The notes beneath the pieces were generated by a model. The model was not told the DNA's origin. It did not search any database and saw nothing but the letters and a program-made list of their open reading frames with translations. Below, in pieces: positions 1-64,000 of a stretch of DNA of 64,000 bases. Position numbers and translations under genes: made by a program. Numbering within the stretch: the first letter of the stretch is position 1; each line of letters opens with the position of its first letter. Origin of the DNA: Hysterangium stoloniferum (taxonomy: Eukaryota > Basidiomycota > Agaricomycetes > Hysterangiales > Hysterangiaceae); assembly GCA_015178975.1 (NCBI GenBank), contig WHVD01000193.1:62001-126000 (forward strand), written 5' to 3'.

Positions 1-469
1 AGTTATATTTTGTAACTTGCCTAGCCAAACGGTAGAAAGAGCTCCCGAAGCAGTAAGGGAGTTCTCCCAAGAGGGTTATTTGTTTGGAAAGATCAGGTAT
101 TTGCCGAAGCACAGGCATCGCCTCAGTTAATCTTTCAGGGATGAGTTGGTTTCCTACTTTTTGGTTCTGCGGAGTCCATGTTCATATCAGCGCTGGTGGG
201 ATTGGGGGAGTTCTTTGAAAGTGTCGGGTCTTCATATAACGAAACTTCGATGAAAGCTATTTAAAATAGAATGTCAAGTGACGGCCCGGACAACAGACTT
301 TGATTGGTTGGGCACAGCCAATAATACAAGGGAGTTTGGTGCAAATGCAATCCAGACATATTACTCGAAAATATTTGGATATAGAGGGGAAAAAAGGTAA
401 AAACAAATCTAGAAAGTCATGATAACAATGACAACCTCTATTCCTTGATCAATGGGATGGCCTGGATAA
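1..469. other. Left-edge intergenic stretch
   Basis: No convincing coding frame, RNA gene or repeat is visible. It is moderately AT-rich and lies 3' of the UPF0643 gene, so it probably holds that gene's terminator and flank of a neighbour outside the window. Confidence 0.4.
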
Positions 470-1349
470 TTACCATCCAACAGGTCCCTCTGTGTATGGT
501 TCTATTTGGATCCCAATTTCGCCTTGTCGTTTCCGTAGTATATATCGCTCCAAATTGTAAATTTCATACGCTCCCTTGGCCAACTTTGCTGCCTGGATGT
601 GATTCGGTCGACTATTTGCCAAAATAGCATGTTGGCGGGATTGCCATATACACGTTGCAAGGTTGAGGCCAGTTTCTGGAGATGGCACACCGTACCAGTA
701 CATAATGAGCTACGGGTAAAAAGTTGAAGGCTCAGAAAAATCTTTTGTCAGTAGGAAGTTAATTCACGTACGCCGCCATTTTGCACGGCTTCCTCGTGAG
801 CCAGCTTGTCAGCTTCGTATAGAGCTAAGATCATTGTCTAGTGAAAAACAGTCAAATAATGGTGGGCAAAGCTTACGGTGGCCATCGCTGCCGTCTTTAC
901 GCAAGCTCCGGAACGCTACACAATACCATTCTCGCTCTATAAAGACATTTTGAGGCCATAATGGAAGTACATATTATGAATAGCCAACCTTCATCTTCCG
1001 GTAATTCTAACTCATCCCAGTTAAAAGCTTCGTCATATGGCCGAGCTGCATATTTATCATCGACTGGACGAAAATGGTGCAGTGCTCGATGAAGGAACAG
1101 ACTGGCGGGGTCGATATCCGGAAGACGAGTCTCAGTAGCCAAGGGGAACTGTCTAAGAGGCTTTACGAGTTGGGGAACTGGGTAGGATGCAGGGAGCGAA
1201 GAGAGTAGTGGTGGCAGGTATAAAATAGGACTCGAGCCTGGTGTCTCAAAGTTTGGTAACTGGTGCGGGTCGTCAATTGAACTCTGATGAGCAGCGCGTG
1301 ATAATAGTTCCAAGGAATGGTCGGGTATACTGAAGGTAAGTCCTGACAT
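470..1349 (-). CDS. UPF0643 family protein
   Basis: Conserved fungal protein of unknown function. The start is ATG at 1349. Exon 1 gives a variable Pro/Leu-rich N-terminus ending in an acidic NWDELELPEDE stretch. A 51-base intron is followed by an exon with EWYCVAFRSLRKDGSDG. A second intron, with acceptor ..cttag before CTCTATACG, leads to PLYEADKLAHEEAVQNGG. A third intron leads to the last exon, with MYWYGVPSPETGLNLATC, then IWQSRQHAILANSRP, and LERYILRK near the end. These blocks match the UPF0643 family (S. pombe PB2B2.08-like) as I recall it. All three introns restore frame with GT-AG borders, so the gene looks whole, about 235 residues. It diverges from the complex I subunit gene across 214 bases. 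No signal peptide or membrane segment is seen. Confidence 0.72.
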
Positions 1350-1563
1350 TCACGCAGGTCGGTATAAGTGATTTCAGGTTGGAGACGACTTGGGGGCTTC
1401 GAAGGGGTGATCGAAAAAACATGTTTGAATATAATATAATAAAACGATCCCTTGCCAGATAGCGTGATAACGACAGTGCCAGGATGGGACCAAATTGCGT
1501 GATTTAACTATGTGCTGAAGGACCGAATAAGCGCCCGTATTGGTCAGCAACCATACTCTCCCA
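1350..1563. promoter_or_regulatory. Shared divergent promoter
   Basis: 214 bases separate the ATG of the UPF0643 gene (minus, 1349) from the ATG of the complex I subunit gene (plus, 1564), so both promoters must sit here or overlap the neighbours. The stretch includes an AT-rich tract near 1425-1445. No clear TATA box in the right place for either gene was found. Confidence 0.5.
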
Positions 1564-2306
1564 ATGTCCGCTGCTAGAACTGCCACCAAGGCAGCCAAAT
1601 CAGCAGAACACACCCTTTATCACGTAGCACCCCAAGGATTTTGGAAGAAATTTCGTATGTTTATAATCTCTGTATATAATACTTATCATTGTTATTTCGT
1701 GTCAGGCGATGCAATCGTCGTAAATCCTGAAATTTCCTCTGGTCTACCTATTGTTACTCTGCACAGGAACCCTCAACCGGGATCACGCCCGGAATTGTAT
1801 GCGACTCCAGCAACCAAAGGTAATTCTCCCCTCTGCGCTGTCAAATGCACTTAAGTTTAGTGAGAATGTCTCCGTCCCGTAGCCTCTGACCCAGCACAGA
1901 ACCCTTATTGGAAGCGTGACGTTCGGAGGGCATACCCCCGCCGATCCGTTATTACTCAAGCGCAGCTCTCTCAATTCCTTCTACAATCTCCTGATGTTCA
2001 GGGGTGCGTGTGTTCTTAATATGCTGCATAGAGCTCTTTCGCCTTACTTCCAGGCTCAGTAGTCTTGCTTCTCCGGAAAGCAAATTAGTCGAGAATACCG
2101 CGGATTCCACGGCTGTCACAGCTACTTCAACTTCAAGCGATCTGAGTAAAGCCTTAGAACTTTTGGCTACCGCAGGCAAGACGATTTACAGCGACACATC
2201 GAGTATCCCAACACCTGCATCTATTCATCCCAAATGGGTTCCACAATACACTGAAGATGCTCCACACGATCCACATGCTTATTGGCCCATGAAATTAGTG
2301 AAATAG
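1564..2306 (+). CDS. Complex I accessory subunit, 21.3 kDa type
   Basis: Probable accessory subunit of mitochondrial NADH:ubiquinone oxidoreductase. The four exons are 1564-1654, 1706-1819, 1883-2003 and 2054-2306, all with GT-AG introns of 50-63 bases. They encode 192 residues (about 21 kDa). Landmarks are VAPQGFWKKFRDAIVVNPE, then GLPIVTLHRNPQPGSRPE, then NPYWKRDVRRAYPR, as in the Neurospora 21.3 kDa subunit family, and a C-terminus rich in Pro and His. The ATG at 1564 was chosen because the frame upstream opens only through a TTG. The Lys/Arg/Ala-rich first 15 residues could act in mitochondrial import. It shares a promoter region with the UPF0643 gene and converges on the GGT gene. Confidence 0.72.
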
Positions 2307-2557
2307 AAGGAGTGATTATGTAAATAGATAAAGTTAATCATTGGTGGCGTTTTTATCAAGCTTGAACATGTATATAAACCTTGAGGAACATCTTGAAAAC
2401 GACAGTTCCCTCTAACACCTGACGTTAATAGGGTGTACACAGAAGTTCATTAATTAGATATCTGGGATTCCATAGCTGGTTTTAAGCTTTATCAATCCCA
2501 ATCTGTTGTCTTCTATAACAATGCTTTAAATGGTATAGTAATCATTGGTGGCCGTGG

Positions 2558-5106
2558 CTAATATCCGGCTGCGATACCATTCTTACGTGAATCGCTTGCA
2601 GCTGTTGCGCAGGGACACAGTCGCTCGTAAGTCAAGTATTATAGGTGGTTAAGAAGTCACGTACCAAATATTCGGCCGTCTTTCGCCAGCACAGCTTGTA
2701 CGACCGCTGCTATTCGATTAATATCCATAACTGAAGGAACATCACATCATCCATAAAATTGCTATCGGTGGTGCGAGCTTACCAGTGACATTGTGTCCTC
2801 TTGCTTCCAGAGAGGCCACATTCTCCAAGTCAAAGGTACTGTCCATCTCTACCTGAAGCGGGTAAAGTTGATCATGTGCACGAGGGGCTTCTACAGCCTT
2901 GCTGATATCGATCCATTCATCGCCAGACGTGGAGGATAAGATAGCATCGGCGCCCATGATTACTTGTGCGACCGAGCCAAAGATCTTGGAGCCACCTGAT
3001 CCCCCAAGCGCGAGATAGAAGGACCCATCTTCATGCTCTAAGATAGTAGGCGTTGTGGAGGAGAGTGGTCGCTTCCCAGGAGCTGGATAATTATCTGTAC
3101 AGTTGGACCCATCAGCCGAGGAAGACGTGAATAAAAAACGACGGTATATTCACATGGAGAAGGCCAAAGACCGTCTGCATTTGGACCTCCAGGTCGCGCA
3201 AAATCGTCCATCTCATCATTGAGTATCACTCCAGTGATAGGGTCCAGAACTTGAGAACCGAATACAAGGTTCACAGTCGAAGTCACTGATACGGCCAGAC
3301 CCGAAGCATCTACGATAGAAGTATGCGACTACATATCGTAAAAATATAAGCGTGGATGTTAGATGTGCATAAAGTTTGTATATACCGTGCCATGATCTAT
3401 GTCAATGTCGTAAATGGGATGGTAATATTCGGGTGTATGCGTGGAATCCTATCTTAACATCAGACTTGAATAATCTTAAGGCCTACAAAGAAGCGTACAT
3501 CGGTAATATTTGGGAAAACAGTCTTTGCAAAAGCTTTGCTTGCAATCATATCGATGAGTGATGAATCATTGGCAAAGGCGGGATCACATATTTTGGTCCT
3601 AGCGGAAGATAAGCTCATATATAAAGATAAAATCAAGCATCATATTACCTCGCTGCGAATCCGACTTCCATTGCACTCAATCGGTAAAGCCCTCGGCTGA
3701 TATAGGTAATTCTAACTCACATTTCAGTGTTTCAATGAAGCGATGAAGACGCAAATTCTCATCGACGGTATCATTGAACAATTCCTGAAGGTTAAGTATA
3801 TGCAGTAGGGCTGGTCCGGACGTCGGAGCGTGCGAAGTATACACTGTGCGACCCTTGAAAGAACCTTTCAATGCGGGTTGCACAATGGGCTTGTAGTCGG
3901 CAAAGTCCGCTGCAGTGAGCACGCCACCAGTCGCATTAATTTTGGCAATCAAGGCGTCGAGGATTCTCCCCTAAAATGAAGAAGTTAAGATAAGCACCTG
4001 AGACTTGGGTGTCAACTAACGGTATAGAATGCTTCCGCTCCATGTTCCGCTATTGTATGAAGCGTTTGGGATAAGTTTGTCCGGCGAATGAGTTCCCCTT
4101 CACGAAGAAGCCTTCCATCAGGGGCAAACACAGACGACCAATCAGGGTCCCCAAGCATCAAACTTTCATACAGCTGTTGAAATCATGAAAGGAGAAATTG
4201 AAGCACTATGCATTGTACCCACGGCAATACGTCTCTCTAGCTCTATTCCGACGCGCCAGCCTGCAGCCAGACGAGCGACGGGTTCTACGAGTGTCTTCCA
4301 TTGCAGCGTGCCCCATCTGCGGTGGGCCTCAGCAAGACCCCTCAACTCCCCTGGGACACCAACGGATAAACCTCCCACTCTCGATGAATTGGGGTCATGA
4401 ACGAACATGGTAGCGTTAGCTGCAGCCGGTGCAGTTTCACGGAAGTCTACAGTCCATCCCTCCGGACTGCCACCTGGTGTGGATGGCGGAAAGCGAACCG
4501 TCATGAATCCACCACCCCCTATTCCCGAGCTGTATTGTTTCACGCGCTAAAGGCCCATAAAATATAAAGCAAAGACAAGATCATTCACCTGAACATATTA
4601 ACGACGCCAGTGCAAAGGACCGATGCAATGGCTGCATCAATGGCATTACCACCATTCTTAAGGACATCCACGCCCATATTTGAGCAGAGAACATTTTCAG
4701 TCGCAACAGCGCCGTGGGTTGCCCGAACCAAATAAGCAGGATTACGCTTTGCAGGCCATCCCGGCATAGTCTCCCTAGGTTCCCGAAGGGCGACCTCTGA
4801 GTCGCATGGCTGGGCACGAAAACGATGGAAATGGTCCCAGAAAAGTGACACAAGAATGAAGCTTGATATAAATATGAGAAACTTAACCCTCAATGGAGTG
4901 GGAGAAGAGAGCCGATATGTCAACGGTTTGTAGTGGCCGGCAAGATCACGGTGCCTAGGGGTTTGAATGGCTAACCAGGACCATCGTTCTGGTTTCCGAT
5001 CCATAGGTTCGGTTGCGTCATTTGACCTTACAGGCAGTAGAGGGGGTTCAGCTTTGTCTGCCATACTCACTGGACGAGGACTCACTCCTGAGGTATCGAT
5101 CCACAT
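2558..5106 (-). CDS. Gamma-glutamyltranspeptidase, membrane-anchored
   Basis: Cleaves and transfers the gamma-glutamyl group of glutathione (family T3, Ntn hydrolase). The start is ATG at 5106. Residues 1-73 are cytosolic-looking and Pro/Arg-rich, and about 75-92 form one hydrophobic segment, so a type II vacuolar or plasma-membrane anchor is likely. [39 protein letters not shown] and [11 protein letters not shown] are the usual N-terminal motifs. The autocleavage/nucleophile Thr lies in DHGT, split by an intron at about 3387, followed by [10 protein letters not shown]. Then come [26 protein letters not shown] and GGSGGSKIF, the oxyanion/substrate-loop motifs. The last exon ends [15 protein letters not shown] with stop at 2558. 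It has many short introns and all key motifs, and it looks functional. It lies downstream of SPC3 on the same strand. Confidence 0.93.
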
Positions 5107-5504
5107 ATTAAAACAACGTGGGAGTGATTCCCACGTAATCTAGACGCCCATTAAACCTGGCCAGGGTCCAGTGATGTGGCCCTAATGAAGACTTTGGCCA
5201 CATCGATTTATAATACGATTGATCGCCAAATTAGGTAAATTGGGTCTACATATGATTCTCAGATTGTATGTCACGCAACAGACCTCGATTCATCCCATAT
5301 GCATTATAATAACAGGTTAGAGTACAGGATCAATGCAACATCAACAAGTAGGGTGAAGGCGTCTCGTATTTGCTCAAGCAACGAACCCTCCCGGTAAGAT
5401 TTCTCCCATATGTCTATCATATGTCCATTCAAAGAAGACGAACCGGCGACAGGGAACGCACGACATGGGTTTTTGTCTAGGTGCGCTGACAACAAGCCAC
5501 CATT
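5107..5504. other. Spacer, GGT promoter and SPC3 3' end
   Basis: About 400 bases between the GGT start and the SPC3 stop, both minus strand. It must hold the SPC3 terminator and the GGT promoter. An AT-rich tataat motif near 5210 is a weak TATA candidate. No further gene was recognised. Confidence 0.4.
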
Positions 5505-6290
5505 TTACACGGTCGACTCAGCAGCAGGGAAGGGGATAGCGACGGGTGTCGTTCCCACCGTACCGTACGTGAGCAGACCGATGTGGGGCATCAAATTGTA
5601 TTTCAGCGTGAAGTTTGCGGGAGACACGCCCCTGCAAGAAACAAAGATCCAGCACAATCGACTGGGTCAGCGGCACAGTACGACGCACTTGAATGACGTG
5701 GAAAGCTCCTTAAAGCGGTACTTGTTCTTGGCTTTCCTGATCCTCAGCTTCGCGTCCTTTTTGCGACGGACGATGCGGTCCCAAATAACGACGTCATTCT
5801 TGACCTAGAAGCGGCCGAGTCAAAACTCCACCCGTCATATAATGCCAATGAAAGCGCACCCCTTGTGCATTGACATATTCCGCTGTAAGGTATACAAATA
5901 ACTGCTTAGTATTCCAATCGAATAACGACGTGAGATCTGCGCAAAGCACCAATACATCACACCGCGTCGCAGGCTTTCAAGTTTGGACACAACGTACCGC
6001 CTTCATAGTCGAATTGATAAAAGGCAAACTCCTCCTTTTTATGACGGAAGTGTTCAGCTTGTCCCTTGAAACTTGATGACGGGAAGCGCAAGCATAAGTA
6101 CATTTACTAACCGCAGAATTTAAACCACTACAACTCACACTTTCAAAGGTTTGATTTCCAGGACACCTTCTGGTGTAGGTCGGGTAGCCTGAATGGCCAG
6201 ACTGCTCAGAGCGATGGCACCTAATAGGGCAAGGAGACACGAAGACAATAACGCAGAAATTCCATTAATGCGCTGGTAGATACTATGCAT
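5505..6290 (-). CDS. SPC3: Signal peptidase complex subunit 3
   Basis: Essential non-catalytic subunit of the ER signal peptidase complex, a type II membrane protein with a lumenal body. The start is ATG at 6290, giving MHSIYQRINGISALLSSCLL, with one hydrophobic segment at about residues 13-36. Later exons give FKGQAEHFRHKKEEFAFYQF, DLTSLFDWNTKQLFVYLTAE, VIWDRIVRRKKDAKL, KNKYRFKELSTSFK and FTLKYNLMPHIGLLTYG. The protein ends in AAESTV with TAA at 5505-5507. Four GT-AG introns restore frame. Length (about 185 residues) and motif order agree with SPCS3/Spc3. It looks intact. Confidence 0.93.
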
Positions 6291-6592
6291 TATAGTAGAG
6301 ATGCACGTATAGGCAGCCCAATTGTTGTAGGTATAAACCTCGTGAACGCGCTACGTGGTTTTTCGTGTTGCTAGCGCGCGTCACGACGTGTCACTGACCA
6401 TTCGTTGACGCTGAAATATATTTATGTAACTACCGAATCTAATAATGATCTGGTAAGGTATCGATACATTCACACAAAATGTATCACAACATCCAGGTCC
6501 ACAATGCAAAACAGGACACACGATGAAACAATACCCAAATGCGCAAAAAAAACAAGGAGTGCCTATGAAACGAAGAATAAAAAATTGTTAAA
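6291..6592. other. SPC3 promoter region
   Basis: 302 bases between the SPC3 start and the stop of the next minus-strand gene. GC-rich islands near 6340-6400 are followed by an A-rich run at 6545-6552. No further feature was seen. Confidence 0.35.
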
Positions 6593-9500
6593 TCAAGGGG
6601 AGACGTACTGGTCCAGACGAAACGGTGTAATAATATCATAAACATCTTCATTCCCATGCGATTCTTGCCTTTCAGCCCCACCACGGCCAACCACTCTCTT
6701 CAGCAGGTTCCCAACACTTCTCGACGACTTCTTTTCTTCCGCTTCCTGGGTAATTTCGTCCGGATAGCATGCCATGACAATCTTCGCTAGCCTGCGCATG
6801 CCACTCGAAGGATCATTCTGCACCCTCCGCGCACGCGAATCTCGCATTGCACATTGAAGATATAGAGCGATATTCGGGAACGTGATAGGTAGGATTGGGA
6901 AAGGCGAGGTGGCAGATAGTGGAATAACATACAACTGAGAATTCACATTGACTGCAGTAATGTGTCGCAACTCCTCTCCTTTGGTGTAGGAATAAGGGAG
7001 GACGCTCGTATCACCGTTCGTAAACCGCCATGCGGACGGCGTATTTGGGGGGACTGGTTCGTCCAACGTCAGGTATATAATGGTACGCCAGGCATTAGTG
7101 GTAAACGGCGACTAACGACAAATGTCAGTAGTCCAATCAAAGCACAATACTTTCCGCATACCTTAAGGAATTGGACGACTATTCGCAGATGGCGATCCGT
7201 CTTGGATCCAGCAATAGTAGCAAGATCCACTTCCACACGGGTCTCTTGTTGCGCCAAAAGGCGGACAAGATGTTTCCACGAGGAGGCCATGATATGGAAC
7301 GGCGGCGCCGGAGCAGGGTAAAGTGCTATAGCCTCGGGGAAGGGTGGTGGTAGAGTTGCAGCACCGCCTGTCTGCGCATTAAAAAAGGGAACATTTGGCG
7401 GCTTGAAACCATACGCTGTGAATAGGCCCCAGGTAAAACCCAATAACAGAAAAACAGCTGCAAACGAGCACTTACATATCCCTTTCATAGCGTCTTCGGC
7501 GTCTTGATCTTGGCCATTCGCAGCACTATCACGCTGCGTGCTGCTTGAGGGTCCGGGGATGCTTTCGCCTGGGCTCGAGGAGGGTTGGTCTCGCGGCCGC
7601 CCCGCCGGATGCGGGTTGATGTCAGGCTGCTGCACAGCAGCCGCGGTAAATGTTGAAGACCGCGCCATGATGATCTCTGGATTGCGGCGAGGTGCTACCG
7701 CTATCGCACTCGCCGCGCGGGCTCTCGTTAAATGTTGTGCATTCACGGGGGAGCTATCGGGCTGTCTAGGCCGTGCCGTCTGACGCACCGGTGGGGCATG
7801 CGGCGGAGGAGATCTAACAACGTCAGTGTACTGTGGCGGTCCTGCCACGATACGACCTGCCCCACTACCTGGGGGTTCAGATCTGGTGGGACTCTGTTGT
7901 GTTTGCAGTCGACCCTTCGCCTCTGCTAATTTGCGAGTTTTTTCTCCCTCTTTCTGCTGGTGAGCTTCTCGTATTACCCTTTGTGCCTCCTCATCCAACG
8001 CGCGATTTCGGGCGGCGGCTTCCATGGCCATCCTTTCACAGTTTTGCCTCTCTTCCTCCAACAGTCGGAGGTCATCTTCTTGAGTCCGCCTCGTCCATCC
8101 TGCTTCCTGCTTCTGCCCCTCTGCCATCATCTTTGCCATTTCTGCGTCCTTCCGCTCCTGGGTAACACGTATAAGCTTAAGTGCATTTTCCTCCAATGCC
8201 TGTCGTCGGGCGGCTTCTCGATCTGAACGATCGCGTTCCTGCTGTTCCTCCTCAAGCTGACGACTTTCCTCCTCCTGCATGCGCATGACAAGTTCACCAT
8301 CGCTCCGTGCCTCGCTTTCCAGTCGCAACCGCTCCTGTTCCTCCAATTCCCTGGCGAGCCTTTCGGATTCCTCGTCTTGCAGCTGTCGCGTCATGTCCTC
8401 GATTTCCAATTGTCTTGTCAGTTCTGCGTCCGCCAGCTCTTGAAGACGTCTGCCGTTCTTTTCGGGGACTACGGGCGACCCGCTATCTATCTCAGAATCG
8501 TTCATATTTAGAGGAGTTCTATCTGACGACGGAATGTACGGCGGTAAACGTGGTTCTTCAGCACTCACAACCGCTGAGGTGCTCGCCGCAGCGAAAGATC
8601 CTGAGCCTTCTGATGGGTATAACGCGAATGCCTCAAGCTTGGCTGAAAAGGCAAGGGATTCTGCTATTGCCCAAGCAAGTTCATCGTCTTTCATGTCAGC
8701 CTGGTTGTTCTTCACCTTTTCCCTTTCTGATTCGTTCAAAGACAGCGTAATCGCACGCTGTAAGTCAGATGTCGGGGGGAGATCGGAGAGTGATATCTCA
8801 GGAAGCTGTGCCTCAGGAGGTGGGACTTCAGGGATTTCTGGAAGTGGTATGGATGGCAGGGAAGGTGGTGACGAATTGCTAGGCAATGGCAAGGGAGCTG
8901 GGACGCGGTCGAGGTTGGCAGGAGAGGGGGGAATTGGTGGTATGTGTGGAGAAGGAGCAGATTGAGAGGCGATTGGGGACCGCTGTGGCGCAGTTGGGGG
9001 ATCCTGGGGAGAAATGCGAGCTAAATCCTGACTAGATGAAATAAACGTCGATATTTTCGGCGGCAATGGAGGGGGAGGCAGGTATGGGGAAGATGAAGTA
9101 GATAGTGAAAGTTTGAGATCAGGAGGGGAGGATGTGATCTTGAAATCATTCAAATCAGGAAGAAAAGACGTCACTGGAGGAGAAAGTACTTTCGGTGGTA
9201 ATGGTGGAGGTGGTACCGGCTGTAGTGACACTACATCTGGTGGGTTTATGAGTGGTGTTCGCTCAGACGTTGACGCTTCTAAGCCACGATCGAGCCTAGT
9301 GGTAGGAGGTCGGGGCGGAACGGCAGGCGGCGCAGATGAGTGATGAATGGGTCGGGTTGGGCTGTAAGCGGGAAAATCTGAATATCTGGGGAAATAGGAG
9401 GTTGTTGATATCGGAGGAGCCGGAGGTGGTTGGATGTAAACAGTCTGCTCATTTTGACTTTGAGGACCGTATGGAGACTGTGGGGAGCAGGGGTTCCCTA

Positions 9501-9913
9501 GATGTAAAAAAGATGCAGGACTGGTGGGACTGGGGGCGGTGTGGGGTGAAATTGGAGAATTTCGAGTAAAGAACAAGTCTAGATTCCCATGAGCCTGTGA
9601 AGGGCCACGGTTATTGAATCCTGGAAGAAGCGACGGTGGTAGGGGCGGTACAGGTGGGGGAGGCTGGCTCATGAACTCGGGACGCGTAGTTGATGGCGCA
9701 GAAAGGGAAGAGGAACGGGGTGAGAAGCCAGAACTGGAAGGTTCGCCCGTGGGATGAGGTATTGGCATGCGACCATCTCCCCATGACGTATGAGGGTCCG
9801 GATAAGCCACATGTGCTGCAGTTAAATGTGGGTTGTCAACATGATAGAATGAGACATGGTAATTAAACGGTACGCTCACATTGCATGGGATCCGAAGCGT
9901 TCCAGGATTCCAT
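6593..9913 (-). CDS. Pro-rich, UIM and coiled-coil protein
   Basis: Large protein (about 1,070 residues) of unknown role with ubiquitin-binding features. The start chosen is ATG at 9913: MESWNASDPMQ, then an intron with donor gtgagc and acceptor ctgcag, then SHVAYPDPHTSWGDGRM. The N-terminal ~350 residues are Pro/Ser-rich with many PPPLPPK-type stretches that could bind SH3 or WW domains. Two ubiquitin-interacting motifs follow: LQRAITLSLNESE (DNA about 8719-8775) and DELAWAIAESLAFS (about 8640-8690). A long Glu/Arg/Gln-rich coiled coil spans about 8460-7940. The C-terminal ~220 residues look globular (WKHLVRLLAQQETRVEVDL, FTTNAWRTIIYLTLDEPVPP, RRLAKIVMACYPDEI). An in-frame 60-base stretch at 7416-7475 has perfect splice borders and is probably an intron, not a membrane helix. 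A 49-base intron before TCGCCG joins the last exon. The function is inferred only from motifs. Confidence 0.7.
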
Positions 9914-10783
9914 ACTAGTTCGGGGCAAAAGAGCCAGTAATACAAGCAATAGTTACTTATTCTGCAGAGCAGAGAACAGGGCCAAAGAGAAGACCATAGA
10001 CGGAAACCGGTGCATCAGGGCAGTACACGAGCTTAAAGTCGGCGCTCATTCAGCTAAAATCGGCAACAGGACGATTTCCCTCGATCCTCGATCACGCATT
10101 TAATGTGCGCATCGTCGCAACTAGACTGACCGGATCCGGGCGATATGAAAAGAATACTTACATGGGACACTTTTTTTTAAAAAGCCTCTCAATAATATGA
10201 GCTTAACGCGTCTGAGCCAATAAACGCGTTAAGCCCCAGGACTTGAAACAAGTATTAGTCCTGCGATCGCAATCGGAATTGCAGGTACCGGTCCCTGAAT
10301 GGCTCGCCTTGTTCTTTAAAATTAGATCGTTTTGTACTCTATTAATGAGAGTCTGATGATCCCTGTCATGAGGATTGATTAGCGGAGCCTATAATTGTAA
10401 GATTCGTTGTGAAGCCAGGCTCATGAGTTCACGTATCCGGTTTGAATCCAAACGGTTCTCTGCAGTCATGTACATGGAGGTACGATTGATTAATTACCAG
10501 ATGAATGACCAGACTCACACATAGTAGATTCTAGAGACAAATCGACTCTTCGAGCGGGATTATGACCATGGCAGTTAAGAAGACCTAGACGGCACTACCA
10601 TCACAATCTACCGTTCCCCCATACAAAACCCGGATTCCCTCAAACGAAGGTTAGGCTTCGTTTAGGCGTATTCTCTATAAGGAAGTTTCCGTTGCATGAA
10701 TTTTTATTATTTAATTCATACACGCTGTGAAACGAAAGAATATCATTAAAACCTACATAGCCGTATTAATTCAATAGTTCAGG

Positions 10784-10790
10784 TATAAAA
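10784..10790 (+). promoter_or_regulatory. TATA box, secreted gene copy A
   Basis: tataaaa lies 68 bases upstream of the ATG at 10852. The same box sits at the same distance in copy B and is surrounded by conserved bases (aggtataaaatcagctcag), which supports it as a core promoter. Confidence 0.55.
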
Positions 10791-10851
10791 TCAGCTCAGT
10801 CGGTTCAAAATCCGACAAAGAAGAGATATCACTCTTACCACCATTAAGACG

Positions 10852-11301
10852 ATGAAATCATTCCTCTCTGTGCTAGCGCTCTTGAGTATTCTGGCTCTAG
10901 TGTCTGCCGCCCCTCTTGAGCCAGCGACGGTGCCGGCGCGGGGGTTGGCAGAGATAGCGGCCAGGAAGGAAAAGGAGGGAGGGATACTGGGAAAGGAGGG
11001 GCTGGGAGGACTGTTGGGAAAGGGGGGCTGGGGGGAACGCTAGGGAAGGGGGGCTGGCAGCGGCGTTGGGGAAGGGAGGCTTGGGGGGACGGTGGGCAAA
11101 GGGGGGCTGAACGGCCTGGTGGGTGAGGTGGTGGGGGATGGGGAACCCACGGGGAAGGGGGGGAAGAAGGGGAAGGGGAAAGGAGGGAAGGGGAAGGGGA
11201 AGGGGAAGGGGTCGCGGGAGTTGGCGCAGCCGGCCATCGCGACGCCTGAAAACGCGGGGGAGTTGATGGATGACGACCCGCCTGTCCACAGGAGGCTCTA
11301 G
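10852..11301 (+). pseudogene. Small secreted Gly/Lys-rich protein, copy A
   Basis: The first exon begins MKSFLSVLALLSILALVSA with a clear signal peptide (cleavage likely VSA|AP), then ARGLAEIAARKEKE and a repeat built of GKGG/GKEG units. In the reading frame set by the ATG there is a stop at 11041-11043. The same frame is open again from about 11080 with LGGTVGKGGLNGLVGEVVGD, a run of about ten GKG/GKGK units and a conserved tail (ELAQPAIATPENAGELMDD ..VHRRL, stop 11301). Copy B keeps the repeat region open where copy A does not, because runs of G differ by one base. Copy A is therefore either a pseudogene, an in-run sequencing error, or a gene with a small unrecognised intron. A downstream exon after an intron starting gtaagt at about 11300 is possible. 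No family recognised. Confidence 0.5.
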
Positions 11302-12184
11302 TAAGTAAAAGTGATATTTTATATTGCATATAATTGACAAGGTTGTCTTCTTAGATACCTTCGTGGATCGAAAATGTTACACCGAGTTGGTGCAATCAGG
11401 AAGACTTTGTCAGTAATAATAATGCTACTCTTTCGAACCGTACCTAATTTTCTATCTTAGAATAAGTACATCTGCACTGTTTAACGATCTCGAATTCCCT
11501 GGTCCCTCCACATTCGCACTCGCACCACCCATTGGGCCTGAATGATCATCTCTAATAATTGTCACTTTCATTAATTGTCACTCATTAATTGTCACTTTCA
11601 TTAATGTTGCATCTTCTTGTGTTGGACTCGAAATACACCTGTTATATCTGCATGAACGTGAGGCTAGTGTCTGCCCCACGAAGCACGACCATGATTCTTG
11701 TGGGGACGAATGTCAATATAGTCACGAGAGCACATCATCAGTATGGCCATAGTGTCCGCAGATTTCTGTCCTTCAATATACTGGAGCGTCAGAGGGGATA
11801 TCACAGAACTTTCATTTTAATTCAGGGATCATATGTAAACAATCCGTGGTTTCTAGTACTTCCATTCCGACTTCAATGCCCTACATTCATCGACTCTGAT
11901 GGGCCCCCCAGACGACTACTGCTATAAGATATTATAATTAATGGCAAGACAGAGAAAGAGCGTGCGCCCATGGTGCCATGATGCATCCAGAGATATTATA
12001 TAGGCAGCAGGGTTATGCGTCGATCACTATTAAGCATACATCAGTTTAAATAAATAGTGAATAATTTATAAAGCATTTTCGTCCTAACTATGTAGTGATG
12101 TCACGATTCACGAAACGAGGATCCGTGAGTGTATCTGGCACGCACCAAGGCAAAAAAGTCCATTAGTCTCTTCTATCCAGGCTA

Positions 12185-13600
12185 ACCCCTATAAACCATT
12201 TTACATTCCCCCTACCACCACAGATCACCGGAAGGTTCTTGGAAGGTATATACCTAGCGAAGGTTTCGGCAAAGGTCAGCAGGTTGATATAGTGCATCTG
12301 TCACACCAAGATTATTAAATTGCACATTAATCTGAGCTGGATTGGCCGGCTTGTCAAGTAGCAAGGCTTTTGACCAACTCGAAGGCGCCAAAAGTTTACT
12401 GGCACAGCCCTGAATAATTATGCAAAAAATTAGATTAGTGTAAAAGCCGTTTGTGCGAGATGCTACTTTCCGAATCAAAGTTGGAGTCAAGCCAATAAAA
12501 AATACCCTCAAACCCTCCCTGCGGTAGGAACATCGGACGATTGACAGGATATTATCGTATGGATTAGTTGACGATCTTTCTTTCGCCTGAATACGTGTCT
12601 TCACCACACCGAACCCAAAAGTAGTTACCCATCCAACTACGCCCGCGATACCCCGGCTGTAATCCTGGCCGACTTACCACACATGCAGAGCCGCATCATT
12701 GACCACTGGCCACCCCTGGCCGACTTACCAATTGCCCGTGTCACTGAGTCCCAACCCGATATTGGGCTCGATCAACACCATTCCCCTAGTGACACATACG
12801 CCTGGTGGAACCGGATCAGGATCTCGAATCTCTTCTCATCTCCTTGACTCTATATAAAACCCCATATCCTATAGCGATAGAATATCATCTCCTTGACCAT
12901 TAATCCTTTCCCCACTCTTCCCTAGGGAACCTCGCATTCACCTTGTATCCTACTGATATGTAAAAATAAAGAAAACTTAGTCCTGTCCGTGTTGACCGAG
13001 TGAGGCTGATACCGACAGCCTTACACCGGCCGCCATAAGACGGGGCCAAGAAAGTTGTTGTTGAAGTTCATCACCCACGTCAGGATATAGAGAAAGATGC
13101 GGATACGGCGAAGGAGATGGCCTTAGGAGCCTACAGCACCCTTCATACTTTAAATCGCTCACCGGTGAGAACGGTGACCTTTACGTCGAAAAGACTAACT
13201 CGCCGTTGCAAAATATGCACCATATCCAAGATGGCGAAGGGCCCGTGATGGTCATTCCACGGTAAAGGCCTTGTATTCCATGTTTTTTCTGAAGATATCT
13301 AATGCAACTCGACTTGCAGTGAGTCGCGAATTAATGTGCGCCTGCTGCAAGATCGGTTGGACATGTGATCAGGCTAGGTAAAAAATAAATAATGCCCCCA
13401 ATAATTTGAGAAACTCACGAAGCAACAATGCCACTACCAGCACCTGCCAAGGTTATTTGTGCTATTGCGGGCTCTTGTGATTCTTGCTCTAGCTGCAACT
13501 TCATAAGATAGCCATAGCTCGAGAAGGCTATTCAAAAAAACGCATAACTCGCCTTGAAGTTAATTGATTCAATGGCAAGATTTATTTGAGCATTATACGT
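12185..13600 (-). pseudogene. Mitochondrial carrier fragment (duplicated)
   Basis: Partial copy of the carrier gene at 31.2-32.5 kb, keeping introns, so it arose by DNA duplication and not by retroposition. It holds the third carrier repeat (FDVVKTRIQAKERSSTNPYD at the equivalent site, then REGLRVFFIGLTPTLIRK), a block homologous to DELQQQLSWPRLMAAG, and part of the second repeat. The first repeat and the start are missing: similarity ends at about 13597, inside the gene. A 368-base solo LTR interrupts it at 12658-13025. It cannot make a full carrier (normally six membrane helices). Confidence 0.8.
12658..13025. mobile_element. Solo LTR with 5-base target duplication
   Basis: A 368-base insertion absent from the paralogous carrier copy. 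It starts TGTAA, ends TTACA (inverted terminal bases) and is flanked by direct CCGGC repeats (12653-12657 and 13026-13030). The empty site at about 31545-31560 has CCGGC once. Inside are a TATA-like tctatataaaacc near 12850 and an aaataaa-type signal near 12964, in LTR-like order on the plus strand. No internal element remains, so it is a solo LTR. The family is undetermined. Confidence 0.85.
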
Positions 13601-13884
13601 ATCTTCATAATCGAACCCCCCTGACTCATGGTGATCTGAAAAGGTTCGCAACTTTGTCTTCACTACTTTAGGTGGAATTTTTTTCAATTATGAGCAGTGC
13701 AAATATTCTTGCAATGAATTCGGGACTGTCATTCTCGCAGACTTTGGTGGTCTGTCTAGGATTAGCATTGAAGCGACGATTTCGATGTTGCATGGCTCAG
13801 GATCCCGGGTGAAATAGAATCCGGACCACTAAAGACAACCAATGTTATGGTTATGGACACATTATGCTTGAAGTTCGTTTCAGA
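13601..13884 (+). pseudogene. Protein kinase gene fragment (duplicated)
   Basis: About 280 bases matching 35711-36032 of the tandem kinase gene: the end of the exon around the catalytic loop, the intron, and the DFG/APE exon (ILAMNSG.., DFGGLSRISIEATISML). It carries small deletions relative to the parent, including around the APE region, and has neither the start nor the end of a gene. It is joined directly to the carrier fragment on the left and to unit B on the right. It has no coding capacity as a kinase. Confidence 0.8.
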
Positions 13885-14609
13885 TTTTCCTCGATCCTCG
13901 ATCGCGCATTAATGTGCGCATCGTCTCAACTAGAGTGACCGGATCCGGGCGAAGAAAAGAATACTTACATGGGAATTTTTTTTTTAAAAAAGACTCTCAA
14001 TAATAGGAGCTTACCCGTTATCGATACGTCTGAGCCAATAAACGCGTTAAGTCCTGGATATATTCAGGACTTGGAACAAGTATTAGTGCTGGTATCGCAA
14101 TCGGAATCATAGGTACCTGAATGGCTCGACTTGTTCTTTTAAAATTAGATCGTTTTATTTTTGCGCAATTGTCAAATGTTGGCGTACTATGATGACCCCT
14201 GTCATGAGGATTGATTAGCGGAACCTAGTGAAAGTGCACACTACAACCAGGCTCATGAATTCAGGCAATTCACGTATATAACAGCCCCAAGATAGATTTG
14301 AATAAACGGCTCTCTGCGGTCATGTACGATTGATTAATTACCAGATGAATAACCAGACTCACTCTATATGCATGTACATAGTAGCTTCCAAGGACACATC
14401 GACTCTGCGAGCAGGATTGTGACCCATGGCAGTTAACAAGATCTCCCATACAAAACCCGGATTCCTCAAGCGAAGGTTAGGCTTTGTTTAGGCGTATCCT
14501 CTATAAGGAAGTTTCCGTTGCATGCTTTATTATTATTTAATCCATACACGCTTTAAAACGAAAGAATAAGATTAGAACCTACATAGCCGTATTAATTTAA
14601 TTGCTCAGG

Positions 14610-14616
14610 TATAAAA
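14610..14616 (+). promoter_or_regulatory. TATA box, secreted gene copy B
   Basis: tataaaa 68 bases before the ATG at 14678, at the same position and in the same context as in copy A. Confidence 0.55.
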
Positions 14617-14677
14617 TCAGCTCAGTCGGTTCAAAATCCGACAGACAAGAGATATCACTCTTACCACCATTAAGACG

Positions 14678-15177
14678 ATGAAATCGTTTTTCTCTGTACT
14701 GGCGCTCTTGAGTATTCTGGCTGTGGTGTCTGCCGCCCCTCTTGAGCCAGCGGCGGTAGAGTCGCCGGTGCCGGCGGCGCGGGGGTTGGCGGAAATAGCA
14801 GCCAGGAAGGAAAAGGAGGGGCTGGGGGGAACGTTGGGAAAGGAGGGGCTGGGGGAAGCGCTAGGGAAGGGGGGGCTGGCAGCGGCGTTGGGGAAGGGAG
14901 GCCTGGGGGGGACGGTGGGGGCAGGGGGGTTGAACGGGATGGTGGGGAAGGTGGTGGGGGATGGGGGACTGACAGGGGAGGTGTGGGGGAAGGCGGACAA
15001 GCCGGGACTGCTGAGGGGAAGAAAGGGAAGGGGAAGAAGGGGAAAAAAGGGAAGAAGTCGCGGGACTTCATAGAGTTGGCGCAGCCGGCCATCGCGACGC
15101 CTGAAAACGCGAGGGAGTTGATGGATGACGCTGAAGGATTCGTCGGGTCCCACCCGCCTGTCTACAGGAGGCTCTAG
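14678..15177 (+). CDS. Small secreted Gly/Lys-rich protein, copy B
   Basis: Signal peptide MKSFFSVLALLSILAVVSA with cleavage likely after VSA, then LEPAAVESPVPAARGLAEIA and an imperfect GLGGTLGKEG/GLAAALGKGG decapeptide-like repeat for about 60 residues. In the ATG frame the protein ends at 15073 in an Arg/Lys/Gly-rich tail. The neighbouring frame, from about 15000, carries the conserved tail shared with copy A (ELAQPAIATPENARELMDD ..PPVYRRL, stop at 15177). Either a small intron or a G/A-run indel separates the two. An intron with donor gtaagt at 15179 and an acceptor before atacttccgtgg could join a further exon with Cys residues. It is likely a secreted or wall-associated protein of unknown role. 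No family recognised. Confidence 0.5.
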
Positions 15178-16072
15178 TAAGTAAAAGTGATATTTTATAT
15201 TTCATATAATTGACAAGGTTGTCTTCTCAGATACTTCCGTGGATGGAAAATGTTACACGGAGTCGGTGCAACCAGGAGGACTTTGTCAGTAATAATAATT
15301 CTTTCGAACCGTACCTAATTTTCTATCTTAGGATAAGTACATCTGCACTGTTTTACGATCTCGAATTCTCTAGTCCCTCCACACTAACACCCACACCACC
15401 CATTGGACCGATATGATCATCTCTAATCATTGTCACTTTCATTAATGTTCCATCTTCTTCTCAGACTCAAAATACACCTGTTATATCTGCATGAATGTGA
15501 GGCTAGTGTCTGCCCCACGAAGCACGACCATGATTCTTGTGCAGACGAATGTTATTATAGTCACGAGAGTACATCGTCATCAGTAAGGCCATTGTTTCCG
15601 CAGATTTCTGTCCTTTAATATACCAGAGCGTCAGAGGGGACATCACAGAACCTTCATTTTTAGTTCAAGCATCATATGTAAACAATCCACGGTTTCTACT
15701 CTTTCCATTCAGACCAACTTCAATGCCCCACATTCATCGACTCTGATGGGCGCCTAGATGACTACTGCTCTGGTCGATCCGCTCACTATAAAACAAGATA
15801 TTATAATTAATGGTCGACAGAGAAAGAACGTGCGCCCATAGTGCCTGCATGCGTCCCAGCAGGATATTATATAGACAGCAGGGTTATGCGTTCATGTATA
15901 CAATCATGTTCAATCCCCGACCACTATTGAGCATAAATCAGTTTAAATAAACAGTGAATAATTTATAAAGCATTCTTGTCCTAACTATGTAATGATGTCA
16001 CTATTCACGAAATGAGGATCCATGAGGTACCAAGGCAAAAAAGGTCCCTTAGTCTCTTCTATCCAGGCTAAC

Positions 16073-16953
16073 TTCGGCTTTCGACACAACTTCATACATC
16101 TCTCGCAAGGCAAGTTCATGTCTTTGCAGTCAAGGGATCCCGACTTAAATGTTATTTTTCTACCAGGCGGGGTTTTCGCTTTTTCAAAGGCATTTAGAAA
16201 ACTATGCCCTTGTAGGATATCGTTAGGGGCATATGACAAAATGAGTAATGTGAGCAATTCTGGATTCCATACTTTATTAATTGCTTATTCTGTTCTACAG
16301 GTGTCATTATTTTTCGAGTGCTAGTGATATCCAGACTCGGACCAAGGACCCGCTTTTTGTCATCTAAACCGGATATGGTGGTTGATGCGCGATGCCTCGG
16401 CGTGCGTAGGCTCTTGATCACTACTAGGTACGATCTACATTGGCAATAACTGCAAAACACCATAATATCCTTTGTGAGTTTGCATGGATTTGCCGGCGCC
16501 TCAAAGATTTCAGATGCTTCCGACTGAACAGAGGCGTGTGCGTGGTGGCTCAACAAATTACTCTTTGTGAACACCGTATTAACTCAAGGGGGCATACATT
16601 TGGTTGTCCGGTGGCACTGCAACCATTATCTCAATGAAATGGCTTGGAAGCTTAAAAAAACAAGGGTTATTATGCTATCTCTCCTGATGAAAGCCCGTGC
16701 CCCCAGTGAGCGTTGACGCGGACAACACATCTTTTTTTGTGGAGCGTTTAGGTAACAGCCTGGCTGCCCTCTCGGGCCCTGCCATATGTGGACTAGCTCG
16801 TTCCAGGAAAATTAAGGGCGGACGAAAGGCCTAAACTATAAACATAGAGCATGGGGTACCCCGAAGAAATGGTGTTACGCACGCTGGCCGCGGGTAGCAA
16901 TGTGGGACTCAAGAAGATGAAGTCCTCACAGAAGCCCCCAGCCCCCCTACCCA
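16073..16953. other. Unassigned spacer before the Copia element
   Basis: About 880 bases with short open frames on both strands (for example 15985-16257 minus with a CERCMKLCRK cluster, and 16194-16574 minus). They do not join into a gene I recognise. It may be a decayed element or gene. The last 5 bases before the element (16954-16958, ctaca) are its target duplication. Confidence 0.35.
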
Positions 16954-16958
16954 CTACA

Positions 16959-17263
16959 TGTTAGAGTATGATATTACAGCTCTTACATAGTCTATGATGT
17001 TCCCTATATTTTTCTGATATTTGTAGTATTTTTCCCAGCACTGTAGGTGCAGTATTGAGTGAGTTACCTAGTAAGGTAACTGATGTGTAGGTGCTTAGGT
17101 AAGCACCCTGTAGTATACTCCGCTGTGGGTGTGGGAAAGTCTCCTTAGTGTTTACTTTCCTCACACTCACAGGTATGTAGTTATTTCACAGTTGAATACA
17201 TTAAGTGTTTACTTTCCTCACACTCACAGGGTGTTTGTCAAGAGTTATTCAACTGTTTCAACA
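16959..17263 (+). repeat. Copia 5' LTR
   Basis: 305-base LTR with TGTT...AACA ends. It contains an internal direct repeat of tgtttactttcctcacactcacag (two copies, about 17150-17173 and 17207-17229). It matches the 3' LTR throughout as far as can be seen. Confidence 0.95.
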
Positions 17264-17865
17264 GGTTATGGGCCCCGGCTTCTAAACCGGTACATCCAGT
17301 TGTCATCTGCGCAATCCATCACTTTGCACATCTTTTCTGACAACTTCTACTTGTCCAAAACACTCTACATTGCGTTTGGATTTTATTTTGGTTATATCTC
17401 CTTGGATTTTGGCCTGATTTGGTCGCTTTTTGGACTCACATCTCACACCTGTGATTGTGCGCATTTTTCGCCCATTTAGGCGCCCGTGTCCATAAAAGGA
17501 AATATATTCCCACGCTCCAAATCGCTTGTCGTCGCTCAAGTTCCCTTTTTTTGGGCAACTTCATTTTTATCACCCTTGTGACTCACCCTGTCACACCCTG
17601 TCACCTCTCTCTCCAGTCACACTCTTCCCTCACACCTCAAGCACTTCACAGTATCATCTGGGTCTGTGCCACGTCATTTTCCCTTTTTAACACGGTCTTT
17701 TAGATACATTGAACTTGAACTGTTGGCATTGTGCTCTTCAGTGGGCCTTTGTTTTTACCTTCCTTGCAATATCACGGTAACCCTGTTGAGCAAGGTGGTG
17801 TTACAACTGCGAGTCCAATTACTTAGTTCTTTTTAAGTTAAATTCTTGGTGGATATTGATGTGTC

Positions 17866-20800
17866 ATGGCATCCAGTGATACTTACAAACGTAGTGTCAT
17901 ATTGGGAGAGAATAATTATGAGGATTGGAGACATGACGTAATTGGTCTTTTGCGTATGGAGAACTGTCTCTCTATTGCCACTGGCAAAGAAAAACAACCT
18001 AGTGAGACTAGTTTACAGTCTGCCTGGTTGGAGCACTCCAATAAAGCAGCTGGTATCATATGGCGCTCTCTTGGACCTACACAGCGCACCCATGTTGACA
18101 TTGATGATGGTCCTGATGATATGTGGTCTAAAATTGACAAGGCACATAATAAACAACTCCCTGCAGTTCGTTTTAGTGCCTACAATGACCTCTTTAATAT
18201 TCGGAAGGAACCTGATGAATCTCTAACTTCATTAATGAGTCGTGTTGACAAGGTTTGTGCACGTGTCCAGAACTTGCGTCCAAAGGGGTACACTCTTGCC
18301 ATGCTGGATGATGAGCTTGCTGCTCTCACTTTACTTCGTTCTCTGCCTGAATCTGACTCTGTGTGGACTTCATCTTTAATGATGAATACTGCTATCACAT
18401 TCTCTGATGTCAAAACTCACTTTGCATCACAAGAGAGTTTGCAGTCTGCCAGAAATTTAGAGACGGCGAACAAAATTGTGTCAAAGACTTCCAACACTTC
18501 TGGTAAAGTTTCTTGCACATTCTGCAATGGTTCCACCCACACCCAAGACAATTGTTACGAGTATGCAAATGCACAGAAACAGGCAAAGGCCAAAGTTGAG
18601 CAGAAGAAAAAGGAGTATAAAGAAAGAAAGACTGCTAAGGCTGACAAAGCTAATGCGTCTGACAAGGTATCAGAGGAGAAGAAACCAGAGAGTGCTGGAA
18701 ATGCAAGTGTTTCTATCCCTGACTCTACCGATCCATCTTGTGCTCTCCTTGTCAATGCTAGTTCTGACTGGACTGCTGACACAGGTGCTTCTTCGCACAT
18801 GACTCCCCATCGTCATTGGTTTTCAAGTTATACCCCGTTTCAAACACCTATCCAAGTTGCAAATGGACAAATAGTTATGTCTGCAGGGATAGGAGCAGTG
18901 CGGTTTAAGCCTAAAGGGAATGGAAATGTAATAATAGAGTTTGAAAGGGTTCTCCATGTTCCCCATCTCACAAGTAACCTCCTCTCCATCTTGTATTTGA
19001 CAAAGAGAAAGAATTTCTGTGTCTCTATCTTTCATTCCACCATGTCTTTCTATTTGAGAAAGGTCTTGCGTTTCACTGCCACAGTCAATGAACATAACCA
19101 GGCCTATTTGGATGGAATGACGGTACCTATGACGGATTATGCAGGTCTTGTTACAACCTGTCCCTTGGACTCCACACTTTGGCATCGTCGCTTTAATCAT
19201 CTCAATCATGCCGATATCCAGAAGCTCCTCAAAGGTGATTTGGTTGGTGGGATAAAGATTGACTCTCACACGTCTCCTGATCCTATTTGTGAACCTTGTT
19301 TGGCTGGAAAACAGAACAGAGTGATTAATAAAATAGCAACAACACGCTATACTAAACCACTTGCACTCATTCACAGTGATGTTCATGGTCCCTTGCCTAC
19401 ACAAACTGTGGAAGGGTTTCGCTACTGGATCACTTTCATTGATGATGCCTCACGCTATGCTTCGATTGCATTACTCAAAAATAAGAGTGATGCCTTTCAG
19501 GCATTTAAGCAATATAAGGCTAAAGTGGAGAACTTGCTTGGTCAGAAGATCAAGATATTCAGAGATGACAAGGGTGGAGAATATATGTCTAAGGAGTTTG
19601 ATACCTTCCTTTCCACTGCTGGCATCAGCCGGCAGCATACTGTGCGGAATGAACCACATCAGAATGGGGTTGCTGAACGCTTCAACAGAACATTGGAAGA
19701 AGGGGCTACTTCAATTATGGCTGAATCCCACCTCCCTCCCTCATTCTGGGGACATGCTGTCATTGCCATTACTCATGTGCGCAACTGCTCACCTACCACT
19801 GCTCTTAAGCATTCTGTGCCTTATACTGTCTGGCATAGTAGGAAACCAGAAGTATCACATCTTAGGGTATTTGGCTGTACTGCTTATGTGCATGTACAGA
19901 AGGATCAACGTATTGGACTTGGCTCTCATACACAGAAATGTGTCTTTATTGGATATCCTCCAGATTATAAGGGTTGGATGTTTTACAATCCCTTGACTAA
20001 GAAGACTATTATCAGTAATAATGCTGTCTTTGATGAGAGAGTCTTACCAGGCTTGTCTAAACCTGCCATACCTTCTACTCCTACTGCTCCTGATGTTCTT
20101 CCTGATACTCCACAATTTATTGATTTGTTTATTCCTGGACCCTCTAGGTCTATTCAGGTGGGAGCCCAGCCTAATCAGATGGGAGCTCCACAGGAACCAA
20201 ATCCAGTGGGAGATGGTCAGAATAATGCTTTGCCTCCTGGTCCTAGTTCCAACTCTGATTCTAATTCTGAACATTCTGAACGTTCACCGAGTCCTCCTCC
20301 TCAACCACGTCGCAATCCACCCAGAAACAGAGTTCCTCCTAAGCGTTTCTGGCAAGTTGACCCTGCTCACATCCACAATTATAGAGAATCTACTCCTGTA
20401 GTTGAGTCCAGTGATGAGGCAGAGGATTCTCCACTACATTCTCCTCCTCCAGTTGAGTCTGAGGAAGAAGCCCTAGCTGCCAGTGAGGGAGATCTTTACA
20501 TTGGTGTGGATGAAGCCTTTGAGTTTGCCTACAAGGCCAGTGCTCATGATGATGCACCGAGAACTCTCAAAGAGGCCTTACAAAGTCCTGATGCTGACAA
20601 GTGGTATGACGCTGCATATGCAGAAATGCAATCCCTGCTTGAAAATGGCACTTTTCGCCTTGCTAAACTACCTGAGGGTCGTAAAGCTATTGGCTCTCGT
20701 TGGGTGTTTGTGATCAAGCGTAAGAAGGATGGGTCAATTGACAAGTTCAAAGCTCGTCTTGTTGCAAAAGGCTATGCACAACGACCAGGGTTTGACTTCA

Positions 20801-22023
20801 CTGATACCTTTGCTCCTACTGCCAAATGGGCCACTTTGCGTGCTGTCCTAGCATTGGCTGCACTGGAGGACATGGAACTTGAGAGTGTAGATATCTCCTC
20901 TGCATTCTTGAATGGTGAACTTGAAGAGGAAGTATACTTGCAGCAGCCTGAAGGTTTTCACCAAGGTGCTCGTGATGAGTTCTTACTTCTTCTGAAAGGA
21001 CTATATGGTTTACGCCAGTCACCTCGTATCTGGCACAAGAAGTTGAATGCTGTCCTGCTCAGTTTGGGTTTCAAACAGGTGCTATGCGATCATAGCATTT
21101 GGGTCTTCCAAAAGGGTGATGTCAAAGTCATTATACCAGTATTTGTAGATGACATGACTATTGCATCTAAATCCAAGGAGGCTATCAAAAAGCTCAAAGA
21201 TGATCTAAAGAGCCACTTCAAATTGCATGATCTTGGTCCTACTTCTTACTTGTTAGGTGTTGGCATTGAAAGAGACAGGACAAAGCATACTATTACTCTA
21301 TCACAGCGTCAATACATCTTGGACATGTTACAGCGTTATGGTCTTGCTGACTGCAATCCCATTGGTACACCTATGATACCTAACTCAAAATTGAGTAAAG
21401 ACCAGGCTCCAGTGTCTCCTGAAGAGATTGCATACATGAAGGACATTCCATACATCCATGCTGTTGGTTCTCTTATGTATTTGGCTGTTGCCACTCGTCC
21501 AGACATTGCCTATACTGTTGGAGTATTAGCCAGATTTAATCACAATCCAGGAAAGGCTCATTGGCTAGCAGTACAACATCTCTTTCGATATCTCAAAGGC
21601 ACCCTTGACTTGGGCTTGACCTTTGGCCCTAGTAATGACAGGGAATTGTTTGTGTCTTATTCAGATGCTGACCATGGAGGTGATAAGTCAACTGGAAAAT
21701 CTACTGGGGCATATGTGGTTAAGATGGGTACTGGAGCCATTAGCTGGCAGAGCAAACTCCAGACTATTGTAACTCTCTCTACTACTGAAGCAGAGTATAT
21801 TGCAGCAGTGTCAGCTGGTCAGGAAGTGCTATGGTTGCGAAACTTATTTGAGGAATTGGGATATCCTCAAAAGACTGCATCCACTTTGTATCTTGACAAC
21901 CAATCTTCTATTGCAGTTGCCAGAGATCCTGAACATCATGGCTGTTACGACCGTGTCGTAACCCATGTCGCAACCCGATGGTCTCCGAGAATACTACAGT
22001 CTATCGATGTTTCGAGTTATTGA
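17866..22023 (+). CDS. Copia gag-pol reading frame (fossil, interrupted)
   Basis: Polyprotein frame of the Copia element. In order by DNA position: gag (about 17866-18480), zinc knuckle CX2CX4HX4C (about 18513-18560), aspartic protease with DTGASSHM (about 18775), integrase with HHCC and DDE regions (about 19190-19800), Ser/Pro-rich linker, reverse transcriptase with FVDDM (about 20640-21400), RNase H with SYSDADHGG (from about 21655). The element's own coding stops at 21942, where the Gypsy-type element enters. The last ~80 bases of the open frame (to 22023) are sequence of the inserted LTR. The gag, protease, integrase, RT, RNase H order is diagnostic of Copia/Pseudoviridae. Confidence 0.95.
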   Translation: MASSDTYKRSVILGENNYEDWRHDVIGLLRMENCLSIATGKEKQPSETSLQSAWLEHSNKAAGIIWRSLGPTQRTHVDIDDGPDDMWSKIDKAHNKQLPAVRFSAYNDLFNIRKEPDESLTSLMSRVDKVCARVQNLRPKGYTLAMLDDELAALTLLRSLPESDSVWTSSLMMNTAITFSDVKTHFASQESLQSARNLETANKIVSKTSNTSGKVSCTFCNGSTHTQDNCYEYANAQKQAKAKVEQKKKEYKERKTAKADKANASDKVSEEKKPESAGNASVSIPDSTDPSCALLVNASSDWTADTGASSHMTPHRHWFSSYTPFQTPIQVANGQIVMSAGIGAVRFKPKGNGNVIIEFERVLHVPHLTSNLLSILYLTKRKNFCVSIFHSTMSFYLRKVLRFTATVNEHNQAYLDGMTVPMTDYAGLVTTCPLDSTLWHRRFNHLNHADIQKLLKGDLVGGIKIDSHTSPDPICEPCLAGKQNRVINKIATTRYTKPLALIHSDVHGPLPTQTVEGFRYWITFIDDASRYASIALLKNKSDAFQAFKQYKAKVENLLGQKIKIFRDDKGGEYMSKEFDTFLSTAGISRQHTVRNEPHQNGVAERFNRTLEEGATSIMAESHLPPSFWGHAVIAITHVRNCSPTTALKHSVPYTVWHSRKPEVSHLRVFGCTAYVHVQKDQRIGLGSHTQKCVFIGYPPDYKGWMFYNPLTKKTIISNNAVFDERVLPGLSKPAIPSTPTAPDVLPDTPQFIDLFIPGPSRSIQVGAQPNQMGAPQEPNPVGDGQNNALPPGPSSNSDSNSEHSERSPSPPPQPRRNPPRNRVPPKRFWQVDPAHIHNYRESTPVVESSDEAEDSPLHSPPPVESEEEALAASEGDLYIGVDEAFEFAYKASAHDDAPRTLKEALQSPDADKWYDAAYAEMQSLLENGTFRLAKLPEGRKAIGSRWVFVIKRKKDGSIDKFKARLVAKGYAQRPGFDFTDTFAPTAKWATLRAVLALAALEDMELESVDISSAFLNGELEEEVYLQQPEGFHQGARDEFLLLLKGLYGLRQSPRIWHKKLNAVLLSLGFKQVLCDHSIWVFQKGDVKVIIPVFVDDMTIASKSKEAIKKLKDDLKSHFKLHDLGPTSYLLGVGIERDRTKHTITLSQRQYILDMLQRYGLADCNPIGTPMIPNSKLSKDQAPVSPEEIAYMKDIPYIHAVGSLMYLAVATRPDIAYTVGVLARFNHNPGKAHWLAVQHLFRYLKGTLDLGLTFGPSNDRELFVSYSDADHGGDKSTGKSTGAYVVKMGTGAISWQSKLQTIVTLSTTEAEYIAAVSAGQEVLWLRNLFEELGYPQKTASTLYLDNQSSIAVARDPEHHGCYDRVVTHVATRWSPRILQSIDVSSY

Positions 22024-24078
22024 TCAAGTCATCATTTCGGCAACCTTCGGAATACCGACACTGACGTATACCTTCACGGCGATCAAACCTCGTTTACGCC
22101 CCTGTCAAAATATACTCTACCATCTGGTTATGCTTTGATACGTCCCCTTTCATTATGATGATCCCTTTTACTCTATGTTTCACATATGCCCATATATACT
22201 TGTAGCCCATGGACTATTCCCTTTTCTCGTAATTCCGCTCTCGGCTAAATCTCGGCTTCCGATCTTATCGTAACTTTCCGGTTCCTAGTCAAGCTTATTT
22301 GTCAATGCCGTTTTCCGCTCTTCCCTTAGTTAGTAGTTTCTAGACGCCGATAACCCATATATAAACCCGCTGTAATGTAACTACTAGACAATCAGAATAT
22401 TGACTTAGATACCCTGTGATGTATCTAGTATATATTCACGAATTTTCCCTTAATTTTCCAGAATTTATTTCAATTTATTTTATTCTATTTTATTTTATTT
22501 ATTAATTCAAGAATTAGGCTATTTTCCTTTTAACTTCGAATACTCAAGGCTTCGAATGACATCATATTATGTAATCGAAGCCTAGAGCGGTCGAAATATA
22601 AGTATAATAAAGCCGGGTTATCTGATTTCGAGAGACCGGGTTTTTATTATATTATATTAGTACATATATGCGCATTATTATCGCGCGATCACGTGACATC
22701 ACGTGACGACGACGTCACAACGTGTTTACAATTCGTCGCGAGTAGTTTTCGCAGCCGCCGGCCGCGTTTATTTCCGTTTCGGCGCCACGGCTTATTTTGC
22801 TTCCACCCTCGGCCATCTCGGGTTTATTCTCTGACTCGACCGGTTCGGATCTTCGGTTCGGATCTTCGAGTCGGGTGATAGCTATGACATCATAGCGGAA
22901 TTATAGAAACTTTTAGAAGCTTCTAATAATTTCCTAATTAGTTATTTAGCTATTATTAAGCAATAATCTCTACATGTATAAAAGGAGGCCTAAATCACTG
23001 AATAAAAAACAACAACTTTATTACTATCAACAGCACCAGCTCAAAGCTTATCTAATCATCCTAAGGACAAAAATAGCCTTAGTCTGATATCTAACTGCAA
23101 GCACCTACACTTGCAGCATCTTGAACTCTTTCTCTTGAACTTAGCTAATTCATCTAAGTTCCCTCAGCTTCCCGGAAAACCTTTAGGCTTACTAATCACT
23201 TAAGTAAATCTAAATTCTCATTACTGAAATCCCTGCCCGTTTAGGTTATTCAAGAGCCCATTTTAACAGCACAGTTAATCGATCTTTAAACAAACGCTTG
23301 GATATTCGACTCTCGGACAATCTCTCTATTTATAAATTATTTAACAGCTTGTTAAATCCTTATAAATAGTAAACTAAAAGGCTACAAGAAAGCGAAGGCT
23401 TACGACAAGTTTCCGCCAACTTATTGCGCATACATTCAGCTCCCGAACCTTTATTCTCAAAGAGAACTTAACTTTCGTAGAGCACGTCACTACAAGTTCA
23501 TCTGAATTTGTCAAGAGACCAAACAAATATTGACTTTAGTTGTTTAAGCTTAATAGCGCAGCTAATTAATCTATCAGTATTTAAATTACTGGACCTTTAT
23601 TTGTTTATTTCTTGAATCCCTTGCCGTGTCAACGCTTGTTAATTATTTGAGAGAGTAAATAGCCGGATACCTTACATACCCTCTAATTTTCCGACTCCAT
23701 TATCTATTCACGACCACCACATTCCGACTCCATCCGATTTACGATTCAACCTACATTTACGACTTCAACCTCTAATCTCCGACTCTCAGTCTCCGACTGT
23801 CTCAGTCTCTGACTGTCTCGGTCTCCGACTGTCTCAGTCTCTGACTCTCTCAGCCTCCGACTCTTGGTCTCCGACCCCTCAACCCAACCCTCAACTTATC
23901 CTTCGGTTTCCGATCGGTAGTTTACCGAGAGGTTTACTTGACAGGACTAGTTTTCGCCCGCCCGAAATTTAAGGACACCTGATGGTAACTTGCGAGGGCG
24001 CAGCACATAAGCTGAAGCCAAGTCCTTCCGTTCGGTCCCTGTCGGCCAGCCGACATCTGTCAGTTTCTGCTCTTAACA
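21943..24078 (+). repeat. Gypsy-type 5' LTR with nested insertion
   Basis: It matches the 3' LTR (28487-29309) at both ends with only a few substitutions. The middle is interrupted at 22415-23676 by another LTR-like insertion. A cluster of ctccgactgtctcagtctctga repeats near 23790-23860 has more units here than in the 3' LTR. Confidence 0.9.
22415..23676 (+). mobile_element. Nested solo LTR (third level)
   Basis: 1,262 bases present in the 5' but not in the 3' LTR of the Gypsy-type element. It starts TGTGATGTAT, ends CCTTACA and is flanked by TACCC duplications (22410-22414 and 23677-23681); the 3' LTR has the empty site near 28960. tataaaagg at about 22977 and aataaaaaac at about 23001 look like an LTR promoter and a polyadenylation signal on the plus strand. 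It encodes no protein, so it is read as a solo LTR of another LTR family. A non-coding LTR-like element of another kind is also possible. Confidence 0.82.
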
Positions 24079-26250
24079 GTATATTCTGATTTCTACTCGC
24101 AAACCCGTCCTTATATCTATTCATTTGTTCATCACTCCACATCAGCATCGCATTACTTATCTTTTACAGAACCCTTTTGTGTTTTCAGACTTCACTCTGA
24201 TTTCCAGATGCAAAGATAAGTTAATGGCCAAAGCTGATCCTGTTTTACTCAGATTCCACTCGTTTTGCCCTGCTTCGATCCTTGTTTTGTCCTGCCCCTG
24301 GTTTGCTCGGCTCCCGATTATTTCCGGATATTCCGAATGGACTAATTTACCACTAGTCACCATACTATCGGAATCCGTCGGCCTCCGGAAATATGCTTTG
24401 CCTGTCATTTACCTTGATGGTATATTATGGATTCAAGTTCGCAATGTGTTGGCCACCTAGTGCTTGGTTTTCTTTACAGATATACCTTCCTAAACCATTG
24501 CTCATAACTCCAAATCGACATCGCCTTGCTTACCCTTGTTCTTTGCCTCGCCTTCGGACCTTTTTCGGGTCCCGACCCCTTTTCCGAACTTTTGTTTGGA
24601 CCCTTTTCCGACCTACCCTTTGGTCCATGCTGTCCCATGCATGTTCCTTGCTTTGTCACTACCTTCCGACCCATTCTCCAACTATTCTCCAACTATTCGG
24701 ATTCCTCTCAACCTCTGCATTGATTCCTACAATGACTCTCCAGACTTTCCGGTTTTTTCGGCAGGTCGGACTCCGAGTCAGGAAGATTTTATGCAGTACC
24801 CATCTCTCATCGGCTTTTGCAACCTGGATACATTCCAAACTGCAATACGCTTTCCGGTTCCCTTCTGGGACATTTTCTGGCTCTTTTCAGTTTCTCTGAG
24901 GAGCATTTACCTGTTTCCCTTGTGGAACAAATCTGGACGTCACCCCTTTGACTAGCAGTATGAGTTGCTTGATTATTTCTAGGATACCACTGTCTCACCC
25001 ACTATAATCCGTTGATTTCCGGGTATTGAGCAGTAAATTTTCCGAAACTTCCGATGCCTCTCATTTGACTGTATTGGTCTGCTCTGAATATTTTCAGACA
25101 TCTCTGGCCTTCGGGCAACCCTTTGCCTTTCTGGGCATTTCTGGCCTTTTGGTACCTCTGGTTCCTTTTGGCATGTTCTACTCTTTCAGTCAACTTTGGA
25201 TTCTTCGGATTCCTTGGATTTCCGGACTTTCCGGAATCTTCGGACCCTTTGGATTTCAATTACCTGTTGAGTATATGCTCGTGAAGATCAGTTTAATCTG
25301 GCATTTCAGGCATCTCTGGCCTTCGGGCACCCATGGCCCTTCTGGGCCTAGCCTTTTCGGCATCTCTGGTCTTTTGGCTTACCACTCTCTCACTTAAACT
25401 CGGATTCCATGGTTATTTCCGAACTTTCCGGAACCCTCGGAACTTTTGGATTCTTCGGACTTCCGGACTTTCCGGAATTTCCAGACCCTTTGGATCCTAC
25501 TTATTTGTTGAGTGATTGTTTGCTGAGATCAGTTAATCCAGCCTTTCAGGCACTTTTGGCCTTCGGGCAACCCTCAGCCCTTTTCTCGGGCACCCCTGGC
25601 CTCTTTTGGCACTCTTGGCCTTCGGGCAACCCTCGGCCCTTTTTGGGCACCTCAAGCCTTTTGGCATATTTGGCCTTTTAGGCATTTATGGCTGTTTTCG
25701 GCATGTTCAACACTTTCACTTAACTTCGGATTCCTCAGATTTCCGGACTTTCTGGAATCCTTGGACCTTTCCGTTCCCAATTATCTGTTGAGTGTTTGCT
25801 TGCCAAAAATCAGTTTAATCCAGCCTTTTCAGGCAAACTTTGGCCTTCGGGCAATCCTAGCCTTTTGGATCCCTGGCCTCTCTTCCGGCCTTTTCAGCCC
25901 TTTTGTCCGACTTCAAATTCTGTGAATTTTCCGACCTCTGGAAACCTCGGACTTTCCAAAACCTTTGGATTTTCCGAATTTCTTGGACTTTCCGAAATCC
26001 TCAAATTTTCGGGAACCCTCGGACTTTCCAGAAACCTTGGACTCTCCAAATTTTAACTCTTTGTTGAGTTTTCCTTTTTGCCATGATTGTTTTTATCTCG
26101 GCTTTTTAGCATATATGGCCTTTTGCGCCATTTCCAACACTTTTAGCATACTTGGTCTTTTGGCACCAATGTTTCGACTCAATTTCAGATTTCCGGATTT
26201 TTCCGACCTCTCCGAACTTTTGGAAACTTCGGATTCCGAAAATGCCATCA
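24079..26250 (+). repeat. Repetitive leader of the Gypsy-type element
   Basis: Internal region built of drifting copies of motifs like ccttcgggcaaccc, ttttggcatctctggcc and ttccggactttccgga, spaced irregularly from about 24540 to 26250 and again near 27940-28400. It gives Phe/Gly/Ser/Leu-rich frames without any known domain. It probably grew by slippage or repeated template switching in a defective element. Confidence 0.6.
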
Positions 26251-26279
26251 CCTGGCCCTTCTCCGAATACCCTTCTGCC

Positions 26280-27800
26280 TTCAATATGGTCATCCGCTTC
26301 TGTCCCGGCCACCTTGGTGGAAAACCTGACGCTATGACTAGACGATGGGACGTCTATCCTAAAGAGGGGAGTAGCGACTACGCCACAGTTAATCTGGATA
26401 ATTTCAAGCCTATGTTTTCATCCGAACAACTGTCCGAGTTAATCCAAGCTACTTACCTTATACATCCAGTCATGCGCAGTGTTATCCTTAAGCACACCTC
26501 AATAACCCGTCCAACCCCGATCATTCCCGATGGTCACTCAACCCGCAAGGTTTCATTAAACTTGACAATTGCATATATGTTCTGGACTCCGACACTCTCC
26601 GACTTCGAGTTTTACAGCATAAACATGACCACCAGATCTCGGGACATTTCAGTATCAATTTACCATTGGACTTATCCGAAGAGAAAATACATGGCCCGGT
26701 CTCCGAGATTTTGTCAAGCATTATTGTAAATCATGCACCAACTGTGCACGTTCCAAATCAAGACGTCACAAACCATATGGCCTACTCAAACAATACCGGA
26801 AAAACCCTGGAATTCAATATCAATGGATTTCATCGAACACCTACCGGCATCCAACGGCCATACCGCAATTCTCGTTGTTGTGGATTGGCTTACCAAGCAA
26901 AGTATTTTCATTCCAACTTATGATACAGTAACATCCATACAGTTGGCCGAATTGTTCAACACTCATGTATTCTCCAAGCATGGCATTTCCGTTGCATGTC
27001 ACTTCCGATTGCGGATCCGAGTTCATCTCTCACTTTTTTAGGTCACTCGGAAAAGCACTTGACATGAAACTCCATTTCACTTCCGGCTACACCCGGAAAG
27101 TGATGGCCAAACCAAACGCATTAATCAAACACTGGAACAGTACATCCAAGTCTATTGCAACTATCAACAAGACAATTGGAAATCACTTCTACCGCTTGCC
27201 GAATTCACATATAACAACACCCCAAATGCTACTACCGGCATTTCGCCTTTCTTCGCAAATAAAGGCTACAACCCAAATATCGCTATCCATCTGGAACGCG
27301 ATCTCACTTCAACCCGTGCTCAGGACTTTGTCACAAACCTCAATGAGCTACACCAAGAACTTCGAAAGAACATCACATCGGCCCATGAACATTACCAACA
27401 CTCCACAGACAAAAATCGGCTGCCGCCCCCTGAACTCAAGATCGGTGACCGAGTATTTGTCAAAACCGAGTTCTTCCAAAAGCCGAGTTCTTCCGAATGA
27501 CTAGGCCATCCAAAAAGCTCGCCAATAAGTACTTAGGACCTTTTTGAAATTATAGCACAAGCAGGCACGCTCTCTTGAATGTTTCAGCTCCCCGAGAATA
27601 TGCGTGCAGTACACCTAGTACAACCTCCGCCTCCACCTGTGGTTATTAACGGGGAACCCGAATTCGAGGTATCGGAAATCCTAGATTCAAAGATGGATAA
27701 TCACCGACGTACCTGCAAACTACTCTATTTGTCAAGTGAACAGGTTACAAAGGTACCGATGAATAAGCATCCTGGATTCTTGCCACAGAACTCGGAAATG
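26280..27800 (+). pseudogene. Gypsy pol remains: RNase H, integrase, chromodomain
   Basis: Fossil coding remains in several frames. They hold the end of an RNase H region, an integrase zinc-binding region, a catalytic-core block (SISMDFIEHLPAS.. and VVDWLTKQ), and a C-terminal chromodomain-like block (EFEVSEILDSK). The order is that of chromovirus pol. It is broken in many places. Confidence 0.8.
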
Positions 27801-28486
27801 CATCGGACATCGTCAAAGATTTCCATCAAGCATATCCAAACACATCCGGACCCCTATAACTTACAGCATCCCGACATTTTTCCGACACCCATAGTTTTGT
27901 ATCCTGTCTCTTTTCCTTCGCTTCCTCCTCAGCCCTCTCAGTGGCTGCCAGCAACTTGGCATTCCCTGTTGCCCTCAGTTCACACTCCGGCCCCTCATGG
28001 GCAATTTCCGGTCCATTCGGACATCTTCCGGCCTTTCCGGCACCTTTTCTGTCCTACTGGTTAGCGTTTATTCTCACACTGCCTTGCACCCTCTGCATTT
28101 TGGCATCTTTGGACTTTCGTCACCCCTGTCTCCCACATTTTCAGTGTGCTCGGATTTCTCGGAACTTCCGGACTCTGTCCTGGACCTTTTCGGACTTTCA
28201 GACCTTATTGGATTTTCGGAATTTTTAGGTTTCCGGACCTTTTCGAGGTTTGAACTTACATTCAAGTATCCAAATATGACCATGGCCTCGTCCTGACCTT
28301 CATCTCGATCTTGACTTTCCAAATCCTCTCCGAATCCTTTCTGAATCCTTTCCAAACCTTTCCGAACCTTTTCCGAACCCTTTCCAGCACCTTGCCAAAT
28401 CCCATCTCTTTCCGACCTTCCTGCTTTCATCTTATTCTTCAGCACTTTTTCGGCCTCCTTGGGATTTCGGCCAAATGGGGGGATAC

Positions 28487-29309
28487 TGTTACGACCGTGT
28501 CGTAACCCATGTCGCAACCCGATGGTCTCCGAGAATACTACAGTCTATCGATGTTTCGAGTTATTGATCAAGTCATCATTTCGGCAACCTTCGGAATACC
28601 GACACTGACGTATACCTTCACGGCGATCAAACCTCGTTTACGCCCCTGTCAAAATATACTCTACCATCTGGTTATGCTTTGATACGTCCCCTTTCATTAT
28701 GATGATCCCTTTTACTCTATGTTTCACATATGCCCATATATACTTGTAGCCCATGGACTATTCCCTTTTCTCGTAATTCCGCTCTCGGCTAAATCTCGGC
28801 TTCCGATCTTATCGTAACTTTCCGGTTCCTAGTCAAGCTTATTTGTCAATGCCGTTTTCCGCTCTTCCCTTAGTTAGTAGTTTCTAGACGCCGATAACCC
28901 ATATATAAACCCGCTGTAATGTAACTACTAGACAATCAGAATATTGACTTAGATACCCTCTAATTTTCCGACTCCATTATCTATTCACGACCACCACATT
29001 CCGACTCCATCCGATTTACGATTCAACCTACATTTACGACTTCAACCTCTAATCTCCGACTGTCTCAGTCTCTGACTCTCTCAGCCTCCGACTCTTGGTC
29101 TCCGACCCCTCAACCCAACCCTCAACTTATCCTTCGGTTTCCGATCGGTAGTTTACCGAGAGGTTTACTTGACAGGACTAGTTTTCGCCCGCCCGAAATT
29201 TAAGGACACCTGACGGTAACTTGCGAGGGCGCAGCACATAAGCTGAAGCCAAGTCCTTCCGTTCGGTCCCTGTCGGCCAGCTGACATCTGTCAGTTTCTG
29301 CTCTTAACA
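28487..29309 (+). repeat. Gypsy-type 3' LTR
   Basis: 823-base LTR, TGTTA...TAACA, uninterrupted. It differs from the matching parts of the 5' LTR at only a few bases (for example near 29213 and 29282), so insertion was recent. Confidence 0.92.
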
Positions 29310-29503
29310 ATGGCCGTATGAAGCATCTGGATTTGAGAACATATTGGTTAAGGCAGGAAGTTGATAGTGGGAAGATCAAAGTTGTTCATCTCCCTACTTC
29401 AGAGATGCCTGCTGATTTATTGACAAAACCATTGGCTAAGCCAAAGGTAGAATACTTACGAAAACTACTGGGACTAGCATAGAGCTGTCTCATCAGGTGG
29501 GAG

Positions 29504-29808
29504 TGTTAGAGTATGATATTACAGCTCTTACATAGTCTATGATGTTCCCTATATTTTTCTGATATTTGTAGTATTTTTCCCAGCACTGTAGGTGCAGTAT
29601 TGAGTGAGTTACCTAGTAAGGTAACTGATGTGTAGGTGCTTAGGTAAGCACCCTGTAGTATACTCCGCTGTGGGTGTGGGAAAGTCTCCTTAGTGTTTAC
29701 TTTCCTCACACTCACAGGTATGTAGTTATTTCACAGTTGAATACATTAAGTGTTTACTTTCCTCACACTCACAGGGTGTTTGTCAAGAGTTATTCAACTG
29801 TTTCAACA
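29504..29808 (+). repeat. Copia 3' LTR
   Basis: 305-base LTR followed by the target duplication ctaca at 29809-29813. It appears identical to the 5' LTR. Confidence 0.95.
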
Positions 29809-29813
29809 CTACA

Positions 29814-30960
29814 ACCAAAGAAACGTCACTCAAGAGCAAACCACAAATGTTCTCACGTGAAGTAGCCCCTCCACCACATGTCGCCTTAGCTAGACACCGA
29901 AGTGTGGCTTTCCTTCAATGCCTCGGCGGTGTCGATAGTATAGCCATGTGCATCCTATTACTTAGTTTTTTCACCCATCTTTTCTCGGCGTCTCCCTTTA
30001 TTCCCAAATGAGGTGGGCTGGTTTGTACGCCAATATTCCAAGCTGCCCGAGGCCGGTTGCCCATCTATCAGGTTTCATCCTCTCATTTTGGTAAGCTGTG
30101 AGGATACCCTATAATCATTCCAATACGTTCGTCGGGCCTGGTGCGCCCAGTCTTGCACCAAGCCTTCTTTATGAGTTCCCATGCCTTCCTCCGTTCAGAT
30201 CCCTCACGCTCTGTACATGCTGCATGCTCTCTTAGTATGCAGTTGTATTTGGGCCCTCAGCTCCTTGTTCATAAACCTGGTGTATTTAGCCATCACTTCC
30301 CCATCCTGTAGGAGTCATTGGCCGCGCACCAAGGAAATTCATGACATTTCCGCTAGTGTACTTGTTTCCCAATAGACGGCCATATTATTTTGTCTGAAGG
30401 TACATGTCCTACCCAGTGATTCACAACAAATTTGGTTCGTTCCAGCATATGCTCGGAGGTTTTCTTCTCCTGCATCCCCCTTTCAGGGTTGTATACTAGA
30501 AGCGACCGGTTGGCTGTTGGCAGCGGGATGCCTGTATTCGGGGGTTGTGAAATTTAGTAGGCTTCGCATTGTCTTCTGTCCCTTACCCACTTCACGGTCA
30601 GCCCCCTTCATTTCTTCTAAGCCCACTGCGCCCTTTTGCTTCCGATTAGGCGTTCTCACCCTTCTGCATTTTCAGAAGTTCTTTGTTCGAACAACCGACC
30701 AACCCACAAATTCTCGTGCTTCGCCAGGTCTATCGTCAACGAATCAACATATTGTGAATCAGAGCATATATGCTGGTCCATTTCTAGTGGAGATGACTGC
30801 ACAAGCAGCAGACCTGTAGCCATTTCCCTTACCTCAGACAACACAGTCGACTGGACGTGTACTCTTTCTTTACTTGTCCCCCCATTGGCACTTAAAAGAT
30901 ATCTTACCCATAGTGGCTTGATCCAGAGTTACAATTTAGTATCAAATGGGGAGCCAGCTA
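29814..30960 (-). pseudogene. Degenerate RNase H-like transposon fragment
   Basis: The minus strand at about 30656-30844 reads CSDSQYVDSLTIDLAKHEN and WVGRLFEQRT, resembling the RNase H1 domain found in fungal non-LTR elements (SDSKYVIDGLTKHL..WENRGW). The flanks to 29850 show only short broken frames in the same direction. The class is uncertain (LINE is most likely). It is an old, broken fragment. Confidence 0.35.
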
Positions 30961-30962
30961 GG

Positions 30963-31081
30963 CAGCATACTCCTATAAACAGCATACTCCTATAAACAGC
31001 ATACTCCTATAAACAGCATACTCCTATAAACAGCATACTCCTATAAACAGCATACTCCTATAAACAGCATACTCCTATAAA
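30963..31081 (+). repeat. 17-base minisatellite, 7 copies
   Basis: Seven perfect tandem copies of cagcatactcctataaa. They end against ccattttacattcccc, which also follows a single cctataaa at 12189 in the duplicated carrier fragment. The repeat therefore grew at this copy after the duplication, or shrank in the other. Confidence 0.95.
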
Positions 31082-31239
31082 CCATTTTACATTCCCCCTA
31101 CCACCACAGATGACCGGAAGGTTCTTCGAAGGTATATACCTAGTGAAGGTTTCGGCAAAGCTCAGTGGGTTGACATATTGCATCTGTCACACCAAGATTA
31201 TTAAATTGCGCATTAATCTGAGCTGGATTGGCCGGCCTG

Positions 31240-32522
31240 TCAAGTAGCAAGGCTTTTGACCAACTCGAACGCGCCAAAAGTAACCATATTTACTGGAACA
31301 GCCCTGAATAATTATGCAAAAAATTAGATTAGTGTACAGGCCGTTTGTGTGAGATGCCACTTTCCGAATCAAAGTTGGAGTCAAGCCAATAAAAAATACC
31401 CTCAAACCCTCCCTGCGGTAGGAACATCGGACGGTTGACAGGATATTATCGTATGGATTAGTTGACGATCTTTCTTTCGCCTGAATACGTGTCTTCACCA
31501 CATCGAACCCAAAAGTAGCTGCCCATCCAACTACGCCCGCGATTCCACCGGCTGCCATAAGACGAGGCCAAGAAAGTTGTTGTTGAAGTTCATCACCCAC
31601 GTCAGGATATAGAGAAGGATGCGGATACGGCGAAGGAGATGGCCTTAGGAGCCTACAGCACCCTTCATACTTTAAATCGCTCACCGGTAAGAACGTTGAC
31701 CTTTACGTCAAAAAGACTAACTCGCCGTTGCAAAATATGCACCATATCCAAGATCGCGGAGCGCCGTGATAGTCATTCCACGATAAAGGCCTTGTATTCC
31801 ATGTTTTCTGAAGATATCTAATGCAACTCGACTTGCGGTGGGTCGCGAATTAATGAGCGCCTGCTGCCGGATTTTCACAAGATCGGTTGGACATGTGATC
31901 AGGCTAGGTAAAAATTAAATAATGCCCCCAATAATTTGAGACACTCACGAGGCAACAATGCCACTACCAGCACCTGCCAAGGTTATTTGTGCTATTGTGG
32001 GCTCTTGTGATTCTTGCCCTAGCTGCAACTTCATAAGATAGCCATAGCTCGAGAAAATAAGGCCGTTTAAAAAGGCATAACTCGCCTGGAAGTTAATTGA
32101 TTCAATAGCAGACTTTATTTGAGCATTATCATTGAACATACCATAGGCGACATGATGCCCTTATAAAGCCCTGGCAATCGCTCATCGTGTAGAATCTTCG
32201 CAATTGTGCTAAATGTACCCAACCTATGGTATATGGTAGTTGTTGCTGGGTCCTGAAATCGAACTTTGACGGTGTCCAGTGGGAATCCCACAATCAGACC
32301 CACAATTCCTGTTATAACGGAAGGGGGAATGAGCTACGGGGCAACATCCATCGAAAACTGCCGAATTGACCTCCCACTGTACCTGCAACGAAGTCTACTG
32401 TGGGATCTAACGCACTGGCTGATATCAGCCAAAGTCAGCCGTTTACGAACACATACGGCGATTCCAAGGAACATACTATTATCTCCGACGGGTCGCGGAT
32501 CTTCCAAGGCTGCAGTGGTCAT
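31240..32522 (-). CDS. Mitochondrial carrier family (SLC25) protein
   Basis: Inner-membrane metabolite carrier with three repeats; the substrate is not determined. The start is ATG at 32522 (MTTAALEDPRPVGDN). After the first intron: DPTVDFVAGTVGG, then VGFPLDTVKVRFQ (signature 1). SLITCPTDLVKIRQQALIN (signature 2) comes next, followed by YRGMTITALRDLGYGAYF. The last repeat has TFGFDVVKTRIQ (signature 3, with the usual Pro replaced by Phe) and GLTPTLIRK. The final exon frame with PVNMVTFGAFELVKS ends at 31240. To reach it, an intron with donor GAAAGT in place of GTAAGT would be needed. Splicing from the GT three bases on gives another C-terminus that ends at 31187. About 300 residues, as usual for the family. 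Possibly impaired by the donor change. Confidence 0.78.
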
Positions 32523-33400
32523 AATATCATGAAGATAATATCCTAGGATAGCGCTATGCGGGTGTCAAGCCGATATCTACCGTGGCTTGTACAAGGATGG
32601 GGTGGGCTCATTTCCCCAGCCAACGCATTGCCGATCGATCTGCGTGACTGGCGCACCAACTCAAAATTCGGACCTCCGACCTGACCAACATGGAGTCAAA
32701 TCATCACAGAACTCATGCCCACTCGGGTTCCTTGAGTGTTCGATAGGGAAGGCGTGTAGAATCTTGGCACTCATATACATCATGAAATAAAAGTTCAAAA
32801 ATTGGAGTTAGAATACATTAGCCACGTTGTTTTGTACGATCCGGGCCATTCAACAAAGTGTGTCCCGCTGAAGATGCAAGCATCTTTTCACCTCGAATGA
32901 CACCACCAATGAAAATTTGAACGAGTCACTATCAACTTAGTTAAGATGTAATCCTGATGCATGGAGGGAGGATTACTACGCGTCAGACACGTGACATGAT
33001 AATTGAGCTTAGAAATTGAATGTCCGCCTTCGTAACATACTGCAACGAAGATATCCTGTCTATACGGAATTGAGTGAGGCTGCCAAATACGACACCTTGT
33101 TTTAAAATCAGCAATCAGCAAATTATACAGATTATTACAAGATCACCTAGTAATTTCTTTATTACTGCAAGGAAATCAAGTTTTGTTTTGTATATCATAA
33201 CGAGCAAAAAAATGGAAATTAAATTATATAATCCCCCTACTATAGGGTGATAATTAAAAGCGTGATGGCTTTGGGAGGGCGACCATGATTTGTATGAGCC
33301 CCAGCAACCTAGCATGAAAGTTTTTTGTCCATTTCCTTAATATCGGACATCTAGGACTGTTTTTGCCGGATTGATTTGGGTACTGCTTCCACCAGAGAAC
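32523..33400. other. Spacer with carrier promoter
   Basis: About 880 bases upstream of the carrier. Short open frames on both strands do not join into a known gene. From about 33110 it is AT-rich. No further feature was recognised. Confidence 0.35.
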
Positions 33401-33662
33401 GCCCCAAATCTTAAAACTCAAAGGATCCTTAGTGTGATATTACAATATTAAACTTGCCAATCACGTGGTAAATCCTTGGCATTGGTTAAGGATCAAAAAG
33501 CTTACTAGGGTTTATGGATCCTCAACCGATTTAACTCGGTTGGAGATCTAAAGGTTTAGGGTCCATGAATCCTTGAACTCGGTTTAGGATCCGACTGGTG
33601 ATTGGCAGGTTTTATATCACACAGTTTCCATAAAGGACCCTTTGAGATTTTGGATCCGGGGC
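33401..33662. mobile_element. Foldback / MITE-like palindromic element
   Basis: The two ends are inverted: gccccaaatcttaaaactca at the left against tgagattttggatccggggc at the right. Similarity continues for about 85 bases per arm (gtgatatta.. / ..atatcacac, cttgccaatcac / gtgattggcagg). The centre has a further hairpin (caaccgatttaactcggttg). Many ggatcc-like sites recur. No coding capacity. No certain target duplication was found, so it is either an old non-autonomous DNA element or a foldback repeat. Confidence 0.6.
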
Positions 33663-33954
33663 TTTTTTCTGTGTTTGACTCTGTCACAATGTCGCCAAAC
33701 TGTTGGTCGCACAACCAGCAAATAGGCTCGGCATGATCATTCTCGTTGCCAGGATAGGATCAGATCGTCGTCGGGACCATTTTTCACAAAAGTGTGGTGC
33801 GGGACATCGAGAGTTAACAATGAGTGATATTCGCGTTTGTCTGATCTCTGTCAAACGCGTAAGGAAAACTAGTTACAGCGACTAATATAATGAACAAGCT
33901 GACTAAGCTTCTAGTGGCTTCTAGCGCTCGCAATACTTAGCCTCGGGACTAGAT

Positions 33955-36306
33955 ATGGGCCAGAATCCGTCAAAGAGACGATCATCCACTAACTCAGAAA
34001 ATGCTGTGAGCATTATCACTGACGATGAGTCGCAAAGTAACACCATCACCATGGTTGCTGAGAGTGATGGCAATGAAAGAGCACGCAGACACGAAGGTGC
34101 TGTGAAGCAGACACTTGATTGGCCTATTCCACGATACTATATCGATTTACACCCCATACTTGCTGATATACCAGATCTCTCTCAAGAGGTCAAGTTACTT
34201 GGCGATACCCCTGTAACCCATGGCGTTCTCTCCTCCATCTGGCTTGGGGAAATTGCGAACGGGACACGCGTCTCTGTCAAACTATTTACTCGGATACGGG
34301 ATAATATATATGAGGTAGCAGCTCATTCCTTTTTATAGCTAATGTCGTTGCTCATGTCACAGCAGCTTTTTGTCAAAGAGGCGTATGCTTGGTCGCTCGC
34401 AGTGCCGCATGAAAATGTACAGCCACTTCTCGGAGTTGCATACCTACGAGACTCAATAGCTCTCATTTCGCCTTGGCAGAGATGCGGAAATCTCAGAGAC
34501 TATGTCCAGCGTGATCAATCCCCCACGATACTTAAATTATTGGCGGATGTGGCTCATGGCATGGCCCACTTACACAAGAAAGGAATCATCTATGGAAATC
34601 TACGTCCGGTTAGGAATTCACCAGGCCTGATTCTATCTAAAGTTTATATATTAAAGTGTGGCCTGCTAGACGACAGTTTTGGTTTCTGAAAACGGCACAG
34701 CCTGTCTATCTAGCTTTTTATACGCAATAGCCAAGCAAACAGACCCCAAATCCATGCCCGATCCTGACAATTGGCGTACCCGCTACGCTGAAATTGTCTC
34801 AGTTGGATTTCCTGCTCTCGCGGTAGATCTTAACAACATTGAGGCTGGCTTCGAAACTGATGTGTTTGCATTTGGCACGTTAGTGAGCAGAGTGAGTTAT
34901 CGTGCCTTTTTGTTTTGCCAATATCTCTGTCTGATAATTGAGTGATAGATTCTCACGGGGATCTCTGCTAAACGAACACAACATGCCATGATGACGAACA
35001 TATTACAAGGGAAATTTCCTCAACGTGTCGGGAATATACCTTTGCCCGAGGATCTATGGTTTCTTGTTCAAAATTGCTGGCAGCCAGATTTAAGCCAGAG
35101 GCCGCCCATGGCGGATGTTGCAAATGAGATGTTTCGCTTGGTAGTACCACTTCAACCTACCCAGATCGTGAGTTCTTCGAGAACAGAGCTAACCGACATT
35201 AGCCCGGAGATCAAAAAACTAAGCGAACATCCCATTGCCTGTGGAGGATATTGTGATCTTTACTTGGGTCAAAGACTGGGGAAGGAAAATGTAGCGCTAA
35301 AATTGATAAGGCTTTTCGGGACTACAGACGTGGATAAAGAAACTGCACGCCGCGTGAGTATCAAGCATCTTTTAGGCCTCGCTGGCAGATCTGATGACGG
35401 CCTAGCGGTTCATGGCTGAAGCACGTATATGGGCGGAATTGGACCACCCACGGATTTTGAAATTCTATGGTATTTGCGAGTATGGTACGCTATCGTTGTT
35501 CATGGTGCGTATTTCAAATGTCGTCGATAATTTTACCTTACTGTGAGCAGGTATCGCCGTTCCTCGAGAATGGAAATGTTATGAATTACCTATCTGCGAT
35601 CAATCCAAACGCTGATAGACGTCAGCTGGTAAACACGAGCAGCTGTTTGATATATATACCATGCTCAAAACCTTTTGAAATTAGCTTATCGAGACCGCCG
35701 AGGGCCTTGCGTATCTTCATAATCGAACTCCTCCCGTGATTCATGGCGATCTGAAAGGGTTCGCAACTTTGTCTTCAACACTCTAGGTGGAATTCTTTTT
35801 AATTATGAGCAGTGCAAATATTCTTGTAACGAATTCGGGGCATGCCGTTCTCGCAGACTTTGGTCTGTCTAGGATTAGCATTGAAGCGACGATTTCGATG
35901 TTGCAGGGCTCAGGATCCCCAAGATGGATGGCCCCAGAGTTGGTCACGGCTGGTGAAGTAGAATCCGGACCACTAAAGACAGTCAAAAGTGATGTTTATG
36001 GTTATGGACACATTATGCTTGAAGTTCGTTTCTTTAAATTCGATGAACGAACTATACTGATATGCATGTGTCTAGGTTTTAAGTGGCCAGCGGCCGTTCT
36101 TCAATATGCGAGAAGACCTACACGTTATTGTAGAGTTGATTCACAACAAGCGATCGCAGCGACCGAATAGCCCCACGGCAAAGCTATGGTTAGATGATGC
36201 TACGTGGGCATACTGCCAGATATGTACGGCTATAAACGCTGATGATAGACCAACGATGGATGTGGTGATTAGGGATCTACGGAATATATTGTTAAAATCT
36301 ATTTAA
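33955..36306 (+). CDS. Tandem pseudokinase-kinase (TKL-like)
   Basis: Protein with two kinase domains, about 600 residues. The start at ATG 33955 reads MGQNPSKRRSS, a fitting N-myristoylation signal (Gly2, Ser6, basic tail). Domain 1 (from about residue 75) has a Lys in VSVKLF (K109), a Glu in KEAYAW and HKKGIIYGNLRP where active kinases have HRD. No DFG is seen, so it is probably a pseudokinase. Domain 2 has VALKLI, MAEARIWAELDHPRILKFYG, the catalytic loop VIHGDLKG-ANIL, LADFGLSR, WMAPEL and SDVYGYGHIMLEV, all parts of an active kinase of the TKL group. At least seven short introns interrupt it. A piece of domain 2 is duplicated at 13601-13884. It looks intact. Substrate unknown. Confidence 0.85.
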
Positions 36307-36814
36307 TATTTACGTACACTTTCTGTAAAACCATGTACTAGTACTATTGTATCAAGGGAGCTTATCTAACGAACTTGGGACATTATTAAAACTTAGAAAT
36401 CAATTACGCTGATATATAGGTGTGTCAAACTATCTTGAACTTCTATTCATTTCACACCTAATTCGTCATACAGCGTTTCAGAATGAGATCTTACTGACAA
36501 TAACTGAGATACACGTGACGGTGCTTTGCCTTGAGCCAACCCACGTGGGAAACTAGGCCACTAGCATAGGCTGCATAGCCCAGCTGCCACAGATCCCTAT
36601 TAATAAAGATTATTCTTTACTTCCTCCTTTGACCTCCCTTTGTCTTAGATTCGATCATCCCTCAGCTGCAAGCCATCCTCTAGCTCTACAAAGGGCTGGA
36701 CCTGGCCCCGTGTACATAAATCTATTATCTCCGATATCACAGGTACCCATTAATTACCCACTTTGACTCTGAGCGTCGTAGACGTTCCATCCACCATCTG
36801 CCAACGATCACACA
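36307..36814. other. Spacer between kinase and N-lobe-like gene
   Basis: About 500 bases. It includes the 3' flank of the kinase gene and the presumed promoter of the next gene. No other feature was recognised. Confidence 0.35.
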
Positions 36815-37539
36815 ATGACCAACCCCCCTATACTAGAACACGGACCAACAATGACGAACAGTAAACCACATCAGGGCCCTATCTTCCCTTATCGCTTCTC
36901 CTTTGAACCGTATTACCTGCAACGGGAGGCACCTGCGGGCATCCAGTGGGGAGAGACATTCTGTAGATGGAGTGTTGCCAAACAAGAACGTCCGAAAGCC
37001 CTCGAGTGGAGTCATTACGGGAAAGGCAAGGGTGTCACAGCCTTACCAAGCGACGAACCTGCTCGATGTTGCAGTGAAAGCACACCCATTCTGTTTTTAA
37101 CCAAGAGAGTCGACGACATGACTGGGGTAATCGCGTCAGGCAGTGTCTATATTGGTACGATTGCAGGCCACGGGTGGTACTCAGCACCACCCGGGTCAGA
37201 ATTTCTCATCCGTCTCGTGACCGATCCTGACGACGTCATCCAATTGCGCAATGAAGCGGCCACATACGAGGAGTATGAATCGCTATGGTCCAATGAATCA
37301 TTTCGAGAGAAGATTAAAGTGCTGCCGCTCGAATTCCATGGTTTTTTCCAGAGCGATTCGGGCAATACAGGTGTCATCATCCTTAAGGCTCGTCAGAATG
37401 CCGCCTATAACAAGAGGTGAGCCCAAAGTTTCTGCTATTTAATCCACAAGCTCAATTTTGCGCAGTGATGTCGCTAGATTACGGAAGAAAACAACGAAGA
37501 ATACGATACGTCATTTGAAAATGTTGACAGCAGGCCATT
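36815..37539 (+). CDS. Hypothetical protein, kinase N-lobe-like
   Basis: ATG at 36815. The single long exon encodes about 200 residues. An intron (donor gtgagc at about 37418, acceptor gcgcag) adds a basic tail KSDVARLRKKTTKNTIRHL ending at 37539. The segment VYIGTIAGHGWYS, LIRLVTDPDDVIQLRNEA, YEEYESLW and LPLEFHGFF..GVIILKA follows the layout of the ATP-binding lobe of Agaricomycete kinase-like proteins (strand, VxK-like, Glu helix, strand 4-5). No catalytic lobe follows. It could be a stand-alone regulatory fragment or the relic of a larger gene. Function unknown. Confidence 0.5.
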
Positions 37540-38001
37540 AATTGTAAGATATGAACGCGTGCGGCAGGGGTTATTGTATAAGCCAATCGTCACTGTAGTG
37601 TGTATTTTTAAACGGAATACGATCCGACTGTAACACGCTCCGTACAGTTGCAAGCAGGAATTAGATATTTAAGTTTGAGCTATAACTTTGAATACTCGTT
37701 AGGAAACTGTCGTTAACAATCATGCTCTATTATGTAAGCGCATGCGGCTGGAGACGCCGATCTCACGGTTAAGCGCCTGTTGTCACAGCTAGCTCAACTA
37801 ACTATCCCAATAAAACAGGACGCTCGACATTGTCGACTGCACCTTCTAGGTCACTTTACACTAAGGTATGTGTCTTTGCATGTTAAGAATGCAGTTGGAT
37901 CAAGAAAACGGCTTGTTTTCATCTTGGGAGATGATGGATTGGTCGTCATAAACTCGGATGACCACTATGCTAATACAAGTCTCGACAATAGACCCTTCAT
38001 T
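37540..38001. promoter_or_regulatory. RPS0 upstream region
   Basis: About 460 bases before the RPS0 ATG. A 5' UTR intron is possible (donor-like gtatgtgt at about 37866), as is common in ribosomal protein genes, but it cannot be confirmed. No clear TATA box. Confidence 0.35.
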
Positions 38002-38533
38002 ATGTCGTCAAAATTACCCTCCGTTCTCAGCGCAACGGATGAGGAGATCCGACTCCTTTTGGCTGCCCAGTGTCATATTGGCACCAAGAATTGTGAAAAG
38101 CACATGGAGCCTTACGTCTGGAAACGACGGGTTGACGGTTCGTATTTGTGTTAAATTTTTCCCACAAACAGCTATTTACATTTCCACAAAATACCCAGGT
38201 ATCCACCTCATCAACATTGGCAAGACCTGGGAGAAGCTCGTATTTGCCGCACGTGTCATTGCCGCCGTCGAAAACCCGAACGATGTCTGCGTAATTTCCG
38301 CTCGTTCATACGGTCAGCGTGCCGTCCTGAAGTTTGCCGCTAACACCGGTGCACAAGCCATTGCCGGTCGTTTTACCCCCGGTAGCTTCACCAATTATAT
38401 CACCCGCTCTTTCAAGGAGCCCCGTCTCATTGTTGTGACCGACCCGCGTGTCGACCACCAGGCCATCCGCGAAGCGTCCTACGTGAACATCCCCGTGATT
38501 GCTCTCTGTGATACCGATGCCCCGCTCCAATAC

Positions 38534-38565
<32 letters not shown>

Positions 38566-39013
38566 GAAGCACTCGATCGGTCTCATCTGGTGGCTCCTCG
38601 CGAGAGAAGTCCTCCGCCTGCGCGGAACCGTCCCCAGGACCACCGACGGGTGGCACGTCATGGTTGACATGTTCTTCTACCGCGACCCCGAAGAAGTCGA
38701 AAAGGAAGCGCAAGACGTGGCAGCGGCGAAGGCCGCCCTCACCGCTGGGGAGGCTCCCGTCCCACGCGACCCAGATGAGTGGGAGGTCGGAACCGGTCCC
38801 CAGGCAGGGGCCATTAACCCAACGTTGGCTGGTGGTAAGTCGAGCGTCGGCATTTTGTACGTTCTCACCAACTTTATCATTACAGGCCTCGAATGGGAGG
38901 CGAACGCACCTGCGACGGGTGCTAGGGTAGAATGGGCGTCAGAGCCCGTTCCAGGAGCGGCAGGTGAACAGTGGGATGCGCAAGCTGAAGCTACAGGGGC
39001 GTGGGATCATTAG
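38002..39013 (+). CDS. RPS0: Small-subunit ribosomal protein uS2 (S0)
   Basis: Component of the 40S subunit, needed for its assembly (human RPSA homologue). Exons are 38002-38137, 38199-38834 and 38886-39013, giving 299 residues. It begins [20 protein letters not shown] and has [80 protein letters not shown], and LWW-like [16 protein letters not shown]. The acidic C-terminus ends ATGAWDH. Codon use is strongly C-ending, unlike its neighbours, as expected of a highly expressed gene. Intact. Confidence 0.97.
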
Positions 39014-39461
39014 ATTGTCTTCGACGGATCGCATTTTCTGTTATGCTTTCTGCACTTCATCATTCTATTCACCGATGCTCCAAAATCTCGCATAGCTTGT
39101 GATGCCCTAAATAAAAGCATGCATGCCAACCTTCCTATGTTATGATATGCATTGGTTCTAAATAGCACTATGTCAAGTTTTCTCATGTTTTTTCGGTCAA
39201 ACCGCAGACGTCTGGTTTAGTGATTTATTTATCTACTGACAATATGCCACGGCACATGTTGGGTTCAGTTGACAGCGATAACAACCGTTATCAATTAACA
39301 AGTTCACAAGTGATCTAGATGTCCGAGACGAAGCAAGTTTCAAGGAATTTCATAAGAAGACGTGCGATAATGGGATCGTTTTGTTTATGATAGGGAGAAT
39401 TAAAAAAAGTATAGTGCGAGTATCTGGGTTACAATCGGCAAGCATGAGAGCTATCTGTATT
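39014..39461. terminator. Convergent 3' region
   Basis: About 450 bases between the ends of RPS0 (plus) and the DOMON-b561 gene (minus). An aataaa-type signal at about 39109 fits RPS0 cleavage. Nothing else was recognised. Confidence 0.4.
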
Positions 39462-41411
39462 CTACCCGGCAGCACGGTTGCGGATCATTTGCAATTGGTG
39501 CGTCTCTTGATTATTTAATTGAACACCTGCGTGATCATTCGACTGGGAACCCTCTTCATCATTCGATTGAACTCCCTTGTCTTGATCGGTTGGCGACGCC
39601 TTGGGGCGCTCTTGTCGCCATTGGCGCGGGAGATATGCCAGTCCGCCAGAGTACAAGAGCGCGAATACCTGTTCCACATATTATCAGAAACGATGGGCAG
39701 GAGGAGGAAGAAGGACAGGAAGTGCTGACCACAATCCAAACGATCCAGACGATATTAACTACATTTGCCTATAGACCCGAAACAGTAGTTATGATATGCG
39801 CCACAGACGATCAAAGGTTTTTAAGAAGACGTACCACAGGCGATCGACCCGTTGTGTTGGGCCACTCTTCATCGTATCCAATATGCACTTGATAGAATGC
39901 AAGAGCTAGGATGACTAGACCAAAAATGGCATGGAAATAATTCTGCGGGGGACGTCCGAAGCGGAAACGAATTTTCACGAAATGGATGAAGGCTCCTAAA
40001 ACGCATTGACATAGATAAAGTGCAAGTAATATCGTCCCGATTCTCTGCAAGCTCTGTACCGTCAGTAAAGAGGTTAAACACTTCTGCTTTGGACAAAAAT
40101 AACCTTGTGCGGGGAGCTGACATCGGAACCTTGCTGATTGACAGCAACATATCCTAAGACACAACCAACGACAATGAACGGGCCAGCTATACATTGTCTG
40201 AGTAATGCAGGAAAATTGGAGAGATGAAACCAATATTACCTATGCCAGCTTGAATTACCCAATGCGCCGTGAACCAACGAGGATAATAGGTTCTGGTATA
40301 CCTAGCTAAAAGTACCCCGGCCGGCAGTAGAAACAGAAAGCCGAAAGTCACCACAACGGCGTGAGCAATGATCGTCTTTTGATACGACAACAAAGGTACG
40401 CTGCCTGCGCTAGAACCGACCCGCGAAGTTGAGTTGGATGTGAGAGTCTTAGTTAAATCCAGGGTGAAAGTTCCCGATTCGAGGTGCTGTTGAATAGTAG
40501 AACCCGCAGCTTCAGCAGGTCGTGTGGAACCAAATGCCCAGATCAATGGCACTTGCGTTGCAGTTCCCTAGGGACTGTGTTAGCTACTAGCGCTGTGAGA
40601 TTTTGGGGCGCATACATCGATTGTAAAAGTCAAAACTGGTTGGGAGCCAGTTAACTAGGTAGGTTTATGTCGTTAGGTATACATGTGAATAACCAGCCGG
40701 AGAGGGAACTAACTGTCGACAATGTAGGTTGGGCTGTGGCAACCTTTGGCGGTGAAGCAACAGGCGTGGGCATGTTTTGCCCAGAGGCTTGCCGTTGAGA
40801 TAGAGTGATTGTGCCATCGGCGTTCAACCACATGATGACCATGGGAGTGTCTGTGTTGTGATGCGCAATGAGACAGGGAAGGAGAGGCCCTAGAATTATT
40901 CCACATACTGGCCATTTGCTCTCCAAAACCGCTAGTGACCAATGAGATAGAAATACAAAACATCACAAAAACACCCACATTGCCATCCATCCGAGACTCT
41001 GTGAGCCGGTACTCTGAAGTTCATCTATGCGCATATATTAGGTCCAAACAACAATATAAAATATGCTGCACTGCGTACAGGTGATCGTGGAACCATTAAC
41101 AATTCCCGTAACACACATGAGCTGATAGTCCGTGTCAGTTGCGAACTCGGTACGGCACCGCAAATATATACCTGACTACCAGGACATTGCACGTCTCCCT
41201 GCAAGACAGCTGTAGTGTTAGTGCTGGTGGCAGCCAGGGAAGTCGTCGATGTGGCTCCTGCAACAGACTGGGAGGGTTGAACATCATCCCCGTTATCGCC
41301 GCCATCATCGTTATCGGCTGGACTACGACCACGACTAGGACTAGCAGCTGCAAGGGCACCAAGAAAAAGAAAAAGACATAAGAAAGTACCTAGTAATCGT
41401 ATGGGTGGCAT
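39462..41411 (-). CDS. DOMON-cytochrome b561 membrane protein
   Basis: Likely transmembrane heme protein moving electrons across a membrane. ATG at 41411; signal peptide RLLGTFLCLFLFLGALAAAS, then an Asp/Ser/Thr-rich linker. The DOMON (CDH-type cytochrome) domain shows GFGEQMAN and MVIMWLNADGTITLSQR, with the MAM-GFG heme-Met region split by an intron. The b561 part has LLSYQKTIIAHAVVVTFGFL, ARYTRTYYPRWFTAHWVIQ, GPFIVVGCVLGYVAVNQQ, LLALYLCQCVLGAFIHFVK, NYFHAIFGLVILALAFYQVH and a last helix NIVWIVW..VFALLYSGGLA. That makes five to six helices with the paired His residues. A Gln/Asn/Ser-rich cytosolic tail ends at 39462. It has many introns and appears intact. Confidence 0.85.
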
Positions 41412-42305
41412 GAGGTGGTGCGGGGACTGAGGCTTGATCTTGAGGAATATTAGGGGGGGAAGGAAAAACAGAAAGAAGACTCCTATAATACAGTTCTCTC
41501 AATAATAGCGGACCCCAAATATGGACTCGCAGCAGGCCAAGAACTCTAGGTACCTTGACCTCGTTTGCCCACCGCAGCACAAAAGTCATGCAATTACTGA
41601 TTACTGATTGTGCCAGTAGGATGTGTGTGAAGCATCTGTGCTAATAATCTCATCTGTATCAACATGGGCTTGGATACAACGCGGGTGCTTTCTTAAACGT
41701 TTAGCAACCTCAATATTGGAGCTCGGGGAATCAAGCCGTTCGAGTGTAGAATCATTAGCCGTTCTTTCGAAGTCTCAGTATTACTTAATGTATGCTAACA
41801 CATGTCACATGTCACACATTTCACGTTCCTCAAGATGGGTACTTTAATCTCGCGGACACCAATACTACACAAGCCCGTTTCCTGTCGCGTCGAATGCCTC
41901 ACCTACCTTTTTACCAGTTACGTCTAAGGAGGCCTTTCCGTCTCAATCTTGGCATTCGCTCAAGCTGTATGCAGCAAAAGCTTGCCCGTGCTTCCGTGAG
42001 GAGAAAAAAATTTTTACGCCTTAGTTATGATACTCTATATTTAATATAATCACCTCAAAAATAGTTGTTGATTCCCACTTGAACAGTCTTATCAACCTGG
42101 AGCGAGTCCTTGAAGCGACCGCAGTCGTTCCAAACACCGCATCGTATTTGATAACCTGTCTGCAGTACACAGGACAACATCTCCATATAACTTGTCGGCA
42201 AGGGATCATTCTTATTATATAGCCATCATCAAGGTATAGGTCGTCAGTTGATATGAATATCAATAAGCGGCTGCATCGCTCTACCAAAAAGCCAGCCAAA
42301 GTGCG
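41412..42305. other. Spacer, DOMON-b561 promoter side
   Basis: About 890 bases between the b561 start and the API5 stop. Short frames only (for example 41623-41847 plus, 42021-42299 minus). A direct acatgtcacatgtcacac doublet lies near 41804. No gene recognised. Confidence 0.35.
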
Positions 42306-44514
42306 CTAACCGACTGGTTTGCTTCGACGCTTCCTTTTCGAGCCACCTTGGCCGTCGCGTGGGAGCTCGTCCATTCGCATCCGGTCCATCAGGGTCGGGA
42401 CTTGCTGCGGGGCCGCCGGCACCTCCTTCGCGGCAAGTTTCGATGCCGCACCTTTGATACTCAGCATGCTTCCAGCTGACACTGCATCGTCTGCCGTGCC
42501 CGGCGGATCAGGAAACCGCACAGGTGTACCATTGGATGCACTCCCTGGCCCCGAGAGTCGCCGTACGAGTGGTTTTGGTGTGGTCTCTATCGTAGATACT
42601 CGCACACCCAGGCTAATGTCACCACCTAGTCTGTTGATAAGTTTTCGTCCTCTTGGAGAGGGTTCAAAGTCCACCGGTGTTTGAGGTTCCTTTCTTCGCC
42701 AGTTATCGCTCATTCTTGAGGACAAATTGCTTGCTGGTAAAACCGGTGCAATTGAACCCACGTTGCCACCGTCGAACTTGCGTTTTTGAGCCCCAAATGA
42801 TCCGCTAGACACTAGTGGAGTAGGAGCCTGAGGAGCTTTAACAGTTCGCAATTCCTTTGAATATCTGAAGATTTAGCCAGCATACGGACACAAAGTCCCC
42901 GCTTACCTTGATTAGCATCAATACTTGCTTGGCTAAATCCTCCAATGCCGATGGTGCTCGCTCCGCTAGTGTATTCAATTCATTGATAGTGGGCGTGAGG
43001 TTAGTAGGCGGTAGCCATTTCTGATCCTTTTGTCGCTGCGGAAAATTGGAGACACGGATAATTTACGTGAGCCTCCTTACGTACCTGTCGGCATGCGTTA
43101 AGCAGAGCCACCGTAGCTTTCCAGTGTCTTCGATCATCAGTATGGGATTTGACCAATCTCTATTAGGTAAAGCATCACCCACTGTCAGAAGTCAGTGCCA
43201 CCAAAACTGCCCTCACCTCAAGTAAATGTGGACAGGCGTCCACAATCAGATTCCGCAGTGTCGTCAGTTCCTGTGATGTCACACTATCCGTCTGTTTTTG
43301 CCGCACCTCCTCGGAGACTACAAGGACATCTGACAGGCGCCGAATAATGTCTACCTGAGATGAATGGTCCAGCTTCTGCATGGCCATTTTCCCGATTAAA
43401 GTCAAGTGATAAAAGCGCAAAAGAGGGCCAGGATATGCCGCACGCCTCGCAACAGCAACATACTCGAGTAGGGATAGGTATGGCTGAATAGGTGTCAAAG
43501 AGACAGGTGCTGTGCTAGACTTGAGTTCAGCATATTTGGTTTGGGTTTTATCCAGAAGATGTCGCAGCAATTGGTCGCCGTACTCGGAGCGGGTCTTAAA
43601 GGATGCAAGAGAAAAAAGCAGGTCTTTAACAATTACTTCCATATCTTGATTGTCGGCGTCAGGGATTGCCTAGGAAGATAAAGGTCGTATGTCGTCCCCG
43701 AACAGTACATCCACAACCGTCCAACGTAAGGAACCCACCTTGAGTAACCCATCTCGGAATACCTGTTCCGCTTCGCTTGTCGATCCACGAAAGTGCATGA
43801 AGATGTCCTTCCTCGCTGTGTTTGCGATGAAAAAAACCACCAACTTTCTTAACCTTTCTCTGACGTCCTTTTCTTCGGCTGTTAAATCGGAATATAAAGA
43901 GCAATGATCACATAGGACGCCAATGGCCGCCGGCGGATCCAACCCGATATGTGCTATAAGTGATTCTTGTATTTGTTTCAGCTCCGTTGGTTCCTCTAAT
44001 ATATCCAGCGTGAGGAATAGTTATAAATCGATAGAGAAAATATAAACCGCTTTGCAAGAGCTGTACCAGAACGTCAGTATTGCGCTTTGTCCATTTTCGC
44101 AGTTCAGAAGATAACGCCACAATGGACTTGTACCCTTCTATCCGAACCTGCAAAATGGATTAGTTGTGCATCTTACCAAAAAAGGGCGGACATACTGATG
44201 AATCTGGATCTTCACAAATGTCGTATACACTATCAATTACCTCCTCCTCCAGATCTGGGAAGTCTTTGAAGTAATGGCTAAAGTTTTGTGCGGCAAAGAC
44301 CTTGAGCTCGCGAGAGGAAGTGCGTGTCAGCCCAATCAATCGACGTAGCGCATCCCGTTTCTAAGCATCAATCCGTCGTTAGATGGAGCGAAAAAAACAC
44401 TACGATAATCCGATATGGGGAACACACAATATCCAATGGCGCATTTCGCTGACCAGCCTTCTGCAGCAAGCTACGCGTTTCCCGGATCTGCCTATCCTCA
44501 TCTTCCTTATTCAT
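42306..44514 (-). CDS. API5-like HEAT-repeat protein
   Basis: Homologue of apoptosis inhibitor 5 (AAC-11), a nuclear helical-repeat protein. The start chosen is ATG at 44514 (MNKEDEDRQIRETRSLLQKA). The next exon has KRDALRRLIGLTRTSSRELK, AAQNFSHYFKDFPDLEEEVI, then DSVYDICEDPDSSVRIEGYK and TKRNTDVLVQLLQSDEP, which follow human API5 order. Later exons carry more helical repeats (RERLRKLVVFFIANTARKD, LLRHLLDKTQTKYAEL). The C-terminal ~180 residues are Ser/Pro-rich and disordered and end in a basic GSKRKRRSKPVG that could be a nuclear signal. At least seven introns. It appears intact. The N-terminus could extend upstream by another exon. Confidence 0.75.
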
Positions 44515-44890
44515 GACAGTGGTAATTGGATTGAGGGCCTGAAAAGCTAGATCCACGAAGTTGTTTCGTCGTTTAGATTGCTGTGAAGGGCAAGGGATGT
44601 ATAGAAGGAAACCCTGAGGAATGCTTCCGCGATGCATTGTTTCGGGGCTCGAAGAAGCGCCCTCGTAATTATGTAAAAATAAATAATCAGGCTGGAAAAT
44701 ATGCAATACCTCCAAAATTTATATATATAATTCTATTTGGAAGGTTCCTGAAGAATTCTTTAGAATACATACTAAATTTCTGATACATTTCGAAGATTTG
44801 AACGAAATTTTTATATTATATTTTGAGCATTCTCAAGAAAACTTCCAAATTTTAGAGAATAATTTGGGATCAAGCTGCGAATAAACATAA
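44515..44890. other. AT-rich spacer with imperfect inverted repeat
   Basis: API5 5' flank. From about 44705 to 44875 it is very AT-rich, and tttggaaggttcctgaagaattct at the left resembles the reverse complement of agcattctcaagaaaacttccaaa at the right. This may be an old MITE-like piece. No gene seen. Confidence 0.35.
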
Positions 44891-44899
44891 CATTTTGGA

Positions 44900-45680
44900 C
44901 TACTCGCCCTCTTGTAGCACTTTGGCCACCAAGCGACTCCCAATGTGATATCAGAGACGATTGGGCGAAGGTGGAAGCTGCGGAACAGCGTCAAGATGAA
45001 TTTGATCAGCAAGAGGCACACATCAAGGATTTACCCTCTATTGAGGTTCGCCTCCAGATCGAATTCAGAATATGAAAGCTGTGAAAAAAGTCTGGGACGC
45101 ACTATGTGCGAAGCACGAAGGCAAGGCGCTATCTGTAAAAGAGACATCAGACGTCGGATGTGCGAAGTGAAGTGTGGATATAATCAATACACACCTCGAC
45201 GGGTCGATGAATATACAAGCGCAACTTGAAGGCATGTATGCTGGATCATCGAATGACGATTTGGTCACGGTCATACTCGGATCTCTCCCGAAGGCTATAT
45301 TGTTCTTTCATCAGCGTTAGTCTGCGAAACTAAGCGCAACCCCCCTCGAGCCAACAAAGGTTGTCGATGTGCTAATTAAAGATCAACTTGCGATCAACGG
45401 TAAGAAGCTGAAAGCTTCTGAGACCGCTATAGTGGCTCGAACACGTCACGGATGGCACCTATTAACCACAGCTGTATTGCAAACAATCGGGACTTCTCCA
45501 ATCGAGGTAAACTCAACGGACACCCGCGGGCAGTTACGGGCATTGAACAAAGATCTCACCACTTCGAAGCACTGCCAATCACAACTACCGCCAATATCAC
45601 AATCAACGACAGCTGCGATAGAGATGAGTGCGAAGGTATTGTGCGCGAGAACCCAGCAGATGACTGAGGTTAGCGGCTAA
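44900..45680 (+). pseudogene. Copia gag fossil
   Basis: Remains of a Ty1/Copia gag (UBN2-type) in plus-strand frames: AEQRQDEFDQQEAHIKDLPS, MKAVKKVWDALCAKHEGKAL, then GMYAGSSNDDLVTVILGSLP. These match the common Copia gag pattern of a Trp-rich helix followed by LxGM and VxxILxSLP. No LTRs were found nearby, and the sequence is broken in several places. It is unrelated in sequence to the young Copia copy at 17 kb. Confidence 0.7.
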
Positions 45681-45699
45681 TTGCAGTTTCATCGTGAGC

Positions 45700-46825
45700 C
45701 ATTGAGACTGCGAGTGTCTTCAGGAGGTAATGCCGAACGGGGTGACTAGCCGAGGCGGGGTTGATGATGGGGGTAATGGATTAGAAGAAGGAAAATGGAG
45801 ACATTTCACTTCGAGGCACATCAAAGGAGCAGGAGAACGATCTACCACGGACTTTCTCACATGTTGCGAACTCCCACAAATCAAGTATCGTTTGTGCCTC
45901 AAGCCGCATGGAATTGCAGATCAGTTGGAATCAGGGATTCACAGAGAGTTTAGTTTGAGGGTGCAAGCTTTTCCTGAGGGGGTATGTCGCGAGTACCAAA
46001 ATATTAGTAAGCTTAATCATTTAAGTCGAGTTAGATTTCTTTTGACAGAGCTCACACAAACGCGATTATCATTGTCGACCTTTAGTCTTGAGGTCTTAAA
46101 TTCAACATCCCCTACTCTCCTCATCCCATCCAAGCAATCGCCCACTGCTTAGGGTGTGCAGGGAGGATGGTGCGAGAGCTCGAATGCTTCGGCGAGTCAG
46201 AAGAGAGTGCCCTACCAGCAGCCAGACGTAATAAGCGACGCTTAGAGAGGTGATTCTAATGTTCTTAACATTCGTCCCCGGGCATTGGCGTAGTAGTTAA
46301 TGTGCTCTCGGCGCATTCCTGGCTTGACACCTTTATCTTCGATTTGGTGGTAATCTTATTGGAGAGCTATATCTGATAGAATCTAATTCTAGATAAGAAT
46401 CTCATGGCCAAGACAGGTCGATCAAGGTGTCAGGCGACGAGTAAAAACAGACATCTGAGAATCCGCAGTTTCGGTTTCATTTATCAAGAAGCCGAGAAAT
46501 GCTGCTTCGGCCTTTAATTAAGAGCAGATCGCGATATCTCCATAAAGGGTAAGAGCTGGATAACATAACCGAAGCCTGAGATAATGCGGCATATATATAG
46601 CATGCGCAGCCTAAAGGATTGTACGCTTTCAAGCATTGCCTGGGCACAAGTAAGAGTCACACATCCTTTCTACGTAGCGACTGATTAAAAGTTGGTGATT
46701 TAATTCCGTCAGATCTTGAACAGACCTCAAGAAAGCTTTGCAAAGAGTGCGGTGTACAAAAACATGCATGGTGTGGGTAATGTACTCAGAAAAGAAAATT
46801 AACAGAGCAGAGCAATGGTAGTCGC
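45700..46825. other. Spacer with possible tRNA-like element
   Basis: About 1.1 kb. An open frame at 45730-46152 (plus, 140 codons) has no recognised domain and may be transposon debris. Near 46278-46350, tggcgtagtagttaatg and the later atcttcgatttgg resemble the A and B boxes of RNA polymerase III promoters, so a SINE head or a decayed tRNA is possible. Otherwise nothing. Confidence 0.25.
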
Positions 46826-49800
46826 TCAATAATAGGATGCTTCTTCAGTTACAATCCCGTCCGACCTGAAGATATTCTCAAAATTATCCAGACTCCCACC
46901 TAGAACACCAAACGCCTCCTGTAGGGTCCTCCCGAGAAAGTCCAGTTCCTGTATGACCCCTTTCATCATAAGTGCATACGCAAAGTAAAGCAATTGCCGT
47001 GAGCCTTTAACATTATGCGCCTTGACGACCTCCAACCTGCGTATCGCGTCGACCTGGCTTGCCCATGTATATTTAGTAGTGAACAAAAATGTGCGTTGAA
47101 AGGGCCCACGAACCAATTCCTGGCGAGATTTCTCCGCTGGTGGCAGGTATGGTGGCAGGGGCGCCTTCAGGCGGAACGCACTTGCGAGCGTGGAGAAGTA
47201 CAATATCACGTTTCCAACGAGCTCACGACGTTCCTTTCTCACAGGAACGATGAATTCCTTTCTTACAGTCTACACGGGGAATCCCGCAAGTCAGCACAAG
47301 TGAAATGAAAGTGTTCGCTTCTGGTTGACGCACAGTATACCTGTAATCAAGAAGTCGCAAAGACGGACAACACGCCAAAAAAACCATTAACAAAATTGCA
47401 AAATAAATAAAAAAACACAATCATTATATCACCCACCATTCTTCCCTAGTTGTCACACAGCGCATGGAATGCAATTTATCCAGAATCGTTTGCAGACTCG
47501 TGAGAATCGAACGGTAAAGCTTAACGGGGAATGGCCCCTTGAGCCGTGGCTCGTGCTGAGTCTGTGCCAGCAAGTCCTGCAACGCAATTAGTTTTCGTTG
47601 CAGGTGCAGCTCCCTGGTGGGTGTTAGCATGTCATCAATAAGACTAGTCTACAGTTGCCCTTTCTCACATCGCCATAAACTCATGGATTGAAGAACGAAG
47701 GATATCAGATGCGCTAGGCGTCAAGGCTGAATAGGTCGGGAGCTGCTGCCGATTGCGCACGGGAGATAGCAATGGTGTCCTCTCCGACGGCGTTGCGGGT
47801 GTAATCGCCTGGTTGAAACATAGCGCCTCTGGTGGCGTCGAATAGCTCACTACCATACGGCTGTAGAGCCAACCAATATCAAAGCAGAATCTATGAGTCA
47901 AGGCGAAGTGATATCAAACACCATGCGTAGAAACACAGGAAAGGGTGTCCTTACTCGCTCAACGCCTTTCCCAGTTCCCTCCGCGCCTCTGTGGGCCACC
48001 AAAAGTGGCTCACAATGAACGCCCACAAGACGCCTATCGTTACTGAGGTTGTGCGACGTATTCCAATTACTACCACTGACTGCTCTTGGTCGCGAAGATT
48101 AAACCTAGTAAAATAGATATGAACACAATTGATACCAGTGCAGAATGTACCAAGCGTATGATTATAACGCACGAATAAAGGCAAGTGAGATTATAAGCGA
48201 GTAAGGTGAGCCTGCCAGTCGTGGCAAATTTTGGGAAGGCGACGATATAATAGAAGCATGGTATCGAATAAAGGAATCCGCATAACGCCAAAAGGGCCGG
48301 GAATGAGGAAAAAGCGAGATAGGTCGCGACCGCGGTTCCCGCGCCGATAAAAGTGCCCAAGACACGATGAACAGCGAGGGAGTTGGTTTGTCCAATTACA
48401 GGACTGATCACGACGAAAAACTGGAGCGCGCGTGACGAGACGAAAATAAGCCTGTCTCATTTTGACAATGACAAGAAGTGGCCACTCACTGAAAGTAAAG
48501 CCCACTCCCCTCTGTATTCAATAAAAATCTGCCTGGTGTCGTCGAAAAAAGCAGGTGAGGCAAGCATCGCAGCTGCAACACCTGTCTTCACTGCGTATTT
48601 AATGTCAGGTTCTTTTATTCGCGCACCAAGCTCCCAGAATGAGCGCCGCAAACGTCCTAAAAACGTAAGCGAGGAACGAGAGGGCGTTTGCATTGTATTT
48701 GGGGCGTGGGGCTTGACCTTTGGGAAAATCGGGCGAACTTTGGATCGTGGAGGATTGGGAACAAGAGTTGCTTGAAATAGAAAATTAAATTGATCAGAAA
48801 AAAATTAGAAGGTAATTAAGAGTGCAACCTACAGAGTCTTCTTTTTAGGCTATGTCGCGTCTTCCTCTGTTTAGATGACGCCGTCGGCGCTCCGAACCGC
48901 TTCCTCAAAAACCCGCAGGACATTTTATTTATAAACCACTTCCACACACTCATACCCTCGCCTTGCTCGAGTGCGTAAATACGCCCCATGGCAGCAGAAA
49001 GTAAAACGAGCTCCCTAGCGAACTCTTGGATGGTAAAAATGAAGCTTAAAAAAACCGTCAATAAATCGATAAAGTAACCGGTATCAGCATTGATCACTTA
49101 CAAATATACCAAAAAGACGGTCTCATTGTCGCCACCGGCGAGAACATGCGACTTCCCATCCTGGTCTTCCAATGATACCTGGTCTGCCGCGTCGCTTCGC
49201 CGATACAACCGCATCACCGCATGGTTAGACGTGCTGTCGAAGACAAAGAGAGCCCGCTCAATATCCTCTGCAAGGTGATAGAATTCATCAGTATCTATGC
49301 GCGAGGATGCGGATATATGCTGTCGTCGAAAGGCATCTTGCATTCGGGAAAGAGTTGCCGTACAGGCGTTCTGTGTTTTGATTGTCTCGATGGATGTTGA
49401 CATCATAAATTAGGAGAATACATACAGCAAGCGCGCTCGTGGGCGGCCCAAGATCGTCTACCAGATCCCCAAACATCGCTGCAGCGGCCTTGAGTGTCTC
49501 AGTCTCCTCTCCCTCGCCCGTGAGTTCCTCGAATGCATTATGCTTCCCTTTATTCCGCTTGGGCGTGCCTATCCCCACGGGCTGGACGACAATCTTTCCC
49601 TCCTTCACAGCCTTCGCCAACTCCCTCTGGATGCTAGTCCCGCTCCTCATTCCTCCCAGATGCTGCGCCAGCCTATTCAAACAGTCCACTGCATCGTCAT
49701 ACGCCTCGTCACGGTTACCAAAGCGAAAAATCCATTCAGAGTGTGCCTCGGTTAGGTTTCGCTTGAGGGACGTGAAGGACGCTTGGTGTGCATCGATGGC

Positions 49801-51484
49801 GCGAAGCAGTTTGGATTGCTTGAGGTGGAAATCAGGGTCGAGAAGAAAGGTGCGAGTCAGAGTTTGAAAGAGGGTAGAAAACGAGGAAAGGGCGACGGAT
49901 ATGTCGGCTCTGGGAAGGATGAGGTATATATCTGTGATTTTGGGACGGGACTCACTGGAGGTTGGCGGTGGCGCTTTCGGTCCACAGAGAGAGGCAGATG
50001 AAGTTAGATATCAAAGATCCAATGAGAACGATGAAGGATACTTGAAGGAGTGTATCGAAGCTGCCTTCCTTTGTGGTCCTAAATTGGGGTTTGCATTAAA
50101 TGTGAATATTTGAGGTTATGGTACGCACACCACAAAAATAATTACACAGATCATGCTACATGCTTTGCGATTTGTTATTTACCAATACCCACTGCTTGCA
50201 CCCATAATCACTCACCTGTGTTAAAACTTGGTCTTGCCATCCATACTTTCAGCCATGCAACCACAATGATTGCACCCGCAATCCACGAAAGAGCGAGTGC
50301 ATCTGCGAGCCATTCCCATCCAGGACGAACCTACATACATGAGGATATGAATAAAGAAATCCATTTATATTATTATCAAAGGCACAGGCAGGGGTAAGCA
50401 ACAGTTGGACTCGGACCTCTAGAAACCAAAACATGCCCATGCTACCCAAGGAAACAAACGAGGAGAATGCAACACCAAAGATGACATAGATGTCGGCTTC
50501 GACCATGGCACCCACTGTTTTCTGATTCAGGTGGGTTGGATGAGTAGAAAAACGGGAATTGTGCGCCGAGCGGGGCTTACGGCAGGGACAAAATAAGCCA
50601 CACTTTTTTATATGTCTGTATTAGCCGAATTGGTCATAATTTAAGTAGACATACATCGTCGCTACCATGTGGCCAGAGGGGGAGGGGCCGCCTCCCCATT
50701 TGCCTCTGGAGGGCACATCAGCAAGGAAACCAGAGAGATATGGGATGAAGGTGAACAGCGATGCTAAGAGATATGCGAGAGAACACTTTAGGACATTTTT
50801 CTGAAGACGGGAGGGCTCAGGTATTTGCCAGAAGGACTGAGGCTGGTGCTTAATTGACGACGACGAGGCTGATAATTCCGAGTTTGGGCTAGACTCTGGA
50901 TCGTCTGATTCGTGTTCGTCATAATCAGACGGAATATCTTGAGTGACTATAGCTTCTGGTTCTGCAGTAAGGGAGGCGGGTCTTGACGAAGAGTTGCCAG
51001 AAGATATGAAAGGGTCATGGTGATTCACCGTAGATGTAGATCCGGGTGCGGATGTGGCGGTATCAACGGAAAAAGTCGCGCGACGAAGAGACCTGAAACG
51101 ACCTTGATCTTCATTCTGCATAAGTTCGCCAAAGAGACTCCATTCCCGAGTTGGGGTTGAAGCGCGGGGGCTACGACGGGCTCCCTGAGTGAAATGAAAA
51201 GGTGATGATACCACCCGATTTAGAGGGGGACGCTGAATGGCGGTGAGATTGCGTGAAGAGTAAGATCCTGGTTGCTGAGAAGGGGAGGAGCTGCTGTGTA
51301 TGAGTCCAGTTGTAAAAAGCGCTGGTACTGAGGGAACTGATCTGGGGTTGCGTCGCTGTGGATAGAGCGAGGAAACTTCAACACTTGGTGAAGGAGTTGA
51401 AACCTGGTCATTATCAGCCCGTACTGTTTCTGGAGACCTTACAAGGACAGAAGGCGCAGATTTCCGCGCCTGCCAACTGCTCAT
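46826..51484 (-). CDS. FUSC/ArAE-type membrane transporter
   Basis: Probable exporter of organic or aromatic acids; fungal proteins of this form carry a 6-TM N-terminal domain (PF10337), a FUSC-like middle and a DUF2421 tail (PF10334). The start chosen is ATG at 51484. The first ~230 residues are Ser/Pro/Arg-rich and disordered. The first helices follow (LKCSLAYLLASLFTFIPYLS, DIYVIFGVAFSSFVSLGSMG, LALSFAWIAGAIIVVAWLKV), then a large soluble loop. The second TM block has YAVKTGVAAAMLASPAFFDD, TNSLAVHRVLGTFIGAGTAV and FSSFPALLALCGFLYSIPCF. The C-terminus (SRQLLYFAYALMMKGVIQEL ..EEASYY) matches DUF2421. It has at least ten short introns and diverges from the aspartic protease over 230 bases. Confidence 0.82.
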
Positions 51485-51714
51485 CGTTGGTGACGGCCGA
51501 GTACCACTCGTGGGAAAATTTATTTCGGTGTCTGAACTCTCCGCTTGTCAGTGCCGATTCGGCAGAGGTTTGATATGTCATTGAGTGTTGGTGCCGCAGT
51601 AAAGTATAAGCACAAGTGTACTGAGTCGCTTCATATAAGGGGATTTGATAACAATTACGATGTGGTTCACATCTCAATAGGGAATTGCCCCTCCACTTCA
51701 TACTCCTGACCACT
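51485..51714. promoter_or_regulatory. Shared promoter, transporter and protease
   Basis: 230 bases between divergent ATGs (51484 minus, 51715 plus). There is no strong TATA box. A minus-strand frame here could be an extra 5' exon of the transporter. Confidence 0.45.
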
Positions 51715-53755
51715 ATGTTCCTTTCTCTTCCTTCTCTTGTTGTTGCGCTCCTGGTCGCTCATCTTGCTGCAGCAGATCCCACGCGCAGAGCACCTGATCA
51801 GCCCTTGTCGATACCGCTCCAACGCAAGTCTGGTCCATCGCCTGCATCCGCCCAAAAGCTCGCATTAATGGCTGATAACCTCCGTGTAAAATATGGATAC
51901 CCAGCGCTTGGATCGCCGAAATTGAACCGACGACAGGGCAGCGGAGCAGTTCAAGTCCTGGATGAGAACGGAGACTCTTCGTATTTTGCACAGGTTTTTA
52001 TCGGCACTCCACGTACGTTTTATCATAGTTTCTTACGATCTCTCATACTCATGTCAGTTCAGCTACACCATTCAGCGTAATTCTCGATACAGGGTCCAGC
52101 GATCTATGGGTCGCATCTACACAATGTAGCATAGGTTGCCAAGGAACTCCCGCAGTTTACAATCCCGCATCATCAAGCACATTCTCTGACGGAGGTCGCA
52201 CAGTATCGATCACATACGGCAGCGGGGCGGTTCGTGGTGGGCTATGTACTGACGATGTGTCGATTGGGGGGTTTGGCATAAAATCTCAAGGTTTCCGTGC
52301 GTACATATTTCCATTTATATCCATGACTAGGCCCTCATGCTCCATCAGTCTTTGCGGAGCAAGTGACGCAACGATTGCTAGATCAGAGTTTTTCCGGATT
52401 ACTCGGTTTAGGTTTCAAATCAATTGCAAACAGTGGGTCGGTATTTATACTTCTTCCCACGCGTCACAGGGTCAAGTTGTTAACCAATAAAAATGCCGTT
52501 CAGGGTAACACCTCTTGTTCAAGGATTGGCTGGGAGGAATGCATTCACCAACCCATTAATGTCTTTCTATCTGGAGCGGTATGTCAACCCTGACACTTGA
52601 GCTATTATTAATTAATACTCCTTCAGACATATTGACGATCCAAATATGCAAACAGTAGCTTCTGGGGGTCTCTTCACCCTCGGTGACACGAACAGCTCAC
52701 TGTTCACTGGCGAAATTGATTTTGTGAATATCCCATCGACTGTGACCCCAGGGTTTTGGCTTATTCCCGTTTCTGGTATTGATGCCTTGTCAACGTATGT
52801 CTCCCTCCGTAGTAACCTGTCCACAGGCGTCTCAGTAGGAGGACAAGCTACCAATGTCTCACAAGGATCGAGCACAAGTGCCAATCTGGCGGTGAGATTC
52901 TCTGCCATTCCATCTATTTCAATGTCAATTTCTCACGCCTGTCTAGGCCGTAGACACTGGAACGACACTCATCGGAGCCCCACATGATGCGATTGTCGCA
53001 ATTTATAGCAAGATTCCTAATTCACAGCCGCTCGGTGGTACATTGCAAGGATACTACCAATTTCGTACGCCTCGTTTAACTAATTATTTTCGATTCTGAT
53101 TATTTGCCTGTAGCTTGTGACTCCGATGTCAATATCTCCTTCTCCTTCAGTGGACAAAAATCGTGGCCTATCAACCCTGCTGACTTTAAAATCTCAACTC
53201 AGTCGGACACTGGTGACGATATCTGCATGGGTGGCATCTTCGATCTCGAAGCCAGTATAGCACCGGAAGAACCAGGCACAGGTCCGCCACGGCGACGCCA
53301 AAATAATCCCTCGGGGAACCCCCAGTGGATTGTGGGAGACACATTCCTTGTAAGAGTTTGATCATGATTTGCGTATCTCCCACCGTTAACAGCTTTCCAC
53401 AGAAGAATGTATACTCTGTATTCCGCTACGATCCTCCCTCTGTGGGATTCGCACAACTCAGCCCCTCCTTGCCTGGTGCAGGGTCCGATCCCGGTACAGT
53501 CACAACCAGCCCAGGGTGAGTTTGTGCTTCGTCTGCCGCCGGGACTATACCCACCTCCTTTCCACGCTACAAAGCATCATAGCATTTCCATCCTCAGTCC
53601 CGGCAGGCGCAACGCAGACTTTGGGAGCGAGTGCTAATCCAACCTCTTCTAGCTCTGGGTCTGGGACGAGCCTGGAGAATGATGTGGCCATCATTACGGT
53701 ACGTATGTGGGTAATATCGGTTGTAGTGGGTTTGTCGCTGTTGGTGTTGGCATAG
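51715..53755 (+). CDS. Pepsin-like aspartic protease, surface-anchored
   Basis: Family A1 endopeptidase. ATG at 51715 (the frame upstream opens only through TTG); signal peptide FLSLPSLVVALLVAHLAAA. A propeptide extends to about residue 75 and ends in dibasic RR. The first catalytic site is DTGSSDLWV after an intron near 52010; flap GSGAVRG; then FSGLLGLGFKSIA. The second site is VDTGTTLIG after the intron ending at about 52947. DSDVNISFSFSGQKSWPIN and GDTFLKNVYSVF are the usual C-terminal core. A Ser/Gly-rich stretch and a last hydrophobic segment MWVISVVVGLSLLVLA end the protein, fitting a GPI or TM anchor. About eight introns. It looks intact. Confidence 0.9.
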
Positions 53756-54057
53756 ACATAGAGGAGTGCGGTTGCTTGATTTGACATCGATACCAGATAT
53801 TGACAAAAAGCAACTATGGGCGGGTGGACGGACACGGACAAAACACGAGCGTGCATACATCTATCACATTACTACTGTAGCGACAAATACATTGTACTAT
53901 CCATAATAATTCTTATTTTGATGGGGGGCCATGCAAATATCTGATTATTTGATGAAATTGGCTGTCGTCTAGTGTGATGGCCTGCGCTGCGATGGCTGCG
54001 CATAAGTAGGTAAGCAGGGACAGGGGACTTAAGTACTACTCCATCAAACCTAGCCGT

Positions 54058-54603
54058 TCATTTTTGTATTTCAATTACGTAATTCTTCTGAAGTTCATCG
54101 ACTGCGCGCGTACCACGCATTCCTGCGAGGCGGCATACCCGATATATCTTAAAACCAGTACTTTCAGCGACGATTGACTGAGAAAGCGTCTGGGGCCTTC
54201 TCCCGATGAGCCTCCGACTATTCACTCCCCAAAAAATAATACATTTTACCAGGAGCCTACATATAGATATGGATGATTTCCAAGAGTAGGTCATTGGGAT
54301 AATAATTACGGAATTGGATGTGCTGGATGGCGTGCTGAGAAAACTGATTAACAACATGCAGCATGAACGTTTGAACGCTAATGTGTCAAAGCTTCCGGTC
54401 CAGCCGATGCGCGCCTGCTCGGCATATCTGGGAGAGATCAGGATGTGGATTGACCTGAAATAGATAATACGGATTCGACACAAGGGCGCAGAATTCAAAG
54501 ACTCGAATACGTCTTGGACCTGAAAATGGAAAACTGCGCCAGATCCACCCCGAGAAAGAGCGAAAAAACAAAAAATAGTTTACCAACATCATTTTGCCGT
54601 ACC
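54058..54603 (-). CDS. Possible small intron-rich gene, unknown
   Basis: A start at ATG 54603 (MGYGKMML) is followed by a likely intron (gtaaac..tttcag). After it, more than one frame and splice pattern is possible. One gives YYLFQVNPHPDLSQICRAGA, QTFMLHVVNQFSQHAIQHIQ, NYYPNDLLLEIIHIY and, after another intron, RRPQTLSQSIVAESTGFKIY with the end at 54058. The amino-acid make-up and GT-AG sites suggest a real gene, but no family was recognised and the exon set is a guess. Confidence 0.3.
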
Positions 54604-55516
54604 CCATAGGTTTCTTTTCAAAATTTGACTTTTGACCTCATCCTTCATCCTTATATTCGTTGGTCGGAGTTTGCTTCCATCTTACGTACAATTGTCATCT
54701 GTGACGGTTCATCCCGTCTTACCACCTTGAAAGGCTCACAAGTGCAATAATGCAGCCTGGGAAAACCACGCTCACCGAATCTTGTCTGAAATTGTTGCTG
54801 ATATTAAGAAATATTATACAATACACCTCAATCTCTCCGCCTCACGCGCTAAAGCTTCGTTCAACTGCCCCCAACTCGGGAATTTGGCGACTTATATAAT
54901 CATAGACCCTACACGATCCGTTCATAATGTAGACTGATCATGTACTGTAGATTTGTTGAAAATATGTGTATACTACCTGCTAAAATGGTATACCCCAAAA
55001 AGGAACTCAGCAAATCCACAAGCGTCACAAACATCAATAAATCCCAACAAGATCAAGCTGTATGGATACACATATCATTGTGCCAGGAGTTGGCAGCCTA
55101 TGTATATATTGCCAGGTTAGTATGCCGGCAAGACTCAACGCCTTGCAACAGATTGACAGTTCAACACCGGTTAGTATAATGCCCATGATGTCATCAACAA
55201 GACAGGAGTATTGCCTCTATCGCTCTACGTTTGGCGTACCGACTGCAGCAAAAAAATCGTCTTAATTATTATCATGTTAAGCTCAGATGATTGTTCGATA
55301 TATCGACGAACTCCAAAAAGATTCTTCACGCAATTTTCCACCATAAGAATCACTCAGTCTCGATACCAACAACCCCTTTGTTGCCATAAAAGTTAATGTT
55401 TTCGATACAAGATCCTCAGGGGCCAAGGCCAAACAGGGGAGATCCACCTGTGGCCGAGACGCCGGTCCTTAAAAAGCACGTGCCCTACCGCACATTGCCA
55501 CTTCAGTGTCTCTTCA
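54604..55516. other. Spacer before the acyltransferase gene
   Basis: About 900 bases with only short frames on the plus strand (54940-55396). No repeat or RNA gene was recognised. It holds the promoters of the flanking genes. Confidence 0.35.
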
Positions 55517-57724
55517 ATGCTCCTCCATCGTGTCCTCCGCCGCATAGCAACTTGGTCAGTATTGTCCTTTTTCCGCGAAATACATGTTGTTGGCGAGGAG
55601 AATGTTCCAGAAGATGGCCCAGTTATTGTGTAAGTACCAAGTTGGCCACGTTTTGGGAGCCGGCCGTGACCCGGACTGACGGTGTTATAGTGTATCGACC
55701 CATCACAACATGATGATTGATCCCGCTGTACTTTGTGTGTAGCGTTTTTTTTATGAATTCTGATTTGCTTGCGAGGCTCATCCGAGTGGAATGCAGCGTC
55801 GACATTCCCTCACAAGCGTCCCCTCCACTATTGGTCCAAAGCGAGTCTGTTCAAGCACCCCATAGCAAACCGAATAATGAGAAACACTGGAAACATTCCT
55901 GTTGATCGAGAAAACAAGGATAATCAAGTGTTGTTTAAAGGGACTTTCGATGCCCTTGCAAAAGGCGCTGTCGTAGCGCTGTTCCCGGAAGGTACAAGTA
56001 TGTATTTCTCCTCAACCAATCACGCTCGAAAAGTAGAATACTTCATAATAGACTTGGTGCTGATGTCTCTTATAGGCTATACTGAGCCGCGTATTAGGCA
56101 AGTCAAAGATGGCGCGTCCTGGTCTGCTCTTGAGTTTACTAAATGGGCATCCTCGAATGAGACCCACAGCAAACCTCTCATCATAATTCCTACTGGAATC
56201 GTCTATACGAATAAGGCAAAGTATCGTAGCAGAGTTATTTTGTCGTAAGTTGATTCCAGCGGCGTAGAGTAATAACTGATATACATGACTGATGTTTTTT
56301 TTTTTTGGTAATTGATGGTTAGCTTCGGAAAGCCGATTCAGATGGAAGAATATGTTGTTGATTTTTTGGCAGGCTCAGAGAAAAATGCAGTGAAGAGATT
56401 GACTGCGAGAATTGAGAAGGAAATGATTATGTTGACAATAAATGCACCAGATTGGTATGCGGTGTTTTCCCTTCAAAGTTCTCAACTATTGATTGCCTTT
56501 TTGAAGGGAAACGCTTTATCCCGCCCGTATGGCCCGTGATATGTTATGGCCGGGAGAACGGTCTATTGACCCCGAACACTACGTTGAAATTTCCCAAACG
56601 TGCGTATGGCGCAGTGTTGAACCCAACGCACGTCTGAATCGACATTGCACAGCATGATTGATCTTTTCTGCACACCCGATCCAGCGCTGCATGACGTCAA
56701 AAACAAATTATTAACATACCACTCTCTTTTACGTGCCACCAATCTGACAAACTCGACCCTTTCGGGTCTCCCACTCCCCGATGCGCTCAATCCTTCTGCT
56801 AACACTTCTCTCCCTAGTCGTCTTACAACTCTTTTAGTCCTTTTACGCGATTCTCTCGCTTCTCTCATCCGCCTTCCCTTCTTCATTTTCCCTCTTCTTG
56901 TCCATCTACCCGCATATTTCATAGCACGCGTTGGCGCAAAGCTTGTAGAGGACCAAGAAGAAACTCAAGCCCAAAACAAGGTCGTTTTCGCCTTACTTCT
57001 TTTATCTGTGGTTTACCCCGCCGTATTTTTCTTTTTGTGGAAGTTCTTTTGGATGACACCTACTGGCGCAGTTATTGCTTTAATGACATCGTATGCTTTT
57101 ATCGTATACCACGTCAAGATCATTGATAGTAACTACGAGCAGTGAGTTGATTTCATTCGTGACAATTTCCCTTTAATAACCCCTCCATGTTGCAGTGCGA
57201 AGCGTTTAGTTGCTGCCTGGCGTGTTCTTGTGGGTGTTTGGGCTCCTACCAAATGGGACTTGTCCTTTTCGGCTCTGGCACCATATACAACACCGTATAT
57301 CCCCCCCGCCAATAGTTGGATTGACAAGCCAAAAACCGAACACTCTCCTCCGCTTACTCCCACATCTGACCCTTCCCCCACCAGTCGACGTCGCGACATC
57401 CCCACTCGGAGATTGATACGGCATGTCCTCCGCGCACGATCAAATGCTGCTCGCTGCCTGCTGAAGTTTTTCGCGGATCTTGAGAAGAATGGCGGGAAGG
57501 TGCGTGCATCCAGTCACCTCGCACAACAGTACGGGGAAAGCGTCCGGGAAAACGGGAAGGACGTTGAAGAGACGGAAGACGGTGTTGTGGCACCTCAAGA
57601 GCCTCGATCATGGCGAGACGCAAGGGAGGTTATCAGCTTTTTGCGTGCGCGAGGAGCGAGGATTGGGGAACTGAAGCACAGGGTTGAGGGGGATTGGGCT
57701 GCTGTGAATAGTGAAGGGGAGTGA
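55517..57724 (+). CDS. Glycerol-3-phosphate acyltransferase (Sct1/Gpt2 type)
   Basis: Acylates glycerol-3-phosphate (and probably dihydroxyacetone phosphate) at sn-1 in the ER, the first step of glycerolipid synthesis. The start chosen is ATG 55517 (MLLHRVLRRIATWSVLSFFR). PlsC motifs: HHNMMIDP (HX4D, catalytic), GNIPVDR, LFPEGTS (EGT, phosphate binding) and LIIIPTGIVY. Introns lie after 55628, 55732, 55997, 56247, 56455 and 56590 or nearby, and keep frame. The second half has two hydrophobic stretches (SLIRLPFFIFPLLVHLPAYF and VVFALLLLSVVYPAVFFFLW) and TPTGAVIALMTSYAFIVYHV, typical of fungal Gpt2/Sct1. The hydrophilic C-terminus ends AAVNSEGE. About 600 residues, intact. Confidence 0.9.
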
Positions 57725-59546
57725 GAAATAGAGAAATCAGGAACTAAGTGTTGGAGTCGTGCCACCGACGGGGCAGTCTTAGACTCTTAGACTTGGGTAA
57801 TATACTACCGGCTGGGCCACTTTTGATAATGCCAATCCATGGTTTCATTCAGTGGCAGTATGTGAAGGGTTTCTATGCTGATTAGAGGTGTCATATGTTT
57901 ATGTTTATTATTGACTTAGACTTGAGTTTCTCGTCACATTCGTCTAGGGATAATTTATCATCGTCAGATAAACCAGCTTAACTGGCTAGCATTCACGTGG
58001 AGCTAATGGCTACGAGTTCCACTTGCTGGTGATGAAGTCCCGCGGGCTTCGAGAAGAGGCACGGCATATACGACTTTAATGTTACATGTCTGATGTATCG
58101 ATATGACCTTTTCTAGTCCGCCAAGGTTCATTGTTCGCTTGCCGGGGGCTGGCCAAATGTTTAATGACGTCCGAGCGATGACGGAGCCCGTGGATTTTGG
58201 ATGTCTCGGCGGTTCGCCTAGACGGCGAGTGTAGAGAGCAACGAGACACGAGCAAATAATGCACCCTGGCGCATATGTGCGTCGTGTCGGTGGAATCTCT
58301 ACCATGTCGCAGCACAGATGTGACCCGTCTGATTCCAGCGTCGACTCCAACTTACTCCAAGTTTAGGTTCCCCGTGCGCTCTTCCCTCGAGATCAACACA
58401 AGAGTTGGCAGCTCGTTGCTGCACCACTTATCGTCGAACACGTCACTTGTCTACTCCCGGGGATCCGGGGCCTCCTGACGACATTGACGTCCTGTCCCGG
58501 ACCAAGTGAATAGGACGACTTGAAGTACTGACGTGTTCAATTTTCGGATTTGCTCTCACTGCGGCGATATTTTTTCCAACCAAGGCTAGGCCTGTTGATG
58601 ACGGACGGCTCATGGCAAACGGACACTTTGGGGCAACTAGTGCACATCAGACCTATTGTGGGATGTTACGCTCCAATATCCCTTTAGCTCGTTATACTAA
58701 CACATGATCCTTAAGAGGCATTGTAAAGTTTGTGAGCCCTTGGACTATCTCGGACGCCTTCCACCGGACCTCATATGATTCCAATAAGCCTTGTATTGCT
58801 CTTTGTGAGAATCGGACGACACGAATAGGGCTACACACGAGTCCAACCCCGCCATAGCATATCTTGCAAAGGGCAAAGATTCGGCCCCCCACTTGCTTTC
58901 CTGAAAATGGCCATCCATGGTACCATGCATATACGAGGCACTTCTTCTTGCCCCGCATTTGGCCCCGCCTGTGCCTTGGCCGCACACCGAATTTTACAGC
59001 TAATCAGGACAATTACCCCGCTTGCGCGTTCAGTCTAGTGCGTATTATTTATGCTGCTGCGTCAACGGCTACATTCACGACACGCATAGTGGCACAACTA
59101 GCTACGAGAATCCACCCTGTTATCGTCCTGACTCTCGTGGCTTGTCAAGGCTTTTTGAGAACATTCAGGTTTTTGGGGGCATACAAGGCTGTCCTGTAGT
59201 TGGACCTTTCTTTTTGAATGATGTTACGGCACAGTCCTCTATGCGAGCGGGATGACTATTCTGTTTTACATTGTTGTTTCGAGTTGATTGTCTCTGAAGT
59301 TACGATATATAAGTAGTCTAGTTTCATGCGGACGCGGGGTCTACGCCACCCAATGGTAGTGCTTCTGAAGTAGTAAGGCCCTGAGTGGCTTTAGTGAGAG
59401 GAGCCGGGTTGGCCTCGACGTCAGGTTTTACAGCAGACGCCGAGCTTTTCGTGTCCAAAAATAAAGGGGTAACACGCTGGATGGGAGACGCTATTGACGG
59501 GGACTTGCCATTTTCTGGAGGATAATAAGCTTTAACACACGACTTA
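57725..59546. other. Unassigned 1.8 kb stretch
   Basis: Short open frames occur on both strands (58003-58350 minus, 58692-58985 minus, 58864-59199 plus), but they show no recognised domain and no convincing exon chain. It may include decayed gene or element sequence. Confidence 0.35.
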
Positions 59547-59801
59547 TTAGCATTGTGAACGGAAAGTCAAATTCACCTCCAAACCTAAACCAAAACTCAC
59601 CCTTTCCCGCGTCTCACTCCTCCTTGGCAACAGTGGCGGCGACATCCCACTCGCAATGGATCCGCTCCTCACACTCCTCGTCGGTAACGGCGTCAATGGA
59701 CTCGACGTGCTAGTGGGTGTCGTCGGGGTCGCGGTTCCATTAACAGCACCTTTACCTAGCGCCATTCCAAACAAATTCCCAACGCTCATGTTCATACCCA
59801 T
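59547..59801 (-). pseudogene. Gly/Ser/Thr-rich exon, unassigned
   Basis: The minus-strand frame begins MGMNMSVGNLFGMALGKGAV, then a Thr/Pro/Ser-rich run (PTTPTSTSSPLTPLPTRS) and SPPLLPRRSETRERV, ending at a possible donor (gtgagt near 59612). A second minus frame (about 59330-59525) with SPSIASPIQRVTPLFLD could be the next exon. Its composition is like the linker of Sec2-type proteins. It stands head-to-head with the plus-strand frame at 59854, so it may be an inverted piece of the same former gene or the 3' part of another gene. Confidence 0.3.
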
Positions 59802-59853
59802 TCCGCTGCAATGATGGCTTGTCCCATTACCACCCTCACCTATCGAGCACGAA

Positions 59854-60759
59854 ATGATTTTCGACCATGACGAGCATGATCATAATCACGAAGATGAACA
59901 TATCAAGGCAAAAAACACAAAACCACCCGTGCAAGATAAAGGCACCGGTGAGAACACAAATACCAAATTGGAAGCATCGGAGATACCCCCCGCGACGCCT
60001 GTCCGTGCGAGTACGTCCATTACTACTACTGACGCCGAACCATCCACTGCCGTCGTCTGTCCGACTGCCTCGGTCATTCCCATTGCCACCGCCACCGCCA
60101 CCGCCGCGGCCTCCGAAGAAGGTCAAACTCTCAGCCGTACATCATCCCCTGCACCATTACCACCACCACCACCAGTTCCGAGGAGAGCGGCGAAGAGGCA
60201 TGTACAGCCCGGCAGTCCGAAAGCTGCCGAAAGTGGGGAGAAAGCATCTAATGGAACGGCTTCGCGTGTGTCTGGGGAGCAGTCACGCGCGTCAGAGAGG
60301 CCGAGCGGGGAAGTTCAACCGGCCACTGAGGCAGAAATAAAACCGGGGGTTGTGGATCATGTCAAACACGATGGTATTGTTGAAGACGCCAAGCCCAAGC
60401 CATCCTCCAGCGAATCGGCAGGTCCCTCTGAATCTAGCGAGCCCGTAGTCATATCCTCACCCTCAAAACCCGTTTCCCCACCCCGTCGGGCTGCCCCTCC
60501 GACATCCCAACCCCATTATCCCTCCCCCACACCATCACACGCACCCGCGACACCCGAAAAATCGTCCAGCCCTAGCGAACAACACAGTCTTAGCAACAAT
60601 GGGCACAACAATGCTGTGGAAAACGGTGTGAGCCCAGATTATAAGCCTGCAGACAACGGGACGTACATCGGCGAGAGGACGTGGAAGGAGCGGACGTGGA
60701 AGACGCTTGTGAAGCTGCGGGAGGATATGTTCTGGGCTAGAATTGAGGGTGTGCGGTGA
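59854..60759 (+). CDS. Ser/Pro-rich protein, possible Sec2-like C-terminus
   Basis: An uninterrupted 301-codon frame from ATG 59854. It has a His/Asp/Glu-rich start (DHDEHDHNHEDEH), then a long disordered Ser/Pro/Ala region with PPPPPVPRRA, and a conserved-looking end TWKERTWKTLVKLREDMFWA then RIEGVR. I recall a similar LREDMFWARIGGVR-type end in Agaricomycete Sec2-type Rab exchange factors. The catalytic Sec2 coiled coil is not visible upstream on this strand, so this would be a C-terminal piece or a different protein. Function uncertain. Confidence 0.4.
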   Translation: MIFDHDEHDHNHEDEHIKAKNTKPPVQDKGTGENTNTKLEASEIPPATPVRASTSITTTDAEPSTAVVCPTASVIPIATATATAAASEEGQTLSRTSSPAPLPPPPPVPRRAAKRHVQPGSPKAAESGEKASNGTASRVSGEQSRASERPSGEVQPATEAEIKPGVVDHVKHDGIVEDAKPKPSSSESAGPSESSEPVVISSPSKPVSPPRRAAPPTSQPHYPSPTPSHAPATPEKSSSPSEQHSLSNNGHNNAVENGVSPDYKPADNGTYIGERTWKERTWKTLVKLREDMFWARIEGVR

Positions 60760-62826
60760 GGTGTGTGTGCGGTGTGTGCGTGTGCGTGTATGTGCGCTGA
60801 GTGAGTGCTGAGTGAGTGGAATGTTACGTTGGATGACGGTGATTTATTCGGTGTAAATTTTATATACCAAGACGCGCACGAGCTGGGCTCCTCCTTTCTT
60901 TTCTCAACCCTTAAGAGAGATTTAATTCTCATGTCGTCCCCATTTGTTTTTTTCAATATCTGGATCTTGTGGTCTAGGTCGGCATGTATTTTGTATCTAG
61001 CTCTTGAATTTTGGGTGGAATGGAATTTGGATTGGATGTCGGAATTTGTTCTTTGTTGTAGTGTCTCCGAGCTCCCGGGAAGCGATTGATCGATGAATTT
61101 GTTTACATTTAGTACACCCTCATTCTCGGATTGGTTCCGTTGAAGAAGCCCGCCTTTTTGCAGCGTCCACTCATACGATCAAGTATTCAAGTATACTTTT
61201 TAGAAGACATGGTGGTTGCTCCCTGGCACATGATCCAAAGTTCACACGGTCGTTGACTTTTCGAATTTGAAGCACGTAAGACGTGCGAAAGGTATTCGCA
61301 TCAGGACCATACCCTCGCAAAGAAAAGAAAAAAATGCAATGGATTACTTGTAGCTTGATCTCCATATTAATGGTGCGTGTTGATTTACTGATACGCCAAC
61401 TGCGATTAATGTTTACTCAAGATTTCCAGAAACATTACCCATGAAATGTTTGTATACTTGCTGAACACTTATTAACTAACTTTTAGGTTGCTTTCCTGAA
61501 ATCCTCTCGCCGCGCCCCAGGAACCACGATCACACCTTGGATCTGTTAATCTTATCATTATTTTCATAGTGCCATCGACGATACTCACGGATCACAAATG
61601 AATTGCACTATGCGACAACCACGTACAATCAACATACCGTGGTCGCTCCTTATAGGGTCGGTTTAAACTACCTGTCCCTGAAGGTATACTAAATCTTATC
61701 TACAGCCGCCCTGAAATCACTCAGTGAAATATTCTTAAGGGTCTTTTTGAGTGTTTCTCTAAGGTCAAGGACTGCTGATTTCTGTAATGTGATTGTATAT
61801 TCAGTTTTACGTATATTCAAGAACTTTTATTGATTTCGTCTGTTATAGATAGGAGGGTCATTCGGTGACAGCCGCACTGCCGCGTTGTTCCTAATGCCAT
61901 GTTCTTTACTACTGTTTGAGAAACTTGGGCAGTGAACGCTGTATTACAAGAACTTGTCGAAAGCCTGGATGTGGAAGACAGGGAAGAGCCATCAATTCGG
62001 GGGGCTCACATTGCCATTGGGGTTCGAACTGTCCATTCCAACATTGGCCTCAACTGAGCTCCTCTCTCTCTCTGTAGGGAACCACGGAGGTAAATATGGC
62101 TGACGAGGCTCATACTGATGATGCTTGACTATAATGTAACTGTTGCAAGACTTTCCGCACTGGTTCATACATGCCCACTGGCATGACAAGTCGTCCGACA
62201 AGGTAAGTTGCCTACCTCTATTAAGATATTATATCGTGCTAACATCTTTTATCAAGGGTTCTGATAGAGTTCGCGAGACGTCTGAGTGCGAAATGATTGC
62301 TGTTTGGTGGGGGGGTTCTGCTGCTTAGCAGGAACACTTGCGTCTTACATGTACGGAAAGAAATGGGAATAACTGAGTATTGAATGTTATTTGCGTCGGC
62401 GGCATGGGGGTTAAATTGCTCCCGCTGTATTGGTACCTAATAGGTGGAGCCGTACTACTAAGTGGCAATTTGGTGTGACGTTTAGAAAAGGAAACGTGTA
62501 ATATAGCTACTGTTGGAGACTTCGGGCTCCAAAATAGCTATCCTATCATTTCGATTGCACATTGGACGACCGTGCCCAAGTATAAATGGGGTGATGATGG
62601 TACTAAGTCTTGTCGGCAGTTGATCTGACACGACGAGTGATGTTTGCAGTGGGCTCAAATGGTGTCATAATTGATATATTCCTCAACCTATGAGACAGCA
62701 TAGTGTAGAGAATTTTGAAAAATTAGAGTATTCCCAAATCCAAAATAGAGCAGAAGATAGGTAGCAAATTGTGACCGTTGTCTCACGTCACGCCACGATC
62801 GATGGAGCATTTTGCCTCAAGGTGTT
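60760..62826. other. Spacer with GT-rich microsatellite
   Basis: About 2 kb. It starts with a gtgtgtgcg-type run and a tandem gagtgagtgct doublet at about 60760-60820. A short minus frame at 61992-62201 (MSDDLSCQWACMNQCGKSCN) has a Cys cluster but no family. The rest shows only short frames. The 3' end of the zinc-finger gene lies at the right border. Confidence 0.35.
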
Positions 62827-64000
62827 TCAACTCCCCGCTGGCAAAGGTACATAGGACGGTCCCTCTGGCGAATCTGGACATGGTTCTTGCATGCGAGCTA
62901 TGGCTGCTGTCCAATAGGCTGTTCCCCATAAGCATATGTGACTGGCAGGGTATAACGGCCCTATCAATGCTTCAGCGTCTGCCATAGTCATTCTATGCAC
63001 TTTGATCAGGTGCCTCTGGAGACCTCTCGGGTCAATGAAGGTTTTGTCAGGTCTTGGACAATCCTGTCCTGGACAAAACGGTGTGTACTCCAAGAAACGT
63101 TTCAGCCTTTTCTCTGAATTGACCGTTTGGCCAGGTAAAATTTGACCCTTGAGAAACAGCTTAGCCTCTTTTGAAAAATGGTTGAAGAGGTGGGCTTGTC
63201 GGTCCCGAATTTTGTTGTATTGCTTGGTGCATCCAGGATAATTGCACATAGCCTTTTTTTTCGCCGGAGTCGAGGGTCCTTGCATATCGAAGTTCCATTT
63301 GCTGAAATGGGACTGCTTTAGAAATGCTGATCGCCTGGACGCTAAGGATGATACCACCCTCGGCATGGGCTCGGATCCTAAGAGAGAGATGGCACGGTTT
63401 CCGTGGCTCGTCATTGTGGCGGAAGCGTCCTGCCCATTAACATTCAGTTCGCCGTCCGCATCAATCATCACAGACTGTGATACCGGAGTGCTATACCACT
63501 CCGTATCGTAATCGTGATTATTAATATTTGATCTGGATGGTGAGTTGTTATGCACCGGTGGCCTATGCAGTCGGACCCGTCAGTACCTATTGTCAAATAA
63601 TCTCAATAATATCTTACATATTCAACTCCCAATCCATGCGTGACATTTGATGAATTCCCGATAGACCCAACTCAAAATCAATCTCGCGCTGAAGTTGTCT
63701 GTCAAATAACTCATCAAATTCATTATTTGTAGATTGAGGATCAGAGAAGGGGTGCGTTGAAGAAGCGCTAAGGATTTCATTAAGCAACGACATTTGGTCA
63801 AAGAGAAGTGAGAGATACCCATGCGAACCATCCGGTTGGGTCGTCGTTTTCTGCATAGGGAAAATTTCTTCTCGCCGGTCGAGTTGGTCGGTGAGGGAGT
63901 GTGCCACACTGACATGGTATCCGGTTGAAGAGAGTCGCTCTCCAAAGTATCCTGTAAACAGGGCAGATGGGGTGATTGCCGGACCTGTATCCCATCTGGA
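62827..64000 (-). CDS. C2H2 zinc-finger protein, 5' end off window
   Basis: Probable nucleic-acid-binding regulator. The window holds the 3' exons. The rightmost exon (ending near 63620) has VAHSLTDQLDRREEIFPMQK and FDQMSLLNEILSASSTHPFS, and ends RMDWELNM. An intron (gtaaga..gcatag) joins PPVHNNSPSRSNINNHDYD. The next long exon holds finger 1, CNYPGC-TKQYNKIRDRQAHLFNH, and finger 2, CPGQDCPRPDKTF..LQRHLIKVH. A Trp/Pro-rich tail ends at 62827. The start codon is not in view on the minus strand. Its role is not known beyond the fingers. Confidence 0.7.

Follow-up and report, generated by a model that had tools for sequence, protein, structure and literature searches.

Three nested LTR retrotransposons in a contig of the basidiomycete Hysterangium stoloniferum

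INTRODUCTION

Nested LTR retrotransposons have been described in plants (PMC6911290, PMC7251063) and in the fungus Laccaria bicolor (PMC3411680). In the plant surveys, LTRs and coding regions are reported as not commonly targeted by nested insertions (PMC6911290), and 25% of 4126 nested pairs show a reversal in which the inner element is the more diverged (PMC7251063). The Copia elements described from filamentous ascomycetes include FunCo1, with a tRNA-Lys site, and GalEa, with a hairpin (PMC5445492). In Tf1 of fission yeast, the 11 bases at the start of the element's own RNA serve as the primer (PMC7175516), and Tj1 was proposed to self-prime likewise (PMC4600332). Recombination between LTRs is the standard route to solo LTRs (PMC7175516).

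Here we describe three LTR retrotransposons nested one inside another in a 64,000-nucleotide stretch of Hysterangium stoloniferum DNA (the window), which lies inside a contig of 145.8 kb (C105) in an assembly of 111 Mb and 554 contigs. As in the nests of plants and L. bicolor (PMC6911290, PMC7251063, PMC3411680), elements lie within elements, nesting gives their order, and the inner LTRs can be the more diverged. In contrast to the plant pattern reported in PMC6911290, one insert interrupts a coding region and the other an LTR, although this is a single case from another kingdom. Nested LTR elements are common, and the nest as such is an example and not a discovery; no description of it was found in the titles and abstract openings of the best-ranked matches in the open-licence literature.

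RESULTS

Borders and Order of the Three Elements

The three nested LTR retrotransposons are confirmed, their limits were drawn correctly, and the nest is of an ordinary kind. All six borders were found where a sequence-only reading of the window had placed them, with TG..CA ends and perfect target duplications (Table 1). The order of the three insertions is known because of the nesting, and the proposed succession of Copia, middle and third element is supported by the nested borders, the duplications and the uninterrupted sites. For the empty ATGGC site, eight Copia LTR loci were fetched; the site is uninterrupted in all three that cover it (L001, L003 and L005), and the other five stop short of it. 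Chance is excluded for the TACCC insertion because the split 5' LTR of the middle element matches the 3' LTR on both sides of its one TACCC. A second allele of the outer Copia, with an empty site, was not present in the assembly when the flanks 10073-16072 and 29814-36032 were searched (16073-16953 was left out). These flanks are single copy, bar local paralogues and small repeats. No Rfam match was obtained in the window at the gathering threshold.

Table 1. Features of the nest, in window coordinates.
Feature	Position	Strand	Remark
Copia target duplication CTACA, left	16954-16958		
Whole outer Copia	16959-29808		split by middle element
Copia 5' LTR, 305 bp, TG..CA, one CpG	16959-17263	+	305/305 vs 3' LTR
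Copia primer site, 14 nt	17264-17277	+	complementary to putative initiator-Met tRNA anticodon arm
Copia gag-integrase-RT frame	17866-21942	+	1359 codons, first Met to border, no stop; cut by middle element
Target duplication ATGGC, left	21938-21942		
Middle element, whole	21943-29309	+	5' LTR split by solo LTR
Middle 5' LTR, left part, 472 bp	21943-22414	+	472/472 identical to 3' LTR
Predicted self-primer, 11 nt, in 5' LTR	22390-22400	+	32 nt after start of TATATAA
Target duplication TACCC, left	22410-22414		
Solo LTR, 1262 bp, TG..CA	22415-23676	+	chromovirus-like Ty3/Gypsy family
Target duplication TACCC, right	23677-23681		
Middle 5' LTR, right part, 397 bp	23682-24078	+	16/32-bp minisatellite; 46 bp longer than 3' LTR
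Middle interior, 4408 bp	24079-28486	+	longest plus-strand frame 267 aa
Predicted self-primer binding site	24081-24091	+	perfect complement of 22390-22400 and 28934-28944
Integrase remnant, two frames, two stops	26692-27275	+	tblastn E 1.7e-26 to C290 pol frame
Purine-rich tract before middle 3' LTR	28473-28486	+	
Middle 3' LTR, 823 bp	28487-29309	+	TACCC site uninterrupted
Target duplication ATGGC, right	29310-29314		
Copia right remainder	29315-29503	+	last codons, stop ~29480, purine tract
Copia 3' LTR	29504-29808	+	
Copia target duplication CTACA, right	29809-29813		

The Outer Ty1/Copia Element

The outer polyprotein has the order gag, integrase, RT, with Pfam matches to rve (residues 498-595) and RVT_2 (928-1172). 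Integrase upstream of RVT_2 in one polyprotein, together with paired TG..CA LTRs, a 5-bp duplication, a primer site and a purine tract, identifies the element as Ty1/Copia. The middle element was inserted between two codons, close to the C-terminal end of the frame, in what is presumably the RNase H region, and a stop is met 26 codons into the insert. The identity claimed for the two LTRs was borne out when 16959-17263 was aligned with 29504-29808.

Among the best 40 of 590 Copia LTR candidates, a sample that is uninformative on old copies, 31 share the top score with the window LTR's own and 9 are one step lower. The LTR pairs among these 40 matches are spaced at 5172 bp in eight cases and at 5186 bp in one. 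Flanks were read for 26 LTRs from the same best 40 of 590, the window's two included, and eight are solo LTRs with exact duplications (one of them, L006, was scored by eye).

The 14 nt that directly follow the 5' LTR perfectly complement a tRNA-like piece with a CAT anticodon that occurs in three places of the genome; none of 1000 control stretches exceeded 9 nt. The identity of the putative initiator tRNA was judged from the D-arm and anticodon arm of the longer tRNA-like pattern in these three places. An internal part of this putative initiator-Met tRNA is the probable primer of Copia cDNA, a mode of priming that Drosophila copia is known to use. A reading of 19 GGGCYCATAACCC sites as tRNA genes found no support in the three loci examined: ARAGORN detected no tRNA in these 131-bp loci around the short anticodon-arm pattern, which differ from the three places of the longer pattern. 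The window copy resembles the fungal elements described in PMC5445492 in being of Copia type; here gag, integrase and RT are in one frame. It differs from FunCo1 and GalEa, as described there, in a primer site that fits the initiator-tRNA anticodon arm in place of a tRNA-Lys site or a hairpin.

The Third Element Is a Solo LTR

The third level had been taken for a solo LTR, and this holds: the copy at this level is single, with TACCC on both sides, and a paired relative exists elsewhere. On contig C290 two copies of the 1262-bp unit in direct orientation enclose 7.6 kb that includes Gypsy pol; one duplication, GCTAC, lies outside them, a primer-like site follows the left LTR and a purine tract precedes the right LTR. 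RVT_1, RT_RNaseH, H2C2, rve and SH3_Tf2-1 were matched above the Pfam cutoffs in this interior, and a Chromo match of 20.8 bits (E 0.00036) lies under the cutoff of 25.1.

From 43 rows of the unit, 38 copies were examined; the five left out are a contig-end copy and four fragments on contig C35. Solo LTRs with exact 5-bp duplications account for 26 of the 38, including the window copy (L009) and two copies with shared flanks (L010 and L011). The other 12 comprise eight copies joined to an interior, three with 4/5 bases of the duplication and one with none. Two of the eight are the C290 pair; the six further ends are L018-L020, which share flanks, L054, L065 and L066. The 1262-bp unit is thus an LTR, because a paired copy flanks Gypsy pol and 26/38 copies stand alone between exact duplications. 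Among the copies examined, members of the third family are usually solo. The window copy would have arisen by LTR-LTR recombination.

The Middle Element: LTRs and Predicted Self-priming

Alignment of 21943-24078 with 28487-29309 showed that the middle LTRs are not identical. They differ at 2 of 823 aligned bases (0.24%) and by a 46-bp minisatellite gap, all in the right part, and both substitutions are C/T at CpG. Ten LTR loci of the family were read at their ends: eight are single LTRs with exact 5-bp duplications, and the other two are a 5' LTR and a 3' LTR. The left flank of one single LTR, L029, also resembles the purine tract.

Bases 3-13 past the middle 5' LTR are a perfect complement of LTR positions 448-458, and the 11-nt complementarity recurs in 9/9 other copies of the family. 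Among 1000 random interior 30-mers none reached 11 nt and five reached 10; the same test yielded 5 nt for Copia and 6 nt for the C290 element. In the predicted folds of two copies, an 11-bp helix closes the leader in both the minimum-energy and the centroid structure. The whole-leader folds were no stabler than shuffles (z -0.86 and -1.01; 20/100 and 16/100 shuffles as stable). The RNA of the family would start at AATCAGAATAT of the LTR, as placed from TATA spacing only. The middle element is a candidate member of the Tf1-type self-primed group. As in Tf1/Tf2 and the self-primed group (PMC7175516, PMC4600332), 11 nt just past the 5' LTR complement the predicted RNA start. Unlike Tf1/Tf2, the middle element has 2 nt between LTR end and complement, a minisatellite in the LTR, a start that is predicted, and no detectable RT.

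The Middle Element: Coding Remains

The sequence-only reading called the middle element Gypsy-type. This label stands for the integrase only, which is degenerate in the window copy; its Gypsy type was recognized by tblastn of the C290 pol frame and by Pfam in relatives. Five open frames of at least 153 aa in the middle element gave no Pfam match. In the relative L035 a frame of 448 aa is open and contains H2C2 and rve, and L040 has H2C2. A scan of 41 stop-free fragments, 28 of them from the window copy and 13 from L035, gave integrase as the sole credible family, with two members each for H2C2 and rve; two other families appeared at E near 0.03. Reverse transcriptase was found neither in the 41 fragments nor by tblastn of the RT part of the C290 frames at E 1e-4.

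Compared with the 448-aa stretch of L035, the window copy has three frame changes and two stops, one frame change being at a deletion of ~60 bp. The deletion is private to the window copy; an initial view that the copy on contig C101 shared it was rejected, as that copy, like all of the 9/9 relatives, has the stretch. When ten copies were compared with the L035 frame, only L035, the query's own copy, matched without stop or frame change. A change of ~0.12% since insertion, calculated from the LTR divergence, corresponds to less than one change expected in the integrase stretch. The damage of the integrase exceeds the LTR divergence, so most of it probably predates the insertion and the RNA probably moved in trans: the middle copy was probably coding-dead before it inserted.

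Large retrotransposon derivatives (LARDs) have an LTR pair and a long interior without complete genes. The middle element is like them in both respects but keeps integrase homology, and therefore looks like a decayed relative and not a gene-free derivative. Absence of coding capacity from every copy, as in a LARD family, does not apply here given the L035 integrase frame, and a wholly non-coding middle family was rejected on the same grounds.

CpG Bias and Timing

The LTRs differ strongly in CpG content. Copia has 1 CpG in 305 bp (observed/expected 0.09), the middle LTR 51 in 823 (1.29) and the third 58 in 1262 (1.43). C/T differences from the window copy are concentrated at CpG in all three families. 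In the middle interior (9 copies) they affect 424/2658 CpG columns (16%) and 1.7-3.3% at CpA, CpC and CpT; in the third family (33 copies) 9.0% at CpG versus 1.5-3.6% elsewhere; and in Copia interiors (5 loci, 4 elements) 5.1% versus 0.2-0.7%. This concentration is consistent with deamination of methylated CpG. The CpA differences show no excess, and RIP at CpA was therefore rejected as the main process. In the truffle Tuber melanosporum, CpG-preferring methylation without RIP is described, together with no significant CG-to-TG enrichment (PMC4165359).

No non-CpG substitution was found in the Copia or the middle LTR pair. The absence of differences between the Copia LTRs is compatible with a divergence of up to ~1% (3/305, 95% limit), and this LTR is a weak clock because it is 305 bp long with one CpG, and CpG is the fastest-changing site here. 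Nominally, the inner (middle) pair shows more divergence than the outer. Given the small numbers, this does not conflict with the insertion order, and a greater nominal divergence of the younger pair is expected from its CpG content. The LTR divergence gives no dates for the three insertions. The claim that all events are very recent can be kept in a relative sense only: the inner events are bounded by the outer one, whose clock has a single CpG.

DISCUSSION

The nest is very probably the outcome of four successive, ordinary events. A 5.5-kb Ty1/Copia element would have integrated with duplication of CTACA, its cDNA probably primed by the internal piece of initiator-Met tRNA. A Ty3/Gypsy-lineage cDNA of ~6.1 kb would then have entered the Copia frame near its 3' end, in the presumed RNase H region, with duplication of ATGGC; its RNA was probably self-primed and already coding-dead, with proteins supplied from elsewhere. 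In a third step a chromovirus-like Ty3/Gypsy element would have entered the middle 5' LTR, 14 nt past the predicted self-primer, duplicating TACCC, and in a fourth, recombination between its two LTRs would have deleted the interior and left the solo LTR.

Gene conversion could have kept the LTRs alike, in which case the true age of the events would be greater than it seems and the middle element would have decayed where it stands. A broken middle interior beside nearly identical LTRs would fit this, and conversion has been argued for plant LTR pairs (PMC7251063); we consider it improbable, as the middle LTRs still differ by two substitutions and the 46 bp of repeat, and conversion would have to act on the Copia and middle pairs alike. 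That separate repeat copies were joined or collapsed during assembly is suggested by the repetitive nature of all three families, by the 31 of the best 40 of 590 matches that equal the Copia LTR, and by copies with the same flanks on some contigs (L010/L011, L018-L020), which indicate some redundancy. Such an artefact is highly improbable here: the six borders carry three perfect and different duplications, which are not expected from mis-joins, the window lies within its long contig, and the match between the split LTR and its partner breaks off exactly at the base of insertion. We rate as very low the chance that the 1262-bp unit is complete in itself, as a short TRIM-like element or as a DNA element whose inverted ends are short. 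Its ends are imperfect inverted repeats (9/12) and most examined copies are single, but the C290 pair encloses Gypsy pol within a single outside duplication, with purine tract and primer-like site, and the six further ends are joined to the same interior ends as at C290.

The four-event history leaves room for a more speculative reading of the two families, which we regard as unlikely. The middle element would represent a self-primed Ty3/Gypsy family that has lost its RT and still spreads by the enzymes of another family, and the Copia family beside it would thrive partly since an LTR nearly devoid of CpG offers CpG methylation little.

Three points go beyond the sequence-only reading: the predicted modes of priming, the probability that the middle copy was already coding-dead, and the reservation that CpG changes place on dating. 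The use of the nest lies in its six clean borders, in two testable priming signatures and in an inner LTR pair that is nominally more diverged than the outer. This reversal, which CpG content explains, calls for care when LTR identity is used to date nested elements in fungi with mutation at CpG.

Features flanking the nest and copies elsewhere in the genome

The nest is flanked on both sides by local duplicated blocks, whose matches are listed in the table. Relatives with 64% identity are located just upstream in the same contig (C105:53.6-57.2 kb). No Pfam match was obtained for the two frames tried in the blocks. A fourth LTR-like insertion in the window has TG..CA ends and the duplication CCGGC; among the matches listed, at least 29 more near-full-length copies (95-99%) were found, together with partial copies. 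A local paralogue near 31554 is without this insertion.

Features in and around the nest (window positions)
Feature	Position	Remarks
Open frame, minus strand	7069-10014	981 amino acids
Duplicated block	10073-16072
Direct pair	10073-12186/13883-16072	77%
Segment matching 31071-36032	12185-13881	80-94%
LTR-like insertion	12658-13025	368 bp
Minisatellite in middle element's LTR	23776-23875	16/32 bp
Perfect tandem repeat	30963-31082	17 bp × 7.1; at duplicated block's edge
Duplicated block	31071-36032
Ribosomal protein uS2 gene	37952-39010

For the long minus-strand frame, no Pfam family scored above the cutoff. The best solved matches of the uS2 product are fungal entries.

The minisatellite in the LTR of the middle, Gypsy-like family varies widely in copy number between copies, and an LTR copy on another contig (C1:819369-820110) carries more than 20 steps of 32 bp. 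For the outer Copia family, a copy at G000:C21:205356-215773 (LTR loci L092 and L091) showed an LTR spacing of 10.1 kb versus 5.2 kb, with TATGG on both sides. This copy probably contains another nested insertion, of ~4.9 kb.
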